From the NCBI GenBank assembly GCA_030019335.1, contig JASEET010000008.1:1-48334 (forward strand): DNA of 48,334 bases, given 5' to 3'. A program made the position numbers and the translations under genes. How positions within the stretch are numbered: the first letter of the stretch is position 1; each line of letters starts with the position of its first letter. Source of the stretch: Candidatus Bathyarchaeia archaeon. Lineage in GTDB: Archaea > Thermoproteota > Bathyarchaeia > Bathyarchaeales > Bathycorpusculaceae. Positions 1-48,334 of this stretch are shown piece by piece. A model generated the notes under the pieces. The model had not been told where the DNA came from. It saw only the letters and a program-made list of their open reading frames with translations, and searched no databases.

Positions 1-77
1 CTTATCAACAAGTGTTTCAATACTTTTTGAATATAACCTTCTTCATTGTAAGTAGGTATTATTACTGAAATCAACAT
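1..77 (-). CDS. GT2-family glycosyltransferase, N-terminal fragment (runs off window)
   Basis: Only the first 25 codons are in the window. They read MLISVIIPTYNEEGYIQKVL, the opening beta strand of a family-2 (GT-A fold) glycosyltransferase with its nucleotide-sugar binding start (IIPTYNEE). The ATG overlaps the stop of the upstream glycosyltransferase fragment (ATGTTGA), so the two are translationally coupled in a surface-sugar gene cluster that continues to the left. The acceptor and the sugar cannot be told. Confidence 0.7.
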   Translation of the reverse strand, partial: MLISVIIPTYNEEGYIQKVLKHLLI

Positions 78-346
78 TTATCACTATCCACAAATGCGAA
101 CCATTCTGTCTCAACTTCTCGTATACCTTTCTGTCTTGCTGTTGCTCTGTTTCCATTATCAAGAAATACCTTAATATTCTTATATTTCTTATTAAATTCT
201 TGTAAAATTTTTAGTGTATTATCCTTTGAGTATCCATCAACGATTATTAGTTTGTTTACTGGAATATTCTGATAAATAGAATTTAAACATCGCTCCAATA
301 AATGTTCACTATCTTTTGTAAGAACAACAACATCAATTCTCTCCAT
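71..346 (-). pseudogene. Truncated GT2-family glycosyltransferase
   Basis: The 91-residue product starts MERIDVVVLTKDSEHLLERC and contains the first half of a GT-A domain: the VVVLTKDS strand, the IIVDGYSKDNT segment, and it stops right after FVDSD, the DXD metal-binding motif. A full enzyme would have 100-200 further residues, so this is a 3'-truncated copy. I chose the ATG at 346 because AAAGGAG lies just upstream; a TTG at 364 would add six residues. The stop overlaps the next glycosyltransferase start, so the deletion joined two neighbouring genes. It is unlikely to be catalytic. Confidence 0.6.
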
Positions 347-350
347 ATTT

Positions 351-599
351 TCATCTCCTTTCAACCCAAACTATTATAAATCTTCCTATTATATGGTCAG
401 CAACAGGCACTGATTTACACCTTTTTCTGTTTTCTATTGTCATGGCTCTTCTGACAATTTGACAGTGTTTGCTGAATACTTTTTCATCCATCTTAATGCT
501 CACGTTTCTTTTTCCAGCCCTGATAAACCATATTAAGTTCTTTGGAATCTCTAGCTCTTTTGAACCTAAAAGTTTTCCACCACGTCTATAATTCCCTAA
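351..599 (-). CDS. Unidentified open fragment upstream of glycosyltransferases
   Basis: An 82-codon open frame without an ATG near its beginning ends 4 bases before the start codon of the glycosyltransferase fragment. It has coding character (basic and hydrophobic alternation, LEIPKNLIWFIRAGKRNV, then VADHIIGRFIIVWVERR at the C-terminus). The frame begins after a stop at 600-602, so it is either a 5'-truncated gene or one starting at an internal ATG (MDEKVFSKHC). The spacing suggests it was cotranscribed with the glycosyltransferases. I do not recognise the family. Confidence 0.35.
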   Translation of the reverse strand, partial: LGNYRRGGKLLGSKELEIPKNLIWFIRAGKRNVSIKMDEKVFSKHCQIVRRAMTIENRKRCKSVPVADHIIGRFIIVWVERR

Positions 600-616
600 C
601 TATAACTGCGCGCGAT

Positions 617-745
617 ATGGTTTACACTCGCCTGGTTGAGTTCACGCCAGACAGCTTCGACGTAGCCACAGCAGTCACAATGGAAAAACGCAAGCCGTTA
701 ATAGCAGCTGGCTGAGAATACGTCGAACAGACAAGCAAAGCGTAA
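617..745 (+). pseudogene. Decayed paralogue of the small protein at 9420-9581
   Basis: Starting at an ATG this reads MVYTRLVEFTPDSFDVATAV and continues to LIAAG, then an in-frame TGA (713-715), then EYVEQTSKA and a second stop. The intact gene at 9420-9581 reads MKYIHMLHFKNGEFDVATAT and then IVAAGFEKIDE. The shared FDVATA..T and I-AAG spacing, in the same reading phase, shows that the two are homologues. The copy here has lost its C-terminal third. What the family does is unknown to me. Confidence 0.5.
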
Positions 746-815
746 GCTATTACAGAAAGCCGAAGTAAGAAAAGTATTAACGTTTCTGCCACATAGTTAG
801 GTTGCGGGTGAAAGG

Positions 816-2522
816 TTGTCTAGGCATGTAAAGCGTCCAGACGAGAAACTGCTCAAGCAAATTCTTGATTTTTGTAGGCATATTGCGGGCTCCTATCAAA
901 TCACAGCCACATGCATATGTAGCGATTATACCTCAGAATTTTCTAAAGCAAAAACAGTTGTGGAAATCTTGCTTATAATCCGCGATTTTCAACCTCGGTT
1001 AATGAGGTACATAAAAGTTTTGGATGACCGAAACGTCATTGTATTCGCGGTTAACGAGTGGGTTTTTGAAAGGGATGTGGATAGAGGTTTTCTAGGCGAA
1101 GCCTTAGCTGGGAGGATGATTTTCCCATATATCGCCTTAGTGAACGAGGAATATTTGCGTTTCCAAGAAGTTACATTGAAAAAACGTTTAATCCTTGAAC
1201 GTTTGGAAAACCTGGTTTTGGATTTTCCAGAACTCTCCTACGATTTTCGTATAAAGCCAGAATACTTTATGTATGAAACTATGCTAAGCAGGGCACGACT
1301 TTTCCCGCCAATGACTTACAGTGTGCTTAGCTTTATGCGAAAGGGTGTTAAAAAGGGAAACATAGAAGTGGTTATGCGTGGATATGTGGATGCATTAAAG
1401 GAACTAGAAAAAGAAAGTGCAATTACACTTTCAGATGGATACGTAAAAATCTCTAAAAAACTTGTGGGCGAGGTTAAGAGCAGAAAAGTTCGTTTCGTAA
1501 ACCTTTTTAAAACAGCCCAAAGAACCTTATTCACGTCTTTACTCAATATTTTCCCAGCAGTTCTAAATCTCCTTTCACAGAATAGAGAGACATTTCTTAG
1601 ATTCCAAAGAGAAGTCGAAGAAAACTCAAAGCTTATTCATCAACTTGAAGACCCCCGCAGATTTTTATATATTCCTACGGCTCGCGGACTGGTTTCTCTG
1701 GCGAGTAGAATGGATGTTGAAGCCTTTGCAAAAGAGGTGTTTTCTATAAATGAAGGTGCAGAAATTAAGGTTGAGGAGATTGGCGGTGTTCTGAATGATG
1801 TTTATTTGGTTAAGACCTCTGTGGGCAACGAAGAAAGAAAAATTGTTGTTAAGAGGTTTAGAGACTGGTCAAGTTTTAAATGGTTCCCGCTTACTTTGTG
1901 GACTTTTGGAACTAGAACTTTTGCCGTTTTGGGGCACTCAAGACTTGATAGAGAATGCGCTATAAACCAGCTGCTATATTCAAAAGGTTTTGAGGTCCCA
2001 AAGATTCTGCATATAAGCCATGCTGAACGTTTAATTTTCATGGAACATGTGGAAGGCGAAAATCTTGGCAAAGTGATAAAAAGAGTTGTTAACGCAAAAA
2101 ACACCGAGGAAGTGAAGGAAGACCTAGACATCATAAGCAAAGTTGGCGAAAAACTCGCTGAGGTGCATACTCTCGACATAGCTTTAGGCGACACAAAACC
2201 CGAGAACCTAGTGGTTAAGGAGAGCGGTAAAATCTGCATGCTGGATTTTGAACAAGCCTCAAGGAACGGAGACAAGGTTTGGGATATCGCTGAATTTCTG
2301 TATTATGCAGGTCATTTTATTTCACCGCTTGTTGGAACACGTCCCACAGAACTCATTACAAAAGCCTTTATTGAAGGCTATTTAAGGGCTGGAGGAGAAG
2401 TCAAACTTGTAAAAAAGGCTGGAAATCCCAGATACACAAAAGTTTTCAGCATATTCGCTTTTCCACACATAATTTTGACCATTTCGAACATTTGTAGAAA
2501 GGCGAGCAAACTGAAGGAATAA
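816..2522 (+). CDS. Atypical protein-kinase-fold protein with long N-terminal region
   Basis: 568 residues. The C-terminal half has the eukaryotic-like/RIO-Bud32-type kinase landmarks: a nucleotide-binding lysine in IVVKRF (about 346), a hinge-like LIFMEHVEGENL, the catalytic loop LGDTKPENLVV (about 457, D-x-K-P-x-N) and the metal-binding LDFEQAS (about 475) in place of DFG. The N-terminal 300 residues resemble a nucleotidyltransferase-like domain in their early strands (VVEILLIIRDF, NVIVFAVNEWVF) but lack a clear catalytic motif. The frame opens with TTG at 816; a GGGTGAAAGG run abuts it, so the true start is uncertain. It may phosphorylate a protein or small molecule. Substrate unknown. Confidence 0.65.
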   Translation: MSRHVKRPDEKLLKQILDFCRHIAGSYQITATCICSDYTSEFSKAKTVVEILLIIRDFQPRLMRYIKVLDDRNVIVFAVNEWVFERDVDRGFLGEALAGRMIFPYIALVNEEYLRFQEVTLKKRLILERLENLVLDFPELSYDFRIKPEYFMYETMLSRARLFPPMTYSVLSFMRKGVKKGNIEVVMRGYVDALKELEKESAITLSDGYVKISKKLVGEVKSRKVRFVNLFKTAQRTLFTSLLNIFPAVLNLLSQNRETFLRFQREVEENSKLIHQLEDPRRFLYIPTARGLVSLASRMDVEAFAKEVFSINEGAEIKVEEIGGVLNDVYLVKTSVGNEERKIVVKRFRDWSSFKWFPLTLWTFGTRTFAVLGHSRLDRECAINQLLYSKGFEVPKILHISHAERLIFMEHVEGENLGKVIKRVVNAKNTEEVKEDLDIISKVGEKLAEVHTLDIALGDTKPENLVVKESGKICMLDFEQASRNGDKVWDIAEFLYYAGHFISPLVGTRPTELITKAFIEGYLRAGGEVKLVKKAGNPRYTKVFSIFAFPHIILTISNICRKASKLKE

Positions 2523-2531
2523 GCATAGTTA

Positions 2532-2668
2532 ATAGACATTCCCAGACATATTTCCGGTAAAGTTGATGAGATTGCAAAAAGAAAGGCATAACAAGTGAGG
2601 AAACTCTGAAGCAACTGTCAAAGGAAGGCTTAATTCTGAAAAAGATGACAAAAAATAAAGAACCCTAA
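2532..2668 (+). pseudogene. Small frameshifted gene remnant
   Basis: Two short open frames join if one base is added near 2590: the first reads IDIPRHISGKVDEIAKRK, the second GITSEETLKQLSKEGLIL followed by a short lysine-rich tail. Together they look like a helical DNA-binding or antitoxin-like protein of about 45 residues, but no start codon is visible. It lies in the 166-base gap between two genes. Coding character is plausible but modest. Confidence 0.3.
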
Positions 2669-2688
2669 CCAAGCACCCATTCTTTTTT

Positions 2689-3129
2689 TTACGCACGCAT
2701 TATATTTTCCCTCATTAACTCTATGAATTTCCCGAAAAGTCTTTCAAAGAAATCTTTCTTGAGTTGTGAGCCTTTCCCAATACCTGGACATTCATCTGTG
2801 TAGGTAAAAACGTATCTATTATTTCTAAGGTTTTTGAGCTGGAAGGGATAGAATCTGCAGATTAGTGGTCTTATCTCATAGATAGAGCATGAGTTATCTT
2901 TCAGAAAGACGCATTTTCCGTCCTCAGTCTTCCTCATCTGGTGAATGTAGGGTTCAAAACCCTCAATTTTCTCAGCGAATTTATCGAGACCTATTAAAGT
3001 CTTCTTTGATATACGATCAGCCTCGGTCTTCAATAGAAGAATCGACCTAATATTATCTTTAGTATCGCCGCAGCATAGGGCGCATTTCACACATCTAAAA
3101 CAAACATGTTTTGGATACTCAAAGCTCAA
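2689..3129 (-). CDS. YkgJ-family cysteine cluster protein (UPF0153-like)
   Basis: 146 residues with the family's CxxCxxCC signature near the N-terminus (CVKCALCC), followed by a second cysteine set (CVFLKDNSCSIYEIRPLICRFYPF). These cysteines are thought to bind zinc or an iron-sulfur centre. Length fits the family. The frame opens with TTG (LSFEYPKHVC); no strong Shine-Dalgarno is seen. The biochemical role of YkgJ proteins is not settled. Confidence 0.8.
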   Translation of the reverse strand: MSFEYPKHVCFRCVKCALCCGDTKDNIRSILLLKTEADRISKKTLIGLDKFAEKIEGFEPYIHQMRKTEDGKCVFLKDNSCSIYEIRPLICRFYPFQLKNLRNNRYVFTYTDECPGIGKGSQLKKDFFERLFGKFIELMRENIMRA

Positions 3130-3176
3130 GCTAATCTCGCCAGATTATCTTACAAAACATACAAAAGACAGAAAGA

Positions 3177-3311
3177 CTATTTTTTACCTTTCTTATGTCT
3201 TTTAGGAAGCTCAACTTTCTTCTTCTGTTTCCTCTGCATCTTCTTAGCCCTGTTCAATTGCCTATGCTTTTCCCGACCTGCAGCTTTCTCTTTCTTGCTT
3301 TTTTTAGCCAT
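3177..3311 (-). CDS. Very basic 44-residue protein
   Basis: A short gene: ATG at 3311 preceded by a clean GGAGGTC Shine-Dalgarno 5 bases away. The product (MAKKSKKEKAAGREKHRQLN...KKGKK) is almost entirely lysine, arginine, glutamate and glutamine, so it is expected to bind nucleic acid, perhaps rRNA or the ribosome. The two larger plus-strand frames over this region are antisense shadows. No family recognised. Confidence 0.65.
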   Translation of the reverse strand: MAKKSKKEKAAGREKHRQLNRAKKMQRKQKKKVELPKRHKKGKK

Positions 3312-3557
3312 ATTTTGACCTCCACTTTATGGCATAACCACATGATACTTATTAAAAAATATTACTATCCTCTTTAAACTGCACGGAGGGATGCTTTTTT
3401 TTTTTAAACGTCCATTAATACTTTTCCAAAATATTATATCTACCTCTTTTGGAATGGTATTAACATCGGATATTGAGAGTTAATTATTAGGTTTTGTCGT
3501 GTGCGGGGATTCATAACGTATAAGTTAAAGTATTAACTCTTGATATTCACGATAAAA

Positions 3558-3797
3558 ATGAAAGCAAACGCAAAGCTTGACCGCCGAATACTAGTGCTTT
3601 TCCACAGCTTAGGCTTAAGCTGCGTAGGCGGAGCCATATTCCTCCAAATCCTAGTCTTCGTGGATATACTCCAACACGGATACTTCATGGCCGTGGAAAA
3701 CAATCCGGCAATCCTAACATTCGAGATTGTGCTAACAGTCTTCGCCCTTATTTACTTCATATACATATATCAACGCTTCATCCGCTCAATCAAATAG
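3558..3797 (+). CDS. Small two-helix membrane protein
   Basis: 79 residues from the ATG at 3558 (a TTG at 3540 would add six). A basic N-terminus (MKANAKLDRR) is followed by a hydrophobic helix (about 9-35, ILVLFHSLGLSCVGG...) and a second one (about 47-70, ILTFEIVLTVFALIYFIYIY), with a short basic tail. No Shine-Dalgarno is visible, so the mRNA may be leaderless. Function unknown. Confidence 0.6.
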   Translation: MKANAKLDRRILVLFHSLGLSCVGGAIFLQILVFVDILQHGYFMAVENNPAILTFEIVLTVFALIYFIYIYQRFIRSIK

Positions 3798-3927
3798 CCA
3801 TTTTTAAGCATCAAAATTTAAAAAACCCTTTTAGAAAGTCGTTAAATAGCAAAAGAAGAATAGAAAATCGTTTTAAATAAGCTTCCATAGAACTCAATCA
3901 ATAGAATTTTACGTTGAAGGTGGAACG

Positions 3928-4689
3928 ATGAAGAAACTGGAAAAAATCGCCACAATAGTTATCATTTTTACTTTCGTATCTACATTAGTCTGTATCACAA
4001 AAGTACAAGCATCAGCAGAAAACATGGAAACGTTCTATGAAGGGGAAGGTTATCCCGGGCTTTCGATTAACGTTAAGGCTACAAAAGAAACGAACCCTGG
4101 CTTGGACATAAACGTTACCATATGGATTGAGTGCACAGCTAAAAACCTTAGCATCGAATACCTTTATCTTCGCGTTTACGGTTTCAGAGGCGGTCAAGAA
4201 AGGATTTTACTGAAAAATATCACGCATATAGCGGAAAAAATTTTCCTCGATTACGGCAATGTAAGCGAAGGAAACTATACGGTTCATATACCTAATGATG
4301 TTTGGTACAGGACCTACACAGAGTTGCACTTCAAATACGCCATCAAAGAAACGTCCTACGGTCCGTATACTGACGGCTTTACGATGACTGATGTAAAGAA
4401 CGTCTATTTGGAAGAACTTGAAAACACACTTAAAAATTTGAACGAGAGCTATCAACAGTTAAATAATACTTATTGGGAATTAAACAGCACTTTTGAGCAG
4501 CTTAACCAAACTTACTGGGATCTTCATCAAAACTACACTTCCCTGAATCAAACTTACTGGGATCTTAAAGGCAGTATAGGCGGACTTGACACTACGAAGA
4601 ACGTGGCGATTGTTCTAGCGATAACAACTGTTTTCTTTGCAGCTACAACAATCTATCTGATGATGCGGAAACCTAAACAATATTGGTAA
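3928..4689 (+). CDS. Secreted, membrane-anchored protein with a heptad-like repeat stalk
   Basis: 253 residues. Signal peptide: MKKLEK then a hydrophobic core ending near VQASA (about 30). A beta-rich ectodomain with many N-glycosylation sequons (NVT, NLS, NIT, NVS, NYT) follows. Residues about 165-213 carry four near-copies of a unit like LNQTYWDLHQNYTS, which would form an extended coiled stalk. A C-terminal helix (VAIVLAITTVFFAATTIYLMM) plus basic tail anchors it outside the cell. AAGGTGG precedes the ATG and a TTTTAAATAA TATA-like box lies about 60 bases upstream. Family not recognised. Confidence 0.7.
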   Translation: MKKLEKIATIVIIFTFVSTLVCITKVQASAENMETFYEGEGYPGLSINVKATKETNPGLDINVTIWIECTAKNLSIEYLYLRVYGFRGGQERILLKNITHIAEKIFLDYGNVSEGNYTVHIPNDVWYRTYTELHFKYAIKETSYGPYTDGFTMTDVKNVYLEELENTLKNLNESYQQLNNTYWELNSTFEQLNQTYWDLHQNYTSLNQTYWDLKGSIGGLDTTKNVAIVLAITTVFFAATTIYLMMRKPKQYW

Positions 4690-4747
4690 CTCGTTATTCC
4701 CCCTTTATTTTCTTTTTTGATGCTGGACTTATAACATCTAAAAAGTA

Positions 4748-6097
4748 TTATTTCCTGTGCAAGTTCTGAGCTGCGATGAAGGTTAAGCCTCGCTCTGTGA
4801 GGGCTCTGGCTGTTCTGTTTACCGAATCGTGCTTGTCGAGATAATTGATTAGGAGCTTTGGCATCAGTCCTTTTTCGATTATATCCTTTTTGGGGATGAA
4901 GTATTCCAAGATGTCGGACGGGTGTTCTCGGGTTTTCTCAATCTCAGGGGATGCACCTTCATGTTTAGCGCTGATGTTTTTGACATGGTCGGCGATTTCT
5001 AGAAGTTCGTCGAGTCGGTTGTATGGTTGTCTGACAATGCTCTTGTAGGTTTCTACAATGTGGTGTTCGATGCGGGTAATGTCCTCAAAGTCGAAGGCTT
5101 TTCGTATATAGGCTGACAGCTCAATCGTCCTATTGTTTATGGAATTTGAGAGGTTAAAGCCTAAAAGAGGTGTCGTGCCATCGTCTCGACTAAAGAGTTT
5201 CGCGGTCATCAGTGTCCACAAACATGCATAGGGATTGTCATTGCCCAGATAAACTGAAATCTTGAATTCTACGTCAATTCCAAGCTTGTGCAGCCAATAC
5301 CCAAGCATCACAGTGCCCGTGTTTACATTCAACACTTGTCGGACCCCGCACTCAGTGTAATAATGAAGGAACTCGTCGATCCATTTTAGAGCGTATTCGT
5401 TTGGCACTCCAACGCCGCCGAAATAGCCCGTGATTGTTTCGGGTCCTCCCAGATGAACGTTAATGGGCTGACCGTCGGGTCCTAGCATTGTTCCTTTTGT
5501 ATCTAGTGTTTCCACGTAGGAGGCGCCTATGATCTGCATCGCCGCTGCAAACGCGAAGGGCTCATTATCCTCAGCCTGCTCTTTCATGGAGCGGACGCGG
5601 ATGAAGCGACCGGGCATAAGGTCTTGCTGTGCAATCGCCTTTTTTGCCTCCTCTATGAGCCACGGGAAAAAGTTACAAGCACTAATTTCCAAGGTTACAG
5701 CAAAAGACTCATCAAACTTCATGGAATCAGCTTTGTCTCCTAAAATTTTTCTGCGATATTCTGGAATAGTGATAAAGGCTCCTTTATCTCGCTGTTCAAT
5801 AAGCCACTCAAGATTCTTGACGTAAGGCGAATTTTTCGCCCTAAGCCTAGCTATAAGATTCTCGAGTTTACGGGCTTCTCTGGCTTTGCGGTTAATCTCG
5901 TCAACACCACCATATTTCTCAACGATTCTTAACAAACCATTTATAAGGGGGTTATCTTCTCTCAGAAGAAAATCGTTGATTTCCCTAAGGTTTTCATCTT
6001 TTATTCTCAATCTTTCTCTGAGGTCATTCAAAAGTCTGTCCTCCAGATGTTGTATGTTATCCATCTTAAGGTAATTTAAGCGTTTTCGAAGTTTCAC
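4748..6097 (-). CDS. Conserved-looking protein of unknown function, 449 residues
   Basis: A soluble protein. The N-terminal 110 residues are charged helices (LEDRLLNDLRERLRIKDENL). The middle alternates strands and helices with glycine-rich turns (VHLGGPETITGYFGGVGVPN, ECGVRQVLNVNTGTVMLGYW), which suggests an alpha/beta or TIM-barrel enzyme. A C-terminal helical domain follows. Starts GTG at 6097 or ATG at 6064 (MDNIQHLEDR) are both possible; neither has a Shine-Dalgarno. I cannot assign the family. Confidence 0.65.
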   Translation of the reverse strand: MKLRKRLNYLKMDNIQHLEDRLLNDLRERLRIKDENLREINDFLLREDNPLINGLLRIVEKYGGVDEINRKAREARKLENLIARLRAKNSPYVKNLEWLIEQRDKGAFITIPEYRRKILGDKADSMKFDESFAVTLEISACNFFPWLIEEAKKAIAQQDLMPGRFIRVRSMKEQAEDNEPFAFAAAMQIIGASYVETLDTKGTMLGPDGQPINVHLGGPETITGYFGGVGVPNEYALKWIDEFLHYYTECGVRQVLNVNTGTVMLGYWLHKLGIDVEFKISVYLGNDNPYACLWTLMTAKLFSRDDGTTPLLGFNLSNSINNRTIELSAYIRKAFDFEDITRIEHHIVETYKSIVRQPYNRLDELLEIADHVKNISAKHEGASPEIEKTREHPSDILEYFIPKKDIIEKGLMPKLLINYLDKHDSVNRTARALTERGLTFIAAQNLHRK

Positions 6098-6190
6098 AGC
6101 TGTTTAAACGTTTTTGAGAAACGAAACTCCACAATAGCTTATTAACACGCTCTTATTCAACCTGTCTAACTCCTTGTGGAAAAGCTTTCT

Positions 6191-7123
6191 TTACGTCGCT
6201 CTTCCTCTTCTTAACCTCTTTATATACAGATATGCAGCTAAACCAGCCTTTACACCATCACCTAAGCAAGAGGTCAAATTGAATCCGCTACCACAAGTAC
6301 AGTCTCCAGCTGCAAAAACTCCTTCAACATTAGTTTGCTGTCGGCTGTCGACAAGTATGCCACCTTGCTTATGAGTTTCTACTCCGATTTTCTCAACTTT
6401 TAGGACCGTTGGTTCTACTCCCAAAGCGACAAAAATTCCCTCAGTTTGTAATCTCCTTTTTCCGCCAGTTTCTATGTTGTATATTTTTACATTGTTAACG
6501 AGCTCACCATGTTCAATAGCTTCCACTTTATAGCCCTCCATAATTTGTACTCCTTTTCTTTTCAGTTCTTCAACAAGAGAGTTTTCTGCCTCCAACTTCT
6601 CGGAATTTGTAACTAATGTTACGTTGCGAGCTATTTGGGATAAAGTAAGCGCCTCTTGTGCTGCCGTATTTTCTGAACCGACAACGACCACTTCGCATTC
6701 CTTAAAGAATCGACCGTCGCAAATGGCACAGTATGAAATGCCTCTAGCAAGCCAGCTTTCGCCGGGGACATTTAAAAGCTTGCATCTTGCACCTGTAGCT
6801 AGGATTAATACGTCACAAGCGTAGTCTTTTTCCAAAGTTTTCACAATTTTCTTTTCTCTTATTTCCAAGTCGGTTACCTTCTCTCCTACATGGATTTCAA
6901 CTCCATGTCGTTTAGCTTCCTTGACCATTCTTTGAATAAGCTCCGCCCCAGACATCGTTCCAAGAAAACCACGTCTGAGATAGCTCCAAAGCTTGGGAGG
7001 CTTTTCAGCTTCTAAAACGAGAGTTTTGAGTCCCCAAACACCAGTGAAAAGCGCAGCCGAAATGCCAGCGAAACCAGCCCCAACAATAATAACGTCATGA
7101 TCTTTCAAACCTAACAACCCCAT
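6191..7123 (-). CDS. trxB: Thioredoxin-reductase-like FAD/NAD(P) oxidoreductase
   Basis: 310 residues, the usual TrxB length. FAD-binding GAGFAG at 15-20, redox-active CAICDG (Cys132, Cys135), a second Rossmann motif VVVGSENTAAQEA, and the C-terminal FAD signature VFAAGDC are all present. It should pass electrons from NAD(P)H through FAD to a disulfide partner. Unusual points: the active site is CAIC, not the common CATC, and the nucleotide motif is GSENTA where GGGDSA is usual, so partner or cofactor preference may differ. No thioredoxin gene is adjacent. Confidence 0.85.
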   Translation of the reverse strand: MGLLGLKDHDVIIVGAGFAGISAALFTGVWGLKTLVLEAEKPPKLWSYLRRGFLGTMSGAELIQRMVKEAKRHGVEIHVGEKVTDLEIREKKIVKTLEKDYACDVLILATGARCKLLNVPGESWLARGISYCAICDGRFFKECEVVVVGSENTAAQEALTLSQIARNVTLVTNSEKLEAENSLVEELKRKGVQIMEGYKVEAIEHGELVNNVKIYNIETGGKRRLQTEGIFVALGVEPTVLKVEKIGVETHKQGGILVDSRQQTNVEGVFAAGDCTCGSGFNLTSCLGDGVKAGLAAYLYIKRLRRGRAT

Positions 7124-7214
7124 TTGTCAATTTCTACTTCAAAGCTTAAATAATAAACGCTGGCGATGTCTCCCGCAATTCCTCTTTTTATCTTCACTTT
7201 AACGGAATCAAGTT

Positions 7215-7601
7215 TTAGCCTATAAAGAGGTCTACAATTAGTCCTAAGATCTTGTTTTTCATATTTAACAGAGTTTCTATCGTTTTCTTTCCTTTTTGCG
7301 TTAGTGTATAGACTCTTTTCCTCTGGCCCCGTTCTCCTTTAATTAGCTCATCTCTTTCAAGACGGTATAAGCAGGAGTAAACTGTTCCTGAACTAATGAG
7401 CATATTAAACCGTTTATGAACGTAGGAAATGATGTCGTAACCGCTCAATGAAACATTCCTTAGCTTCAACAAAATTAACACATCCAGAAAATCCACGACG
7501 ATTCTTCTATACAGCTTCATCAAGGTTTCAGATTCCAAATCGGAAACACCCGTAGAAGATACTTCTAGAAGATATTTACATATAGTCTTTTCGCTTTTCA
7601 T
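7215..7601 (-). CDS. PadR-family transcriptional regulator
   Basis: 128 residues. The winged-helix core is LSGYDIISYVHKRFNMLISS, then TVYSCLYRLERDELIKGERG and the wing KRVYTLTQKGKK, as in PadR proteins, preceded by an about 40-residue N-terminal extension. The start ATG lies inside an inverted repeat (7595-7628) shared with the divergent small gene at 7653, which suggests autoregulation and control of that neighbour. The ligand is unknown. Confidence 0.85.
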   Translation of the reverse strand: MKSEKTICKYLLEVSSTGVSDLESETLMKLYRRIVVDFLDVLILLKLRNVSLSGYDIISYVHKRFNMLISSGTVYSCLYRLERDELIKGERGQRKRVYTLTQKGKKTIETLLNMKNKILGLIVDLFIG

Positions 7602-7628
7602 CTATAAATATTATATTTCTGATGAAAA
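7595..7628. promoter_or_regulatory. Palindromic operator/promoter between padR-like gene and small secreted protein
   Basis: Perfect 8-bp arms TTTTCATC (7595-7602) and GATGAAAA (7621-7628) flank an 18-bp AT core, TATAAATATTATA, that can serve as a TATA box in both directions. The left arm contains the start codon of the PadR gene. A regulator dimer bound here would block both divergent promoters. Confidence 0.5.
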
Positions 7629-7652
7629 ACAAAAAGGAGGTGAGAGAACAAA

Positions 7653-7856
7653 ATGAATGTGAAAATTACACTCTTGGCACTTTTGGTCATTTTGGCTGCG
7701 ACAACTATATTTGCTACAATCACTGCTACTTTCAACGAAGCACCTTCAATAACCAGCATTAAGACAGACCTTGATGAAGAAATCTCTGATTACCTAGCTT
7801 TGTGTAATTATACGCAACCAGAAGGGGACCCTAGAGACGGCGATTGGCCTCAGTGA
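7653..7856 (+). CDS. Small secreted or membrane-anchored protein
   Basis: 67 residues. The ATG is preceded by AAGGAGGTGAG, a near-complete match to the 16S anti-Shine-Dalgarno. The N-terminal helix (VKITLLALLVILAATTIFAT) is a signal peptide or anchor; the rest is acidic with one cysteine and ends PEGDPRDGDWPQ. It is divergent from the PadR regulator and shares its palindromic control region, so it may be the target of that regulator. Function unknown. Confidence 0.65.
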   Translation: MNVKITLLALLVILAATTIFATITATFNEAPSITSIKTDLDEEISDYLALCNYTQPEGDPRDGDWPQ

Positions 7857-7911
7857 CAAGCAGTTTTAAATTTTAAAAGTCAATAAATACATTTCTAATA
7901 CGGAGATTTAG

Positions 7912-9027
7912 ATGAGTAGGACTCTTGACCTCTTAGATATCAAGATACTAAAACAGTTAGGTAAGCACGGACCGAGAAACATCTCCTACATTGCGCGAAA
8001 GCTAGGCATTCCTATTGAAACGACACGAAAAAGGGTAAAACGCCTAATTTCCCAATTTTTTATAACATTCCATACAAATGTTTATCATACAAATCTTGGA
8101 CTTAAGAAAGCATTCGTATTTGCGGATGCTCTTCATGGTTATGAAGAAGTGGTTTTTAAATGTTTGAAAGCTAATGATTTCTGGCTTTATGTAGGTCGAT
8201 ATTATGGTAGGTGTGAGGGCTGCTATGGAATTTACGGGATTCCGAAAGAGCATACGAAAGCATTTGAGGAATTTATACATAAACTAGAAGAAGCCGAGGT
8301 TGTAAGAAATTTACAATTGTTTTGGTCAACATGTTTATATTCGGTAAACTTGACGGAGAACTGGTTTGACCCTGAATCAAAAACCTGGATTTTTCCTTGG
8401 GATAAATGGATAGAAGAGATTCCAACCAAAGGAACGGAGCTACCTCACACCCTAACGGACCCTAAGGATTTTCTAATCAAAGCTGACTACATTGACATTC
8501 TTATCTTGGCGAAACTGGAGGTTAATTCAGCCGCCAGTTTCCGAGACATCGCAAAAATTCTCAACGTTTCTCCTGAGGTAGTATCGTATCATTTTAAAAA
8601 TCACATCTTAAAGCGAGGTTTGCTTGAACAATCACGGGTTTTCTTTCTTCGTTTTGATAAGACAACTTCGGATTTTTTCGTTTTCTTTTTTAAGTTTGAT
8701 GACAAAGATAAAGTGGCTCGATTTGCATCGTCACTGTTGGGTAAACCATTTGTACATGCTTTAGGGAAAATTCTTAACGAAAACTCTCTAATCGTACACG
8801 TATATCTCCCCAGAAAAGAATTTAGAAAATTTACACAGAGCTTGTCGGAGCTTATTAGGAGAGGGCTTTTACAAACTTATGAGTACGTAATAGAGGATTT
8901 CGATTTGAGAGCTGCTCAAACAATATCCTACGAGTATTTTAAGGCTGGGTCATGGGTTTATAATCACAAAAAACATCTAAGGAACCTTCAAAATCTAGCA
9001 CGAAATGCTAGGCTGGGGAAGTTCTAA
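7912..9027 (+). CDS. Tandem Lrp/AsnC-type helix-turn-helix regulator
   Basis: 371 residues. The first HTH is at about 5-45 (LLDIKILKQLGKHGPRNISY, then IARKLGIPIETTRKRVKRL) and a second at about 190-235 (ADYIDILILAKLEVNSAASF, then IAKILNVSPEVVSYHFKNHI). Each is followed by an alpha/beta segment. The duplicated architecture suggests a DNA-binding regulator working as a pseudo-dimer. GGAG precedes the ATG. The genes it controls cannot be deduced. Confidence 0.7.
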   Translation: MSRTLDLLDIKILKQLGKHGPRNISYIARKLGIPIETTRKRVKRLISQFFITFHTNVYHTNLGLKKAFVFADALHGYEEVVFKCLKANDFWLYVGRYYGRCEGCYGIYGIPKEHTKAFEEFIHKLEEAEVVRNLQLFWSTCLYSVNLTENWFDPESKTWIFPWDKWIEEIPTKGTELPHTLTDPKDFLIKADYIDILILAKLEVNSAASFRDIAKILNVSPEVVSYHFKNHILKRGLLEQSRVFFLRFDKTTSDFFVFFFKFDDKDKVARFASSLLGKPFVHALGKILNENSLIVHVYLPRKEFRKFTQSLSELIRRGLLQTYEYVIEDFDLRAAQTISYEYFKAGSWVYNHKKHLRNLQNLARNARLGKF

Positions 9028-9042
9028 GTATAATGCTTACCA

Positions 9043-9219
9043 TTATTCTTCGGTGATTGTGACCTTCTCAGCTTCCTTCAGCCATGGAATCCTAGTTGGC
9101 TCCTTAGAAAGCTCATTTAAGATGTCTCTCTCGATGTCTTCATTCGCCATTTCAGCACTCTCTTCAACAAGAGAAATCACAATTACAGCCTTTTTAACCG
9201 TGTTCTTCACCTCAGTCAT
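9043..9219 (-). CDS. Small charged protein, 58 residues
   Basis: ATG at 9219; the product begins MTEVKNTVKKAVIVISLVEE and ends KEAEKVTITEE. It is a soluble acidic helix-rich protein. The long plus-strand frame across this region is its antisense shadow: it is serine and phenylalanine rich, as expected of reversed helical coding DNA. Only a weak GGTTAAAG precedes the start. No family recognised. Confidence 0.55.
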   Translation of the reverse strand: MTEVKNTVKKAVIVISLVEESAEMANEDIERDILNELSKEPTRIPWLKEAEKVTITEE

Positions 9220-9285
9220 AACTTTAACCTACATTAAGAAAAACATTTTCCTTTCTTCTTCGTTTATATCACATAGTGTGCATGT

Positions 9286-9444
9286 TCATGAGGGTTTCAG
9301 GTACCGGGCGACAACTGCTACGCACCGGGGGCAATGCACGTGTAGCCCATAAGGATAATCAGGCCAGCTAGCGAACTCAGCGCCTTTCTTTGGAAAAACA
9401 TGCCCACAACGAGAACAGCATGAAATACATTCATATGCTCCATT
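9286..9444 (-). pseudogene. Zinc-ribbon gene remnant without a start codon
   Basis: An open frame with two CxxC pairs: ECISCCSRCGHVFPKKG, then HVHCPRCVAVVARYLKPS. The spacing fits a zinc ribbon. No ATG, GTG or TTG lies in the frame before the first cysteines, and its 5' end overlaps the plus-strand gene at 9420, so it is probably a truncated relic. Confidence 0.3.
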
Positions 9445-9581
9445 TCAAAAATGGCGAGTTTGACGTGGCTACAGCCACCACTGTAGAAGAAGTCAAAAAA
9501 ATTGTAGCCGCTGGCTTTGAAAAAATCGACGAAATAAAAGGAATCCACATCTTCAGAAGGCCAAAAAGATTTAGCATTTAA
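9420..9581 (+). CDS. Small protein of unknown function, 53 residues
   Basis: From the ATG at 9420 it reads MKYIHMLHFKNGEFDVATAT and ends IHIFRRPKRFSI; a TTG at 9390 would extend it by ten residues. A decayed homologue lies at 617-745, sharing the FDVATA segment, which supports this being a real family with at least two copies in the genome. It looks like a small alpha/beta fold. Function unknown. Confidence 0.55.
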   Translation: MKYIHMLHFKNGEFDVATATTVEEVKKIVAAGFEKIDEIKGIHIFRRPKRFSI

Positions 9582-9651
9582 ACGCAGGATTTGACGTTTT
9601 AAAGCTTAAATGATATAAAATGTATGGTTAACTAAAAGGTGTGGGAAAAAT

Positions 9652-11130
9652 ATGTTTAAACCTGAGGGAATTATGTCAGCCTTGGTTACACCTTTTACGG
9701 ATGATGGCAAAGCTGTTGATGAGGAAAGACTGCGAGCTTTAGTAAGAAAATGTATCGAGTTGGGCGTTCACGGGGTTGTTCCATGCGGTACAACAGGCGA
9801 GTTTGTGAACTTAACAGTTGAAGAGAAAAAACGTGTTATTGATATCGTGATAGATGAGGTTAATGGCAAGGTTCCAGTAGTTGCTGGAAGTGGGGCAAGC
9901 GGAACGGACCAAGCGTTAGAGATGACAAGGTATGCTAAGGATGCTGGTGTTGATGCTGCTTTGATCGTTACACCGTTTTATTTGAAGCCGACAGACCGCG
10001 GAATCTATGAACACTATTTCACCATAGCAAACGAAGTTGACCTGCCCATGATTCTCTACAACATTCCACAATGTACAGGTGTACAGCTTACATGGCAGAT
10101 GGTTGAGGATTTGGCTCAGATTCGAAACATTGTTGGTTTGAAGGACAGCAGCGGACAGCTGGGGTATATATTAGCTGTGCTGGAAAAAGTTAGAGACAAA
10201 ATCAATGTCATGTGCGGGCACGACGAAGTTGTTGTTGCAGCCCTAGCTGCTGGATGCTCCGGAGCAATCCTCGCAAGCGCCAACGTGATACCAGACATTT
10301 GGGTTCAAATTTATAATCATGTAAAGAAAGGCGAGCTGCAAAAGGCCCGTGAGCTGCAGTATAAAATACAAAAGATGGCACGTATCATTGCTGGAAGCGG
10401 AGCGGTAGGCACAAAAGCAGCCTTAAACATGATGAAAATCAAGGTTGGACCAGTTAGAAAGCCATTAAGCGTAGGCGGAGAACTAACCTATGAGGCAAGG
10501 GAAGAACTGCGAATAGAATTAGAGAAAATAGGAAATATAAAGCCGAAACCCATAACCTTTGAAATTGGAGAAAAACCATTAGAAGAACGATTCAAAGCCA
10601 TCGACATAACACCAGAAATCATACGAGACTTCAACATGCGGGTGGGCGAGGCCCTAGCGGGACAAGGCGCAGAAGTAGCTCACATAGACCTTCTTATCGG
10701 AAAGAAAGATGGTCCATTGGGCGAGGCCTTCGCAAAGGCTAAATCCGCACCGACACCCGGACATGAACCGTTACTAGCAATTTTGGAGCCAAACTTAACT
10801 GTTAAGCCTGTAACCTTGATAGTTCCAACCGTCACGATTAGGAGTATGCGTCAGGCTAGCATGGTTTATGGTCCAGCACAAACGGCAGTGGCAAAGGCTG
10901 TTATTGACAGCGTTGCAGATGGAATAATTCCAAGGGAGGCTGCTGAAGAGCTAATAATCATCGCAAATGTTTTTGTCCATCCAACAGCCATTGACAGGCA
11001 AAGAGTATACATAAACAATTACAAGGCTATGCGGCATGCCATTCGTAAAGCAATAGAAGGAAGACCAACAATAGACGAACTAATAGAAAACAAGGATAGA
11101 TCGAAACATCCTTTCAAGTACACACCTTAG
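9652..11130 (+). CDS. DapA/NAL-family aldolase fused to formaldehyde-activating enzyme (Fae) domain
   Basis: 492 residues in two domains. Residues 1-300 are a class I pyruvate-type aldolase of the DHDPS/NAL family: GTTGEF (about 46), the catalytic tyrosine in YNIPQCTG (about 136) and the Schiff-base lysine in VGLKDSSG (about 164). Residues about 318-492 match Fae along their length: MRVGEALAGQGAEVAHIDLL with the conserved histidine (about 344), then GHEPLLAILEPNLTVKPVTL, RQASMVYGPAQTAVAKA and SKHPF. Fae joins formaldehyde to tetrahydromethanopterin as methylene-H4MPT. Fusion to a pyruvate aldolase suggests channelled release or fixation of formaldehyde, for example with 2-keto-4-hydroxybutyrate as substrate; that is inference. 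AGGTGTGGG precedes the ATG and a GATATAAAA TATA box lies about 45 bases upstream. Confidence 0.88.
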   Translation: MFKPEGIMSALVTPFTDDGKAVDEERLRALVRKCIELGVHGVVPCGTTGEFVNLTVEEKKRVIDIVIDEVNGKVPVVAGSGASGTDQALEMTRYAKDAGVDAALIVTPFYLKPTDRGIYEHYFTIANEVDLPMILYNIPQCTGVQLTWQMVEDLAQIRNIVGLKDSSGQLGYILAVLEKVRDKINVMCGHDEVVVAALAAGCSGAILASANVIPDIWVQIYNHVKKGELQKARELQYKIQKMARIIAGSGAVGTKAALNMMKIKVGPVRKPLSVGGELTYEAREELRIELEKIGNIKPKPITFEIGEKPLEERFKAIDITPEIIRDFNMRVGEALAGQGAEVAHIDLLIGKKDGPLGEAFAKAKSAPTPGHEPLLAILEPNLTVKPVTLIVPTVTIRSMRQASMVYGPAQTAVAKAVIDSVADGIIPREAAEELIIIANVFVHPTAIDRQRVYINNYKAMRHAIRKAIEGRPTIDELIENKDRSKHPFKYTP

Positions 11131-11140
11131 TGATTGAGAT

Positions 11141-11926
11141 TTGACAACTCAAAAGATAAGGGAAGATGATTACGTACTCTTCTATTTAAGCCAGCGAAAA
11201 ACATACATGGTTAAAGTTGAAAAGGGCAAAACCTTTCACACACATAAAGGCTTCATAAAATTTGACGACTTAATCGGGAAAGAATACGGCTCTAAGATTC
11301 TAAGCAGTTTAGGCGTGGAATTTGTGGCGTTAAAACCTTTGCTTCGCGATTACATTATCAAGTCTGTGCGGAAAACTCAGATAACATACCCAAAGGACAT
11401 AGCCTTAATAGTGATGTTCAGCGGAATAGGTCCGGGCAGCCGCGTTGTAGAAGCTGGAACGGGTACAGGTGCACTAACCACAGCCTTAGCCCACTTTGTG
11501 AAATCAAACGGCAGAGTCTACAGCTATGAAATCAGAGAAGAGTTTCTCAAAACCGCAAGGAAAAACCTGAAGCGTGCAGGCTTAATCGACTTTGTAGAAT
11601 TGAAGAATAAAGATGTCTCCGTGGGCATAGATGAAAGCGATGTTGATGCCGTCATACTGGATTTGGCAACTCCATGGCTCATTGTCTCCCATGCTTATGC
11701 TGCCCTAAAGCCTTGCGGAACCATAGTCTCCTTCAGTCCAACAATAGACCAAGTTGTCAAAACCGTTGAAGCCTTAAAAGAAAACAACTTCGTGGATATA
11801 GAAACTGTTGAGTGCTTAATGCGTAGAATGCAAACTGAAAGAGGAAAAACTAGACCCCAAACCTTAATGACTGGTCACACAGGCTACATAACATTCGCCC
11901 GCAAAGCAATGAAACCTAAAGCATAA
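11141..11926 (+). CDS. trmI: tRNA (adenine-N1)-methyltransferase, TrmI type
   Basis: 261 residues. A short N-terminal beta domain (DDYVLFYLSQRKTYMVKVEK) is followed by a class I SAM-binding domain: RVVEAGTGTGALTTALA (motif I), YSYEIREEFLKTARKNL, and the active-site strand VDAVILDLATPW. Archaeal TrmI methylates A57/A58 in the T loop of tRNA. It begins with TTG 10 bases after the aldolase-Fae stop, so the two are probably cotranscribed. Confidence 0.88.
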   Translation: MTTQKIREDDYVLFYLSQRKTYMVKVEKGKTFHTHKGFIKFDDLIGKEYGSKILSSLGVEFVALKPLLRDYIIKSVRKTQITYPKDIALIVMFSGIGPGSRVVEAGTGTGALTTALAHFVKSNGRVYSYEIREEFLKTARKNLKRAGLIDFVELKNKDVSVGIDESDVDAVILDLATPWLIVSHAYAALKPCGTIVSFSPTIDQVVKTVEALKENNFVDIETVECLMRRMQTERGKTRPQTLMTGHTGYITFARKAMKPKA

Positions 11927-12132
11927 GCTAACCTTTCTACGAGTCGTCAATGGCATATATGTCATTCACACACTGCGTCAAGCTTCTTTCCAAAATACAC
12001 ATGGATAGTCTTTTGAAAACTGCTTAAAATTAAAATCACGCAAGATTCGATCATTCCACGTTACGGTTTTTGATGAAAGGCATTTATGTGTTTTCTGTTA
12101 TAACATTTGACAAAATCTTTTGGAGGGCTATG

Positions 12133-13329
12133 ATGGTGAAATTTTCGATAAGCGAGGCTGAACATAAACGTCGTATAGAAAGGGTTAGAAAGTATTTGAG
12201 GAAACGGAAGCTTGACGTATTATATTTGACAAACGGTACAAGTATGTTCTACCTAACAGGTTACTCATTTATTGCCACTGAGAGACCGGCAGCATTAACC
12301 ATACCAGTTGACGGTAAAATCACTTTTATGGGTCCCCTTTTAGAAAAAGACCACATCCCATTAAAAACAAGAATCATTGAAGATGTGAAGACTTACGTGG
12401 ACTATCCCGGAGAAAAGCATCCAATTGAGCATTTCGCTGAATTCTTAAAGAACATGGGGTTAGCCAAAAAACGCATAGGCATGGATAACAAGGCTGGAGC
12501 TGCTGGAATCTGGGGCTACAAAGGTCCGCCAATCACGAAAAAGCTACGTGAAGCAAAGTTTGTGGACATGAAGGATTTGGTGCCTTCTATGCGTCTTATA
12601 AAATCAGAAGAGGAAATAACACTCATAAAAGAGAGTGCCAAATGGGCAAACCTAGCGCATACCTTGCTGCAGGAGTATGCAGCCGAAGGCTTATGGGATG
12701 TTGAGGTTGCGTTAGCAGCTTCGTATGAAGCGTCCACACTTATGAAAAAAGCTCTTGGACCCGATTATGAACCCCTGCGTAGAAGTTCTCCCGTCGGCGT
12801 CGGTTTTAGAGGTCAAGTAGGTGAAATGAGTGCCATACCCCATGCTATTGCGACAAAGCGTATGATTAGAAAAGGCGATGTCCTTGTTACAGGTGCTGGC
12901 GCAGACGTAGGTGGCTACAGTTGTGAACTGGAACGGACAATGATTGTTGGGAACCCAACGCCTAAACAGAAACGTTATTTCAATGTGATGGTTAAAGCCC
13001 AAGAAGCCGCATTCAAAATGTTTAAGCCGGGGATCAAGTGCAGCGACATTGACAAAGCAACAATTAAAGTGTTTAAGAAAGCTGGTCTAATGCATTTGGT
13101 GAAGCATCATACTGGACATGGCTTAGGGTTAGAAGGGCATGAACCTCCATGGTTAGATGTGGGTAATGAAGAGCCTTTACGTGCTGGGATGGTTGTAAGC
13201 TGTGAACCAGGCATTTATGAAACCGGATTTGCAGGGTTTCGTCACTCTGACACTGTTTTGATAACAGAAGGTGGTGCAGAGATAATCACGTATTACCCAA
13301 GAAATCTAGACGCTTTAACTATAAGTTAA
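12133..13329 (+). CDS. M24-fold protein (Xaa-Pro peptidase/creatinase superfamily) with altered metal site
   Basis: About 398 residues: N-terminal creatinase-like domain (VRKYLRKRKLDVLYLTNGTS) and a C-terminal pita-bread domain. I chose the ATG at 12133, 5 bases after GGAGGG; the frame is open to a TTG at 12070. Of the five M24 metal ligands only the histidine (HTGHGLG) and one glutamate (SCEPGIY) are kept. The first aspartate is Gly (VTGAGAD), the second is Glu (CELERT) and the last glutamate is Ser (FRHSDT). This pattern resembles metal-free members such as creatinase more than dipeptidases. Substrate unknown. Confidence 0.8.
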   Translation: MVKFSISEAEHKRRIERVRKYLRKRKLDVLYLTNGTSMFYLTGYSFIATERPAALTIPVDGKITFMGPLLEKDHIPLKTRIIEDVKTYVDYPGEKHPIEHFAEFLKNMGLAKKRIGMDNKAGAAGIWGYKGPPITKKLREAKFVDMKDLVPSMRLIKSEEEITLIKESAKWANLAHTLLQEYAAEGLWDVEVALAASYEASTLMKKALGPDYEPLRRSSPVGVGFRGQVGEMSAIPHAIATKRMIRKGDVLVTGAGADVGGYSCELERTMIVGNPTPKQKRYFNVMVKAQEAAFKMFKPGIKCSDIDKATIKVFKKAGLMHLVKHHTGHGLGLEGHEPPWLDVGNEEPLRAGMVVSCEPGIYETGFAGFRHSDTVLITEGGAEIITYYPRNLDALTIS

Positions 13330-13362
13330 AACCGAAATCTTAACATGAAAAGCGATAAAAAA

Positions 13363-13587
13363 TTAGGGAACTTTGAGGACCATAGTCTTTGTTCTAAGAA
13401 GACCTTGACAGCGTGGACAGTGTTTACGGCTTCGCTTGAATGGAAACTTTCTTCTGCAACGGAGACATATCTGCACTGTTTCAATCAGTTTTCCGTCAGG
13501 CATCCTATGATGAGCTTCTAGAAATTCTTGACTTTCTCTTCTTGTTTTTCTTTCTTCAACATAGTATTGTAAATGTCTTGACGACAT
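13363..13587 (-). CDS. Small zinc-ribbon protein
   Basis: 74 residues: a basic helical N-terminus (HLQYYVEERKTRRESQEF) and one zinc ribbon, ICLRCRRKFPFKRSRKHCPRC (two CxxC pairs), then a basic tail. Such proteins usually bind nucleic acid or a protein partner. The plus-strand frame over it is an antisense shadow. It lies just downstream of the 46-residue membrane protein gene on the same strand. Confidence 0.65.
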   Translation of the reverse strand: MSSRHLQYYVEERKTRRESQEFLEAHHRMPDGKLIETVQICLRCRRKFPFKRSRKHCPRCQGLLRTKTMVLKVP

Positions 13588-13605
13588 ATTGTTTCCAACC
13601 TTTGT

Positions 13606-13746
13606 TTATGGGCTTTTCTCTCCCTTAATTTTGCCGTTAAGCGTGTCTACAAGTATCGCTATTTTGTACACTACGTAAGCCAGCAGAATTGTTACCGCGA
13701 TTTCAGCAAAGTCTCCAAACATGCTAACAAGATCTCTCAGAGTCAA
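13606..13746 (-). CDS. Small single-helix membrane protein downstream of beta-propeller gene
   Basis: 46 residues from a TTG at 13746 (MTLRDLVSMFGDFAEIAVTI, then LLAYVVYKIAILVDTLNGKI). GGAGG sits 8 bases before the TTG; the internal ATG at 13722 has no such signal. One transmembrane helix with a positively charged tail. The start lies 14 bases past the stop of the secreted beta-propeller gene, so they form an operon and the small protein may anchor or assist it. Confidence 0.6.
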   Translation of the reverse strand: MTLRDLVSMFGDFAEIAVTILLAYVVYKIAILVDTLNGKIKGEKSP

Positions 13747-13760
13747 CTATGTAGCCTCCT

Positions 13761-15491
13761 CTATTTATTAAGGGTTAACTCGTTGATTTCGCTCAAGTCC
13801 AGCAGAGAATTCATTTTTATTTTATTGTTGGAAATTGTGTAGAGAACTTCGCCTATGTAAAGCGTGCGTTTAATGTGATATGCAGTGTTGTGCACGTCGC
13901 CGTTTTCAACATGAGTTATAGTTCCCCTTAGCATAATTTTCTCTTCAAGCGTCAACGATATGGTGAAAACATATGCACCTTGCCATACAATTTCTCCACT
14001 AATGTACGGAGGAACCCCATTTGGATATTTGCTTTCATCTATTTCTGCAACTGAAACTGGTATAACCAGACGGTTCTTCTCCTTGTCAAATAGGAACGCT
14101 TTATGGTCCCTTAAAACTGGTGAATCCGTTCCTCTGTTGCCTATTTCGTATTTTGCTAGTTCCTTCGGTTCAGACATGTCTGTAACATCAAAAAGCGATA
14201 TTTTCACTCCCTGATACCAAGAGAAGTCTCCCGTCCCTGCTGAAATTGTTTCTTTGCCTACGCCTATCACGTGATTTTCGTCATAGAGATGCAAATAGTC
14301 AGAATAACCCGTTATCTTCAGTTCACCAAGTATCTCCGGACTGTAGGGATCTGAGAGGTCAATCACGAAGAATGGATCAATCTTTTCGAAGGTCACAAGG
14401 TAGCATGTGTTTCCCATGAAGCGCGCTGAATGAATAGTTTCTCCCGGAGCAATGTTTTCCAGCATGCCAACTATTTCTAAGTCCATATTTAGAATGTATA
14501 CATTATTCTTCCGGTGGAGTGTAGTTGCTATTCTGAAGCAGCCTTCATGCTCATCCATGGAAAACTGGTTTAAGACTGCTCCAGGAACTTCGCCGTCAGC
14601 ACCATAGGAGATTTCGCCATTTTCAATGTGAATTCTATGTAGAATAGTTTTGTCTCTGTAACCTATAGCCAAGTAAATGTTTTCTAGTGAGACATACATA
14701 TTTGTTGTCCATCCTGACAATATTGTTTCATCAGTTGGCTCTTGCCCGTCTTCCTGCACGTTCACAGCCACTATCGTTGTGAATATGTATCCGTAGTCAG
14801 CTATGTCAGAGTAGTAGATTTCAGTTGCGGGTATAACTTTGCATTCGCCTTCGGAATAGATTTCTGGAAGAGCTACTTCGCCTTCAACAAGCGAAGCTGC
14901 CTTCCTAACGACAACATACACGTAGTCACCTATCATTCTAGAGGTAAAATAGCAACCGTCAACAGTGATTTCTCCTTTAGAGATTGGGTTTTCTCTGTCT
15001 AATACGTCATAGATGTTAATGAAAGTCTTGATTTCGCTCCATGAACCAGCTTCATAGAACACGACGAGTCTTTCTTCGTTTATGAATATCTGTTTCAATG
15101 TTCCATTAACCGTTATTTTTGATAGGACAGCCGCTTCTTCTGCAGGGTACGCCTTCACAATAACCACTTTTTGACCAGAGATTACATAGATGTATTCTCC
15201 ATCGGTTTTGACGATGTCTGCTTCATCTACGCCTTCCACTTGTATGTTGGTCTTCGAATAGTCATTAGCACCCATCGTTTTAAGCTCGGCTAAACCCCAT
15301 TGAGATTCGATACTTGGTAAATATCCATATGGTTCAAAGCTATATTTTCTATGTTGTAGGAATTCTTTAAGCTCCTCGTATGATTTGAACTTATTCAACG
15401 TAGCCGTGCAGTATTCGACGTCGGTGCATAACATTGCAATTGCGCTAACTGTGATGAGCAATGTTAAAAACACAACTTTTCCACTTTTCAT
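13761..15491 (-). CDS. Secreted beta-propeller domain protein (PF09826-like)
   Basis: 576 residues. The signal peptide is MKSGKVVFLTLLITVSAIAM with a cleavage region near 25-30. The hallmark TNIQVEGVDEADIVKTDGEY opens the propeller, followed by repeated four-stranded blades (IYVISGQKVVIVKAYP, SRMIGDYVYVVVR, HLYDENHVIGVGKE). Archaeal members are extracellular proteins of unknown function. The promoter region holds a 20-bp motif shared with the gene at 15607 and a perfect palindrome (15567-15582). Confidence 0.82.
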   Translation of the reverse strand: MKSGKVVFLTLLITVSAIAMLCTDVEYCTATLNKFKSYEELKEFLQHRKYSFEPYGYLPSIESQWGLAELKTMGANDYSKTNIQVEGVDEADIVKTDGEYIYVISGQKVVIVKAYPAEEAAVLSKITVNGTLKQIFINEERLVVFYEAGSWSEIKTFINIYDVLDRENPISKGEITVDGCYFTSRMIGDYVYVVVRKAASLVEGEVALPEIYSEGECKVIPATEIYYSDIADYGYIFTTIVAVNVQEDGQEPTDETILSGWTTNMYVSLENIYLAIGYRDKTILHRIHIENGEISYGADGEVPGAVLNQFSMDEHEGCFRIATTLHRKNNVYILNMDLEIVGMLENIAPGETIHSARFMGNTCYLVTFEKIDPFFVIDLSDPYSPEILGELKITGYSDYLHLYDENHVIGVGKETISAGTGDFSWYQGVKISLFDVTDMSEPKELAKYEIGNRGTDSPVLRDHKAFLFDKEKNRLVIPVSVAEIDESKYPNGVPPYISGEIVWQGAYVFTISLTLEEKIMLRGTITHVENGDVHNTAYHIKRTLYIGEVLYTISNNKIKMNSLLDLSEINELTLNK

Positions 15492-15540
15492 TTAATTTCA
15501 CCTTTGCAAGTTCGACATGTGTAAAATGGAGTTGTAAGTC

Positions 15541-15560
15541 TTAATGCTATGTTTTAGAAC
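15541..15560 (-). promoter_or_regulatory. Shared promoter motif, copy 1
   Basis: On the plus strand TTAATGCTATGTTTTAGAAC. It matches copy 2 (15904-15923) at 17 of 20 positions. It ends 50 bases upstream of the beta-propeller start codon; copy 2 has a similar place, 40 bases before its gene. Read on the minus strand it contains CTAAAACATA, which could be the TATA element, so the motif may combine promoter and regulator site. Confidence 0.5.
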
Positions 15561-15566
15561 ACTATT

Positions 15567-15582
15567 GTACTAAAATTAGTAC
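15567..15582. promoter_or_regulatory. Perfect 7-bp palindrome, candidate operator
   Basis: GTACTAA-AA-TTAGTAC, 76 bases upstream of the beta-propeller gene and next to the shared promoter motif. The spacing suits a dimeric winged-helix regulator; the membrane HTH protein at 15938 is a candidate. Confidence 0.4.
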
Positions 15583-15606
15583 GGGTAAGGTGCAAGCCCT
15601 CGGTAT

Positions 15607-15864
15607 TCATGATGAGCTACGCTTAAACACCACATACACAACTAATGCAATCACAAAACTGATGGCGAAAATCTCAAGCTCAGCAACTGAATACTTTGGT
15701 GCATTTAAACCATAAGTTCCTTCAAGTTTTTCTAATTGTTCAGAAAGTGAGCCTGCCATATAATGATTTTCAGCTTGAATTTCTGTGAGTGTAATCAATG
15801 GAACCAGTGTTAATATTAGTCCTAGAACTACGGCGACTGCGGAGTAAACTAGAATTTTCTTCAA
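15607..15864 (-). CDS. Small membrane protein with two helices and an exposed loop
   Basis: 85 residues. The N-terminal hydrophobic helix (VYSAVAVVLGLILTLVPLIT) is followed by a 35-residue polar loop (ENHYMAGSLSEQLEKLEGTY) and a C-terminal helix (IFAISFVIALVVYVVFKR) with a basic tail. Both ends should be inside and the loop outside. The promoter carries copy 2 of the motif also found before the beta-propeller gene. Function unknown. Confidence 0.6.
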   Translation of the reverse strand: MKKILVYSAVAVVLGLILTLVPLITLTEIQAENHYMAGSLSEQLEKLEGTYGLNAPKYSVAELEIFAISFVIALVVYVVFKRSSS

Positions 15865-15903
15865 AGCGTTCGCCTCTGTGGAAAGTAATGGAAGTTCTGT
15901 CTT

Positions 15904-15923
15904 TTAATTCTACATTTTAGAAC
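15904..15923 (-). promoter_or_regulatory. Shared promoter motif, copy 2
   Basis: On the plus strand TTAATTCTACATTTTAGAAC, differing from copy 1 at three positions. It lies 40 bases before the start of the 85-residue membrane protein and between that gene and the membrane HTH regulator. Confidence 0.5.
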
Positions 15924-15937
15924 AGAATGTTGAAGTT

Positions 15938-16396
15938 TCAAAATGGCTTCGCCCTCCATAATCTAACGGTTTCAACCCAAAAGATGAGCGATGCAATTAA
16001 TCCAAACATTACCGCGTAGAAGCTGGGGGCTATCTGGCCTAAGGTGCATAGGGTCAAATAGGTTGTTAGCATCGTGGAGAACAAAACTGAGTAGAATAGG
16101 TATCGGGGTACGAGAAAACGGCCCATGCGTGTGAAGAACCGTAGAATTCCAACTTTTACTTCTTCTTCAAGCACGTATTCTCCTGTCGTTTTTTTCCGAA
16201 CAAGCCTTAAATCCTCTAATTTTCCGAGATGGTGCACTGCAATGCTTGGACTGGAAAAGCCTAGAGCACGCTGAACTTGACGGATGCCTACGGTATGTGT
16301 GGGCTGCTGTAGCAGGTACCAATAGACTAGGAGAGTTTTCCCTTTTAACGCAGATTCCAAAACAACCAAGTCAAAATCATGTGGGGTTTTCGACAT
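15938..16396 (-). CDS. Membrane-anchored winged-helix regulator
   Basis: About 152 residues from the ATG at 16396; a GTG at 16447 would add 17. The N-terminal wHTH is VYWYLLQQPTHTVGIRQVQR, then ALGFSSPSIAVHHLGKLEDL and RLVRKKTTGEYVL. Two transmembrane helices follow (YLFYSVLFSTMLTTYLTLCT; APSFYAVMFGLIASLIFWVE). This one-component architecture senses something at the membrane and acts on DNA. It lies next to the two genes with the shared promoter motif, so it is the natural candidate regulator. A TTTTAAA box lies about 38 bases before the ATG. Confidence 0.65.
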   Translation of the reverse strand: MSKTPHDFDLVVLESALKGKTLLVYWYLLQQPTHTVGIRQVQRALGFSSPSIAVHHLGKLEDLRLVRKKTTGEYVLEEEVKVGILRFFTRMGRFLVPRYLFYSVLFSTMLTTYLTLCTLGQIAPSFYAVMFGLIASLIFWVETVRLWRAKPF

Positions 16397-16544
16397 GAAG
16401 TATCGCCAGACATCTTTATTGAAGCGACCGTTTAAAAGCCTAATCACAAATTGCCGTCCGAGTAACTCTGAGATTTCATCCGTATGTCAAGCTAATGCCT
16501 TATCATCATCCGGCGAAAAATCAATAGCAAATCCAGGAATAAAA

Positions 16545-16643
16545 ATGTTCTCTGTCGTGAAAATGTGTGAAGTGTACGGTTGGACAATTCGAGAAACAGG
16601 CAAGCCTGACAAAGGAGCCCAATTCACCATATGCCTAAAATGA
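16545..16643 (+). pseudogene. Histidine-kinase ATPase-domain fragment
   Basis: The last 32 codons of this frame (MFSVVKMCEVYGWTIRETGK, then PDKGAQFTICLK and a stop) match the C-terminal end of a HATPase_c domain: the helix after the G2 box, the GW.I strand and the G..F.I final strand. The rest of the kinase is absent; upstream sequence in frame is not recognisable. A deletion relic of a sensor kinase. Confidence 0.45.
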
Positions 16644-17192
16644 GTGAAAACGAGAGAATAAACTATCAACTTTCCCAAAACAGGTAAATTCTCGTTTGCG
16701 CCAGAAAGTTTATCCTCTTCAACATTCCAGCTAAACCGTTTTCATCAAGCCTAAGCCTAAAACCAACTGTACTCAACAAATGTGAAAAAATATCCATTCT
16801 GAACGATTAACTACATGTTAAGACCTGATTATTTAAGTTCGTTCATCAATTTTTTTCCAAAGTTTCTGCGTTATCTTTCTCCACTCTTTTTTGAGTTTTA
16901 CAACCCTTTTCAGAAGCAGAGTCTTTTTCAAGGACTGATTGAGATGATACCCCCTATCGTTTTCACCTACCCCCTCCCCCTACGTTTTTTGCATTAGCTT
17001 TCAAGGTGTAGTGTAGTTTAAACACCATTACAACCCGTGATGCGTCAAAAGGAAATACTGAAACATAGTCCTAATAGACTCCAATGCTTTCAGAACACAA
17101 TAAAAAGGGGAATTGCGGGAGATTTATCCAGAATCTATATTTTCAATTCATAAGTTAGTTAAATACCCACAGCCTATTTCTCTGCATGAAGA
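16644..17192 (+). other. Gene-poor interval
   Basis: No convincing gene. A 45-codon minus-strand frame (about 16663-16797, starting MDIFSHLLSTVGFRLRLDEN) has weak coding character and may be a relic. A C-rich run lies near 16950-16981 (CCCCCT, CTACCCCCTCCCCCTAC). The right end leads into the gene at 17208. Confidence 0.4.
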
Positions 17193-17207
17193 TTGGAGGA
17201 AAATCCG

Positions 17208-17390
17208 TTGAAGCAAAACTTGACACTTAAGCAGAGAAAAGAATTGGAAGCCAAAATGGCTAAGGTTTTCAAAGGAAACATTAACGTGCTTTCGACAGAT
17301 TTGCAAAAAATATTGTTAGATGACATGGTCACGGCTTTCCAAAATAGGATAAAGGTGTTAACTCGAGTACAAGGAAAAAGAAGCTACTAA
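17208..17390 (+). CDS. Small helical protein, 60 residues
   Basis: TTG at 17208, 8 bases after GGAGG, which decides the start over the TTG at 17193. The product reads MKQNLTLKQRKELEAKMAKV, then LSTDLQKILLDDMVTAFQNR. It is charged and helical throughout and probably mediates protein or RNA contacts. Family not recognised. Confidence 0.6.
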   Translation: MKQNLTLKQRKELEAKMAKVFKGNINVLSTDLQKILLDDMVTAFQNRIKVLTRVQGKRSY

Positions 17391-17476
17391 TATAGACTAA
17401 ATAGGAAAAAGACGTAGTTTGAATACATAAAAGCTTTATAGAGAGAGGTTAAAAATATGCCCAAGAGGTTTGGCTG

Positions 17477-17770
17477 ATGAGAAGGTCCAAACTTGAAATG
17501 TATATAGACATCCTTAAAGTATTGGCCCACCGCGGTCCATTAAAGCTAACCCACATAATGTATAAAGCTAACGTAAACTGCAGTGTGCTTAAGCAATACT
17601 TAGACTTTCTAATAAAACAAAACCTGGTCGAAGAAAGAACCGTTGGAAAACGAAGAGTTGTCTACGCAATAACCCAAAGAGGCATAACGGTACTCAAACA
17701 CTTCAGAGAACTAAAGCAAGTACTGCCAATAATAGAGGAAGCTAGAAACAGAATTCCAATACCATACTAA
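17477..17770 (+). CDS. Winged-helix DNA-binding protein (HTH_45-like)
   Basis: 97 residues, one winged-helix domain: MYIDILKVLAHRGPLKLTHI, MYKANVNCSVLKQYLDFLIK, QNLVEERTVGKRRVVYAITQ. This is the common archaeal and viral single-domain wHTH. GAGGT precedes the ATG. Target unknown. Confidence 0.8.
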   Translation: MRRSKLEMYIDILKVLAHRGPLKLTHIMYKANVNCSVLKQYLDFLIKQNLVEERTVGKRRVVYAITQRGITVLKHFRELKQVLPIIEEARNRIPIPY

Positions 17771-17863
17771 TCATCTTTTACTTTTTTGAACTAGTCTTTC
17801 ATATCTCGTAATATTTTTGACATTGAAACACGCCTTTTATTCTAAAAACCTATTCTACTTTTA

Positions 17864-17992
17864 ATGATAGCAATGTTTGAGCAAATGGCAGTGTTTGCAG
17901 CAGGGTCTGTCGCAGCCTTATTCATCTTCATGATAATAGTCATAATGCTTTTAGGCGTTTTTTGGGCTAAAACCGCTGTTCACAGTATGTAG
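17864..17992 (+). CDS. Small single-helix membrane protein
   Basis: 42 residues from ATG 17864 (or 39 from ATG 17873): MFEQMAVFAAGSVAALFIFM, then IIVIMLLGVFWAKTAVHSM. One transmembrane helix. No Shine-Dalgarno is obvious. Hydrophobic codon choice is sustained to the stop, which supports a real gene. Confidence 0.45.
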   Translation: MIAMFEQMAVFAAGSVAALFIFMIIVIMLLGVFWAKTAVHSM

Positions 17993-18111
17993 TCAGCTTT
18001 TTAGTAAGTTAACATTTGTTTTATGAATCCTTACATCTGTTTCGTAAGACTTAATAAATGCCGCTTTCTTAACCATACTGTACACACGTAAAACACGATG
18101 GGAGCGAGAGA

Positions 18112-18486
18112 GTGACCAAACAAGAAGTTCTAAGGAAAAAATCCGTGCAAATACTGGAAAAAATCAGGGAAAGCCTTGAAAAATTAAATGAAAGAATGGA
18201 GATCATGATTGAACTGCAGAAACATGGCAGAAGGGATGTCCAACCACTTCCAGAAGCACCCTTAGATGTTATGACATTGCTTTCCATGCCTGACCATCTA
18301 AGAAAAACAGCCATGACCGTATGTAGACTCGGCCGCGCCACAGCAGATGAGGTTGCCCAACAAACGCGTAGAGCTAGAGCTGTGGAAAGCGCCTACTTAA
18401 ACCAGCTTGTGATTATGGGACATTTGAAAAAAGAGAGGAAGGGAAGAAAAGCCTACTTCTATGTGGAAAAGGAAGATCAAGGGTGA
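18112..18486 (+). CDS. Coiled-coil plus winged-helix protein coupled to ParA-like ATPase
   Basis: 124 residues from GTG. An N-terminal coiled coil (VLRKKSVQILEKIRESLEKL, NERMEIMIELQ) is followed by a winged helix (LLSMPDHLRKTAMTVCRLGR, ATADEVAQQTRRARAVESAY, then the wing GRKAYFYVEKE). The stop overlaps the start of the ParA/MinD gene, so both are translated together; this protein is probably the DNA-binding partner of that ATPase, much as ParB or a CRP-like factor would be. Confidence 0.7.
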   Translation: MTKQEVLRKKSVQILEKIRESLEKLNERMEIMIELQKHGRRDVQPLPEAPLDVMTLLSMPDHLRKTAMTVCRLGRATADEVAQQTRRARAVESAYLNQLVIMGHLKKERKGRKAYFYVEKEDQG

Positions 18487-19271
18487 TGGTTTTGGGCAGA
18501 ATAATAGCCGTGCATTCATATAAAGGTGGAACGGGAAAAACTCTCCTCTCAGTAAACTTGGCTGCAACCTTTGTTAAACACGGCAAAAAAGTTTGTTTGT
18601 TAGACCTCGACTTTCGAGCCCCAAGCCTTTCCACAATTCTTAAAATTGAGAAAGCAGAGCACTGGTTTAATGATTATTTAAATGGGACATGCGAAATCGA
18701 TAAAGCATTGATAGATTTAAGCGACGGAATTAACAATGACGGAAAACTTTTTGTCGGACTGGCCAACCCAGCAACAGAAGCAATCAGAGACATATCCGCA
18801 AAGGATAGAAAATGGGAGATGCGGGCTTTAGGAAGACTTTTAGCTCTTAGAAATTCCCTTCTAAACGATAAAGGCTTCGACTATCTAATTTTCGACACAA
18901 GTCCGGGACTGCAATACTCGTCCATAAACGCCATAGTAAGCGCAGATTTAGTAATTGTGGCGACAACCTTCGACAAGTCAGATGTTGATGGAACAAGACG
19001 TATGTTACGGGAACTTTATGACTTGTTCGAGAAAAAGACCGAGATAGTTTTGAACAAAGTTTTGTATGATGTTTCCTCAAAATTCGGAAAAGAAGAAGTG
19101 CAAACCAGGATTAAGGATATATACCAAGTTCCCATTTTGGGAATAATACCCTGTTTCTGTGATGTTTCAAAGGCAGAAGGAAACATAATTTTCGCTCAAG
19201 AACGGCTGGAGCATCCCTTCACAAAAATTTTGGACGAAATGGCATATAAAATAGACAATAATAAGGCATAA
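18486..19271 (+). CDS. ParA/MinD-family ATPase
   Basis: 261 residues from the ATG at 18486 (GTG at 18483 is possible). Deviant Walker A YKGGTGKT near residues 12-19, A' motif CLLDLDFRAPS, Walker B DYLIFDTSPG. These are the ParA/MinD features for ATP-driven dimerisation on DNA or membrane. No amphipathic C-terminal MinD tail is seen. It is coupled to the upstream wHTH coiled-coil protein. No ParB lies nearby; a ParB is found on the integrated element at 35.9 kb. Confidence 0.85.
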   Translation: MVLGRIIAVHSYKGGTGKTLLSVNLAATFVKHGKKVCLLDLDFRAPSLSTILKIEKAEHWFNDYLNGTCEIDKALIDLSDGINNDGKLFVGLANPATEAIRDISAKDRKWEMRALGRLLALRNSLLNDKGFDYLIFDTSPGLQYSSINAIVSADLVIVATTFDKSDVDGTRRMLRELYDLFEKKTEIVLNKVLYDVSSKFGKEEVQTRIKDIYQVPILGIIPCFCDVSKAEGNIIFAQERLEHPFTKILDEMAYKIDNNKA

Positions 19272-19275
19272 GTCT

Positions 19276-19398
19276 CTATCCTGCTGCTGCTATTCTGTTT
19301 ATCAACTTATAGATTCTGCAGTTTTTACATTTTTCATATGCTTTTTCATCACATTCCTTACATATTATGCGATTTAATTCCTTAATTTCAGTGTTCAT
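19276..19398 (-). CDS. Small four-cysteine protein
   Basis: 40 residues from the ATG at 19398, preceded by GGAAGG 6 bases away; the longer frame to 19476 lacks such a signal. MNTEIKELNRIICKECDEKA, then YEKCKNCRIYKLINRIAAAG: two CxxC pairs about 10 residues apart make a zinc-binding knuckle. It converges on the ParA gene with 4 bases between stops. Function unknown. Confidence 0.55.
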   Translation of the reverse strand: MNTEIKELNRIICKECDEKAYEKCKNCRIYKLINRIAAAG

Positions 19399-19543
19399 TT
19401 TGCTTCCTTCCTCAATCAAATAATTTGCTAGCTTCGCATAATATACTGTATTCCGCTTTCGTAATATTTTATGCACTACAAAAACTTATAGAACAGCAAA
19501 AATATTTTAAATAGTTCACTGAAAAACACGGAGTCCTCGATTA

Positions 19544-20167
19544 TTGGATAAATCAACAATTATCCTTGCGGGCGGCTTTTCGAGCAGATTTGGACAAGAT
19601 AAGGGATTACTTCCCTTAGCAAATAAGCCTCTCATAAAACATGTTTTAGATACAATCAGCGATATTGTTGACGAAAAGATAGTGGTTGTTAGTTCAGAGG
19701 TTCAAGCTGAAAAATTTGCGAAAGTTGTGGGTTCGGACGTAAACGTTCTTATTGATGCAAGTAATGTGCAGAGTCCACTTGTAGGCGCATTAACAGGCTT
19801 CAAAGAAACGCGTGGAGAATATGCGCTTCTCCTTCCATGCGACACTCCCCTAGTTTCTAGGGACGTTCTTTCGCTCCTACTTGAACTATGCATAAACAAA
19901 AATGCGGTTATTCCACGCTGGCCAAACGGTTACATAGAGCCCTTACAGGCGGTTTATTGCACAAAGCCAGCGTTAGAGGCTGCTAAAAATGTCTTAAGTG
20001 AAGGAATTTTGGACATGCGTTCCATGGTGGAAAAGCTGCGAGGTGTACGTTATGTTTCTACGCTTGTTCTTCAACAATTAGATCCGACGCTTAGAACTTT
20101 CTTCAATATTAATACTCCTTTGGATTTGAAGAAAGCAGAATTCATGCTTAGAAATGTAAAGAAGTAA
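19544..20167 (+). CDS. mobA: Molybdenum cofactor guanylyltransferase MobA-like
   Basis: 207 residues. The nucleotide-binding LAGGFSSRFGQDKGLLPL, the LLPCDTPLVSRDV metal motif and the EPLQAVYC segment place it in the MobA group, which attaches GMP to molybdopterin. It starts at TTG 19544; a TTTTAAATA box lies about 35 bases upstream, so the mRNA has little or no leader. The distinction from other NTP transferases rests on the GLLPL and ..EPL.A.Y motifs. Confidence 0.8.
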   Translation: MDKSTIILAGGFSSRFGQDKGLLPLANKPLIKHVLDTISDIVDEKIVVVSSEVQAEKFAKVVGSDVNVLIDASNVQSPLVGALTGFKETRGEYALLLPCDTPLVSRDVLSLLLELCINKNAVIPRWPNGYIEPLQAVYCTKPALEAAKNVLSEGILDMRSMVEKLRGVRYVSTLVLQQLDPTLRTFFNINTPLDLKKAEFMLRNVKK

Positions 20168-20191
20168 GGTTCTGGCAAGATGTGTTGAAGT

Positions 20192-21484
20192 TCACTTTCC
20201 ACAAAGCTTCGCGTATTTTTCGGTTTCTGAAAACAGCTTCTGTATGTCAGCTTCAGAATGTGCAGTGCTTAAGGCACCCATGTGTGTTGGTAGGAAGAAA
20301 ACACCATTTGCAATTAAGGATAAATGATATTCGACAAGTTTCTTTCTGTCCGCCCTAAAAACGGCACGTGTATCCTTCACTTCCTCTCTTGTAAAATGCG
20401 CGCTAAATAATGAGCCTGCCCCAGTGACTTGCACATCAATTCCATTTGCTTCGAATATCTCCTTTATTTGTTCTCTGATCTTTTCTCCCACGTTATTCAT
20501 TTTATTTATAAGATGACCATCTTCCAAAAGTTTCAGCGTTGCCAAGCCAGCCGTCATTGATACTGGGTTTGCCGAGAAGGTTCCGCCGTGAAAGGAGTAG
20601 CGTGGGCGTTCATAAATCAGAGTATTTAATCGTTCCATGACATCTCGCCGTCCGCAAAAGGCACCTATCGGAAAGCCTCCTCCCAAAATCTTTCCAAAAA
20701 CCGTTATGTCTGGTATTACACTATAATATTGCTGACCACCACCAGGGGCCAGTCGAAAGCCTGTAACCACTTCATCAAAGATCAGCAAAATCCCCTTTTC
20801 ATCGCAAAGATCCCTCAATTCTTTCAAAAATTCTTTTTCAGCTGGGATACAGCCACCAGCACCAAGCATAGGCTCAATTACGATGGCGGCAACTGTTTCA
20901 TCCCTAACTTTTTCCTTTACTCCTTCAAGGTTGTTGAATGGTGCAACAATTGTGTCTTGAAGGGCTCCATTTGTCAATCCTGCGGATTCTGGAATGTCGA
21001 AGGGATGTTTAACTCCTACATGGAGTGCATCGTAGCCTCCGTGCCATCCTCCCTCAAATTTGACGATTTTGTTTCTGCCAGTATATGCACGTGCCAAGCG
21101 TGCGGCATACATGTTAGCCTCTGTTCCTGAATTCGTGAAACGTATCATTTCTGCGCTTGGAACCATTTTCGCAACTTGCTCAGCTAGCTCTATTTCCAGT
21201 TCATGGGATGTTCCAAAATGGGTGCCGATTTCGATTTGTTTTTTAACAGCGTTCATAACTGCTGGTGGGCTATGACCAAGTATGAGTGCTGTGTGTCCAA
21301 GCCAGAAGTCGATGTATTCGTTTCCATCAACATCGTAAAGTTTGCTTCCCCTCGCCCTAACGGTGTAAAAAGGGTAAGGCTCGAAATAGCGGATTGCATA
21401 AGAAACCCCAGCAGGGAGAAACTTTTTTGCTCTTTCGTATAAGTCCTTGGAGCTTTGAGTTTTAGAAATGTATGGATCAAACAT
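20192..21484 (-). CDS. hemL: Glutamate-1-semialdehyde 2,1-aminomutase (class III PLP aminotransferase)
   Basis: 430 residues, the usual HemL length. N-terminal PAGVSYAIRYFEPYPFYTVR, PLP-site RFTNSGTEANMYAARLARAY, KFEGGWHGGYDAL, the FDEVVTGFR motif and the PLP lysine in VFGKILGGGFPIGAF match the GSA aminomutase group. It makes 5-aminolevulinate for tetrapyrroles. Other heme genes are not adjacent, so a related class III aminotransferase role cannot be excluded. Confidence 0.82.
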   Translation of the reverse strand: MFDPYISKTQSSKDLYERAKKFLPAGVSYAIRYFEPYPFYTVRARGSKLYDVDGNEYIDFWLGHTALILGHSPPAVMNAVKKQIEIGTHFGTSHELEIELAEQVAKMVPSAEMIRFTNSGTEANMYAARLARAYTGRNKIVKFEGGWHGGYDALHVGVKHPFDIPESAGLTNGALQDTIVAPFNNLEGVKEKVRDETVAAIVIEPMLGAGGCIPAEKEFLKELRDLCDEKGILLIFDEVVTGFRLAPGGGQQYYSVIPDITVFGKILGGGFPIGAFCGRRDVMERLNTLIYERPRYSFHGGTFSANPVSMTAGLATLKLLEDGHLINKMNNVGEKIREQIKEIFEANGIDVQVTGAGSLFSAHFTREEVKDTRAVFRADRKKLVEYHLSLIANGVFFLPTHMGALSTAHSEADIQKLFSETEKYAKLCGK

Positions 21485-21570
21485 ATCTAGATAACACTTT
21501 CCCTTTTTAGGTTTTATATTTGGTGTTGGTTTAATATTTAAAAGTCTGTGTTTGAACTTCTATTAGTGTG

Positions 21571-22407
21571 ATGTTTAACTTTAGCAAGAAAGCTTTGCAA
21601 ATCATTTCAGATTATGTTAGGGAGTTTAGAAGAGCTTCAAAGAAGCTTCAATTTGAACTTGACCCATTGTATGCGCAAATTTTGTCATCCGAATTTGAAG
21701 ACATAATCAAGTTTCGTTGTGTAAAATATTCTAGGAAAAGAGGTGCTAAAAAAATTGAAGCTGATGATGTAAGTCACGTGTTAAAGAAGTTTGGCAGACC
21801 AACAGAACTGTTAAAGAAGATTAAGGGAAGTTTTAGTCAGCGAATTGTTTTAAAAAGTTTAAAATTTATTAGAGAAGCCTTGCAGAAATCGAAAAAACCA
21901 ATGGTTTTAGATGCGGGATGTGGATGGGGAAGGTATCTAAAACGGCTGCAAACTCAGAATATCAAAAATCTTGAAATGGTTGGTGTTGACTTAGACTCCG
22001 TTTCATTACATTATGGAAAAACGATAAACAAGCAGGCGAATTTCTTGAAGTCTGACACTGAAACTTTACCCTTTAGGGGTCAAATTTTCGACTTAATTTT
22101 ATGTAACGGGGTTATACATGAAATAGAAACAAGTCAGGGAAGGGAAAAACTAACCCGAGAGTTTGCTCACGTTCTGAAACCGCAAGGGACCCTTTATATA
22201 ACAGATGCATTTGCGAAATTTCGAATTTTGAATTTCATATTCAAAGCGGTTCGGCATGTAAGCCCGAAAATAGAGTGGCATTTTCCAAAAAACGTCTTGA
22301 AAAAAATCCTGTTAAGAAATTCTTTTAAAATTGTTTACGAGGAAAAATTTAGTTCAAACTTTCGAGAAGGAACTACAAGCTATGTTATAATTGCTGTTAA
22401 AAGCTGA
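21571..22407 (+). CDS. SAM methyltransferase with histone-fold-like N-terminal region
   Basis: 278 residues from ATG 21571 (GTG at 21568 is the alternative). The C-terminal part is a class I methyltransferase: VLDAGCGWGRYLKRL (motif I), MVGVDLDSVSLHY, FDLILCNGVIHEI, EFAHVLKPQGTLYITDA. The N-terminal 85 residues form short helix, long helix (LYAQILSSEFEDIIKFRCVK), basic loop RKRGAKKIEADDV and short helix SHVLKKFG, which resembles a histone fold with its R/K-x-I-x-x-x-D-V strand-helix. It would let the enzyme sit on DNA or dimerise. Substrate unknown. Confidence 0.72.
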   Translation: MFNFSKKALQIISDYVREFRRASKKLQFELDPLYAQILSSEFEDIIKFRCVKYSRKRGAKKIEADDVSHVLKKFGRPTELLKKIKGSFSQRIVLKSLKFIREALQKSKKPMVLDAGCGWGRYLKRLQTQNIKNLEMVGVDLDSVSLHYGKTINKQANFLKSDTETLPFRGQIFDLILCNGVIHEIETSQGREKLTREFAHVLKPQGTLYITDAFAKFRILNFIFKAVRHVSPKIEWHFPKNVLKKILLRNSFKIVYEEKFSSNFREGTTSYVIIAVKS

Positions 22408-22411
22408 TTTC

Positions 22412-23095
22412 TTATGTTTGCTTGCTCCATTCCTTTACGATTTCTATAGCTTCTCTTAAATCGTTTATAGTAGCATCTGCCTGTGAGAATTCCACAATTT
22501 TCCTCTCTCTGTTTAAGAGTATGGTATTTATGCCTAATCTTTTCGGTAGCAGAATATCCAATTGCATGTTGTCTCCAATCATAACAGCTTCATGAGGCTT
22601 AACTCTTAGAATTTCTAAAACCCTTTGATACATTTCTGGATTCGATTTGTCGCATTTTGCTTCACAGCCAGTCATAACGAAATCAAAGCATTTCCTAATT
22701 GGTTTAACCGCTTTTTTAAATTTGAAATAGGCAATTGTTGTAACTATGGCTGTCTTAAATCTATTTTCCTTCGCTTTTATGACTGCTTCGGCAGCGTCTG
22801 GATATAACTGATACGGCTTGCTTTCAAGAAGTTTAGCAATAGCATCTAATGTTTCTCTGTCAACCTTAACTTTAAGTCTCCAGAAAATCCGTGAGAAAAA
22901 TGAACGCCAGTTTCTGTATCCATATTTGGGACAGTCTATGAAGGAGACGAAAGCCCATGCTGCCTTCAATTGTTGTGGTGAGACTTCATAGCCTCTGTTG
23001 AAGAGATATTCTGAAATTTTCATGTCGGTTACTGGTTTCTCTACATAAGCTAACGTCCCATGCAAATCGAACAAAACCGCCTTTATTCCAGCCAA
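22412..23095 (-). CDS. HAD-superfamily hydrolase
   Basis: 227 residues. Motif I VLFDLHGTL (nucleophile Asp; the usual second Asp is His), a helical cap (about 20-90), motif II IVTT, motif III lysine in ..KCDKSNPEMYQRVLE and motif IV VMIGDNMQLDIL. It is likely a small-molecule phosphatase. It converges on the methyltransferase gene with 4 bases between stops. Replacement of the acid-base aspartate by His may reduce phosphatase activity. Confidence 0.8.
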   Translation of the reverse strand: MAGIKAVLFDLHGTLAYVEKPVTDMKISEYLFNRGYEVSPQQLKAAWAFVSFIDCPKYGYRNWRSFFSRIFWRLKVKVDRETLDAIAKLLESKPYQLYPDAAEAVIKAKENRFKTAIVTTIAYFKFKKAVKPIRKCFDFVMTGCEAKCDKSNPEMYQRVLEILRVKPHEAVMIGDNMQLDILLPKRLGINTILLNRERKIVEFSQADATINDLREAIEIVKEWSKQT

Positions 23096-23219
23096 GCAAC
23101 CTCACCCTGTAACCACAAGCTTGTTTAAGCTTTCTTTTATTTTTATAGAAAAGCTTTTAAGCAATTAGCAAAAAGCCATTTTTTTAGGCGTTCTTGTGTG
23201 AAATCTCGGAGTCCTTTAA

Positions 23220-23912
23220 ATGAGTATTGAAAGGGAATTGATTATTTCTGTTCTAAAACTGACTAAAAATGGATCTATTTCATCTGGAGTAGTAAGCAAA
23301 GACGCAAAAATTCCATCACAGATTGCTGATAATTTGCTTGAAAAGCTTCAAAAACGTGGACTGATTTATTTGCGGAAAAATTTTGTAGAGGCAGATAGTC
23401 TGCAACGCCTTAAATTGACTGTTCACGCCATACAGCTGGGCGCCGACATTGAACGTGTAAGCAGTTTTCTTCAATGGAAAGAGTTTGAAAACATAGCTGC
23501 TGTCGCTTTTAAGCGGAACAGCTACAGTGTTAAGAAAAATTTTAGGTTTAAACATGCTGGAAGAAGATGGGAAATAGACGTTATCGGATGCAAAAGACCC
23601 ATAGCCATATGCGTAGATTGCAAACATTGGCACCATGGAATGTATCCATCTTCATTAAAGAAAGTCGTTGAGGAACAAGTGCAAAGAACGTTTGCCCTAA
23701 CTGAATCCCTGCCAAAACTCATTGACGAAATTGAATGTGCTTCATGGGATAGGGTTAAACTTGTTCCAGCAGTCTTATCGCTTGTCAAGGGCAGTTTCAA
23801 ATTTTATGACGATGTACCCATTGTTCCCGTGCTTCAACTGCAAGACTTCCTAAGTCAACTGCCAGCCTACGCGGACTCACTAAAACATTTTTCAAAACGC
23901 TTAGCCAACTAA
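23220..23912 (+). CDS. wHTH plus PD-(D/E)XK nuclease-like protein
   Basis: 230 residues. The N-terminal winged helix (ELIISVLKLTKNGSISSGVV, KIPSQIADNLLEKLQKRGLI) is followed by a restriction-endonuclease-like core: FENIAAVAFKRNSYSVKKNF, WEIDVIG (Asp about 119) and AICVDCKHW (Asp-x-Lys about 132-134). It resembles archaeal Mrr or resolvase-like nucleases fused to a DNA reader; DNA repair is a guess. Its stop overlaps the eL33 gene 3' end by 12 bases. Confidence 0.68.
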   Translation: MSIERELIISVLKLTKNGSISSGVVSKDAKIPSQIADNLLEKLQKRGLIYLRKNFVEADSLQRLKLTVHAIQLGADIERVSSFLQWKEFENIAAVAFKRNSYSVKKNFRFKHAGRRWEIDVIGCKRPIAICVDCKHWHHGMYPSSLKKVVEEQVQRTFALTESLPKLIDEIECASWDRVKLVPAVLSLVKGSFKFYDDVPIVPVLQLQDFLSQLPAYADSLKHFSKRLAN

Positions 23913-24170
23913 TTCAACAGTTGTTCCTAAAGCATGACCTGGCACACCTTTTCTAAATTTGGCTCTAACCAAGCCCTTTTTGCCGTGCAAAGCCACAATT
24001 TTTCCAACTATCTTGTTTTTTCCAATTTTCCAAGCTACTTTTCGTCCAATAAGTCTGCTTGCTTCGGAAACAGAGTTTACGTGTGCGAACTGGATTATGC
24101 ACTCCGTAGATCTCTGAGTTTTCGGACCTACTCGATAGTTGACTATTATTCCTTGAATTAGCTGAGTCAT
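23901..24170 (-). CDS. rpl35ae: Ribosomal protein eL33 (L35Ae)
   Basis: 89 residues covering the family end to end: GIIVNYRVGPKTQR, CIIQF, EASRLIGRKVAWKIGKNKIV, GKIVALHGKKGLVRAKFRKG and PGHALGTTVEL. A large-subunit protein shared by eukaryotes and part of the archaea. ATG at 24170. Confidence 0.93.
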   Translation of the reverse strand: MTQLIQGIIVNYRVGPKTQRSTECIIQFAHVNSVSEASRLIGRKVAWKIGKNKIVGKIVALHGKKGLVRAKFRKGVPGHALGTTVELVG

Positions 24171-24343
24171 AAGCTTTCACTCACATTGAATGCTTTTCAA
24201 AATACAGCAGAAATGTTTTAAATTTGTTTTGCTTCCCAACTTTAGGGTTCACATTTTTTAAGGTTTCAATTGCTATGTCGCCTGTTTAATAAGTTTTGCA
24301 TAGAAGCGACGCTAAAACTGCAGTTTTTTCGGTTTTCATTTCC

Positions 24344-24775
24344 CTAACTTCCTTTTTTCAAGTTGAAGTTTCCTCTGTCCCGCTTCAGAATTCTCGCCTT
24401 TTCCGGAAGCTTATCTTTATCCCAATCTTTCCATTCTATTTGTTTGAAAATCCATTTTTTGCCCAGATGCGCCGCAAGCACAGCATGCTTATGCTGGTTC
24501 TCTAAGGGAATAAGCTCATCGAGGAATCTGAAAAGTTTTTCAATCTGTTGTCTTGGAAAATAAGCGTAATACTTAGCGTTTTTAACTTCGAAGGCGTAAA
24601 CGTGTGAGTCTTTTCTTGCAATAACGTCTGGCAATGGACTAAGGCTTGGATTGCTAACCGGAACACGCACGGCGTTGTATCCATTCTTTTCTAAAAGTTT
24701 TACAAGGACTGTTTCGCTGTAAAAGCCTCTTCTACGCCACCTGCGAATTGCGTCTTTGTCGACCTTTCTAACCAT
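24344..24775 (-). CDS. hjc: Holliday junction resolvase Hjc
   Basis: 143 residues. The archaeal Hjc core is clear: GFYSETVLVKLLEKNGYNAV with Glu21, SPLPDVIARK with Asp50 and YAFEVKNAKYY with Glu63 and Lys65, the metal-dependent catalytic set. It cuts four-way DNA junctions in recombination. It lies directly upstream of LonB on the same strand. Confidence 0.9.
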   Translation of the reverse strand: MVRKVDKDAIRRWRRRGFYSETVLVKLLEKNGYNAVRVPVSNPSLSPLPDVIARKDSHVYAFEVKNAKYYAYFPRQQIEKLFRFLDELIPLENQHKHAVLAAHLGKKWIFKQIEWKDWDKDKLPEKARILKRDRGNFNLKKGS

Positions 24776-24829
24776 TAACAGTTTCCTCTATTCCAAGAAT
24801 TTTAAAACTGAAGTTAAACGTGTTTCCAT

Positions 24830-27133
24830 TTAAGGCTCAAAAAGTTTAGGTTTTCTACGCTTATAAGTTTGAACCGGAATCCTAAGCGTTGGCTTCTCAA
24901 CTAAGCATTCCTTTAAGTAGTCATCTAATGTTGCTGCTGGCACAACCTCTATTCTATAGTCCTTAACGTCAATAGAATGCTCATAATTCTTTTTAGGAAC
25001 AACCACCTTCTTGAATCCCCACGCCTCAGCCGCCTTAATCTTCTCGTATACGCCGCCTATAGCAGTTATTTGAATAAAATCTCCAACGCCCAGGTTTATT
25101 TCTCCCGTAACTGCCACATCCTGCTTTATCGGCTTACCCTCAATGAGCGAGCATAACAGTATAGCCATTGTTACACCCGCTGAGGGACCATCCACACCAT
25201 AAGATTGGGCGAAATCGATATGCGTCAAATAGTCTTGCGCTATGTCAACACCGTACTTTTGCAGGATTACGCTTCTAACCTTGGCTATGCTGTCTGAAAT
25301 GAAACTTTGACCTTTAGCCACCCCCGTCACTTTATAATAACCTTTAATTGGATAATTTCTTGGAAGCTCACTTTTCCTAATCATGTGCGCTTTTACGCAT
25401 AAAACGCTTCCCGTCATTTCTCCACTGTATGGATCTTTAACAACAGCCAAACCATATATCTGGCCAACTTTAACTCCCTTTGGCTCTATTTCTAAAAGTT
25501 TGCCTCTTTCACTGATTCCATGTTCCAGTATTTGCCTCTGAATAGTTTTACAGTGATGTTCTATGGCTTCACGAACATGTCTCTTTTCAACAACTTTGCA
25601 GCCTTCATTCATTGCGAGGGTTGCAGCCGTTTTAATAATCGAAATTAATGGTCTAAACTTAGTTGTTAAAGCATCTTTTTTGTTGCTTCTTCGTCTACCT
25701 TCTTCCACAATTTCTTGGCATGCTTCTCTACTGAATGGGATGAGGTTGAAACGCTTAACTTCTTGCGCTATAAACTGTAGATATTTACGCTTGTTTTCCA
25801 CGGTGTTAGGCATATCATTATTCATTCTAACAACTTTACCATAGCCGTAAATACGATCCATTAAAGCTGGATGAATTTGGTTAATGCTGTCAAAGTTTCC
25901 AGCACCCACAAGAAATGTTATGGCTGGCACCGGCTCAGTTGAAACAGCCATTGCGGCTGTGCCTCCGCCATGCCACCTACCCCTCAAAGTTATTGGTAAC
26001 TGTCCATCCTCTAGCACCGTTAAAAGTGTTACAGCCTCTTCAGGATCAAGATTCTTTATCTCATCAATATACAAAATTCCCAAAGAAGCTCTATGAACGT
26101 CTCCAGCAGCAACTCTCTGGTGTTCAGGAGTACCCAAACCACCCGTTTGATACGGATCCCAAGCAATTGAACCGAAAAGCTGAGCGCTTCTGCGTCCCGT
26201 AGCATCCATGAAAGGTGCATGCCCAGAACTGTTATCCACTATTACTTTTGGGACATCTGTTTGCTGGGCACCTGCGATACCTTTTAAACCTCCTAAACCG
26301 CCGAGTCTAGAAAACCACCATATGAAAACGCCAAAGAAGATTAGGCTTCCTCCTGGAATGAAGGTTAAGGGTACCATACTCACAAACTTTCCGATTAGGT
26401 AGTCTAAGAAGTTATTATTGTAGTAATCTTGGAGTGGTTCCCCCAAAAACATTGGGTTTGCGTTCCATGTTTGCCAAGTTTGATACATGAAATAAAAGCC
26501 TAAAGATATTAGAAACAAACCCGTTAATATCATGAAAATTTGTAATGCTCTAAGCCCTACTTTTGTGATGAATTTTCTCTTAAGCTCTTTAAACTGCTCC
26601 CTTTGTAAAATCTTTTTTCCTTCACCAGCCTTATGAATTGAAATTTTAGGCTGGCTTGGCAACGCAGGATTTTTCCAACACAGAACATCGAAAAGTTTTA
26701 TGCCATTTTCCTTGTAGATTTGCGTGAGTTTTTCTGCTAAGGCTTTGCCAATTAACGATTTACCTGTTCCAGGGTCTCCTAAAAGTAGAAGGTATGGTCC
26801 TGGACTTATCGTGGTTTTAGCTGATGGTTTGGGCTTATTTGGATTACTCCAGCTTTCATACCATTCTGTTTTTTCAAGCCACTTAAGCTTGTGCACCCAT
26901 TCATCCAAGCATAAAAAACATTCTTTTAACGCTTGGTCCTGCCCTATAACCCAGTTTATAAGATTATCTTCAACAGGAAAGCCTTCGGTGCTTTTAAAGT
27001 CTCCCCAGTTCCATTTTACCCTAACATTCCTTCCATTAACGTTTCTCTCAAGTATTTCAACCTCATTTCCAAAATAGCCAGAGGGCAAACATGAGCACCT
27101 TTTAACAGCCTTCACATTCTCTACCAGAAACAT
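24830..27133 (-). CDS. lonB: Membrane-anchored ATP-dependent protease LonB
   Basis: 767 residues. Walker A LLGDPGTGKS (about 118), two transmembrane helices inserted in the AAA+ domain (about 188-215 and 247-275), Walker B ILYIDEI (about 357), sensor regions, and the Ser-Lys protease domain with GVDGPSAGVTMA (Ser about 652) and the lysine in KIKAAEAWGFK (about 698). The insertion of membrane helices is the archaeal LonB signature. An N-terminal extension of about 60 residues with CSCLPSGYFGNEVE precedes the AAA+ domain and is unusual. ATG at 27133. Confidence 0.93.
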   Translation of the reverse strand: MFLVENVKAVKRCSCLPSGYFGNEVEILERNVNGRNVRVKWNWGDFKSTEGFPVEDNLINWVIGQDQALKECFLCLDEWVHKLKWLEKTEWYESWSNPNKPKPSAKTTISPGPYLLLLGDPGTGKSLIGKALAEKLTQIYKENGIKLFDVLCWKNPALPSQPKISIHKAGEGKKILQREQFKELKRKFITKVGLRALQIFMILTGLFLISLGFYFMYQTWQTWNANPMFLGEPLQDYYNNNFLDYLIGKFVSMVPLTFIPGGSLIFFGVFIWWFSRLGGLGGLKGIAGAQQTDVPKVIVDNSSGHAPFMDATGRRSAQLFGSIAWDPYQTGGLGTPEHQRVAAGDVHRASLGILYIDEIKNLDPEEAVTLLTVLEDGQLPITLRGRWHGGGTAAMAVSTEPVPAITFLVGAGNFDSINQIHPALMDRIYGYGKVVRMNNDMPNTVENKRKYLQFIAQEVKRFNLIPFSREACQEIVEEGRRRSNKKDALTTKFRPLISIIKTAATLAMNEGCKVVEKRHVREAIEHHCKTIQRQILEHGISERGKLLEIEPKGVKVGQIYGLAVVKDPYSGEMTGSVLCVKAHMIRKSELPRNYPIKGYYKVTGVAKGQSFISDSIAKVRSVILQKYGVDIAQDYLTHIDFAQSYGVDGPSAGVTMAILLCSLIEGKPIKQDVAVTGEINLGVGDFIQITAIGGVYEKIKAAEAWGFKKVVVPKKNYEHSIDVKDYRIEVVPAATLDDYLKECLVEKPTLRIPVQTYKRRKPKLFEP

Positions 27134-27811
27134 GACCGCGAATAATTATAGAGGTTATTTCAAAACTGACAATATGAAAAAACTGATAACATAAATTCGC
27201 CTCCTGAAAAATTATTCCACATAATGTGAAAAAATTTCGGTTTGCTTCTTTTTACGTTTCAACCTTTTTTCTATTTTCTTTTCTCATACTTGCTCTCATT
27301 TCAATTTGTTTTTATTCGAACACATATAGACTCCGAATTCCATAATTTCTGGTCTACACGCTCGAAATCCTAAAGCTTAATCTGGGCTTTAAATCATGAA
27401 AACAGCTTGTTTTCGCTTTATCTACTTCACTTCTTAGCCTAACCCATGGACATTACGGGAGCCTCATATAAAAAACCTACGAAAATCTATGGAGGAGACT
27501 TAGGGCTTTCAGCTTCGGGATTGCTTCGAGGTTTTAGGAAGACTAGAGGGTCAAAATGTTGCGTTTTAGCTATTGGCTAAAACAAGTTTTAAACCTACGA
27601 TTTACGTCCTAAGTAGCTCACATTTTCGCACTTCTAATATTACTTTTTTACTCTTCAGTGGTTTTGGTGATGTATGTATTATCTTAAAAATATACTTCAC
27701 CAGCATTCCCGAGTAGCAACATCTGTATACAAAAGCATCACCAATTCCCATATTCTCACTAACTAGTAAAAGCAAAACGGTATAAAACTGCTATGCTGTC
27801 AGGTATGGTTT
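27134..27811 (+). other. Gene-free interval of 678 bases
   Basis: No frame of useful length. It holds a TATA-like element (CATATAAAAA, 27463-27474) with purine-rich sequence before it, a direct repeat AAACCTACGA (27473-27482 and 27591-27600) and a strong hairpin (27563-27583). These bracket a possible small RNA. At the right end GGTATAAAACTG (27779) is the promoter of the downstream acetyltransferase. Confidence 0.5.
27492..27583 (+). ncRNA. Candidate small RNA
   Basis: Begins about 25 bases after a TATA-like box and ends with a perfect hairpin, GTTTTAGC-TATTG-GCTAAAAC (27563-27583). No C/D boxes and no clear H/ACA box were found, and there is no coding frame. The promoter spacing and hairpin are the only evidence. 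Confidence 0.25.
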
Positions 27812-28365
27812 ATGAAGGCTGGGAAAATTATTCGGAATTTCTCTGCTAGGGACAGTCGTGAAGTGGTTTTGCGGACGCCTAAATGGGAGGACTTAGATGA
27901 TTTGCTGGAACTTATTAACTCGCTTGTAGAAGAGAGGGCAGACATAACCAGAACTAAGAAGGTTTCGAGGAAGGAGGAAACTGACTGGCTGTCTAAAGGT
28001 GCTCAGCCGCTTGGAAAAAGATGAAACATTTTACATTGTTGCCGAGATAGGTGGAAAAGTTGTGGGAGGTTTTGAAATCAAAAGAAGGCTAGGCGGTTAT
28101 GAGACATATATTGGGGTATTAGGCATAACTATAAGAAACGGTTTCAGGAAACCTTGGAATCGGAACAGAGATGATGAAGACTTTGGTGGAGCAAACTCGA
28201 GGAACGGGTTTGAAGGTTTTAAAGCCTTCAGCTTTCGCAACTAACGAGTATGCAATCCATGTTTACGAAAAAATTGGGTTTGTACAGACGGGTAGGATTC
28301 CGGAAAAATTTTTCAAAGATAGTAAATACATAGATGAAGTTATAATAACTAAAGTGTTGGAGTAA
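27812..28365 (+). pseudogene. GNAT-family acetyltransferase with two frameshifts
   Basis: Three frames join into one acetyltransferase: VVLRTPKWEDLDDLLELINS (first), KDETFYIVAEIGGKVVGGFE then YIGVLGITIRNGFR (second), and NLGIGTEMMKTLVEQTRGTG, FATNEYAIHVYEKIGFVQTG (third). The acetyl-CoA site R-x-x-G-x-G/A lies at the second junction (NGFRNLGIGTEMM). The shifts are one extra G near 28000 and one extra A in AAA near 28150. Either sequence error or a dead gene. The acceptor is unknown. Confidence 0.7.
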
Positions 28366-28371
28366 AAGCCT

Positions 28372-28788
28372 ATGTCAAACTTTAAAGTTTTTAGCACGAG
28401 TTATAGCTTCTCAACAAAGGGTGAAATAGATTTCATAGACCTCACAGACAAGGTTCAAGGAGTGGTTTCTAAATCCGGCATCAGAAACGGATTGGTCCAT
28501 GTTTTTGCTCCTCACGCTACAGGGGTCCTAGTTTTAACAGAAAACGAGTATGGCTTGTTAAATGACATTAAGGCTTTTCTTGAAAAAGTAATCCCCAAGC
28601 ATGGAGCATATAGGCATCCTTCTAATGCCCATTCTCATTTGAGGTCTATGCTTTTGCCACCAGACAAAACTATGCCAGTGATTGATGGTCGTGTGGAGTT
28701 TGGAACGTGGCAGTCTCTGATATTTGTTGAAACAGATGTTTATCCGAGGAGAAGAACAATCATCGTCCAAGTCATAGGTGAACAATAA
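28372..28788 (+). CDS. yjbQ: YjbQ/UPF0047 family protein
   Basis: 138 residues with the family's core: GLVHVFAPHATGVLVLTENE, KHGAYRHPSNAHSHLRSMLL and EFGTWQSLIFVETDVYPRRR. Conserved histidines and an acidic residue suggest a metal site. Members have been described as secondary thiamine-phosphate synthases by complementation; the primary role is unsettled. It starts 7 bases after the acetyltransferase stop. Confidence 0.9.
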   Translation: MSNFKVFSTSYSFSTKGEIDFIDLTDKVQGVVSKSGIRNGLVHVFAPHATGVLVLTENEYGLLNDIKAFLEKVIPKHGAYRHPSNAHSHLRSMLLPPDKTMPVIDGRVEFGTWQSLIFVETDVYPRRRTIIVQVIGEQ

Positions 28789-29181
28789 AGCTTCCAGTAC
28801 TGCATAAAACGCTTTTACTTCGTATTTTCGTTTATCTTCAGAGCATCTCATAATATAGTTAAATTTAAAGCTTTGATTCTTTTTCTCTACGAATAAATTT
28901 TTAATTTTAAATTTTATTGTAAACTTTATACTTTCGTTTATTTTTCGCAATTTTTTTAAAAAAAAAAAACATCGTTATTTACGGAACATCTTGCCGTTGC
29001 TACTCTTTCTGCTTGCTTCCTTCGTTTTTATCTTTTTTAAATATATAAGAAATGTGACTGAACACTACCGCGAAAAAACTTTGCAAGTTTTATAAGTTTC
29101 GATAAAATTCGGATCTTCCAAAAAGCTTACCTTGAGCGTTGAAGAAAAATTACGAGGTCTCGTGAAATAGGAGAGAGAACA
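28789..29181 (+). other. AT-rich intergenic region upstream of iron operon
   Basis: No gene seen. A T7-A12 tract lies around 28953-28971 and T-rich runs follow the yjbQ stop, suiting termination. A TATA box, TTTTTTAAATATATAAG (29034-29050), and a second, GTTTTATAAG (29087-29096), could drive the DtxR-FeoA-FeoB operon. Confidence 0.45.
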
Positions 29182-29864
29182 GTGGAAACGGAGCTTTCAC
29201 ATGAAGCTGAAGAATACATTGAAGCAATTTATAGACTCCAAAGGAGAAATGGTGCCGCTAAACAACAGAGTTGGCAAAAGAATTGAATGTTGTGCCAGGT
29301 TCCGTAACAAACACCATAGAACATCTGAAAAAACATAGCTTAGTAAAACGTGAGCCTTATAGAGGAGTGAAGCTGACATCCAAAGGTAAGAAACTAGCCT
29401 TAAACATTCTCAGGAGGCATAGGCTCGCAGAAAGATTGCTCACAGACATTTTAAACGGTGAGTGGAGTGATGTCCATGAAAACGCTTGCAAGCTTGAGCA
29501 TGCCTTAACCAAAGAAGTGATTGCGCTTTTGGAAAAGAGGCTTGAACATCCAAAGTATTGTCCACATGGAAACCCCATACCAACAGAACATGGCAAAATA
29601 GAGGAGGAAGAATGTCGTCCGTTAGCAGAAATCAGCTTAAATGAAAATTGTATAGTTGCAAAAATAACTGATGAGAAGCGGAAAAAACTGTCAATTTTAG
29701 CCAGTAAAGGAATAAAACCTGATGTCCCTATCCATGTTGTCAAAAGAAAACGTTCAAGCATAGTTTTGTGTGTGGCCGGAAAAAATTGCACTTTAAGTCA
29801 TGATATTGCTTCCAGTGTTTGGGTTAAAGTTATGGAGAGAGGCAAACATGCAAAGCGGAAGTAG
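29182..29864 (+). pseudogene. DtxR/MntR-family metal-dependent regulator, one frameshift
   Basis: The true start is a GTG at 29182 after GGAGAG. It reads VETELSHEAEEYIEAIYRLQ, then one base is missing near 29263 in CTAAACAACAG and the frame continues TELAKELNVVPGSVTNTIEH. The wHTH, the metal-binding dimerisation helices (RRHRLAERLLTDILNG, ENACKLEHALTKEV, HPKYCPHGNPIP) and a C-terminal SH3/FeoA-like domain are complete. It heads the feoA-feoB operon, so it probably senses ferrous iron or manganese. The defect may be a sequencing error. Confidence 0.75.
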
Positions 29865-30150
29865 AGGATCATCTAAAAGGCGAAATCCACGAGGCATTAA
29901 AGGTGTGATTTCTCTAATAAGCCTCCGTGAAGGGGAAAAAGGAGTGATGGCCTATGCTGTTGGAGGCTTCGGGCTTGTTCGAAGACTCGCTGAAATGGGG
30001 TTAACCCCCAGTGTTGAGGTTAAACTTCTCCGGAAGGGTCCTTTCCATGGACCTGTGCAGATTGAGGTTAGGGGAGTTGGGCTTGCTCTCGGTTATGATG
30101 TAGCCTCAAAAGTTTTCGTAAGACCCTTGAAGGCGAAACTAGATGATTAA
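29848..30150 (+). CDS. feoA: Ferrous iron transport protein A (FeoA)
   Basis: 100 residues from ATG 29848, placed by GGAGAGAGG just upstream and overlapping the regulator's 3' end. After a basic N-terminal tail comes a FeoA SH3-like fold: VISLISLREGEKGVMAYAVG, RRLAEMGLTPSVEVKLLRKG, QIEVRGVGLALGYDVASKVF. It helps FeoB. Its stop overlaps the feoB start by 8 bases. Confidence 0.85.
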   Translation: MQSGSRGSSKRRNPRGIKGVISLISLREGEKGVMAYAVGGFGLVRRLAEMGLTPSVEVKLLRKGPFHGPVQIEVRGVGLALGYDVASKVFVRPLKAKLDD

Positions 30151-32100
30151 GCCTTGGTTAAGGATAGCGCTGGCTGGAAATGCAAATGTTGGAAAAAGCG
30201 TGATTTTTAACCAGCTTACAAGCTTGAATCAAATTGTTGGAAATTGGCCTGGAAAAACCGTTGAAAGGGCTGAAGGAACCCTATTTTTTAAAGGCTATAC
30301 CATCCGTATAATTGACTTGCCCGGAATATATTCGCTTTCCACTTTCTCCATGGATGAAATTGTTTCACGAGATTACATAGCAGTTGAAAAGCCCGATATT
30401 ATAATTAATGTTGTAGATGCTTCAGCACTAGAACGCAACTTGTATTTTACGCTTCAACTCTTGGAACTTGGAGCATCAATAGTAATTGATTTAAATCAGA
30501 TTGATTTTGCAGCAAAGAAAGGTATAAGAATTGATGTTGAGAAGCTTTCTGAAGCTTTAGGAGTACCCGTCGTCCCAACGGTTGCAATTACTGGAAGTGG
30601 AATAAACGAACTTCTCTCAACAGTCATAACAGTAACAAGTGGAGAGAGGAAGCTCAAGCCGCTAAAAGTCAGATACGGCAAAGAAATCGAGAAAAGAGTA
30701 CAAGCAATTGAAAAGCTTATCAGCACCAAACTCCCGCAACTTTGCACGGTTTATCCCGCAAGATGGGTTGCGATTAAACTTCTAGAAAGAGATACGGATG
30801 TTGCTGGAAAACTGAAGAACTATAAAAATGGAAAGGAAATTTTGGATTATGCAGAGAAATTAGCAACAGAACTTGAAAAAATACACGGTGAACCTTCACC
30901 AGTTGTTATAGCCTCGGAAAGGTATGGACTTGCAAACAAAATAGCCAAAGAGGTTACAGCCATCGAAGCTCCTCCTAGAATAAGCCTAGAACAGAAACTG
31001 GATGCCATAACTACACATAAAATTCTCGGATATCCAATTTTAACGGTTGCCGTAGTTTCCATGTTTGCGTTGATTTTTGTTGGAGGAAACTTTCTATCTG
31101 CCGGTTTAGAGTTCTTGTTTGAAAACTTATCTATGTTTATAGAATGGGGGCTTTCTACATTTTTGCCTAGAATTGTGGTGGATTTAATTAACAATGGAAT
31201 TTTGGCTGGCGTAGTTGCGGGGATAACGATAGCTTTGCCATACATTGTGCCGTTCTATATTATTCTGGCATTACTTGAGGATAGTGGTTACCTACCACGT
31301 GCAGCCTTTTTGATGGATAATCTTATGCACAAAATAGGGTTACATGGCAAGGCATTTATTCCATTAATGCTGGGCTATGGATGCAGCGTCCCTGCTGCAT
31401 TGGCTGCAGGATAATGGAGACAGAGCGTGAACGTTTCTTAGCTGGTTTTGTGGTAGTTCTGATTCCATGCGCTGCCAGAACAGTTGTTATTTTGGGTTTA
31501 GTTGGCAGATTTGTAGGTTTACATGCAGCTTTGGCTTTATACGCTTTCGACTTAGTTCTTGTTTTCGTCTTAGGCAGAATAGCGTTTAAAGTTCTGCCCG
31601 GAGAACCGGTTGGGTTAATTATGGAGATGTCGCCGTATAGAAAACCTCTAGCCAAAAATGTACTGGTGAAAACTTGGGGTCGAACAAAGGATTTCATTTA
31701 TATAGCCTTTCCAATAATTATTGCTGGAAGCGTAGCCCTAGAAGCCTTACACCTTTCCGGGCTCATGAACTACATAGTTAACGCCGCAAACCCACTTATT
31801 GGCGGCTTGCTAGGCCTTCCATCAGAAACTGGAATCCCATTAATTTTTGGGATTCTACGCAAAGAATTAACACTCATTCTGCTTTCGGAACTTATTCAGC
31901 TAGAATCTTTAACCGTTATTCAGATGATTGTTTTTTCGCTGGTTACCATGATTTATATTCCATGCATCGTAACCATTGCTGCATGCGCAAGGGAATTTGG
32001 ATGGAAAAAAGCCTTAGCAATAACTGTTATCGACATAGCACTTGCTTTTTTCTTAGGTGGATTAGCCTACCGACTGCTATCATTAGTAATGGCAACATAA
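30143..32100 (+). pseudogene. feoB: Ferrous iron transporter FeoB, one frameshift
   Basis: About 650 residues if repaired. The cytoplasmic G domain has G1 GNANVGKS (11-18), G3 DLPGIYSL and DLNQID (a variant NKxD). The membrane part has the gate motifs PYIVPFYIILALLEDSGYLP and GYGCSVPAALAA. There the frame breaks (near 31410; one A missing in GCAGGATAATGG) and resumes as RIMETERERFLAGFVVVLIP through further helices to the stop at 32100. It imports ferrous iron at the membrane. Given intact flanks, a base-calling error is as likely as decay. Confidence 0.85.
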
Positions 32101-32110
32101 CAGAAAATAG

Positions 32111-32593
32111 CTACAACTTCAAAACATCTCCAGCACCGTCCATCCAGCAAAACAACGAGCCCTCCGTTAAAGTTGCGGAAAACGTAAATAAGCACCAACG
32201 GACATTTGTCAAAAAGTAGCCGAAAACTTCCAAATAGTGGCCGAGGTGAGGTAGCCTGGTTAGCCTATGGGCCTGTGGAGCCCGGCGCCCGGGTTCAAAT
32301 CCCGGCCTCGGCCCTCTCTGATGGCAACCTACGGTTTGGATTTCTTCCCTTTTTATGAAAGCAGCTTGATTTTGGCTGATTTGTTGGTTTAGAGCTTGGA
32401 GAAGGCTTAGAAGTTGCTGTGTCAACGGGCTTGGGACGGTCCCAGGACGGTCCTCGATACATTGTTGGGACGGTCCTAATAGAAGACTTGTTAGGTAGTC
32501 GTTTAAACCCATGTTTGCGGCTCGCGCCTTGTTTCGTAGCAGGTCTGCGACTTCGGTTTTTAGGCATACGCCCGTCATTCCTGGTTTAGGCAT
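32111..32593 (-). CDS. Ribbon-helix-helix protein whose frame runs through the tRNA attachment site
   Basis: The N-terminal part is an RHH DNA-binding domain (MTGVCLKTEVADLLRNKARA, ANMGLNDYLTSLLLG) followed by a helical segment (LTQQLLSLLQALNQQISQNQ). From about residue 93 on, the frame reads the antisense of tRNA-His (RGPRPGFEPGRRAP) and host DNA. So the native C-terminus was probably altered by integration, and in the excised circle the gene would end differently. AAGGTGA precedes the ATG at 32593. The start overlaps the end of the upstream gene. Confidence 0.55.
   Translation of the reverse strand: MPKPGMTGVCLKTEVADLLRNKARAANMGLNDYLTSLLLGPSQQCIEDRPGTVPSPLTQQLLSLLQALNQQISQNQAAFIKREEIQTVGCHQRGPRPGFEPGRRAPQAHRLTRLPHLGHYLEVFGYFLTNVRWCLFTFSATLTEGSLFCWMDGAGDVLKL
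32239..32313 (+). tRNA. tRNA-His (anticodon GTG)
   Basis: A cloverleaf can be drawn: acceptor GCCGAGG/CCTCGGC, D stem AGG/CCT with GG in the loop, anticodon stem TGGGC/GCCCG with loop CTGTGGA (anticodon GTG), T stem CCGGG/CCCGG with loop TTCAAAT. The encoded extra G-1 (32239) faces C73 (32313), the tRNA-His identity pair, which settles the isotype. No CCA is encoded and there is no intron. Its 3' end borders the integrated element. Confidence 0.93.
32434..32476. repeat. Three copies of the palindrome GGACGGTCC
   Basis: Copies at 32434-32442, 32445-32453 and 32468-32476, each symmetrical about a central G. They lie inside the RHH gene, so an autoregulatory operator or iteron is possible; low-complexity coding repeats are the alternative. 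Confidence 0.5.
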
Positions 32594-32763
32594 GCTTTTT
32601 CACCTTCCTCAATTTCAGTAATTTCTTCATACCTAAAACTTTCTATAGCTTGGTCGATTTTGCTCGGCAGTTCCATGTTTACAATGTGGTCAGTGATTTC
32701 TTTGACATCGTTTAAGTTTTTGGCTTCAACGACAAGAACCAATTCCACCAAATACTTAGGCAT
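32575..32763 (-). CDS. Small acidic protein of the element
   Basis: 62 residues from ATG 32763; AAGGAG lies 9 bases before it, which favours it over the TTG at 32772. MPKYLVELVLVVEAKNLNDV begins with a beta strand and continues as an alpha/beta fold with an acidic C-terminus. It overlaps the RHH gene start by 19 bases, suggesting coupled translation. Family unknown. Confidence 0.6.
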   Translation of the reverse strand: MPKYLVELVLVVEAKNLNDVKEITDHIVNMELPSKIDQAIESFRYEEITEIEEGEKACLNQE

Positions 32764-32827
32764 GTTTTCCAACTCCTTTTGTCGATCTCTTTGCGCTCCC
32801 GTTCCCGGAGCCAGGGGGATGCGCCCT

Positions 32828-32845
32828 CCTGCCAGGCGTGGCAGG
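32828..32845. other. Perfect hairpin between element genes
   Basis: CCTGCCA-GGCG-TGGCAGG, a 7-bp GC-rich stem with a tetraloop, followed on the plus strand by TTTTG. It lies between two minus-strand genes and could act as a processing site or an attenuator. A second short hairpin (CTCC..GGAG) lies about 30 bases to the left. Confidence 0.5.
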
Positions 32846-32907
32846 TTTTGTGGATGTTGATTGCCTTAACAGAAAAAGAGGGAAATGAAGGCGTGTTGTT
32901 TCGTATT

Positions 32908-33231
32908 TTAGTCTGGTCTGCGAAGGGCTACGATGAATCCGCCCTTGCTTTCTGAGTTGACTGTGATTTCGACTGGTATGTCTTCGCCCTTTGGAAGCCC
33001 AAGAGTTTCGTAAACGTTTTTGCTTAGGCGTAAAAAGCCATACTTGTTAATCTTGCCTTCAAAAGTGATGGGCATTGTTTCGCTTGGGTTTTGGGTCACA
33101 TCAGCCGTCTGGTTTTCAGAACTCTTCTTTTTAGCCAAATATTTCGCCTCCTTTTCCTTCTTTTCGAGCTCTATTATCCTCTGGGCGACTTCGCTTGGAA
33201 CGTCGCCCACGTAGTCGCGGCTTCTACTCAT
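32908..33231 (-). CDS. Element protein with AbrB-like C-terminal beta domain
   Basis: 107 residues from the ATG at 33231, which follows GGAGAGTGAGG; the longer frame to 33333 would read through the terminator hairpin and is rejected. A charged coiled-coil region (VPSEVAQRIIELEKKEKEAK) leads to a compact beta domain (KINKYGFLRLSKNVYETLGL, PVEITVNSESKGGFIVALRR). That end resembles swapped-hairpin (AbrB) folds. Possibly a DNA-binding regulator. A similar small beta protein is at 38346. Confidence 0.55.
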   Translation of the reverse strand: MSRSRDYVGDVPSEVAQRIIELEKKEKEAKYLAKKKSSENQTADVTQNPSETMPITFEGKINKYGFLRLSKNVYETLGLPKGEDIPVEITVNSESKGGFIVALRRPD

Positions 33232-33299
33232 TTCCTCACTCTCCTTTCGGTTTACGCCCGCCAGGCTTTCGCCCAGGGCTAATTTTCGGGGCGACATAG

Positions 33300-33331
33300 A
33301 AAAAGGGGGAGAAGGCAGGCTTTTGCCCGCC
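33300..33331 (-). terminator. Hairpin terminator downstream of the candidate RNA
   Basis: On the minus strand GGCGGGC-AAAA-GCCTGCC (7 pairs, one G-T), followed by TTCTCCCCCTTTTTC. A near copy of the hairpin core (AGGCTTTCGCCC) lies at 33263-33274. It closes the GC-rich block that starts at 33720. Confidence 0.5.
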
Positions 33332-33720
33332 ATTATAGGAGGGTTTTAGGCGACTTTCGGACTGCCACAGGTCCTACTTGTCTGAGACATTTGTAGGCAT
33401 ACCCTTGCCCGTCTCGAAACATTGAATCTACGTTTGACAATCGCTTTGGGGTCGCTTACTTCAATCCCTAAGGACTCTCGTGAAGCTGGCCAAAGTGTCC
33501 ACCCGTCTGGTTGTTACTCGCTTAAACCCGTAGGTCTTCACCGCCTCGCAACTCTTATTATGGATTCACGGGTGGACGTGCGCAATGCCTAAGAAGTCAG
33601 TCTGCGGGTCCTCTCGCTCGTGGGCTGGTCCGCCGACGTCATCGCCGGGGCCCGCTAACCCGCCGCTGGCTTTAGCCTACGGGACGGCGAGGTTCGGCTC
33701 GGGTCCCCCGTTATCCGTCC
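33332..33720 (-). ncRNA. Candidate structured RNA of the element, about 390-420 nt
   Basis: No frame over 60 codons in either strand, yet GC content is far above the flanks. On the minus strand a TATA box (33741-33748) lies about 25 bases before GGACGG (33720-33715), which pairs with CCGTCC (33687-33682) around an inner CGAG/CTCG hairpin. Other helices: a 10-bp perfect stem GTCCACCCGT (33577-33568) with ACGGGTGGAC (33506-33497), and CCTAC/GTAGG with GTC/GAC (33373-33397). A GTGAAG/CTTCAC pairing (33541/33485) would cross the 10-bp stem as a pseudoknot. It ends at a hairpin terminator. It matches no RNA family I know; it could also be the long leader of the operon below. Confidence 0.55.
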
Positions 33721-33740
33721 GCTGGGCTAAAAAACATCAA

Positions 33741-33748
33741 TTTATAAT
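33741..33748 (-). promoter_or_regulatory. TATA box for the candidate RNA
   Basis: Minus strand ATTATAAA, preceded by GGGGTA as a BRE-like element. The predicted start at about 33719 coincides with the GGACGG that forms the first helix of the RNA. Confidence 0.5.
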
Positions 33749-34259
33749 TACCCCTAAGTAATAGAGAGGGAAAAAGCTTAAAATCAGTTTGATTTTTAAA
33801 AACGGCTTGTTTTTAGCAAAGCTTTTATTTTTTGAGTAAAGCCCGACTTCACGCCGAGGTGTGAAATTTATCTTTTGAAAACTTGGGAACTCACATGGAA
33901 GTTAGGCAAATTTTTATAAGGCTTGATTTTTAGGCATGGGCGGATGTTTATATAGAACTGATGTTTTTGGAGAGTTTAACATGGAATTAGCGGATTTTTA
34001 GGTTTTTTATGTGAAAGTTATGTTGGAAATTTAAGTCTTAGATTTCACATGAAAATGTTGACAAATTAATGTTGCTTTATATACTAATGCGGGGGTGAAC
34101 TTTTTTTCCATGTATCTATATGAACCCCTTTGAAAAGCAAACTGAAAAAAGCTTCGTTTTTAAAAAGGAGCCTCAATCAAGCTTTTCTCCGAAACAGGGA
34201 TATTTGGCTCCAAATAGGTTTTAAGCCTAACGTGTAAACAGTTTGTTGAGAGAAAGCTT
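33749..34259 (+). other. AT-rich control region without genes
   Basis: No gene seen. Two strong plus-strand TATA boxes, TTTATATA at 33947-33954 and 34076-34083, each with purine-rich sequence before it, could drive the small gene at 34260. A GATTTTTA word recurs (near 33791, 33923 and 33995). An origin of replication is possible given the AT richness beside a GC-rich RNA, but no iterons were found. Confidence 0.4.
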
Positions 34260-34388
34260 TTGTCTGATCGTTCTGGTGGTAGCCGAAGGCCGAGGCTTTT
34301 TGACAGGCCTGAATGTAAGAACTGCGTTTTTAAGGGTGGCAGTTACTGCTGGAACCAGTGCCCATACAACATATGGCGAAGATATTAG
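34260..34388 (+). CDS. Tiny four-cysteine protein
   Basis: 42 residues from TTG 34260 (after GAGAGAAAG). A basic N-terminus (SDRSGGSRRPRLFDRP) is followed by ECKNCVFKGGSYCWNQCPYN: C-x2-C and C-x3-C, a probable zinc knuckle. It converges on another tiny Cys-rich gene with adjacent stop codons (34388/34389). Such proteins are common in archaeal viruses and plasmids. Confidence 0.5.
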   Translation: MSDRSGGSRRPRLFDRPECKNCVFKGGSYCWNQCPYNIWRRY

Positions 34389-34541
34389 TTAGATGTACTT
34401 GTCTAATGGTCCCTTTATTTTTGGCTTGTATTTTTGGCATATGCTGTCTTCTGGGTTTACGTAGCGTTTGTTTTGGTGGCACCAGTATTTGTCTTCGGAT
34501 GTGAAGTAGTCTATGAAGCGACAGTCCTTACACTTAGCCAA
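34389..34541 (-). CDS. Tiny Cys-rich protein
   Basis: 50 residues from TTG 34541: MAKCKDCRFIDYFTSEDKYW, then CHQNKRYVNPEDSICQKYKP. Cysteine spacing C-x2-C-x14-C-x13-C suits one zinc site. The C-terminus is lysine rich. No strong Shine-Dalgarno. Amino-acid usage (CKDCRF..., W/Y next to Cys) supports a real gene. Confidence 0.55.
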   Translation of the reverse strand: MAKCKDCRFIDYFTSEDKYWCHQNKRYVNPEDSICQKYKPKIKGPLDKYI

Positions 34542-34606
34542 TCGATACCACAGAAGAAAGTTTGAGGGTTACGCTTTAACACGTTTCGGTCCCAGAATCA
34601 TGTATT

Positions 34607-34662
34607 AGCGCGCGCGGGGTTAAGGGCAACTTCAGTTTTTTATGATAGTGCCCAGCCGCGCT
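34607..34662. other. GC-rich nested inverted repeat
   Basis: AGCGCG (34607-34612) pairs with CGCGCT (34657-34662) and inside it GGGCA (34624-34628) with TGCCC (34649-34653), around an AT loop containing TTTTTT. It stands out in an AT-rich spacer between two minus-strand genes. It could be a terminator for the upstream gene at 34700, a regulatory RNA element or an origin feature. Confidence 0.4.
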
Positions 34663-34699
34663 TATCTTTAGAAACCTAAGTTGACGCTACAGGAGAAAG

Positions 34700-34963
34700 T
34701 CACTCAGGAGTTAGTTTCCATGACATCGGGAGGCCAAAGTTCTTTTCTATCCACGTATTGACGACGTCTTGCTCAGCTTCCTTGGATAGTTTATCTACTC
34801 TAAGATGGGCTTTCATTTCTTCCTCAATTTCCTTTACTGAGCGAGACTCTTTATACTCATATACATGAACGTCTCCCCCAGCATATCCTGCGTCAAATAT
34901 TAGTATCGCATTTCTTCCTACTCTTTCCGGAACATAGTAAACCTTTGGTGCCCTCTTTTCCAT
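34700..34963 (-). CDS. Element protein of unknown function, 87 residues
   Basis: ATG at 34963 with AGGTGGATC, matching the 16S anti-Shine-Dalgarno, 4 bases upstream. A small alpha/beta protein: KVYYVPERVGRNAILIFDAG, VHVYEYKESRSVKEIEEEMK, VVNTWIEKNFGLPMSWKLTP. No family recognised. Confidence 0.65.
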   Translation of the reverse strand: MEKRAPKVYYVPERVGRNAILIFDAGYAGGDVHVYEYKESRSVKEIEEEMKAHLRVDKLSKEAEQDVVNTWIEKNFGLPMSWKLTPE

Positions 34964-35102
34964 GGTGATCCACCTCAGTCAAGTACTATAAAATCTGTTC
35001 AAATATTTACCTTTTCTTGGCAATTTTCCTCTATATACTACAGTTCAAACATATCATGATGAACAAAAAAGCGAACTAAGCTGTAGAAAAACAGGAAGAG
35101 CG

Positions 35103-35873
35103 TCACATTTCGTGACGTTCTTTATAATGGGCGACAAGCTCCGTTTGTGTTCTGAAAGCCACTATTCTACCTTCTCGGGCACAAAGTTCACATCTATGGC
35201 GTAAGGGTGGTCCATTAGCAACCATTTCCAAGGTGTCCTTTGCGGTTTGAATGGCAATTTCCACAGGCTCTGCTGAAGTCAATATCATTCCTAAATCCCT
35301 ATGTCTTTCGAGAATTGTTAGTGTTCCCTTGCATAGTTTGCGTGCAATTTCAATTTGTTTGTAAATGTAATCCCAATAGTTAGGTTGCCTATAACGGAAT
35401 CCGTCTCTTCGGAAAGGTTGTCCAAAAGCCACAAAGACATGCAAGTTCCACTTATTGGCAGCTTGGAGAAATCGCTCCCATAATTGAGAAAGAATCCAAA
35501 CTTGGTGAATGTCTGTTTCAGTCATTCCTAATTGTTTCATTATGCCATAGAGGTCAGCCTTCTGGGCTTTCCACCCTCTATAACTCAGAATGTCATCGGC
35601 GACTTGTTGATAATGCCTGTCATAGTCTCCCGATTCAACCCAAAGATTCCAAGCGTAATCAACAAGTTTCTTATGCCATGCTATTGCAAGCGAAACTTTG
35701 CTTCTATCATCTGCATTATCATAGTCTAATCCCAGTGCATCACATACTTGCCTTTTGGTTGGTTCAATCCCTTTGCGCATAAACATAGCAATCGCATCAT
35801 TAACCATGACTTCGAAGTAATTTCTTTGTCTAATGATGCCTCGCCAAGTTCGAGGGTGATGACTCAAAGCCAC
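35103..35873 (-). CDS. Element protein with C-terminal C2H2-like zinc finger
   Basis: 256 residues from GTG 35873. Mostly helical (YFEVMVNDAIAMFMRKGIEP, SLAIAWHKKLVDYAWNLWVE). The last 35 residues form CELCAREGRIVAFRTQTELV then AHYKERH, a C-x2-C...H-x4-H finger. It starts 4 bases after the ParB stop, so it belongs to the RHH-ParB operon and may bind DNA in segregation or replication. Confidence 0.65.
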   Translation of the reverse strand: MALSHHPRTWRGIIRQRNYFEVMVNDAIAMFMRKGIEPTKRQVCDALGLDYDNADDRSKVSLAIAWHKKLVDYAWNLWVESGDYDRHYQQVADDILSYRGWKAQKADLYGIMKQLGMTETDIHQVWILSQLWERFLQAANKWNLHVFVAFGQPFRRDGFRYRQPNYWDYIYKQIEIARKLCKGTLTILERHRDLGMILTSAEPVEIAIQTAKDTLEMVANGPPLRHRCELCAREGRIVAFRTQTELVAHYKERHEM

Positions 35874-35877
35874 TCAC

Positions 35878-36978
35878 TTAATCCCCTTTTTCAGTCGGAG
35901 AAGACCGAAGCAGAAGATCCATATGGTCTCTTATTTGCTTAAAGTATTTTTGAGCTTCTATCCAACTCTCTGCGCCAACTCGCATCATTGTTGGGATTCC
36001 CCAGCCTTTGACTTTCCATGCAACATCTTTGACTTCTCTGACAAATATGCGTCCTCGTTCCATAATCATTGTATCGAAGGCTTCTTTTTTCCCTGATAGC
36101 ACTTCTTTCGAAGTCTCCCTTTGTATTTTTGCTTGCGCTTCTTCCATACGGGTTTCTTTCTTCAGTTGCTCTACATGTTGGGCAACTCTTGTTTCATCAA
36201 GTTCTGTGCCGCTTCTTTCCAGTTCTTCGTAGAGCTTGACAGCTGCTTCTGCACGCTCAGGTTTTACTTCCTCTTTTATAATGGCTTGCTTTAATGGTTT
36301 GGGGGCTTTCTTGTATATTTCAACTACTTTCTTGGCTTTTCCGGCAGGTATTTCGCCTTTGAAAAACTTCTCCTTGATTGGTTCAGGAGCTTGCTTAATT
36401 GTTTTGACAACTTCTCTCACTTGTTCAGGTCTAACTGCTCCTTTTTCGACTTTTTTAAGTACTTGTTCTCTTTCTTCCTTAGGAAGCCCTCTTGTGCTTG
36501 TAATGACTCTGGTAGAAACCTTTGCCCCGAATGCTGTCTCGTCTCTGAACTCTTTTGCTTCAATGTAATCTCGAATGGTTTCTTCTTTATATCCAAGCAC
36601 TTGCGCGAGCTCTCGGTGAGTTTTATAGCGCCCTGTTTTCCATAACTTGTATATTGCATTTTCTCTTTCCACAGAATTCAGTGGGGTATGATGCAAGTTT
36701 TCAATCAATTGACGTTCCAGCCTTTCTTCAGGGGTAATGTTCAAAATTCGTCTAATCGGAACAGTTTTAACGCCAGCTTTCTTAGCACCTCTCCACCGAA
36801 TTTCCCCAGTGATGATGACATCATTTTCATCCACTTCAATTGCATTTATTGTTCCTTGTGCTTTGATTGTTTGGGCAATGCCTGCTACCTCTTCTTCGGG
36901 AAATGTTTTTCTGGGTTGTTGACGGTCTGGTTTTAGGGTGTCCACAGGAACTTCAAGGATTGTTTTTGAAATTTTCAT
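35878..36978 (-). CDS. ParB-family DNA-binding protein
   Basis: 366 residues. N-terminal ParB/sulfiredoxin-like domain: VDTLKPDRQQPRKTFPEEEV, then IITGEIRWRGAKKAGVKTVP (the GExRxxA CTPase motif as GEIRWRGA) and LIENLHHTPLNSVERENAIY. A HTH follows (THRELAQVLGYKEETIRDYI). Long charged helices make up the rest, unlike the short dimerisation end of chromosomal ParB. No ParA is adjacent, so it may act as a plasmid-type centromere or transcription factor. It lies 2 bases after an RHH gene. Confidence 0.85.
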   Translation of the reverse strand: MKISKTILEVPVDTLKPDRQQPRKTFPEEEVAGIAQTIKAQGTINAIEVDENDVIITGEIRWRGAKKAGVKTVPIRRILNITPEERLERQLIENLHHTPLNSVERENAIYKLWKTGRYKTHRELAQVLGYKEETIRDYIEAKEFRDETAFGAKVSTRVITSTRGLPKEEREQVLKKVEKGAVRPEQVREVVKTIKQAPEPIKEKFFKGEIPAGKAKKVVEIYKKAPKPLKQAIIKEEVKPERAEAAVKLYEELERSGTELDETRVAQHVEQLKKETRMEEAQAKIQRETSKEVLSGKKEAFDTMIMERGRIFVREVKDVAWKVKGWGIPTMMRVGAESWIEAQKYFKQIRDHMDLLLRSSPTEKGD

Positions 36979-36980
36979 AT

Positions 36981-37130
36981 TCAGTCACTCCGTTCTCTTC
37001 TTCTTTCAAGTTCATCCTTTAAAAGTCTCTCCAGCATCTCTGTGAGAGTCTCTCCATTTTCTATGGCATGGATTTTGGCCCGTTTCCATAATTCGTCGTC
37101 AACTCTTACACTCGTAACCACTTTTGCCAT
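36981..37130 (-). CDS. Ribbon-helix-helix regulator
   Basis: 49 residues from ATG 37130: VVTSVRVDDELWKRAKIHAI, then ENGETLTEMLERLLKDELER. This is a clean CopG/Arc-type RHH. It leads the ParB-zinc-finger operon and probably represses it. The frame extends upstream to 37172 but those residues look non-coding. Confidence 0.75.
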   Translation of the reverse strand: MAKVVTSVRVDDELWKRAKIHAIENGETLTEMLERLLKDELERRRERSD

Positions 37131-37204
37131 AACACATCCCAGCAAGAAGCTGGTCTTGTAGTATATAAACATTTCTTTAATGTAATTTGTCTCTATAATA
37201 TTAA

Positions 37205-37402
37205 TTAAACGGCTACTACCTTCGCACTAACAATAGTGGTTTAGCAGATCATGAAGCCCTCATTTGCGGGATAGCCGTACCATGCAGATTTCCAGTGATA
37301 GTTGAAACAAGGGTAGAGGATTATCCAAGGAAATCGACCAAAAATGCTAAGCAGACATTTGAGTCAATGAAGCTTAAAAACAATAAAACCGAAGTCCGAT
37401 AA
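37205..37402 (+). pseudogene. C-terminal gene remnant of unknown family
   Basis: An open frame of 65 codons without a start codon: LNGYYLRTNNSGLADHEALI, CGIAVPCRFPVIVETRVEDY, then a polar tail to TAA. Coding character is good (alternating strands, charged end), but the 5' part is missing. It lies in the 354-base spacer before the restriction-like gene. Confidence 0.35.
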
Positions 37403-37484
37403 AATGATTACTTAAAAACGGAACTACAAGTTTCCTTTTTGATACAAAAACAATAAGCATGAAGCTTTAGAATAATAATGATTC

Positions 37485-38312
37485 ATGCCGACACCAAGGA
37501 GCGACCAGCACTTAACCTTAAGAGAAGCTATCCTATCCTGTGACATCGAGGAAAACTATTTCCGAAATTATGTTTTCAAAGGCGGAGAATTGAAAGCGAG
37601 GAAAATAAAAGGAAGATGGATGATATTAAGACAAGAGTTGGATAAGTGGAAGGAGAATCGTGATTATAGACTCATAAAACTCGGTATGGAGGATTACTTC
37701 AAGGCATTTAATTTTGCTGTCAAACAATTCTATAGGGGTGGTCTGGTCGTTGTTGAATGGGGAAAAACAAAGCGAAGGGAGATAGGAGAATTTCTTTTTA
37801 ACCAGATGGGTGGCAAGTTGGGAGAGTTAGCTTTCCGTGAATTCCTTCGCAGTCGGTTTGGTGTAGAGGTAAGAGTAAGCTTTGAAGTGGAAAAGGAATT
37901 ACCAGGACAAGATATTTTTAAAGTTAAAGGTAGGTCACCAAAGGTTAGGGTCTCAATTAAAACTACCAAAATACAAAACTTCAATTTATGGGTGGTTGAA
38001 GAAGATATAGACCTTTCAGATGCGTATGTTTTATGTCGAGTTGATCTTCCATTAGACCATCTACTTCGAGTGCTTCGCGAGCATGAAAAACTGTCGGAAA
38101 TAAGAGATATTATCCCAGAGCTTCATGAAGTTGAGGCGGAAGTTGTGGGTTTTGCTTGGAAAGATGAATTGAAAGCTAAAGGGTCGAGCATGGAAATGAT
38201 AGGGGCTGATGGAAAACTTGTTCAAGAACTGAGACGGCCACAATATGTGATGCTTTCAGGAGAACTTAAGAGGACTAAGAAGGACTGGGAGTCTCTGGTT
38301 AACACGCTTTAG
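37485..38312 (+). CDS. Putative restriction endonuclease (PD-(D/E)XK) with excisionase-like HTH
   Basis: 275 residues. An N-terminal reader (HLTLREAILSCDIEENYFRN, then KARKIKGRWMILRQELDKWK) resembles excisionase/MerR HTH. The core has GKLGELAFREFLRSRFGVEV (a Glu-helix), ELPGQDIF (Asp) and VRVSIKTTKIQNFNLWVVE (S-x-K-T-T), which fits a PD-(D/E)XK nuclease with a lysine where Q/E-x-K is usual. The methyltransferase at 38686 and the regulator at 40733 make a restriction-modification set likely. The recognition site is unknown. Confidence 0.6.
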   Translation: MPTPRSDQHLTLREAILSCDIEENYFRNYVFKGGELKARKIKGRWMILRQELDKWKENRDYRLIKLGMEDYFKAFNFAVKQFYRGGLVVVEWGKTKRREIGEFLFNQMGGKLGELAFREFLRSRFGVEVRVSFEVEKELPGQDIFKVKGRSPKVRVSIKTTKIQNFNLWVVEEDIDLSDAYVLCRVDLPLDHLLRVLREHEKLSEIRDIIPELHEVEAEVVGFAWKDELKAKGSSMEMIGADGKLVQELRRPQYVMLSGELKRTKKDWESLVNTL

Positions 38313-38345
38313 ATCGTTTTCTACATATTTGCGAATGTTTCATTT

Positions 38346-38600
38346 TCAAGTTGGTCTGAAAGACACTTTATATCTGCCATTTGGTTTCTTATAGAATTTT
38401 ATTGTGTCACCAGCTTTAGCAAAGGCTTTCACATTTAAAAATATCCTGTTATATTTATCAATTTTCTTTTCGAGTTGCACGCCGCCTATTCTGATTTCGA
38501 ATCCTTCTTTTGGAAATAATTTGGCTATATCTTTAGGTAAGTGAATCATGCGTGTGTCAATTTCACTTTTTGTTAACTTTTTCTGAAAGAATGATTTCAT
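38346..38600 (-). CDS. Small beta-rich protein
   Basis: 84 residues from ATG 38600; GTG 38609 and TTG 38612 are alternatives. MIHLPKDIAKLFPKEGFEIR, LEKKIDKYNRIFLNVKAFAK, DTIKFYKKPNGRYKVSFRP: two short repeats of strand-turn-strand, AbrB-like. It sits between the nuclease and methyltransferase genes, so it may be a control or antitoxin-like part. Role not shown. Confidence 0.5.
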   Translation of the reverse strand: MKSFFQKKLTKSEIDTRMIHLPKDIAKLFPKEGFEIRIGGVQLEKKIDKYNRIFLNVKAFAKAGDTIKFYKKPNGRYKVSFRPT

Positions 38601-38685
38601 CTTTGGCACCAACAGTTAAGTTTTTCTATTCGGTTATTAAATTTACGATGCCCAATTGCAATGCCATTGAAAACGATATGGCTGG

Positions 38686-40596
38686 TTAATGTGCTTTCTT
38701 GAAAAAAATAACATGTTCTGTAGGTATTGCTCCTCTTTCTGATGCTTTCCTTAATCCTATGTCAATCGAATGAAGGTGCATTAGTCCAACACTCTTTCCC
38801 ATCTCTTCCATAATGGCTCCCAGATCAATTATTCCGTTCTCTGCGCCTAATTTTATAGTTTGTTCTTTGCCAATTATCATTACCAAGAATTTATCAGGTG
38901 CAAGTACATTATGCATTTGCCTAAAGGCTTGGAACATATCAACAAAGTATTTGTATAGAGCAGCCGCCTTGACTTTACGACCAAACTTGACCATCCTCAT
39001 TAAAACGGACTGAGCTGATGTTGGAAGAGTAAGGAAATCGTCGCTTTTCGAGATGATGTTTCCTACCATCCGTGCCTGAACTCTTGGAGAACCTATGTGC
39101 TCTTCATCCAGCTTTAGGTGATCTTTTGTTAAGTCAAGGGCATATAGAGCATAAACATGTTCGTTTAAATAATCTATCGCCGTGCCATATGGTGGAGATG
39201 TTATGATTGCATCAACGAAGTGTTTCCCAAAATATTCCATTCCAGGCTTTATGACTTTCTCTAACTCCCTTACATCTCCAGTATAGACTAAATGCTTTCC
39301 CAATTTTAGATCCTGCACCTCATGCTTGAACTTCCAGAAATAATACAGAGAAAAGAACATGCTCCAAAGGCGTTGGCTGTAGGTTTCAATGATTTTTTCA
39401 ATGGTTTGTTTCTTTAACATGCTCCTTATCCAGTATGCAAGTGCCAATTCACAGAATTGTTGCAACTCTTTATTCTTCAAATCCCTGATACAACCCTTTA
39501 TGATTTCAATGCAGTGAAGCGAATCTTCATTTACACCCTTTCTTAGGGATTTGGGGATAAACACTTCAACGGCTTTCTGCTTTTCAACCATGTAACTGGA
39601 TAGAGTTTTATTTTTGGTATAGGCCTCTACATTAAGTCGTATGTCCCTAAGAAGTCCTTCGATTTCTTTTCTAAGCCATTCAATATCCCATTTGAGCGAA
39701 TCTATCTTGATCTTCGTTATATTTGTGAATAATGGATGAAAGTCAACGCCTATCGTGTTAATCCCGCATAGAACGGCCTCAAGATTCATCGTTCCGCTAC
39801 CACACATAGGGTCCAATAAAAGCTCGCCTTCTTTCATTTTTATACCATTCGTAATAGCCCTTACCATTCGCGGAAAGAATTTCCCTTTCACCCCAATATA
39901 GTGGGTTAAGTAAAGTTGCGGAGCGTCTCGCTCATCTATGAAATCTTCGATTGTCTTGAACCATCTGGCGGACGAGGGAGAATATGGCCTATAAAAGTTC
40001 TTTTGGAAATGAAGTATGCTTGCCTTATACATTCTATCGGCTTGTGTTACGGTTCTGGCCAACTGACACGCGTAGTGAGAAGGTTCATAAAGGACATGAA
40101 ATGGAATAAATCTAAACAAAATCTTAGGCTGATCTTTCTGAATTGTAAACATCTGAGCATAAGGTGATATATTGTAAATGGTAGGGGACTTATCGAAAGT
40201 TAAATCCTCAACTCCCTTGAGCTCGGTGTAGATTTTCCTCGCCATTTCTATATCCTTTGAAAGAATCAAAACATAGAATTCTCGAAAATAAGCCAGTCTT
40301 GAAATCAGGTCCATGCAATTCCTAACATCAGCTTGCACATGATAACCTTGTATGTCACCACAATAAGGTAAACGAGTTATGATGTCCTGAACTCTGACTC
40401 CCTGCGTGGAAAGAAAGTCGTTTAATGGCTGCATACAAAGATCGTCTACAAAGTTTCTTATGGTTTCAGGTTGTTTGTCCATCAGACTTTTTATCTCAAA
40501 TTCTGCAAGGACTAATTCAGAATCATTTTGTATGTCGTGCTTCAGCTTGAAGTAATAATGAGCTTTTTCTTCTTGCCCCAGCATACTTTGACCCAA
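38686..40596 (-). CDS. DNA methyltransferase (TSPPY, N4-cytosine or N6-adenine type)
   Basis: 636 residues. SAM motif I LLDPMCGSGTMNLEAVLCG (about 252-270) with GVDFHP following, and catalytic motif IV IITSPPYGTAIDYL (about 463-470). The 200 residues between are a helical insert that probably reads the target. The N-terminal 230 residues, starting TTG or ATG 40584, resemble the extra domain of large archaeal TRM/modification enzymes (IYTELKGVEDLTFDK). TSPPY fits exocyclic-amine methylation. Opposite-strand neighbour of the putative nuclease. Confidence 0.8.
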   Translation of the reverse strand: MGQSMLGQEEKAHYYFKLKHDIQNDSELVLAEFEIKSLMDKQPETIRNFVDDLCMQPLNDFLSTQGVRVQDIITRLPYCGDIQGYHVQADVRNCMDLISRLAYFREFYVLILSKDIEMARKIYTELKGVEDLTFDKSPTIYNISPYAQMFTIQKDQPKILFRFIPFHVLYEPSHYACQLARTVTQADRMYKASILHFQKNFYRPYSPSSARWFKTIEDFIDERDAPQLYLTHYIGVKGKFFPRMVRAITNGIKMKEGELLLDPMCGSGTMNLEAVLCGINTIGVDFHPLFTNITKIKIDSLKWDIEWLRKEIEGLLRDIRLNVEAYTKNKTLSSYMVEKQKAVEVFIPKSLRKGVNEDSLHCIEIIKGCIRDLKNKELQQFCELALAYWIRSMLKKQTIEKIIETYSQRLWSMFFSLYYFWKFKHEVQDLKLGKHLVYTGDVRELEKVIKPGMEYFGKHFVDAIITSPPYGTAIDYLNEHVYALYALDLTKDHLKLDEEHIGSPRVQARMVGNIISKSDDFLTLPTSAQSVLMRMVKFGRKVKAAALYKYFVDMFQAFRQMHNVLAPDKFLVMIIGKEQTIKLGAENGIIDLGAIMEEMGKSVGLMHLHSIDIGLRKASERGAIPTEHVIFFKKAH

Positions 40597-40630
40597 CCAT
40601 ACCTCATAATTTACGCTTATATTTTATTTG

Positions 40631-40640
40631 CCCCCCCCCC
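40631..40640. repeat. Run of ten C between divergent genes
   Basis: A C10 tract between the methyltransferase start (40596) and the regulator start (40733), beside TATA-like TTTATAAG. Length change here would alter promoter spacing. Confidence 0.6.
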
Positions 40641-40732
40641 TGTTTATAAGTCTTACTTCTGAAACTAATGGTTCCAAAAATGGTATAAAAAGTCTAAAAG
40701 AGAGTGACAGATGGATTACTTATAGGGAGCCT

Positions 40733-41029
40733 ATGAGCGAGAAAAATATCATTAAGGTCCTCGGGCAATCGCACGCTATAAAAATTCTATCCTCTTTGAG
40801 TGAACGACCAATGAGGTTCACAGATTTGAAGGGGTCATGTGAAAGCAATAGGACCAGATCAGCCAGGCTGAAAGAGCTGGAGAAGAAGAAATTAGTCAAG
40901 ACTGTGCCGAAAATGATCGGAAGGAGAGCATATACTTTTTACGAAATTACTCCGAGAGGAAAGCAAGCATTAGACCTTTGTAAATCACTGCTCGGATTGG
41001 AATCGAAAACTTCGGGCGGGAATCCGTAA
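40733..41029 (+). CDS. Winged-helix regulator (HxlR/ArsR-like)
   Basis: 98 residues from ATG 40733 after GGGAG. IIKVLGQSHAIKILSSLSER, PMRFTDLKGSCESNRTRSAR, LKELEKKKLVKTVPKMIGRR, then the wing. Divergent from the methyltransferase, it is the natural controller of the restriction-modification set. The 35 codons before the ATG contain the C10 run and look non-coding. Confidence 0.7.
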   Translation: MSEKNIIKVLGQSHAIKILSSLSERPMRFTDLKGSCESNRTRSARLKELEKKKLVKTVPKMIGRRAYTFYEITPRGKQALDLCKSLLGLESKTSGGNP

Positions 41030-41092
41030 TTCTAATAATTTTCGTTTCCCATTAGTTATTTTGATATCTACGAGGATGAAGCATCCGTTACT

Positions 41093-41533
41093 TCAAACGC
41101 TTCTGTCTTTACCCTTCTTTACTTCTTTTTCTCCCAGCCATTTCTCGTATTTTTCAAGTACTTCATCAATCTGTGTCTGAACGAAGTCTGACGCACTATG
41201 ATAAGCTGTATTCATTTCTTTAACAGCCGCCTCAAGCCTCTCATACTTCTCCCTTGGAATTTCCACATATTCAAAATCCTCTTTCAGAAACTTCAGCCTC
41301 CACCTTGCTGCATCACGTATAAACTCTTCCTTTGTTGTGTAGCCTAAGTGGTTGTTTTTCTCCACGAAGCTTTCAATTCCGGCAAGCAGTTCAGGGGGCA
41401 GTATTACTGATTGGTTTAGCATGGCTCCTATGGCGTCTTGGTATGTCTGCATCTTGCCTGTCTGCGCCGTGAGTGTTCCAAGCGTTGCTGTGAGTTTTCT
41501 GTGGATGCCGTCTGATATTCTAAGCGTTTTCAT
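41093..41533 (-). CDS. CopG-like element protein
   Basis: 146 residues from ATG 41533, after AGGAAAC. KTLRISDGIHRKLTATLGTL then a helical middle, ELLAGIESFVEKNNHLGYTT, KEEFIRDAARWRLKFLKEDF (an RHH-like pair of helices) and a charged coiled C-terminus. It lies 2 bases after the RHH-zinc gene, in an operon. Probably DNA-binding. Confidence 0.6.
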   Translation of the reverse strand: MKTLRISDGIHRKLTATLGTLTAQTGKMQTYQDAIGAMLNQSVILPPELLAGIESFVEKNNHLGYTTKEEFIRDAARWRLKFLKEDFEYVEIPREKYERLEAAVKEMNTAYHSASDFVQTQIDEVLEKYEKWLGEKEVKKGKDRSV

Positions 41534-41535
41534 TT

Positions 41536-41949
41536 TTATGTTTCCTTGATTTTCTTGCTTATTTCCCAGCCTTTTTTGATTATGATTTTCCGGACTTTTG
41601 GTATGTTTAGGGCGAATTCCACGTGGCGGCAGTCTGTTGATTGGCAGTGTTCGCACCAGGCGTTGTCGGGCCTGAAGTAAACGTCTATTATGCGGCCTCT
41701 TGATGTTCTGTTTGCGAGGGTTCTGTCCAGTATGCGGACGCCGTGCTCGCTTATGTTGAAGTGTTCAAGGACCGGTTGCTCCGGCATGGGAGTAAGAATT
41801 TTCAGTTGTTCGCATTTTTCTCTTATGGCGTCTGTTGCGAAGTCTGCGAGGCTTTTGTAGCCCATTTCTGGATGGGAATTTATGTATCGTTCTATGACGT
41901 TGACCAGCTCCCTTTGAAGGGTTATTCCGCGATACTTACCTATTGGCAT
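41536..41949 (-). CDS. RHH protein with C-terminal zinc knuckle
   Basis: 137 residues. The N-terminal MPIGKYRGITLQRELVNVIE to about 50 is RHH-like; the C-terminal third has NAWCEHCQSTDCRHVEFALN, a Cys/His zinc site. Its first 50 residues are homologous to the divergent gene at 42098 (MPVGNYRGISLREELVKRIK). The shared intergenic region is 148 bases. Confidence 0.7.
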   Translation of the reverse strand: MPIGKYRGITLQRELVNVIERYINSHPEMGYKSLADFATDAIREKCEQLKILTPMPEQPVLEHFNISEHGVRILDRTLANRTSRGRIIDVYFRPDNAWCEHCQSTDCRHVEFALNIPKVRKIIIKKGWEISKKIKET

Positions 41950-42097
41950 ATACCTTACCTTTACCCTATATATACGTTAGACACTCGTAATAAAATTTTC
42001 GCTTCAGGTGACAGCCTTTTTTATTTCATTAAGTTGGCAATTCTTAAATGATTTCACCACATTAACACCACATAAACAAAGTGTGATAGGGGTAGTT

Positions 42098-42289
42098 ATG
42101 CCTGTGGGAAACTATAGAGGCATCTCGCTGAGAGAGGAACTCGTTAAGCGCATTAAAAAGATCATTCGAGAATTAGGTACTTACCATAGCGTTGCAGAGT
42201 TTGTTTCCGAGGCTGTTCGTTTAAGGATTGAGACGTTGGAGAAGCAGTGCAAGTTTGAGGAGGAGAGGAGGAAGGCTGATGCAAGTTGA
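42098..42289 (+). CDS. Short paralogue of the divergent RHH gene
   Basis: 63 residues from ATG 42098 after GGGGT; the longer frame from 42008 is not supported. MPVGNYRGISLREELVKRIK, YHSVAEFVSEAVRLRIETLE. It keeps only the RHH domain of the protein at 41536. It heads the long rightward operon and is a likely repressor of it. Confidence 0.65.
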   Translation: MPVGNYRGISLREELVKRIKKIIRELGTYHSVAEFVSEAVRLRIETLEKQCKFEEERRKADAS

Positions 42290-42833
42290 AGAATTGTCTT
42301 TACCACGTAGGCAAGCGGAAGAGGAGTTTAAGACTTTAAAAGAGGCTTTTAAGCGGAACGCTAAGCTCAGAAAAGAAGAGGTTCGCAAGGATTTGCTTGC
42401 TGTTTATGGACATCTGAGACATGGAAAGAAGATTGTTGACATTTATGAATCGTTTAGGAAGGCTGGTTTAAACGAGGATGGAGACCCGAGGCTTGCTATT
42501 TGCAGGGCTGATGCGAAAGAATGTTTTTGCTTAAAGGTTGAGGATGGTAGTGCAATCTTCAGCATGAAAAGGCTTGTAAGAGCATGGGACCCTGTTCCAA
42601 GGAAAAGTTATGGAGACGTGAAAATTCCAAGCGGAACCTTTCAATGGAAACTTAAAGACTCGACACAACCGGTGAGCCGTTGGAATGTTTTGAACCCTTC
42701 AATCAAATGTTTAGTTCCAACAATTCCCGCTAAAATATTGGTTGAAGAAGTAAGAGTTCTGCTTCGGAACTTTCATATTTTATGGGAGGTTGAGGAGTGG
42801 AAGCCTGTTCCCCTAAAGACCCGATTCTGCTGA
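42279..42833 (+). CDS. Element protein of unknown function, 184 residues
   Basis: ATG 42279, after GGAGAGGAGG, overlaps the upstream gene by 11 bases. An N-terminal coiled coil (LSLPRRQAEEEFKTLKEAFK, KLRKEEVRKDLLAVYGHLRH) leads to an alpha/beta part with DPRLAICRADAKECFCLKV. No family recognised. Its 3' end overlaps the next gene. Confidence 0.65.
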   Translation: MQVEELSLPRRQAEEEFKTLKEAFKRNAKLRKEEVRKDLLAVYGHLRHGKKIVDIYESFRKAGLNEDGDPRLAICRADAKECFCLKVEDGSAIFSMKRLVRAWDPVPRKSYGDVKIPSGTFQWKLKDSTQPVSRWNVLNPSIKCLVPTIPAKILVEEVRVLLRNFHILWEVEEWKPVPLKTRFC

Positions 42834-42922
42834 AGAGGTTGACGCCTAATCTCTTTGGTATCTTGGCGACTTGGGATTTGACTCCGCTTGAAAGAGCTGT
42901 GATTCGAGGGAGAATACAATGA
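42797..42922 (+). CDS. Tiny protein, 41 residues
   Basis: GTG at 42797 after GGGAGGT; MEACSPKDPILLKRLTPNLF, GILATWDLTPLERAVIRGRI. It overlaps the previous gene's last 37 bases in another frame, and its TGA overlaps the next ATG. The sequence has clear coding quality beyond the previous stop. A frameshifted tail of the previous gene is the alternative. Confidence 0.5.
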   Translation: MEACSPKDPILLKRLTPNLFGILATWDLTPLERAVIRGRIQ

Positions 42923-43131
42923 AAGAAAGGGGGGTTAAGAAGGCTTGCACTGTAGAGGTTCCGACAAGGGTTGGTCCCTGCGAGGTTTGCCACAACAATG
43001 GAGAGGTGCATTACATGGTAGCTGCTAAACTGCCACGCTACCTGTATCTCTGCAAGGATCATTACCTTAGGATTCGAGACAAACTGGAGAAAGCCTTGGA
43101 AAAGATTTTGGGGGAGGAAGGCTTGCCATGA
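42919..43131 (+). CDS. Small zinc-binding protein, 70 residues
   Basis: KACTVEVPTRVGPCEVCHNN then YLYLCKDHYLRIRDKLEKAL: a CxxC and a C-x2-H pair make one zinc finger, followed by a charged helix. Overlaps both neighbours by 4 bases (ATGA). Confidence 0.65.
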   Translation: MKERGVKKACTVEVPTRVGPCEVCHNNGEVHYMVAAKLPRYLYLCKDHYLRIRDKLEKALEKILGEEGLP

Positions 43132-43385
43132 GGTTTCAACTTATTGCAAACGTGAAGGATTCGGAGCTTTTCCGCAAGAGCGTCCATGAGCTTGGCACAA
43201 TTTTCTATCAGACTGATGATGAGGACAAAATTGTTTTGGTTGTTTACTTCAGCGGAAGCAGAATAGTGCGATACAATGGAAAGGTGGAAGGGGGCCTCGC
43301 CAAGCTGATTCGCAGCATAGGCTACAAGGTTAGCTCGATTGAAGTGGATGAGGTTCAGGGCTACGTTAAAATTGTTCAGGACTGA
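43128..43385 (+). CDS. Small alpha/beta protein, 85 residues
   Basis: MRFQLIANVKDSELFRKSVH, KIVLVVYFSGSRIVRYNGKV, YKVSSIEVDEVQGYVKIVQD. It begins on an ATGA overlap with the zinc-binding gene. It looks like a beta-alpha-beta fold; no family recognised. Confidence 0.6.
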   Translation: MRFQLIANVKDSELFRKSVHELGTIFYQTDDEDKIVLVVYFSGSRIVRYNGKVEGGLAKLIRSIGYKVSSIEVDEVQGYVKIVQD

Positions 43386-43391
43386 GCCGTC

Positions 43392-43733
43392 TTGTGGGTT
43401 AAAGCCATCGTTTTGATTCCGAGGAAAGGCGGTTTCTTTCTGCTGGATCAGGCGGCGGTTTTTAAGAGGTATGGCGCCTTCGTTGGGTTTAAACCGCGAA
43501 AGGTTAGGGCTGAACATGTGGGTGACGGGGTTGGCGTGGCTCTTGTTTTGGGTGCTCCGAGCAGGGTTGACGGGGATTTTGGAGAGTTCACGGTTTTCTT
43601 TGATTGGGCTCACGTTGAAGATTTGTTGAAGGCTATGGACGAAAGCGATGCTTTAACCGCCAAGCTTACTGGCAAACGGGAGTGGGGCGGGAAAAGACCC
43701 TACACAAGTACGTGGCTGGAACATTACATGTGA
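43392..43733 (+). CDS. Element protein of unknown function, 113 residues
   Basis: From TTG 43392: MWVKAIVLIPRKGGFFLLDQ, YGAFVGFKPRKVRAEHVGDG, VFFDWAHVEDLLKAMDESDA. A beta-rich compact fold. No clear Shine-Dalgarno, but it follows the upstream stop by 6 bases, so translational coupling is likely. Confidence 0.55.
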   Translation: MWVKAIVLIPRKGGFFLLDQAAVFKRYGAFVGFKPRKVRAEHVGDGVGVALVLGAPSRVDGDFGEFTVFFDWAHVEDLLKAMDESDALTAKLTGKREWGGKRPYTSTWLEHYM

Positions 43734-43742
43734 GGGATTGAT

Positions 43743-43973
43743 ATGTGTCATTGCATGCTTTGTTGGTCTGCTACGCACAATGAAGCTGACTACACGGTTA
43801 CCTTTGGGCATGATGAACGAGAGTTGAAAGTGTGCCGTTACTGCATCGAAGATTTAACGTTGCTGGGTTTCAACGCTAACCAAATAATCCAGCTTAAAAA
43901 ACCGTTGCAGCCTAAAATTAGCTTCTGGTTTTTGGGACCTGTACAAAACTTACTGGAGGCTTCTGAGAAATGA
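43743..43973 (+). CDS. Small zinc-knuckle protein, 76 residues
   Basis: MCHCMLCWSATHNEADYTVT, then ELKVCRYCIEDLTLLGFNAN: a CHCMLC and a CRYC pair bind zinc. Its C-terminus is hydrophobic. The stop overlaps the next start (ATGA). Confidence 0.6.
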   Translation: MCHCMLCWSATHNEADYTVTFGHDERELKVCRYCIEDLTLLGFNANQIIQLKKPLQPKISFWFLGPVQNLLEASEK

Positions 43974-44137
43974 GTTCTGAAGACTCTAAATATAAACGTC
44001 TTGTCCGATTAATCAGAAAGATAGCCCGAGAAGAAGCCTGGGAGGTTATAGACGAGCATCTAAACGATTATGAGCACAAGGAGAAGCCTGCTGAAAATTT
44101 TGAGGTTGAAGTTGGAGAGGAGCGTAGCCATGGTTAG
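43970..44137 (+). CDS. Small charged helical protein, 55 residues
   Basis: MSSEDSKYKRLVRLIRKIAR, EEAWEVIDEHLNDYEHKEKP, ending with an acidic tail. ATG 43970 overlaps the upstream TGA; its end overlaps the next gene's start by 8 bases. Operon position and overlaps support it. Confidence 0.55.
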   Translation: MSSEDSKYKRLVRLIRKIAREEAWEVIDEHLNDYEHKEKPAENFEVEVGEERSHG

Positions 44138-44312
44138 GAAGGCTTGGGTTAGGGGTTATTTGGCTGCGAAAAGGGAGAAGGGCATAGTTGTTGTTTGTGT
44201 TAGTTGGCCTGAATCTCCGGTGAAGCGTTATTTGATTGCAGACTTGAACGATGCGTTGGAAGTGTTGACTGGGCGAAAAGCCTTCACAAGGTTAAAGGAG
44301 ATAGTGAAATAA
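44130..44312 (+). CDS. Small basic protein, 60 residues
   Basis: From ATG 44130 after GGAGAGGAG: MVRKAWVRGYLAAKREKGIV, VVCVSWPESPVKRYLIADLN, DALEVLTGRKAFTRLKEIVK. Single small alpha/beta unit. The longer frame from 44070 is not supported by a ribosome binding site. Confidence 0.6.
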   Translation: MVRKAWVRGYLAAKREKGIVVVCVSWPESPVKRYLIADLNDALEVLTGRKAFTRLKEIVK

Positions 44313-44645
44313 ATGTCGAGCAAGGCGTTTAAGAAGTGCGTTGAACTTGTTGAGGAGATGGTTAGGGAAGGATACAGGCTGCAGATTCCGTCCAAGCATG
44401 TTGAAAAGTTGATTAAGATTCACATCGGAGCTGACAAACGAACAGTACAGAAGTACATGAAGATGTTACTTGAAGATTTAGGATTTCTCAAGATTGTAAC
44501 GAAGAGTCCTTTTGGAATTTACATTTACAGAATAGACATTGAAACAATTGAACAGTACGTTAGTGAACACATGAAGGAGAAGCTTAAACAGTTGACGCTT
44601 CTTGACTTACGCTTGAGAGAAGAAGAGGTGACTGGAAAAGTTTAG
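44313..44645 (+). CDS. Winged-helix-like element protein, 110 residues
   Basis: MSSKAFKKCVELVEEMVREG, IPSKHVEKLIKIHIGADKRT, VQKYMKMLLEDLGFLKIVTK. The KRTVQKYMKML helix followed by a strand pair resembles a winged helix. It starts directly after the upstream stop (no gap). It may regulate the operon or a replication gene. Confidence 0.6.
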   Translation: MSSKAFKKCVELVEEMVREGYRLQIPSKHVEKLIKIHIGADKRTVQKYMKMLLEDLGFLKIVTKSPFGIYIYRIDIETIEQYVSEHMKEKLKQLTLLDLRLREEEVTGKV

Positions 44646-44818
44646 TGTGTGCGTGTGCAGAGAAAGCTGAAGAGAGACTAATAGCACACGAAGAAGGGAG
44701 GATTCATAGAAATTGGTTAGTGGAGAGGTTATTATCATCAATAACGAAAGAAGTATGATTCTTAAAGAAGTAGAGAGACTATTAAACGCGAAAGGCGTGC
44801 ACGCACACACGCACACAC
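44646..44818. repeat. Inverted repeat of GT/CA-rich arms
   Basis: GTGTGTGCGTGTG (44646-44658) and its reverse complement CACACGCACACAC (about 44806-44818) flank 147 bases. The arms are of low complexity, so chance formation is possible, but such paired arms are rare here. Confidence 0.45.
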
Positions 44819-44883
44819 AAACTCGGAGGATTAATCTAAAGTTTTTGAAGAGCTTCATCAACATCCATTATTTTGATTCCTAA
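44713..44883 (+). CDS. Possible small protein, 56 residues
   Basis: TTG 44713 (after GGGAGG, 10 bases): MVSGEVIIINNERSMILKEV, ERLLNAKGVHAHTHTQTRRI. The first 28 residues look coding; the rest reads through the CA repeat arm and the antisense of the PIN gene end, so the frame may be fortuitous. Confidence 0.3.
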   Translation: MVSGEVIIINNERSMILKEVERLLNAKGVHAHTHTQTRRINLKFLKSFINIHYFDS

Positions 44884-45288
44884 CCGCTTAATTTCTTCGT
44901 TTTCTTTGATTTTCAAAAGGTCACTATCGCCCGTAATAAGGGTTTTATGAGGGCTCTTTACTGTAACTTCAATGAATTTTACGTCATTGATGTGTAGGGG
45001 CTTTCTGATTTTTAAGGGTGTTCTGGACCTGAACATGACTTTATCTGTATACATCCTAATTTGAATTAACCAACGTCGTATAAATTCTGACTTATGTCGC
45101 TCATATTCCGTTAACATTTCACCTTCTTCGTCTAACACTATTCGATGGCATTTGTGGAGGATTCTGAATAAAAGTTCAGCTGCCTTTGAAACTTCATCGC
45201 TTTCCATGCTGTCTTTAGGGAACGTTGATGCTTTCGCAAGCAACCATGTATCTAAGACTACATATTGACATTTCTCATTAACCATCAT
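44836..45288 (-). CDS. PIN-domain-like protein
   Basis: 150 residues. VVLDTWLLAKAS (first acidic residue), LDEEGEMLTEYERH (Glu/Asp cluster), KTLITGDSDLLKIKENEEIK (the GDSDL motif) and DVDEALQKL fit a PIN nuclease fold. It starts at the stop of the ATPase gene, so the pair is coupled. In defence systems such a pair can be an ATPase sensor with an RNase effector. Confidence 0.65.
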   Translation of the reverse strand: MMVNEKCQYVVLDTWLLAKASTFPKDSMESDEVSKAAELLFRILHKCHRIVLDEEGEMLTEYERHKSEFIRRWLIQIRMYTDKVMFRSRTPLKIRKPLHINDVKFIEVTVKSPHKTLITGDSDLLKIKENEEIKRLGIKIMDVDEALQKL

Positions 45289-45827
45289 TATCCTCTACTC
45301 TTGGATATCATTGCCCGAAGGTGTTCCATAGCTTCATAAAATCCCTCTTCAAAGAAACCCTCTGGAAGCGGTTCTTTAAACCTCCCAGTCTCGTCAAATT
45401 CCATTTTTGTTTCCTTAGTGCCCTCTTCGGTCCCTTCGAAATAATAGATTGCGATGTCCTCGGGTTTCGCCTTTCCCTCCGCTATGCGGCGTTGGAGCCT
45501 CAGAAGCAAATGCTCTGAGTGCGTTTCAATTATAAGTTGATTTCCGTAGCTGATAACATCAAGGAAAAGGTCTGCCAACATAGCCTGCATCTTAGGGTGC
45601 ATATACACTTCAGGTTGTTCAATCATGACCATGCTGCCGATTGGTGCGTAGAAGCATTGAGCAATTATTGGGAGAAGTGTATTTGCACCAAAACCAACGT
45701 CAACTATATTAGTTTGAAGACGTAATGTTCTGTCTACCAGACTTAGTGCATAAGCAGGGCCTTTAACCAATCGGGATATGACATTCTCAAATCCAAACTT
45801 CGCAGTCCATTCATTGATTTTCTCCAT
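45288..45827 (-). pseudogene. ABC-type/DUF3696 ATPase, N-terminally truncated
   Basis: Signature-like VGFGANTLLPIIAQ, Walker B MVMIEQPEVYMHPKMQ, switch ETHSEHLLLRLQRR and a DUF3696-like C-terminus (LPEGFFEEGFYEAMEHL) are present. Walker A is missing: the homologous frame can be followed only to about 45851 (YNFRYRNVMEKINEW) before a stop. A full protein would need about 150-250 more residues. The missing part is replaced by the tail-fibre-like gene. It is coupled to the PIN gene and probably inactive. Confidence 0.7.
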
Positions 45828-45855
45828 AACATTTCTATATCTAAAATTGTATTAT

Positions 45856-48213
45856 GGCAGTTGCATATTCACGTTAAACGCTGGAAAAGAAGTCGACGCT
45901 AATCTTTACCCGCTTCTCAGTTTCCTCGCATATTTGGAGAAATCTTACAATGGTAATGTAACCGTTATCTTGTTCGACCAAACAAACAAGAGTGCAACCA
46001 AAAAAATCACGATTGCTCCGGGAGAATGGCGTAAAACCGACTTGAAAGTGGGCTTAGCAAATGAAGTTGAATGGGGCAATGTTGAAGCAGGCTTCGATTG
46101 GAGCAAAATCTGGAAAGTCAGAATTGACTGCGATTTCTCAGGTGTCGGAACAGGCAACTTCTGGATTGACCAGCTATACTTTGGCGGTCGCAGATACTCA
46201 GCCGTAAGAGAAGATTCGACAAGCCAAAGCAATTATGGTTTAAGAGAGCTTGTGGAAGTGGATGAGGAGCTTGTATCTGATAACGAGTGCGACTTAAGAG
46301 CTAAGGCTCTACTTGACTATTTCAAAAACCCAGCAGACTACCTGAAGCTTAACACAACAGTTCTCGATTATGGAAATTCGCCACTACTGCCCGGAGACAA
46401 GATTCATATCACCCTTCCAAACGAGAATGTTGACAGCGATTTCCGCATTGAAAGCGTCGAATACCGTGTTGACGCCAAAACACAAACACTTGAGATAACG
46501 CTTGAGCTTGGCAAGGTTCCGCCTTTACTGGCTGATTACCTTTACGGAATGCGTGCAACAACCGTTACCGTGGAGAAGCTTGCACGCACAAAATTGGGTA
46601 AAGGAGCCATTCCAACTGCTTTGGGTGGTGGTTTAGGTGCTCATCACGTTGGGCATGAAGCAGGCGGTGAAGATGGTGTTCGATGGCCAAGCGAGCATGA
46701 TGGTGGCTGGGATAAAATCACGGGTTGGATCTGTCCCAAACATATTGGGCCTTTCGAGGATGAGGCAGCAACAATTAAATTCCGAACCAAGAACAAGGCT
46801 GGAACCGCAGCTTTAGACCATCAATTTCAGCCAAGCGATAATGAACGTGGAGTTTTAGGATGCGAGACAGCCCACTGGAAAGAGGTGCACAGCAAATTTA
46901 TGGTTTTGTATCGTGGTTTAGAGGCGCCTTATGGAGACTTACGTTTTAAAGTTCAGGGGGAAGCCAATCCGAGAGCTCGGTTAAATGAGGAATTACTCGA
47001 ATTCGGTCCCGGTGGCGCATTAGCCCCAGACGTGTACCTGAAACGTATAGCAGCCAACAAACTTGAGCTAAAAACACAATATCTTATTCCTCAAGCAGAC
47101 AATATTCTCGAATTAGGCTCACCCACAGGACCGAAAAAGATAGCTAAAATTTACGCTTCATCATTTTTGCTTCCAACAGACGGATTCCTACACATAACGG
47201 TTTACGGCGAAGACAATCCCAAAGCGAGGCTGACCCAAGACGCTTTAACTTTTGGTCCTGGAGGAGCAACAGTCCCAGACACGTGGCTTAAACGTATAGC
47301 AGCCAACCGATTCGAAAGCTCGGGAGACATAATACCATCCGCAGATAATGAGAGAACCCTTGGCTTGGGTGGAGCAACTCCTAAACGTTGGGCAAACATC
47401 TACGCCGTAAATATTACCGTCAGCAATATGCTGTTCAACTTTCACTTGATTCCAAACGCAGACAACACTTATGATCTTGGCGAAGGAACCACGCCTAAAC
47501 GCTGGCGAGACCTCTACCTTTCAGGTGCAATTAAAGCCTTAGCTGGCGGAGTAGCCGTAAATCTTCTTCCAGACCAAAATGCTGCACGGGATTTGGGAAG
47601 CAGCACGTTAAAATGGAGCAACCTTTACCTAAGCGGACTCTGCGACGTAGGAGGCAATCTTAACGTTGGTGGCTTCACAGTTATCACATCTGCTCGTGTT
47701 TTGCAGAATGTTACAGCGGATGTTGGCATAATTACAAGCGGACGCTTTCCATTAGCAAGATTTCCAGAGGGCACAGCGGGTTATGTGCTTGAAGCTCAAG
47801 GAGCGGGGTACGACCCAATGTATGTTGACCCGAATGGACGCTATTCTCCGGCAGCTCATACTCAACATGCAGATGACATGCCTTCAGGCGGAGCAAATAC
47901 GGGTCAGGTAGGAAACACCACAACTTATTGGAACTGTATTGCAGGCAACAGTGTCTGGTATAAAGCCTTAGGACAGTTTGACATGCTTGACGACTTAGCC
48001 CTAATCAAAAGTATCAGAGGCAACGGCGAAACAGATGAGAAAGGCATGCCTCTTGCGGATAATGAAAGCCTTCCACCAGAAGTTACGGAGAATGGCTTAA
48101 TCAATGCTGGAGCCTTAATGGGCTTGCTTATTGGCGCAGTTAAACAGCTCACAGCAAAAGTCGAGACTCTGGAGAAGGAGCTTGCGAAATCCAGGAAAGG
48201 AGCAGTAGCCTAA
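45856..48213 (+). CDS. Tail-fibre-like structural protein, 5'-truncated
   Basis: About 785 residues; sequence before 45856 is antisense of the ATPase gene, so no native start is present. It begins with a beta sandwich (IWKVRIDCDFSGVGTGNFWI, DQLYFGG), then a tail-like domain (VSDNECDLRAKALLDYFKNP, LLPGDKIHITLPNENVDSDF), then repeats: EFGPGGALAPDVYLKRIAAN and TFGPGGATVPDTWLKRIAAN, and the IIPSADNERTLGLG / LIPNADNTYDLGEG series. The end (NAGALMGLLIGAVKQLTAKV, then a coiled coil) resembles a trimerisation or chaperone region. This identifies the element as a head-tailed virus relic. Confidence 0.72.
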   Translation, partial: GSCIFTLNAGKEVDANLYPLLSFLAYLEKSYNGNVTVILFDQTNKSATKKITIAPGEWRKTDLKVGLANEVEWGNVEAGFDWSKIWKVRIDCDFSGVGTGNFWIDQLYFGGRRYSAVREDSTSQSNYGLRELVEVDEELVSDNECDLRAKALLDYFKNPADYLKLNTTVLDYGNSPLLPGDKIHITLPNENVDSDFRIESVEYRVDAKTQTLEITLELGKVPPLLADYLYGMRATTVTVEKLARTKLGKGAIPTALGGGLGAHHVGHEAGGEDGVRWPSEHDGGWDKITGWICPKHIGPFEDEAATIKFRTKNKAGTAALDHQFQPSDNERGVLGCETAHWKEVHSKFMVLYRGLEAPYGDLRFKVQGEANPRARLNEELLEFGPGGALAPDVYLKRIAANKLELKTQYLIPQADNILELGSPTGPKKIAKIYASSFLLPTDGFLHITVYGEDNPKARLTQDALTFGPGGATVPDTWLKRIAANRFESSGDIIPSADNERTLGLGGATPKRWANIYAVNITVSNMLFNFHLIPNADNTYDLGEGTTPKRWRDLYLSGAIKALAGGVAVNLLPDQNAARDLGSSTLKWSNLYLSGLCDVGGNLNVGGFTVITSARVLQNVTADVGIITSGRFPLARFPEGTAGYVLEAQGAGYDPMYVDPNGRYSPAAHTQHADDMPSGGANTGQVGNTTTYWNCIAGNSVWYKALGQFDMLDDLALIKSIRGNGETDEKGMPLADNESLPPEVTENGLINAGALMGLLIGAVKQLTAKVETLEKELAKSRKGAVA
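46961..47320 (+). repeat. Duplicated module in the tail-fibre-like gene
   Basis: Two about 108-base units (46961-47068 and 47209-47320) encode the related EFGPGGALAPDVYLKRIAAN and TFGPGGATVPDTWLKRIAAN. CGTATAGCAGCCAAC is identical in both. Confidence 0.65.
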
Positions 48214-48334
48214 ATGGGTGCGAAAACAAAACTGCGGAAAAGAAGACGTGAGTTTTTCCGCATAACGCAGATGCGCCGCACATATGATAGGGCTGAAGGT
48301 AAATTTTTGATTAACATTGCTTATGAGACTGCTG
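48214..48334 (+). CDS. Basic protein after the tail-fibre gene (runs off window)
   Basis: ATG directly after the fibre gene stop (TAA ATG). MGAKTKLRKRRREFFRITQM, then RRTYDRAEGKFLINIAYETA: very basic, then helical. Same operon as the fibre gene. The C-terminus lies outside. Confidence 0.6.
   Translation, partial: MGAKTKLRKRRREFFRITQMRRTYDRAEGKFLINIAYETA

Follow-up and report, generated by a model that had tools for sequence, protein, structure and literature searches.

The window, that is, the whole analysed stretch of 48,334 nucleotides from a contig of a Bathyarchaeia archaeon, carries on its forward strand one reading frame that joins a pyruvate aldolase to a formaldehyde-activating enzyme (Fae). 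The frame starts with ATG and has no internal stop codons. In the frame that was read, the opposite strand contains numerous stops. The features of the gene are listed below, with residue conservation counted over 46 aligned rows of fusion proteins.

9652–11130, + strand: aldolase-Fae fusion gene, a single ORF of 492 amino acids with full-length relatives
9661–10521, + strand: class I pyruvate aldolase (DHDPS/NAL) domain, residues 4–290 (PF00701; best PDB relative 2yxg)
9790–9795, + strand: Thr47-Thr48 of the GTTGE carboxylate-binding motif (Thr47 in 45/46 rows, Thr48 in 46/46)
10057–10059, + strand: Tyr136, corresponding to DapA Tyr133 (46/46; aligned with E. coli DapA)
10072–10074, + strand: Cys141, at the place of DapA Arg138 in the alignment
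10141–10143, + strand: Lys164, the Schiff-base lysine, corresponding to DapA Lys161 (46/46)
10522–10635, + strand: linker of 38 residues, near-constant in length among relatives
10642–11115, + strand: Fae domain, residues 331–488 (PF08714; TIGR03126; homologue 1y5y/1y60)
10681–10683, + strand: His344, the Fae active-site histidine, in an EVAHIDL motif also found in 1y5y (44/46)

A preliminary description of this locus had recognized a complete DapA/NAL-type aldolase domain followed by a complete Fae domain with its active-site histidine, and profile searches agreed with it for both halves. The aldolase half matched Pfam PF00701 (DHDPS) with an E-value of 6e-79 and 265 bits against a cut-off of 22, and its best PDB relative, 2yxg, is a DHDPS. 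The Fae half matched Pfam PF08714 (E-value 4e-63, 213 bits, cut-off 27) and the NCBIfam model one_C_fae, TIGR03126 (3.5e-66, 222 bits, cut-off 118), and its solved homologue is 1y5y/1y60. Both Pfam profiles were covered almost end to end by the protein. The positions given earlier for Lys164, Tyr136, and His344 were correct, and these residues were conserved in 44 to 46 of the rows. Loss of catalytic residues from one domain, named at that time as a finding that would speak against the reading, was not observed, Lys164 and His344 being retained in 46 and 44 of the 46 rows, respectively. A pentameric assembly has been reported for Fae, and DHDPS enzymes typically form tetramers.

Tyr110 of the aldolase half was also present in all 46 rows. 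Arginine was found in none of them at the position of DapA Arg138, which binds the aspartate-semialdehyde carboxylate; Cys, Ala, Val, or Leu stood there instead. When the aldolase half was aligned with E. coli DapA, NanA, YagE, and YjhH, segments of the GEF, CGxD, and SAN types were common to the fusion and YagE/YjhH, and its active-site segments were closer to these keto-deoxy-acid aldolases than to DapA. To our knowledge, the substrate of an aldolase of the DHDPS superfamily cannot be deduced from sequence.

Among 84,980 species genomes scanned, 47 loci were found, nearly all titled Bathyarchaeota, the majority of which were full-length fusions with 53–96% identity. The search for other proteins with DHDPS and Fae domains, proposed in the preliminary description, found the fusion in 47 of 161 Bathyarchaeia genomes; when 384 genomes were sampled from the phylum, 19 hits were obtained at an E-value of 1e-80, none of them outside the class. 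The fusion was uninterrupted on the single-contig chromosomes CP070679, CP070754, CP070730, CP070649, CP070749, CP070683, CP070765, and CP070835. Its linker had 38–40 residues in every row but one, and the aldolase domains of the fusions formed one clade (support 97/94), outside which lay stand-alone DHDPS proteins of the same class and the four E. coli enzymes, the latter on long branches. The constant linker, the single-contig loci, and the single aldolase clade together point to one fusion event that was maintained afterwards. The gene contexts of the stand-alone DHDPS relatives (36–44% identity) were varied and uninformative. The data came mostly from metagenome-assembled genomes, which would leave room for an assembly join of two genes, and separate genes in relatives together with such a join had been named beforehand as evidence against a true fusion. 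However, none of the loci examined had two separate neighbouring genes in place of the fusion, and the identical junction recurred in many independent assemblies, single-contig chromosomes among them, so that an assembly join was rejected as practically out of the question.

Several copies were incomplete. The fusion was interrupted by a stop at codon 449 in L033 and by several stops in L046 and G127, where X449, the partner gene described below, was broken as well; these copies may reflect decay or sequencing error. The fusion ran into a stretch of N in L044 and was located at a contig end in L023/L049. L042 carried two tandem aldolase-Fae fusions (6782–8179 and 8181–9686), the first of which was shortened and had lost the Fae catalytic histidine, which the second retained.

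The genes surrounding the fusion in the window are as follows.

4748–6040, − strand: X449, a TIM-barrel partner gene with no Pfam or NCBIfam model, identified by neighbour counts and divergent from the fusion in most relatives
6191–9027, both strands: three genes between X449 and the fusion (gene calls, Pfam), namely
6191–7123, − strand: thioredoxin-reductase-like gene
7215–7601, − strand: PadR gene
7912–9027, + strand: AsnC-type double-HTH regulator gene
11141–11926, + strand: TrmI-type tRNA methyltransferase gene (Pfam; neighbour comparison)

X449 was the most constant neighbour of the fusion, being found at 33 of the 46 loci examined. It was mostly divergent from the fusion, but shared its strand in L017–L019, where it lay upstream, and in L041, where it lay downstream, and it overlapped the fusion by 4 nt in L137 (fusion, 5143–6636; X449, 6633–7937). 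The intervening three-gene set was absent between X449 and the fusion in the other loci compared. The true start of X449 in the window is uncertain, with a possible GTG start at 6097 and relatives that begin about 19 residues later. In L027, L028, and L042, the gene directly upstream of the fusion encoded Y312 (310 amino acids) in place of X449, and the two proteins are distant homologues (hhalign, 88%, E-value 3e-6).

In the 161-genome set, X449 occurred in 32 genomes and Y312, counted as present at an identity of at least 60%, in 10, all of which carried the fusion. One or the other, and never both, was thus present in 42 of the 47 fusion genomes and in none of the 114 genomes without the fusion; the genomes are mostly metagenome-assembled, absence calls depend on their completeness, and the associations ignore shared ancestry. 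The five fusion genomes with neither protein all belonged to one family (f20). A small number of genomes, some carrying the fusion and some lacking it, had weaker relatives of Y312 (41–49%). Because X449 or Y312 almost always occurs with the fusion, this TIM-barrel partner points to a multi-enzyme pathway.

Attempts to name the partner failed. For X449, neither Pfam nor NCBIfam gave a significant match, and a sequence search of the PDB gave no convincing relative. The predicted structures, which were models of moderate confidence, were TIM barrels (pLDDT 74 for X449 and 84 for Y312), and Foldseek retrieved only generic TIM barrels for both; the best for Y312 were class II aldolases, 2-methylisocitrate lyase, and the U32 protein Mk0906, with TM of about 0.45. 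Bacterial relatives of Y312 are labelled 'U32 family peptidase' in RefSeq, and one of them, in Thermomicrobium, is encoded next to a member of the mandelate-racemase family and a gene of a sugar ABC transporter. Y312-like proteins with 42–48% identity were also found in L115, L116, and L117, in catabolic-looking clusters where the fusion was not adjacent; their neighbours were Ldh_2 dehydrogenase, aldehyde:ferredoxin oxidoreductase (AOR)-like, and creatininase-like genes in L115 and L116, and ABC transporter and creatininase-like genes in L117. This uncharacterised partner family is the most surprising element of the system; neither it nor the missing DapA arginine had been remarked on in the preliminary description.

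The TrmI-type tRNA methyltransferase was the downstream neighbour in 25 loci and is probably merely co-transcribed with the fusion. At one place, represented by L126 and L033, a UxaA-type dehydratase pair lay head-to-head with the fusion and AOR was close by; AOR was near the fusion in L137 too. The L126 stretch 2501–10607 (G081:C10), about 8 kb, contained a broken fusion, the dehydratase pair, a ferredoxin, AOR, Y312, and an inositol-1-phosphate synthase-like gene. The idea that UxaA dehydratase generally catalyses the step before the fusion was rejected, since it was adjacent at this locus only and the two showed no association when genomes were compared (p 0.23).

Other parts of this genome (G000) were also noted. 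A second Fae was encoded at L001 1225–2682 (G000:C11) as a Fae-HPS fusion, preceded by about 90 extra N-terminal residues that are helix-turn-helix-like (ISGTAKLLKIHRDTLYAWLKEF) and had no Pfam match. L129 5159–6598 (G000:C3) encoded a threonine-synthase-like PLP enzyme (PALP) of 479 amino acids with a C-terminal PadR domain, and ThrC-family matches of similar size were present in other fusion genomes without a canonical ThrC. Positions 32000–48334 of the window, which contain genes for ParB-like and DNA methyltransferase-like proteins and one for a long repetitive tail-like protein (45778–48213), could represent an integrated element.

The known substrate of Fae is formaldehyde, so that the aldolase fused to it would most simply make or use formaldehyde, and for a pyruvate aldolase the substrate would then be 4-hydroxy-2-oxobutanoate (HOB). 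Lys164 of the aldolase half would form a Schiff base with pyruvate or a 2-keto acid, this half would interconvert HOB and pyruvate plus formaldehyde, and the Fae half would interconvert formaldehyde and methylene-tetrahydromethanopterin (methylene-H4MPT). X449, or its substitute Y312, would act in the same pathway, probably on a C4 precursor of HOB. We infer the substrate, the direction, channelling, and the role of X449 from these comparisons, and we give a bifunctional HOB aldolase-Fae that mostly cleaves, with X449/Y312 in the same pathway, a probability of about 0.4. The intact catalytic residues of both halves, the missing DapA arginine, the YagE/YjhH-like active-site segments, and the lack of a detectable aspartate-semialdehyde dehydrogenase in this genome speak for this reading. 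The chemistry is plausible for the fusion because E. coli members of the DHDPS family are reported to perform it promiscuously: YagE in vitro and NanA in vivo converted HOB to pyruvate and formaldehyde (PMC12709889). An E. coli strain with seven pyruvate aldolases deleted has been used to halt HOB breakdown (PMC13279387).

The most likely direction would be cleavage of HOB to pyruvate and formaldehyde; given HOB chemistry, cleavage is favoured over synthesis by about two to one. Fae pulls formaldehyde-releasing reactions, and its domain here would trap the toxic formaldehyde and draw the retro-aldol step forward, as in archaeal Fae-HPS. This pull and the catabolic company of the Y312 relatives favour cleavage, as do a scavenging host and the location of AOR genes close to the fusion in L126 and in L137. 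HisD, a control unrelated to the fusion, was detected in 8 of the 47 fusion genomes versus 83 of the 114 others; the fusion genomes appear to be mostly auxotrophs, fitting a scavenging, catabolic setting.

The same chemistry may run in reverse, with formaldehyde from methylene-H4MPT and pyruvate giving HOB and a transaminase giving homoserine, a natural version of the synthetic cycle that would replace aspartate kinase, aspartate-semialdehyde dehydrogenase (ASD), and homoserine dehydrogenase. In L124 (G002), the fusion, homoserine kinase (thrB), and threonine synthase (thrC) lie in a row, and neither ASD nor homoserine dehydrogenase was detected in that genome. With shared ancestry ignored, homoserine dehydrogenase was present in 6 of the 47 fusion genomes versus 92 of the 114 others, in 5 of 10 versus 61 of 69 ThrB-positive genomes (p 0.009), and in 1 of 39 versus 17 of 31 HisD-negative genomes. 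However, HisD was missing from the fusion genomes almost as often as homoserine dehydrogenase, so that general auxotrophy explains most of this anticorrelation, and most fusion genomes, including this one, lack ThrB and canonical ThrC and would have no use of homoserine for threonine. The differences within the HisD-negative and the ThrB-positive genomes persist after this control. The synthesis direction would also be uphill against Fae. A homoserine bypass as the general role was therefore rejected, most of the fusion genomes being general amino-acid auxotrophs, and we keep homoserine synthesis as a live but rather improbable rival; the synthetic route operates in E. coli (PMC8879981).

An aldolase for keto-deoxy sugar acids that releases glyceraldehyde or glycolaldehyde, with Fae as an independent trap and a structural or regulatory fusion, is unlikely, if still a contender. 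The YagE/YjhH-like active-site segments and the sugar-acid dehydratase adjoining the fusion in L126/L033 are in its favour, but the constant linker, the single clade, and both sites intact over a long divergence suggest a joint function, and the genome already encodes a second Fae in the form of Fae-HPS. A DapA (4-hydroxy-tetrahydrodipicolinate synthase) carrying a passenger Fae would be the outcome of automatic annotation, since the dapA equivalog model TIGR00674 scored 246 bits, above its cut-off of 206, and NCBIfam would thus mislabel the protein. This score is outweighed by the absence of the Arg138 equivalent in all rows and by the lack of a detectable ASD (no match to TIGR00978) in this genome, whose stated completeness is 100%, so that the DapA substrate could not come from aspartate; this assignment was rejected as very improbable. 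Ketopantoate synthesis from 2-ketoisovalerate and methylene-H4MPT in place of PanB is formally the same reaction type, but the genome has its own PanB (322 bits), and this substitution was rejected as more improbable still.

These results suggest that C1 and C3/C4 metabolism are linked in Bathyarchaeia in a way not described before; these archaea abound in sediments, and their carbon metabolism is under debate. If the HOB aldolase reading is true, the fusion would connect the H4MPT C1 pathway directly with the C3/C4 part of central metabolism and would be the natural equivalent of a reaction known until now as promiscuous or engineered. We propose only tentatively that a natural, dedicated HOB aldolase-Fae and X449/Y312 form an undescribed pathway connecting C4 acids, pyruvate, and methylene-H4MPT; in some lineages, those with a fusion-thrB-thrC operon, this pathway would replace the aspartate route as the source of homoserine and threonine. 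The fusion and a TIM-barrel family without a Pfam model offer a concrete two-protein system.

The preliminary description knew of no pyruvate aldolase fused to Fae, and no description of a DHDPS-Fae fusion was found in the non-subscription literature searched. Among known proteins, the partner resembles TIM barrels annotated as 'U32 family peptidase', as Y312-like proteins bear this label and Foldseek finds Mk0906, but it has no Pfam U32 match, and X449 has an extra N-terminal helical domain. The aldolase half shares the fold, the Schiff-base lysine, the tyrosine, and the Thr-Thr pair with DapA, from which it differs in lacking Arg138 and in a host genome without a detectable aspartate-semialdehyde supply. 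YagE/YjhH and NanA of E. coli belong to the same superfamily and have the Lys/Tyr/GxxGE set, whereas the fusion aldolases form a separate clade, the E. coli enzymes lack a Fae domain, and the HOB activity of YagE and NanA is promiscuous. In the synthetic homoserine cycle, which has an HOB aldolase step (He et al. 2020, as described in PMC8879981), pyruvate and formaldehyde are likewise joined to HOB; that cycle is engineered and formaldehyde-fed, whereas the fusion is natural and has its own formaldehyde-handling domain. The closest parallel is the archaeal Fae-HPS, in which Fae likewise has a fused aldol-type partner that produces or consumes formaldehyde, but there Fae is N-terminal to HPS, whereas here it is C-terminal to a Schiff-base pyruvate aldolase. 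Because the HPS (OMPdecase-family) domain that Pfam detects in the L001 protein is absent from the 492-residue fusion, the latter is not a member of the Fae-HPS kind, but it would act in the same manner, as an aldolase coupled to a formaldehyde trap.
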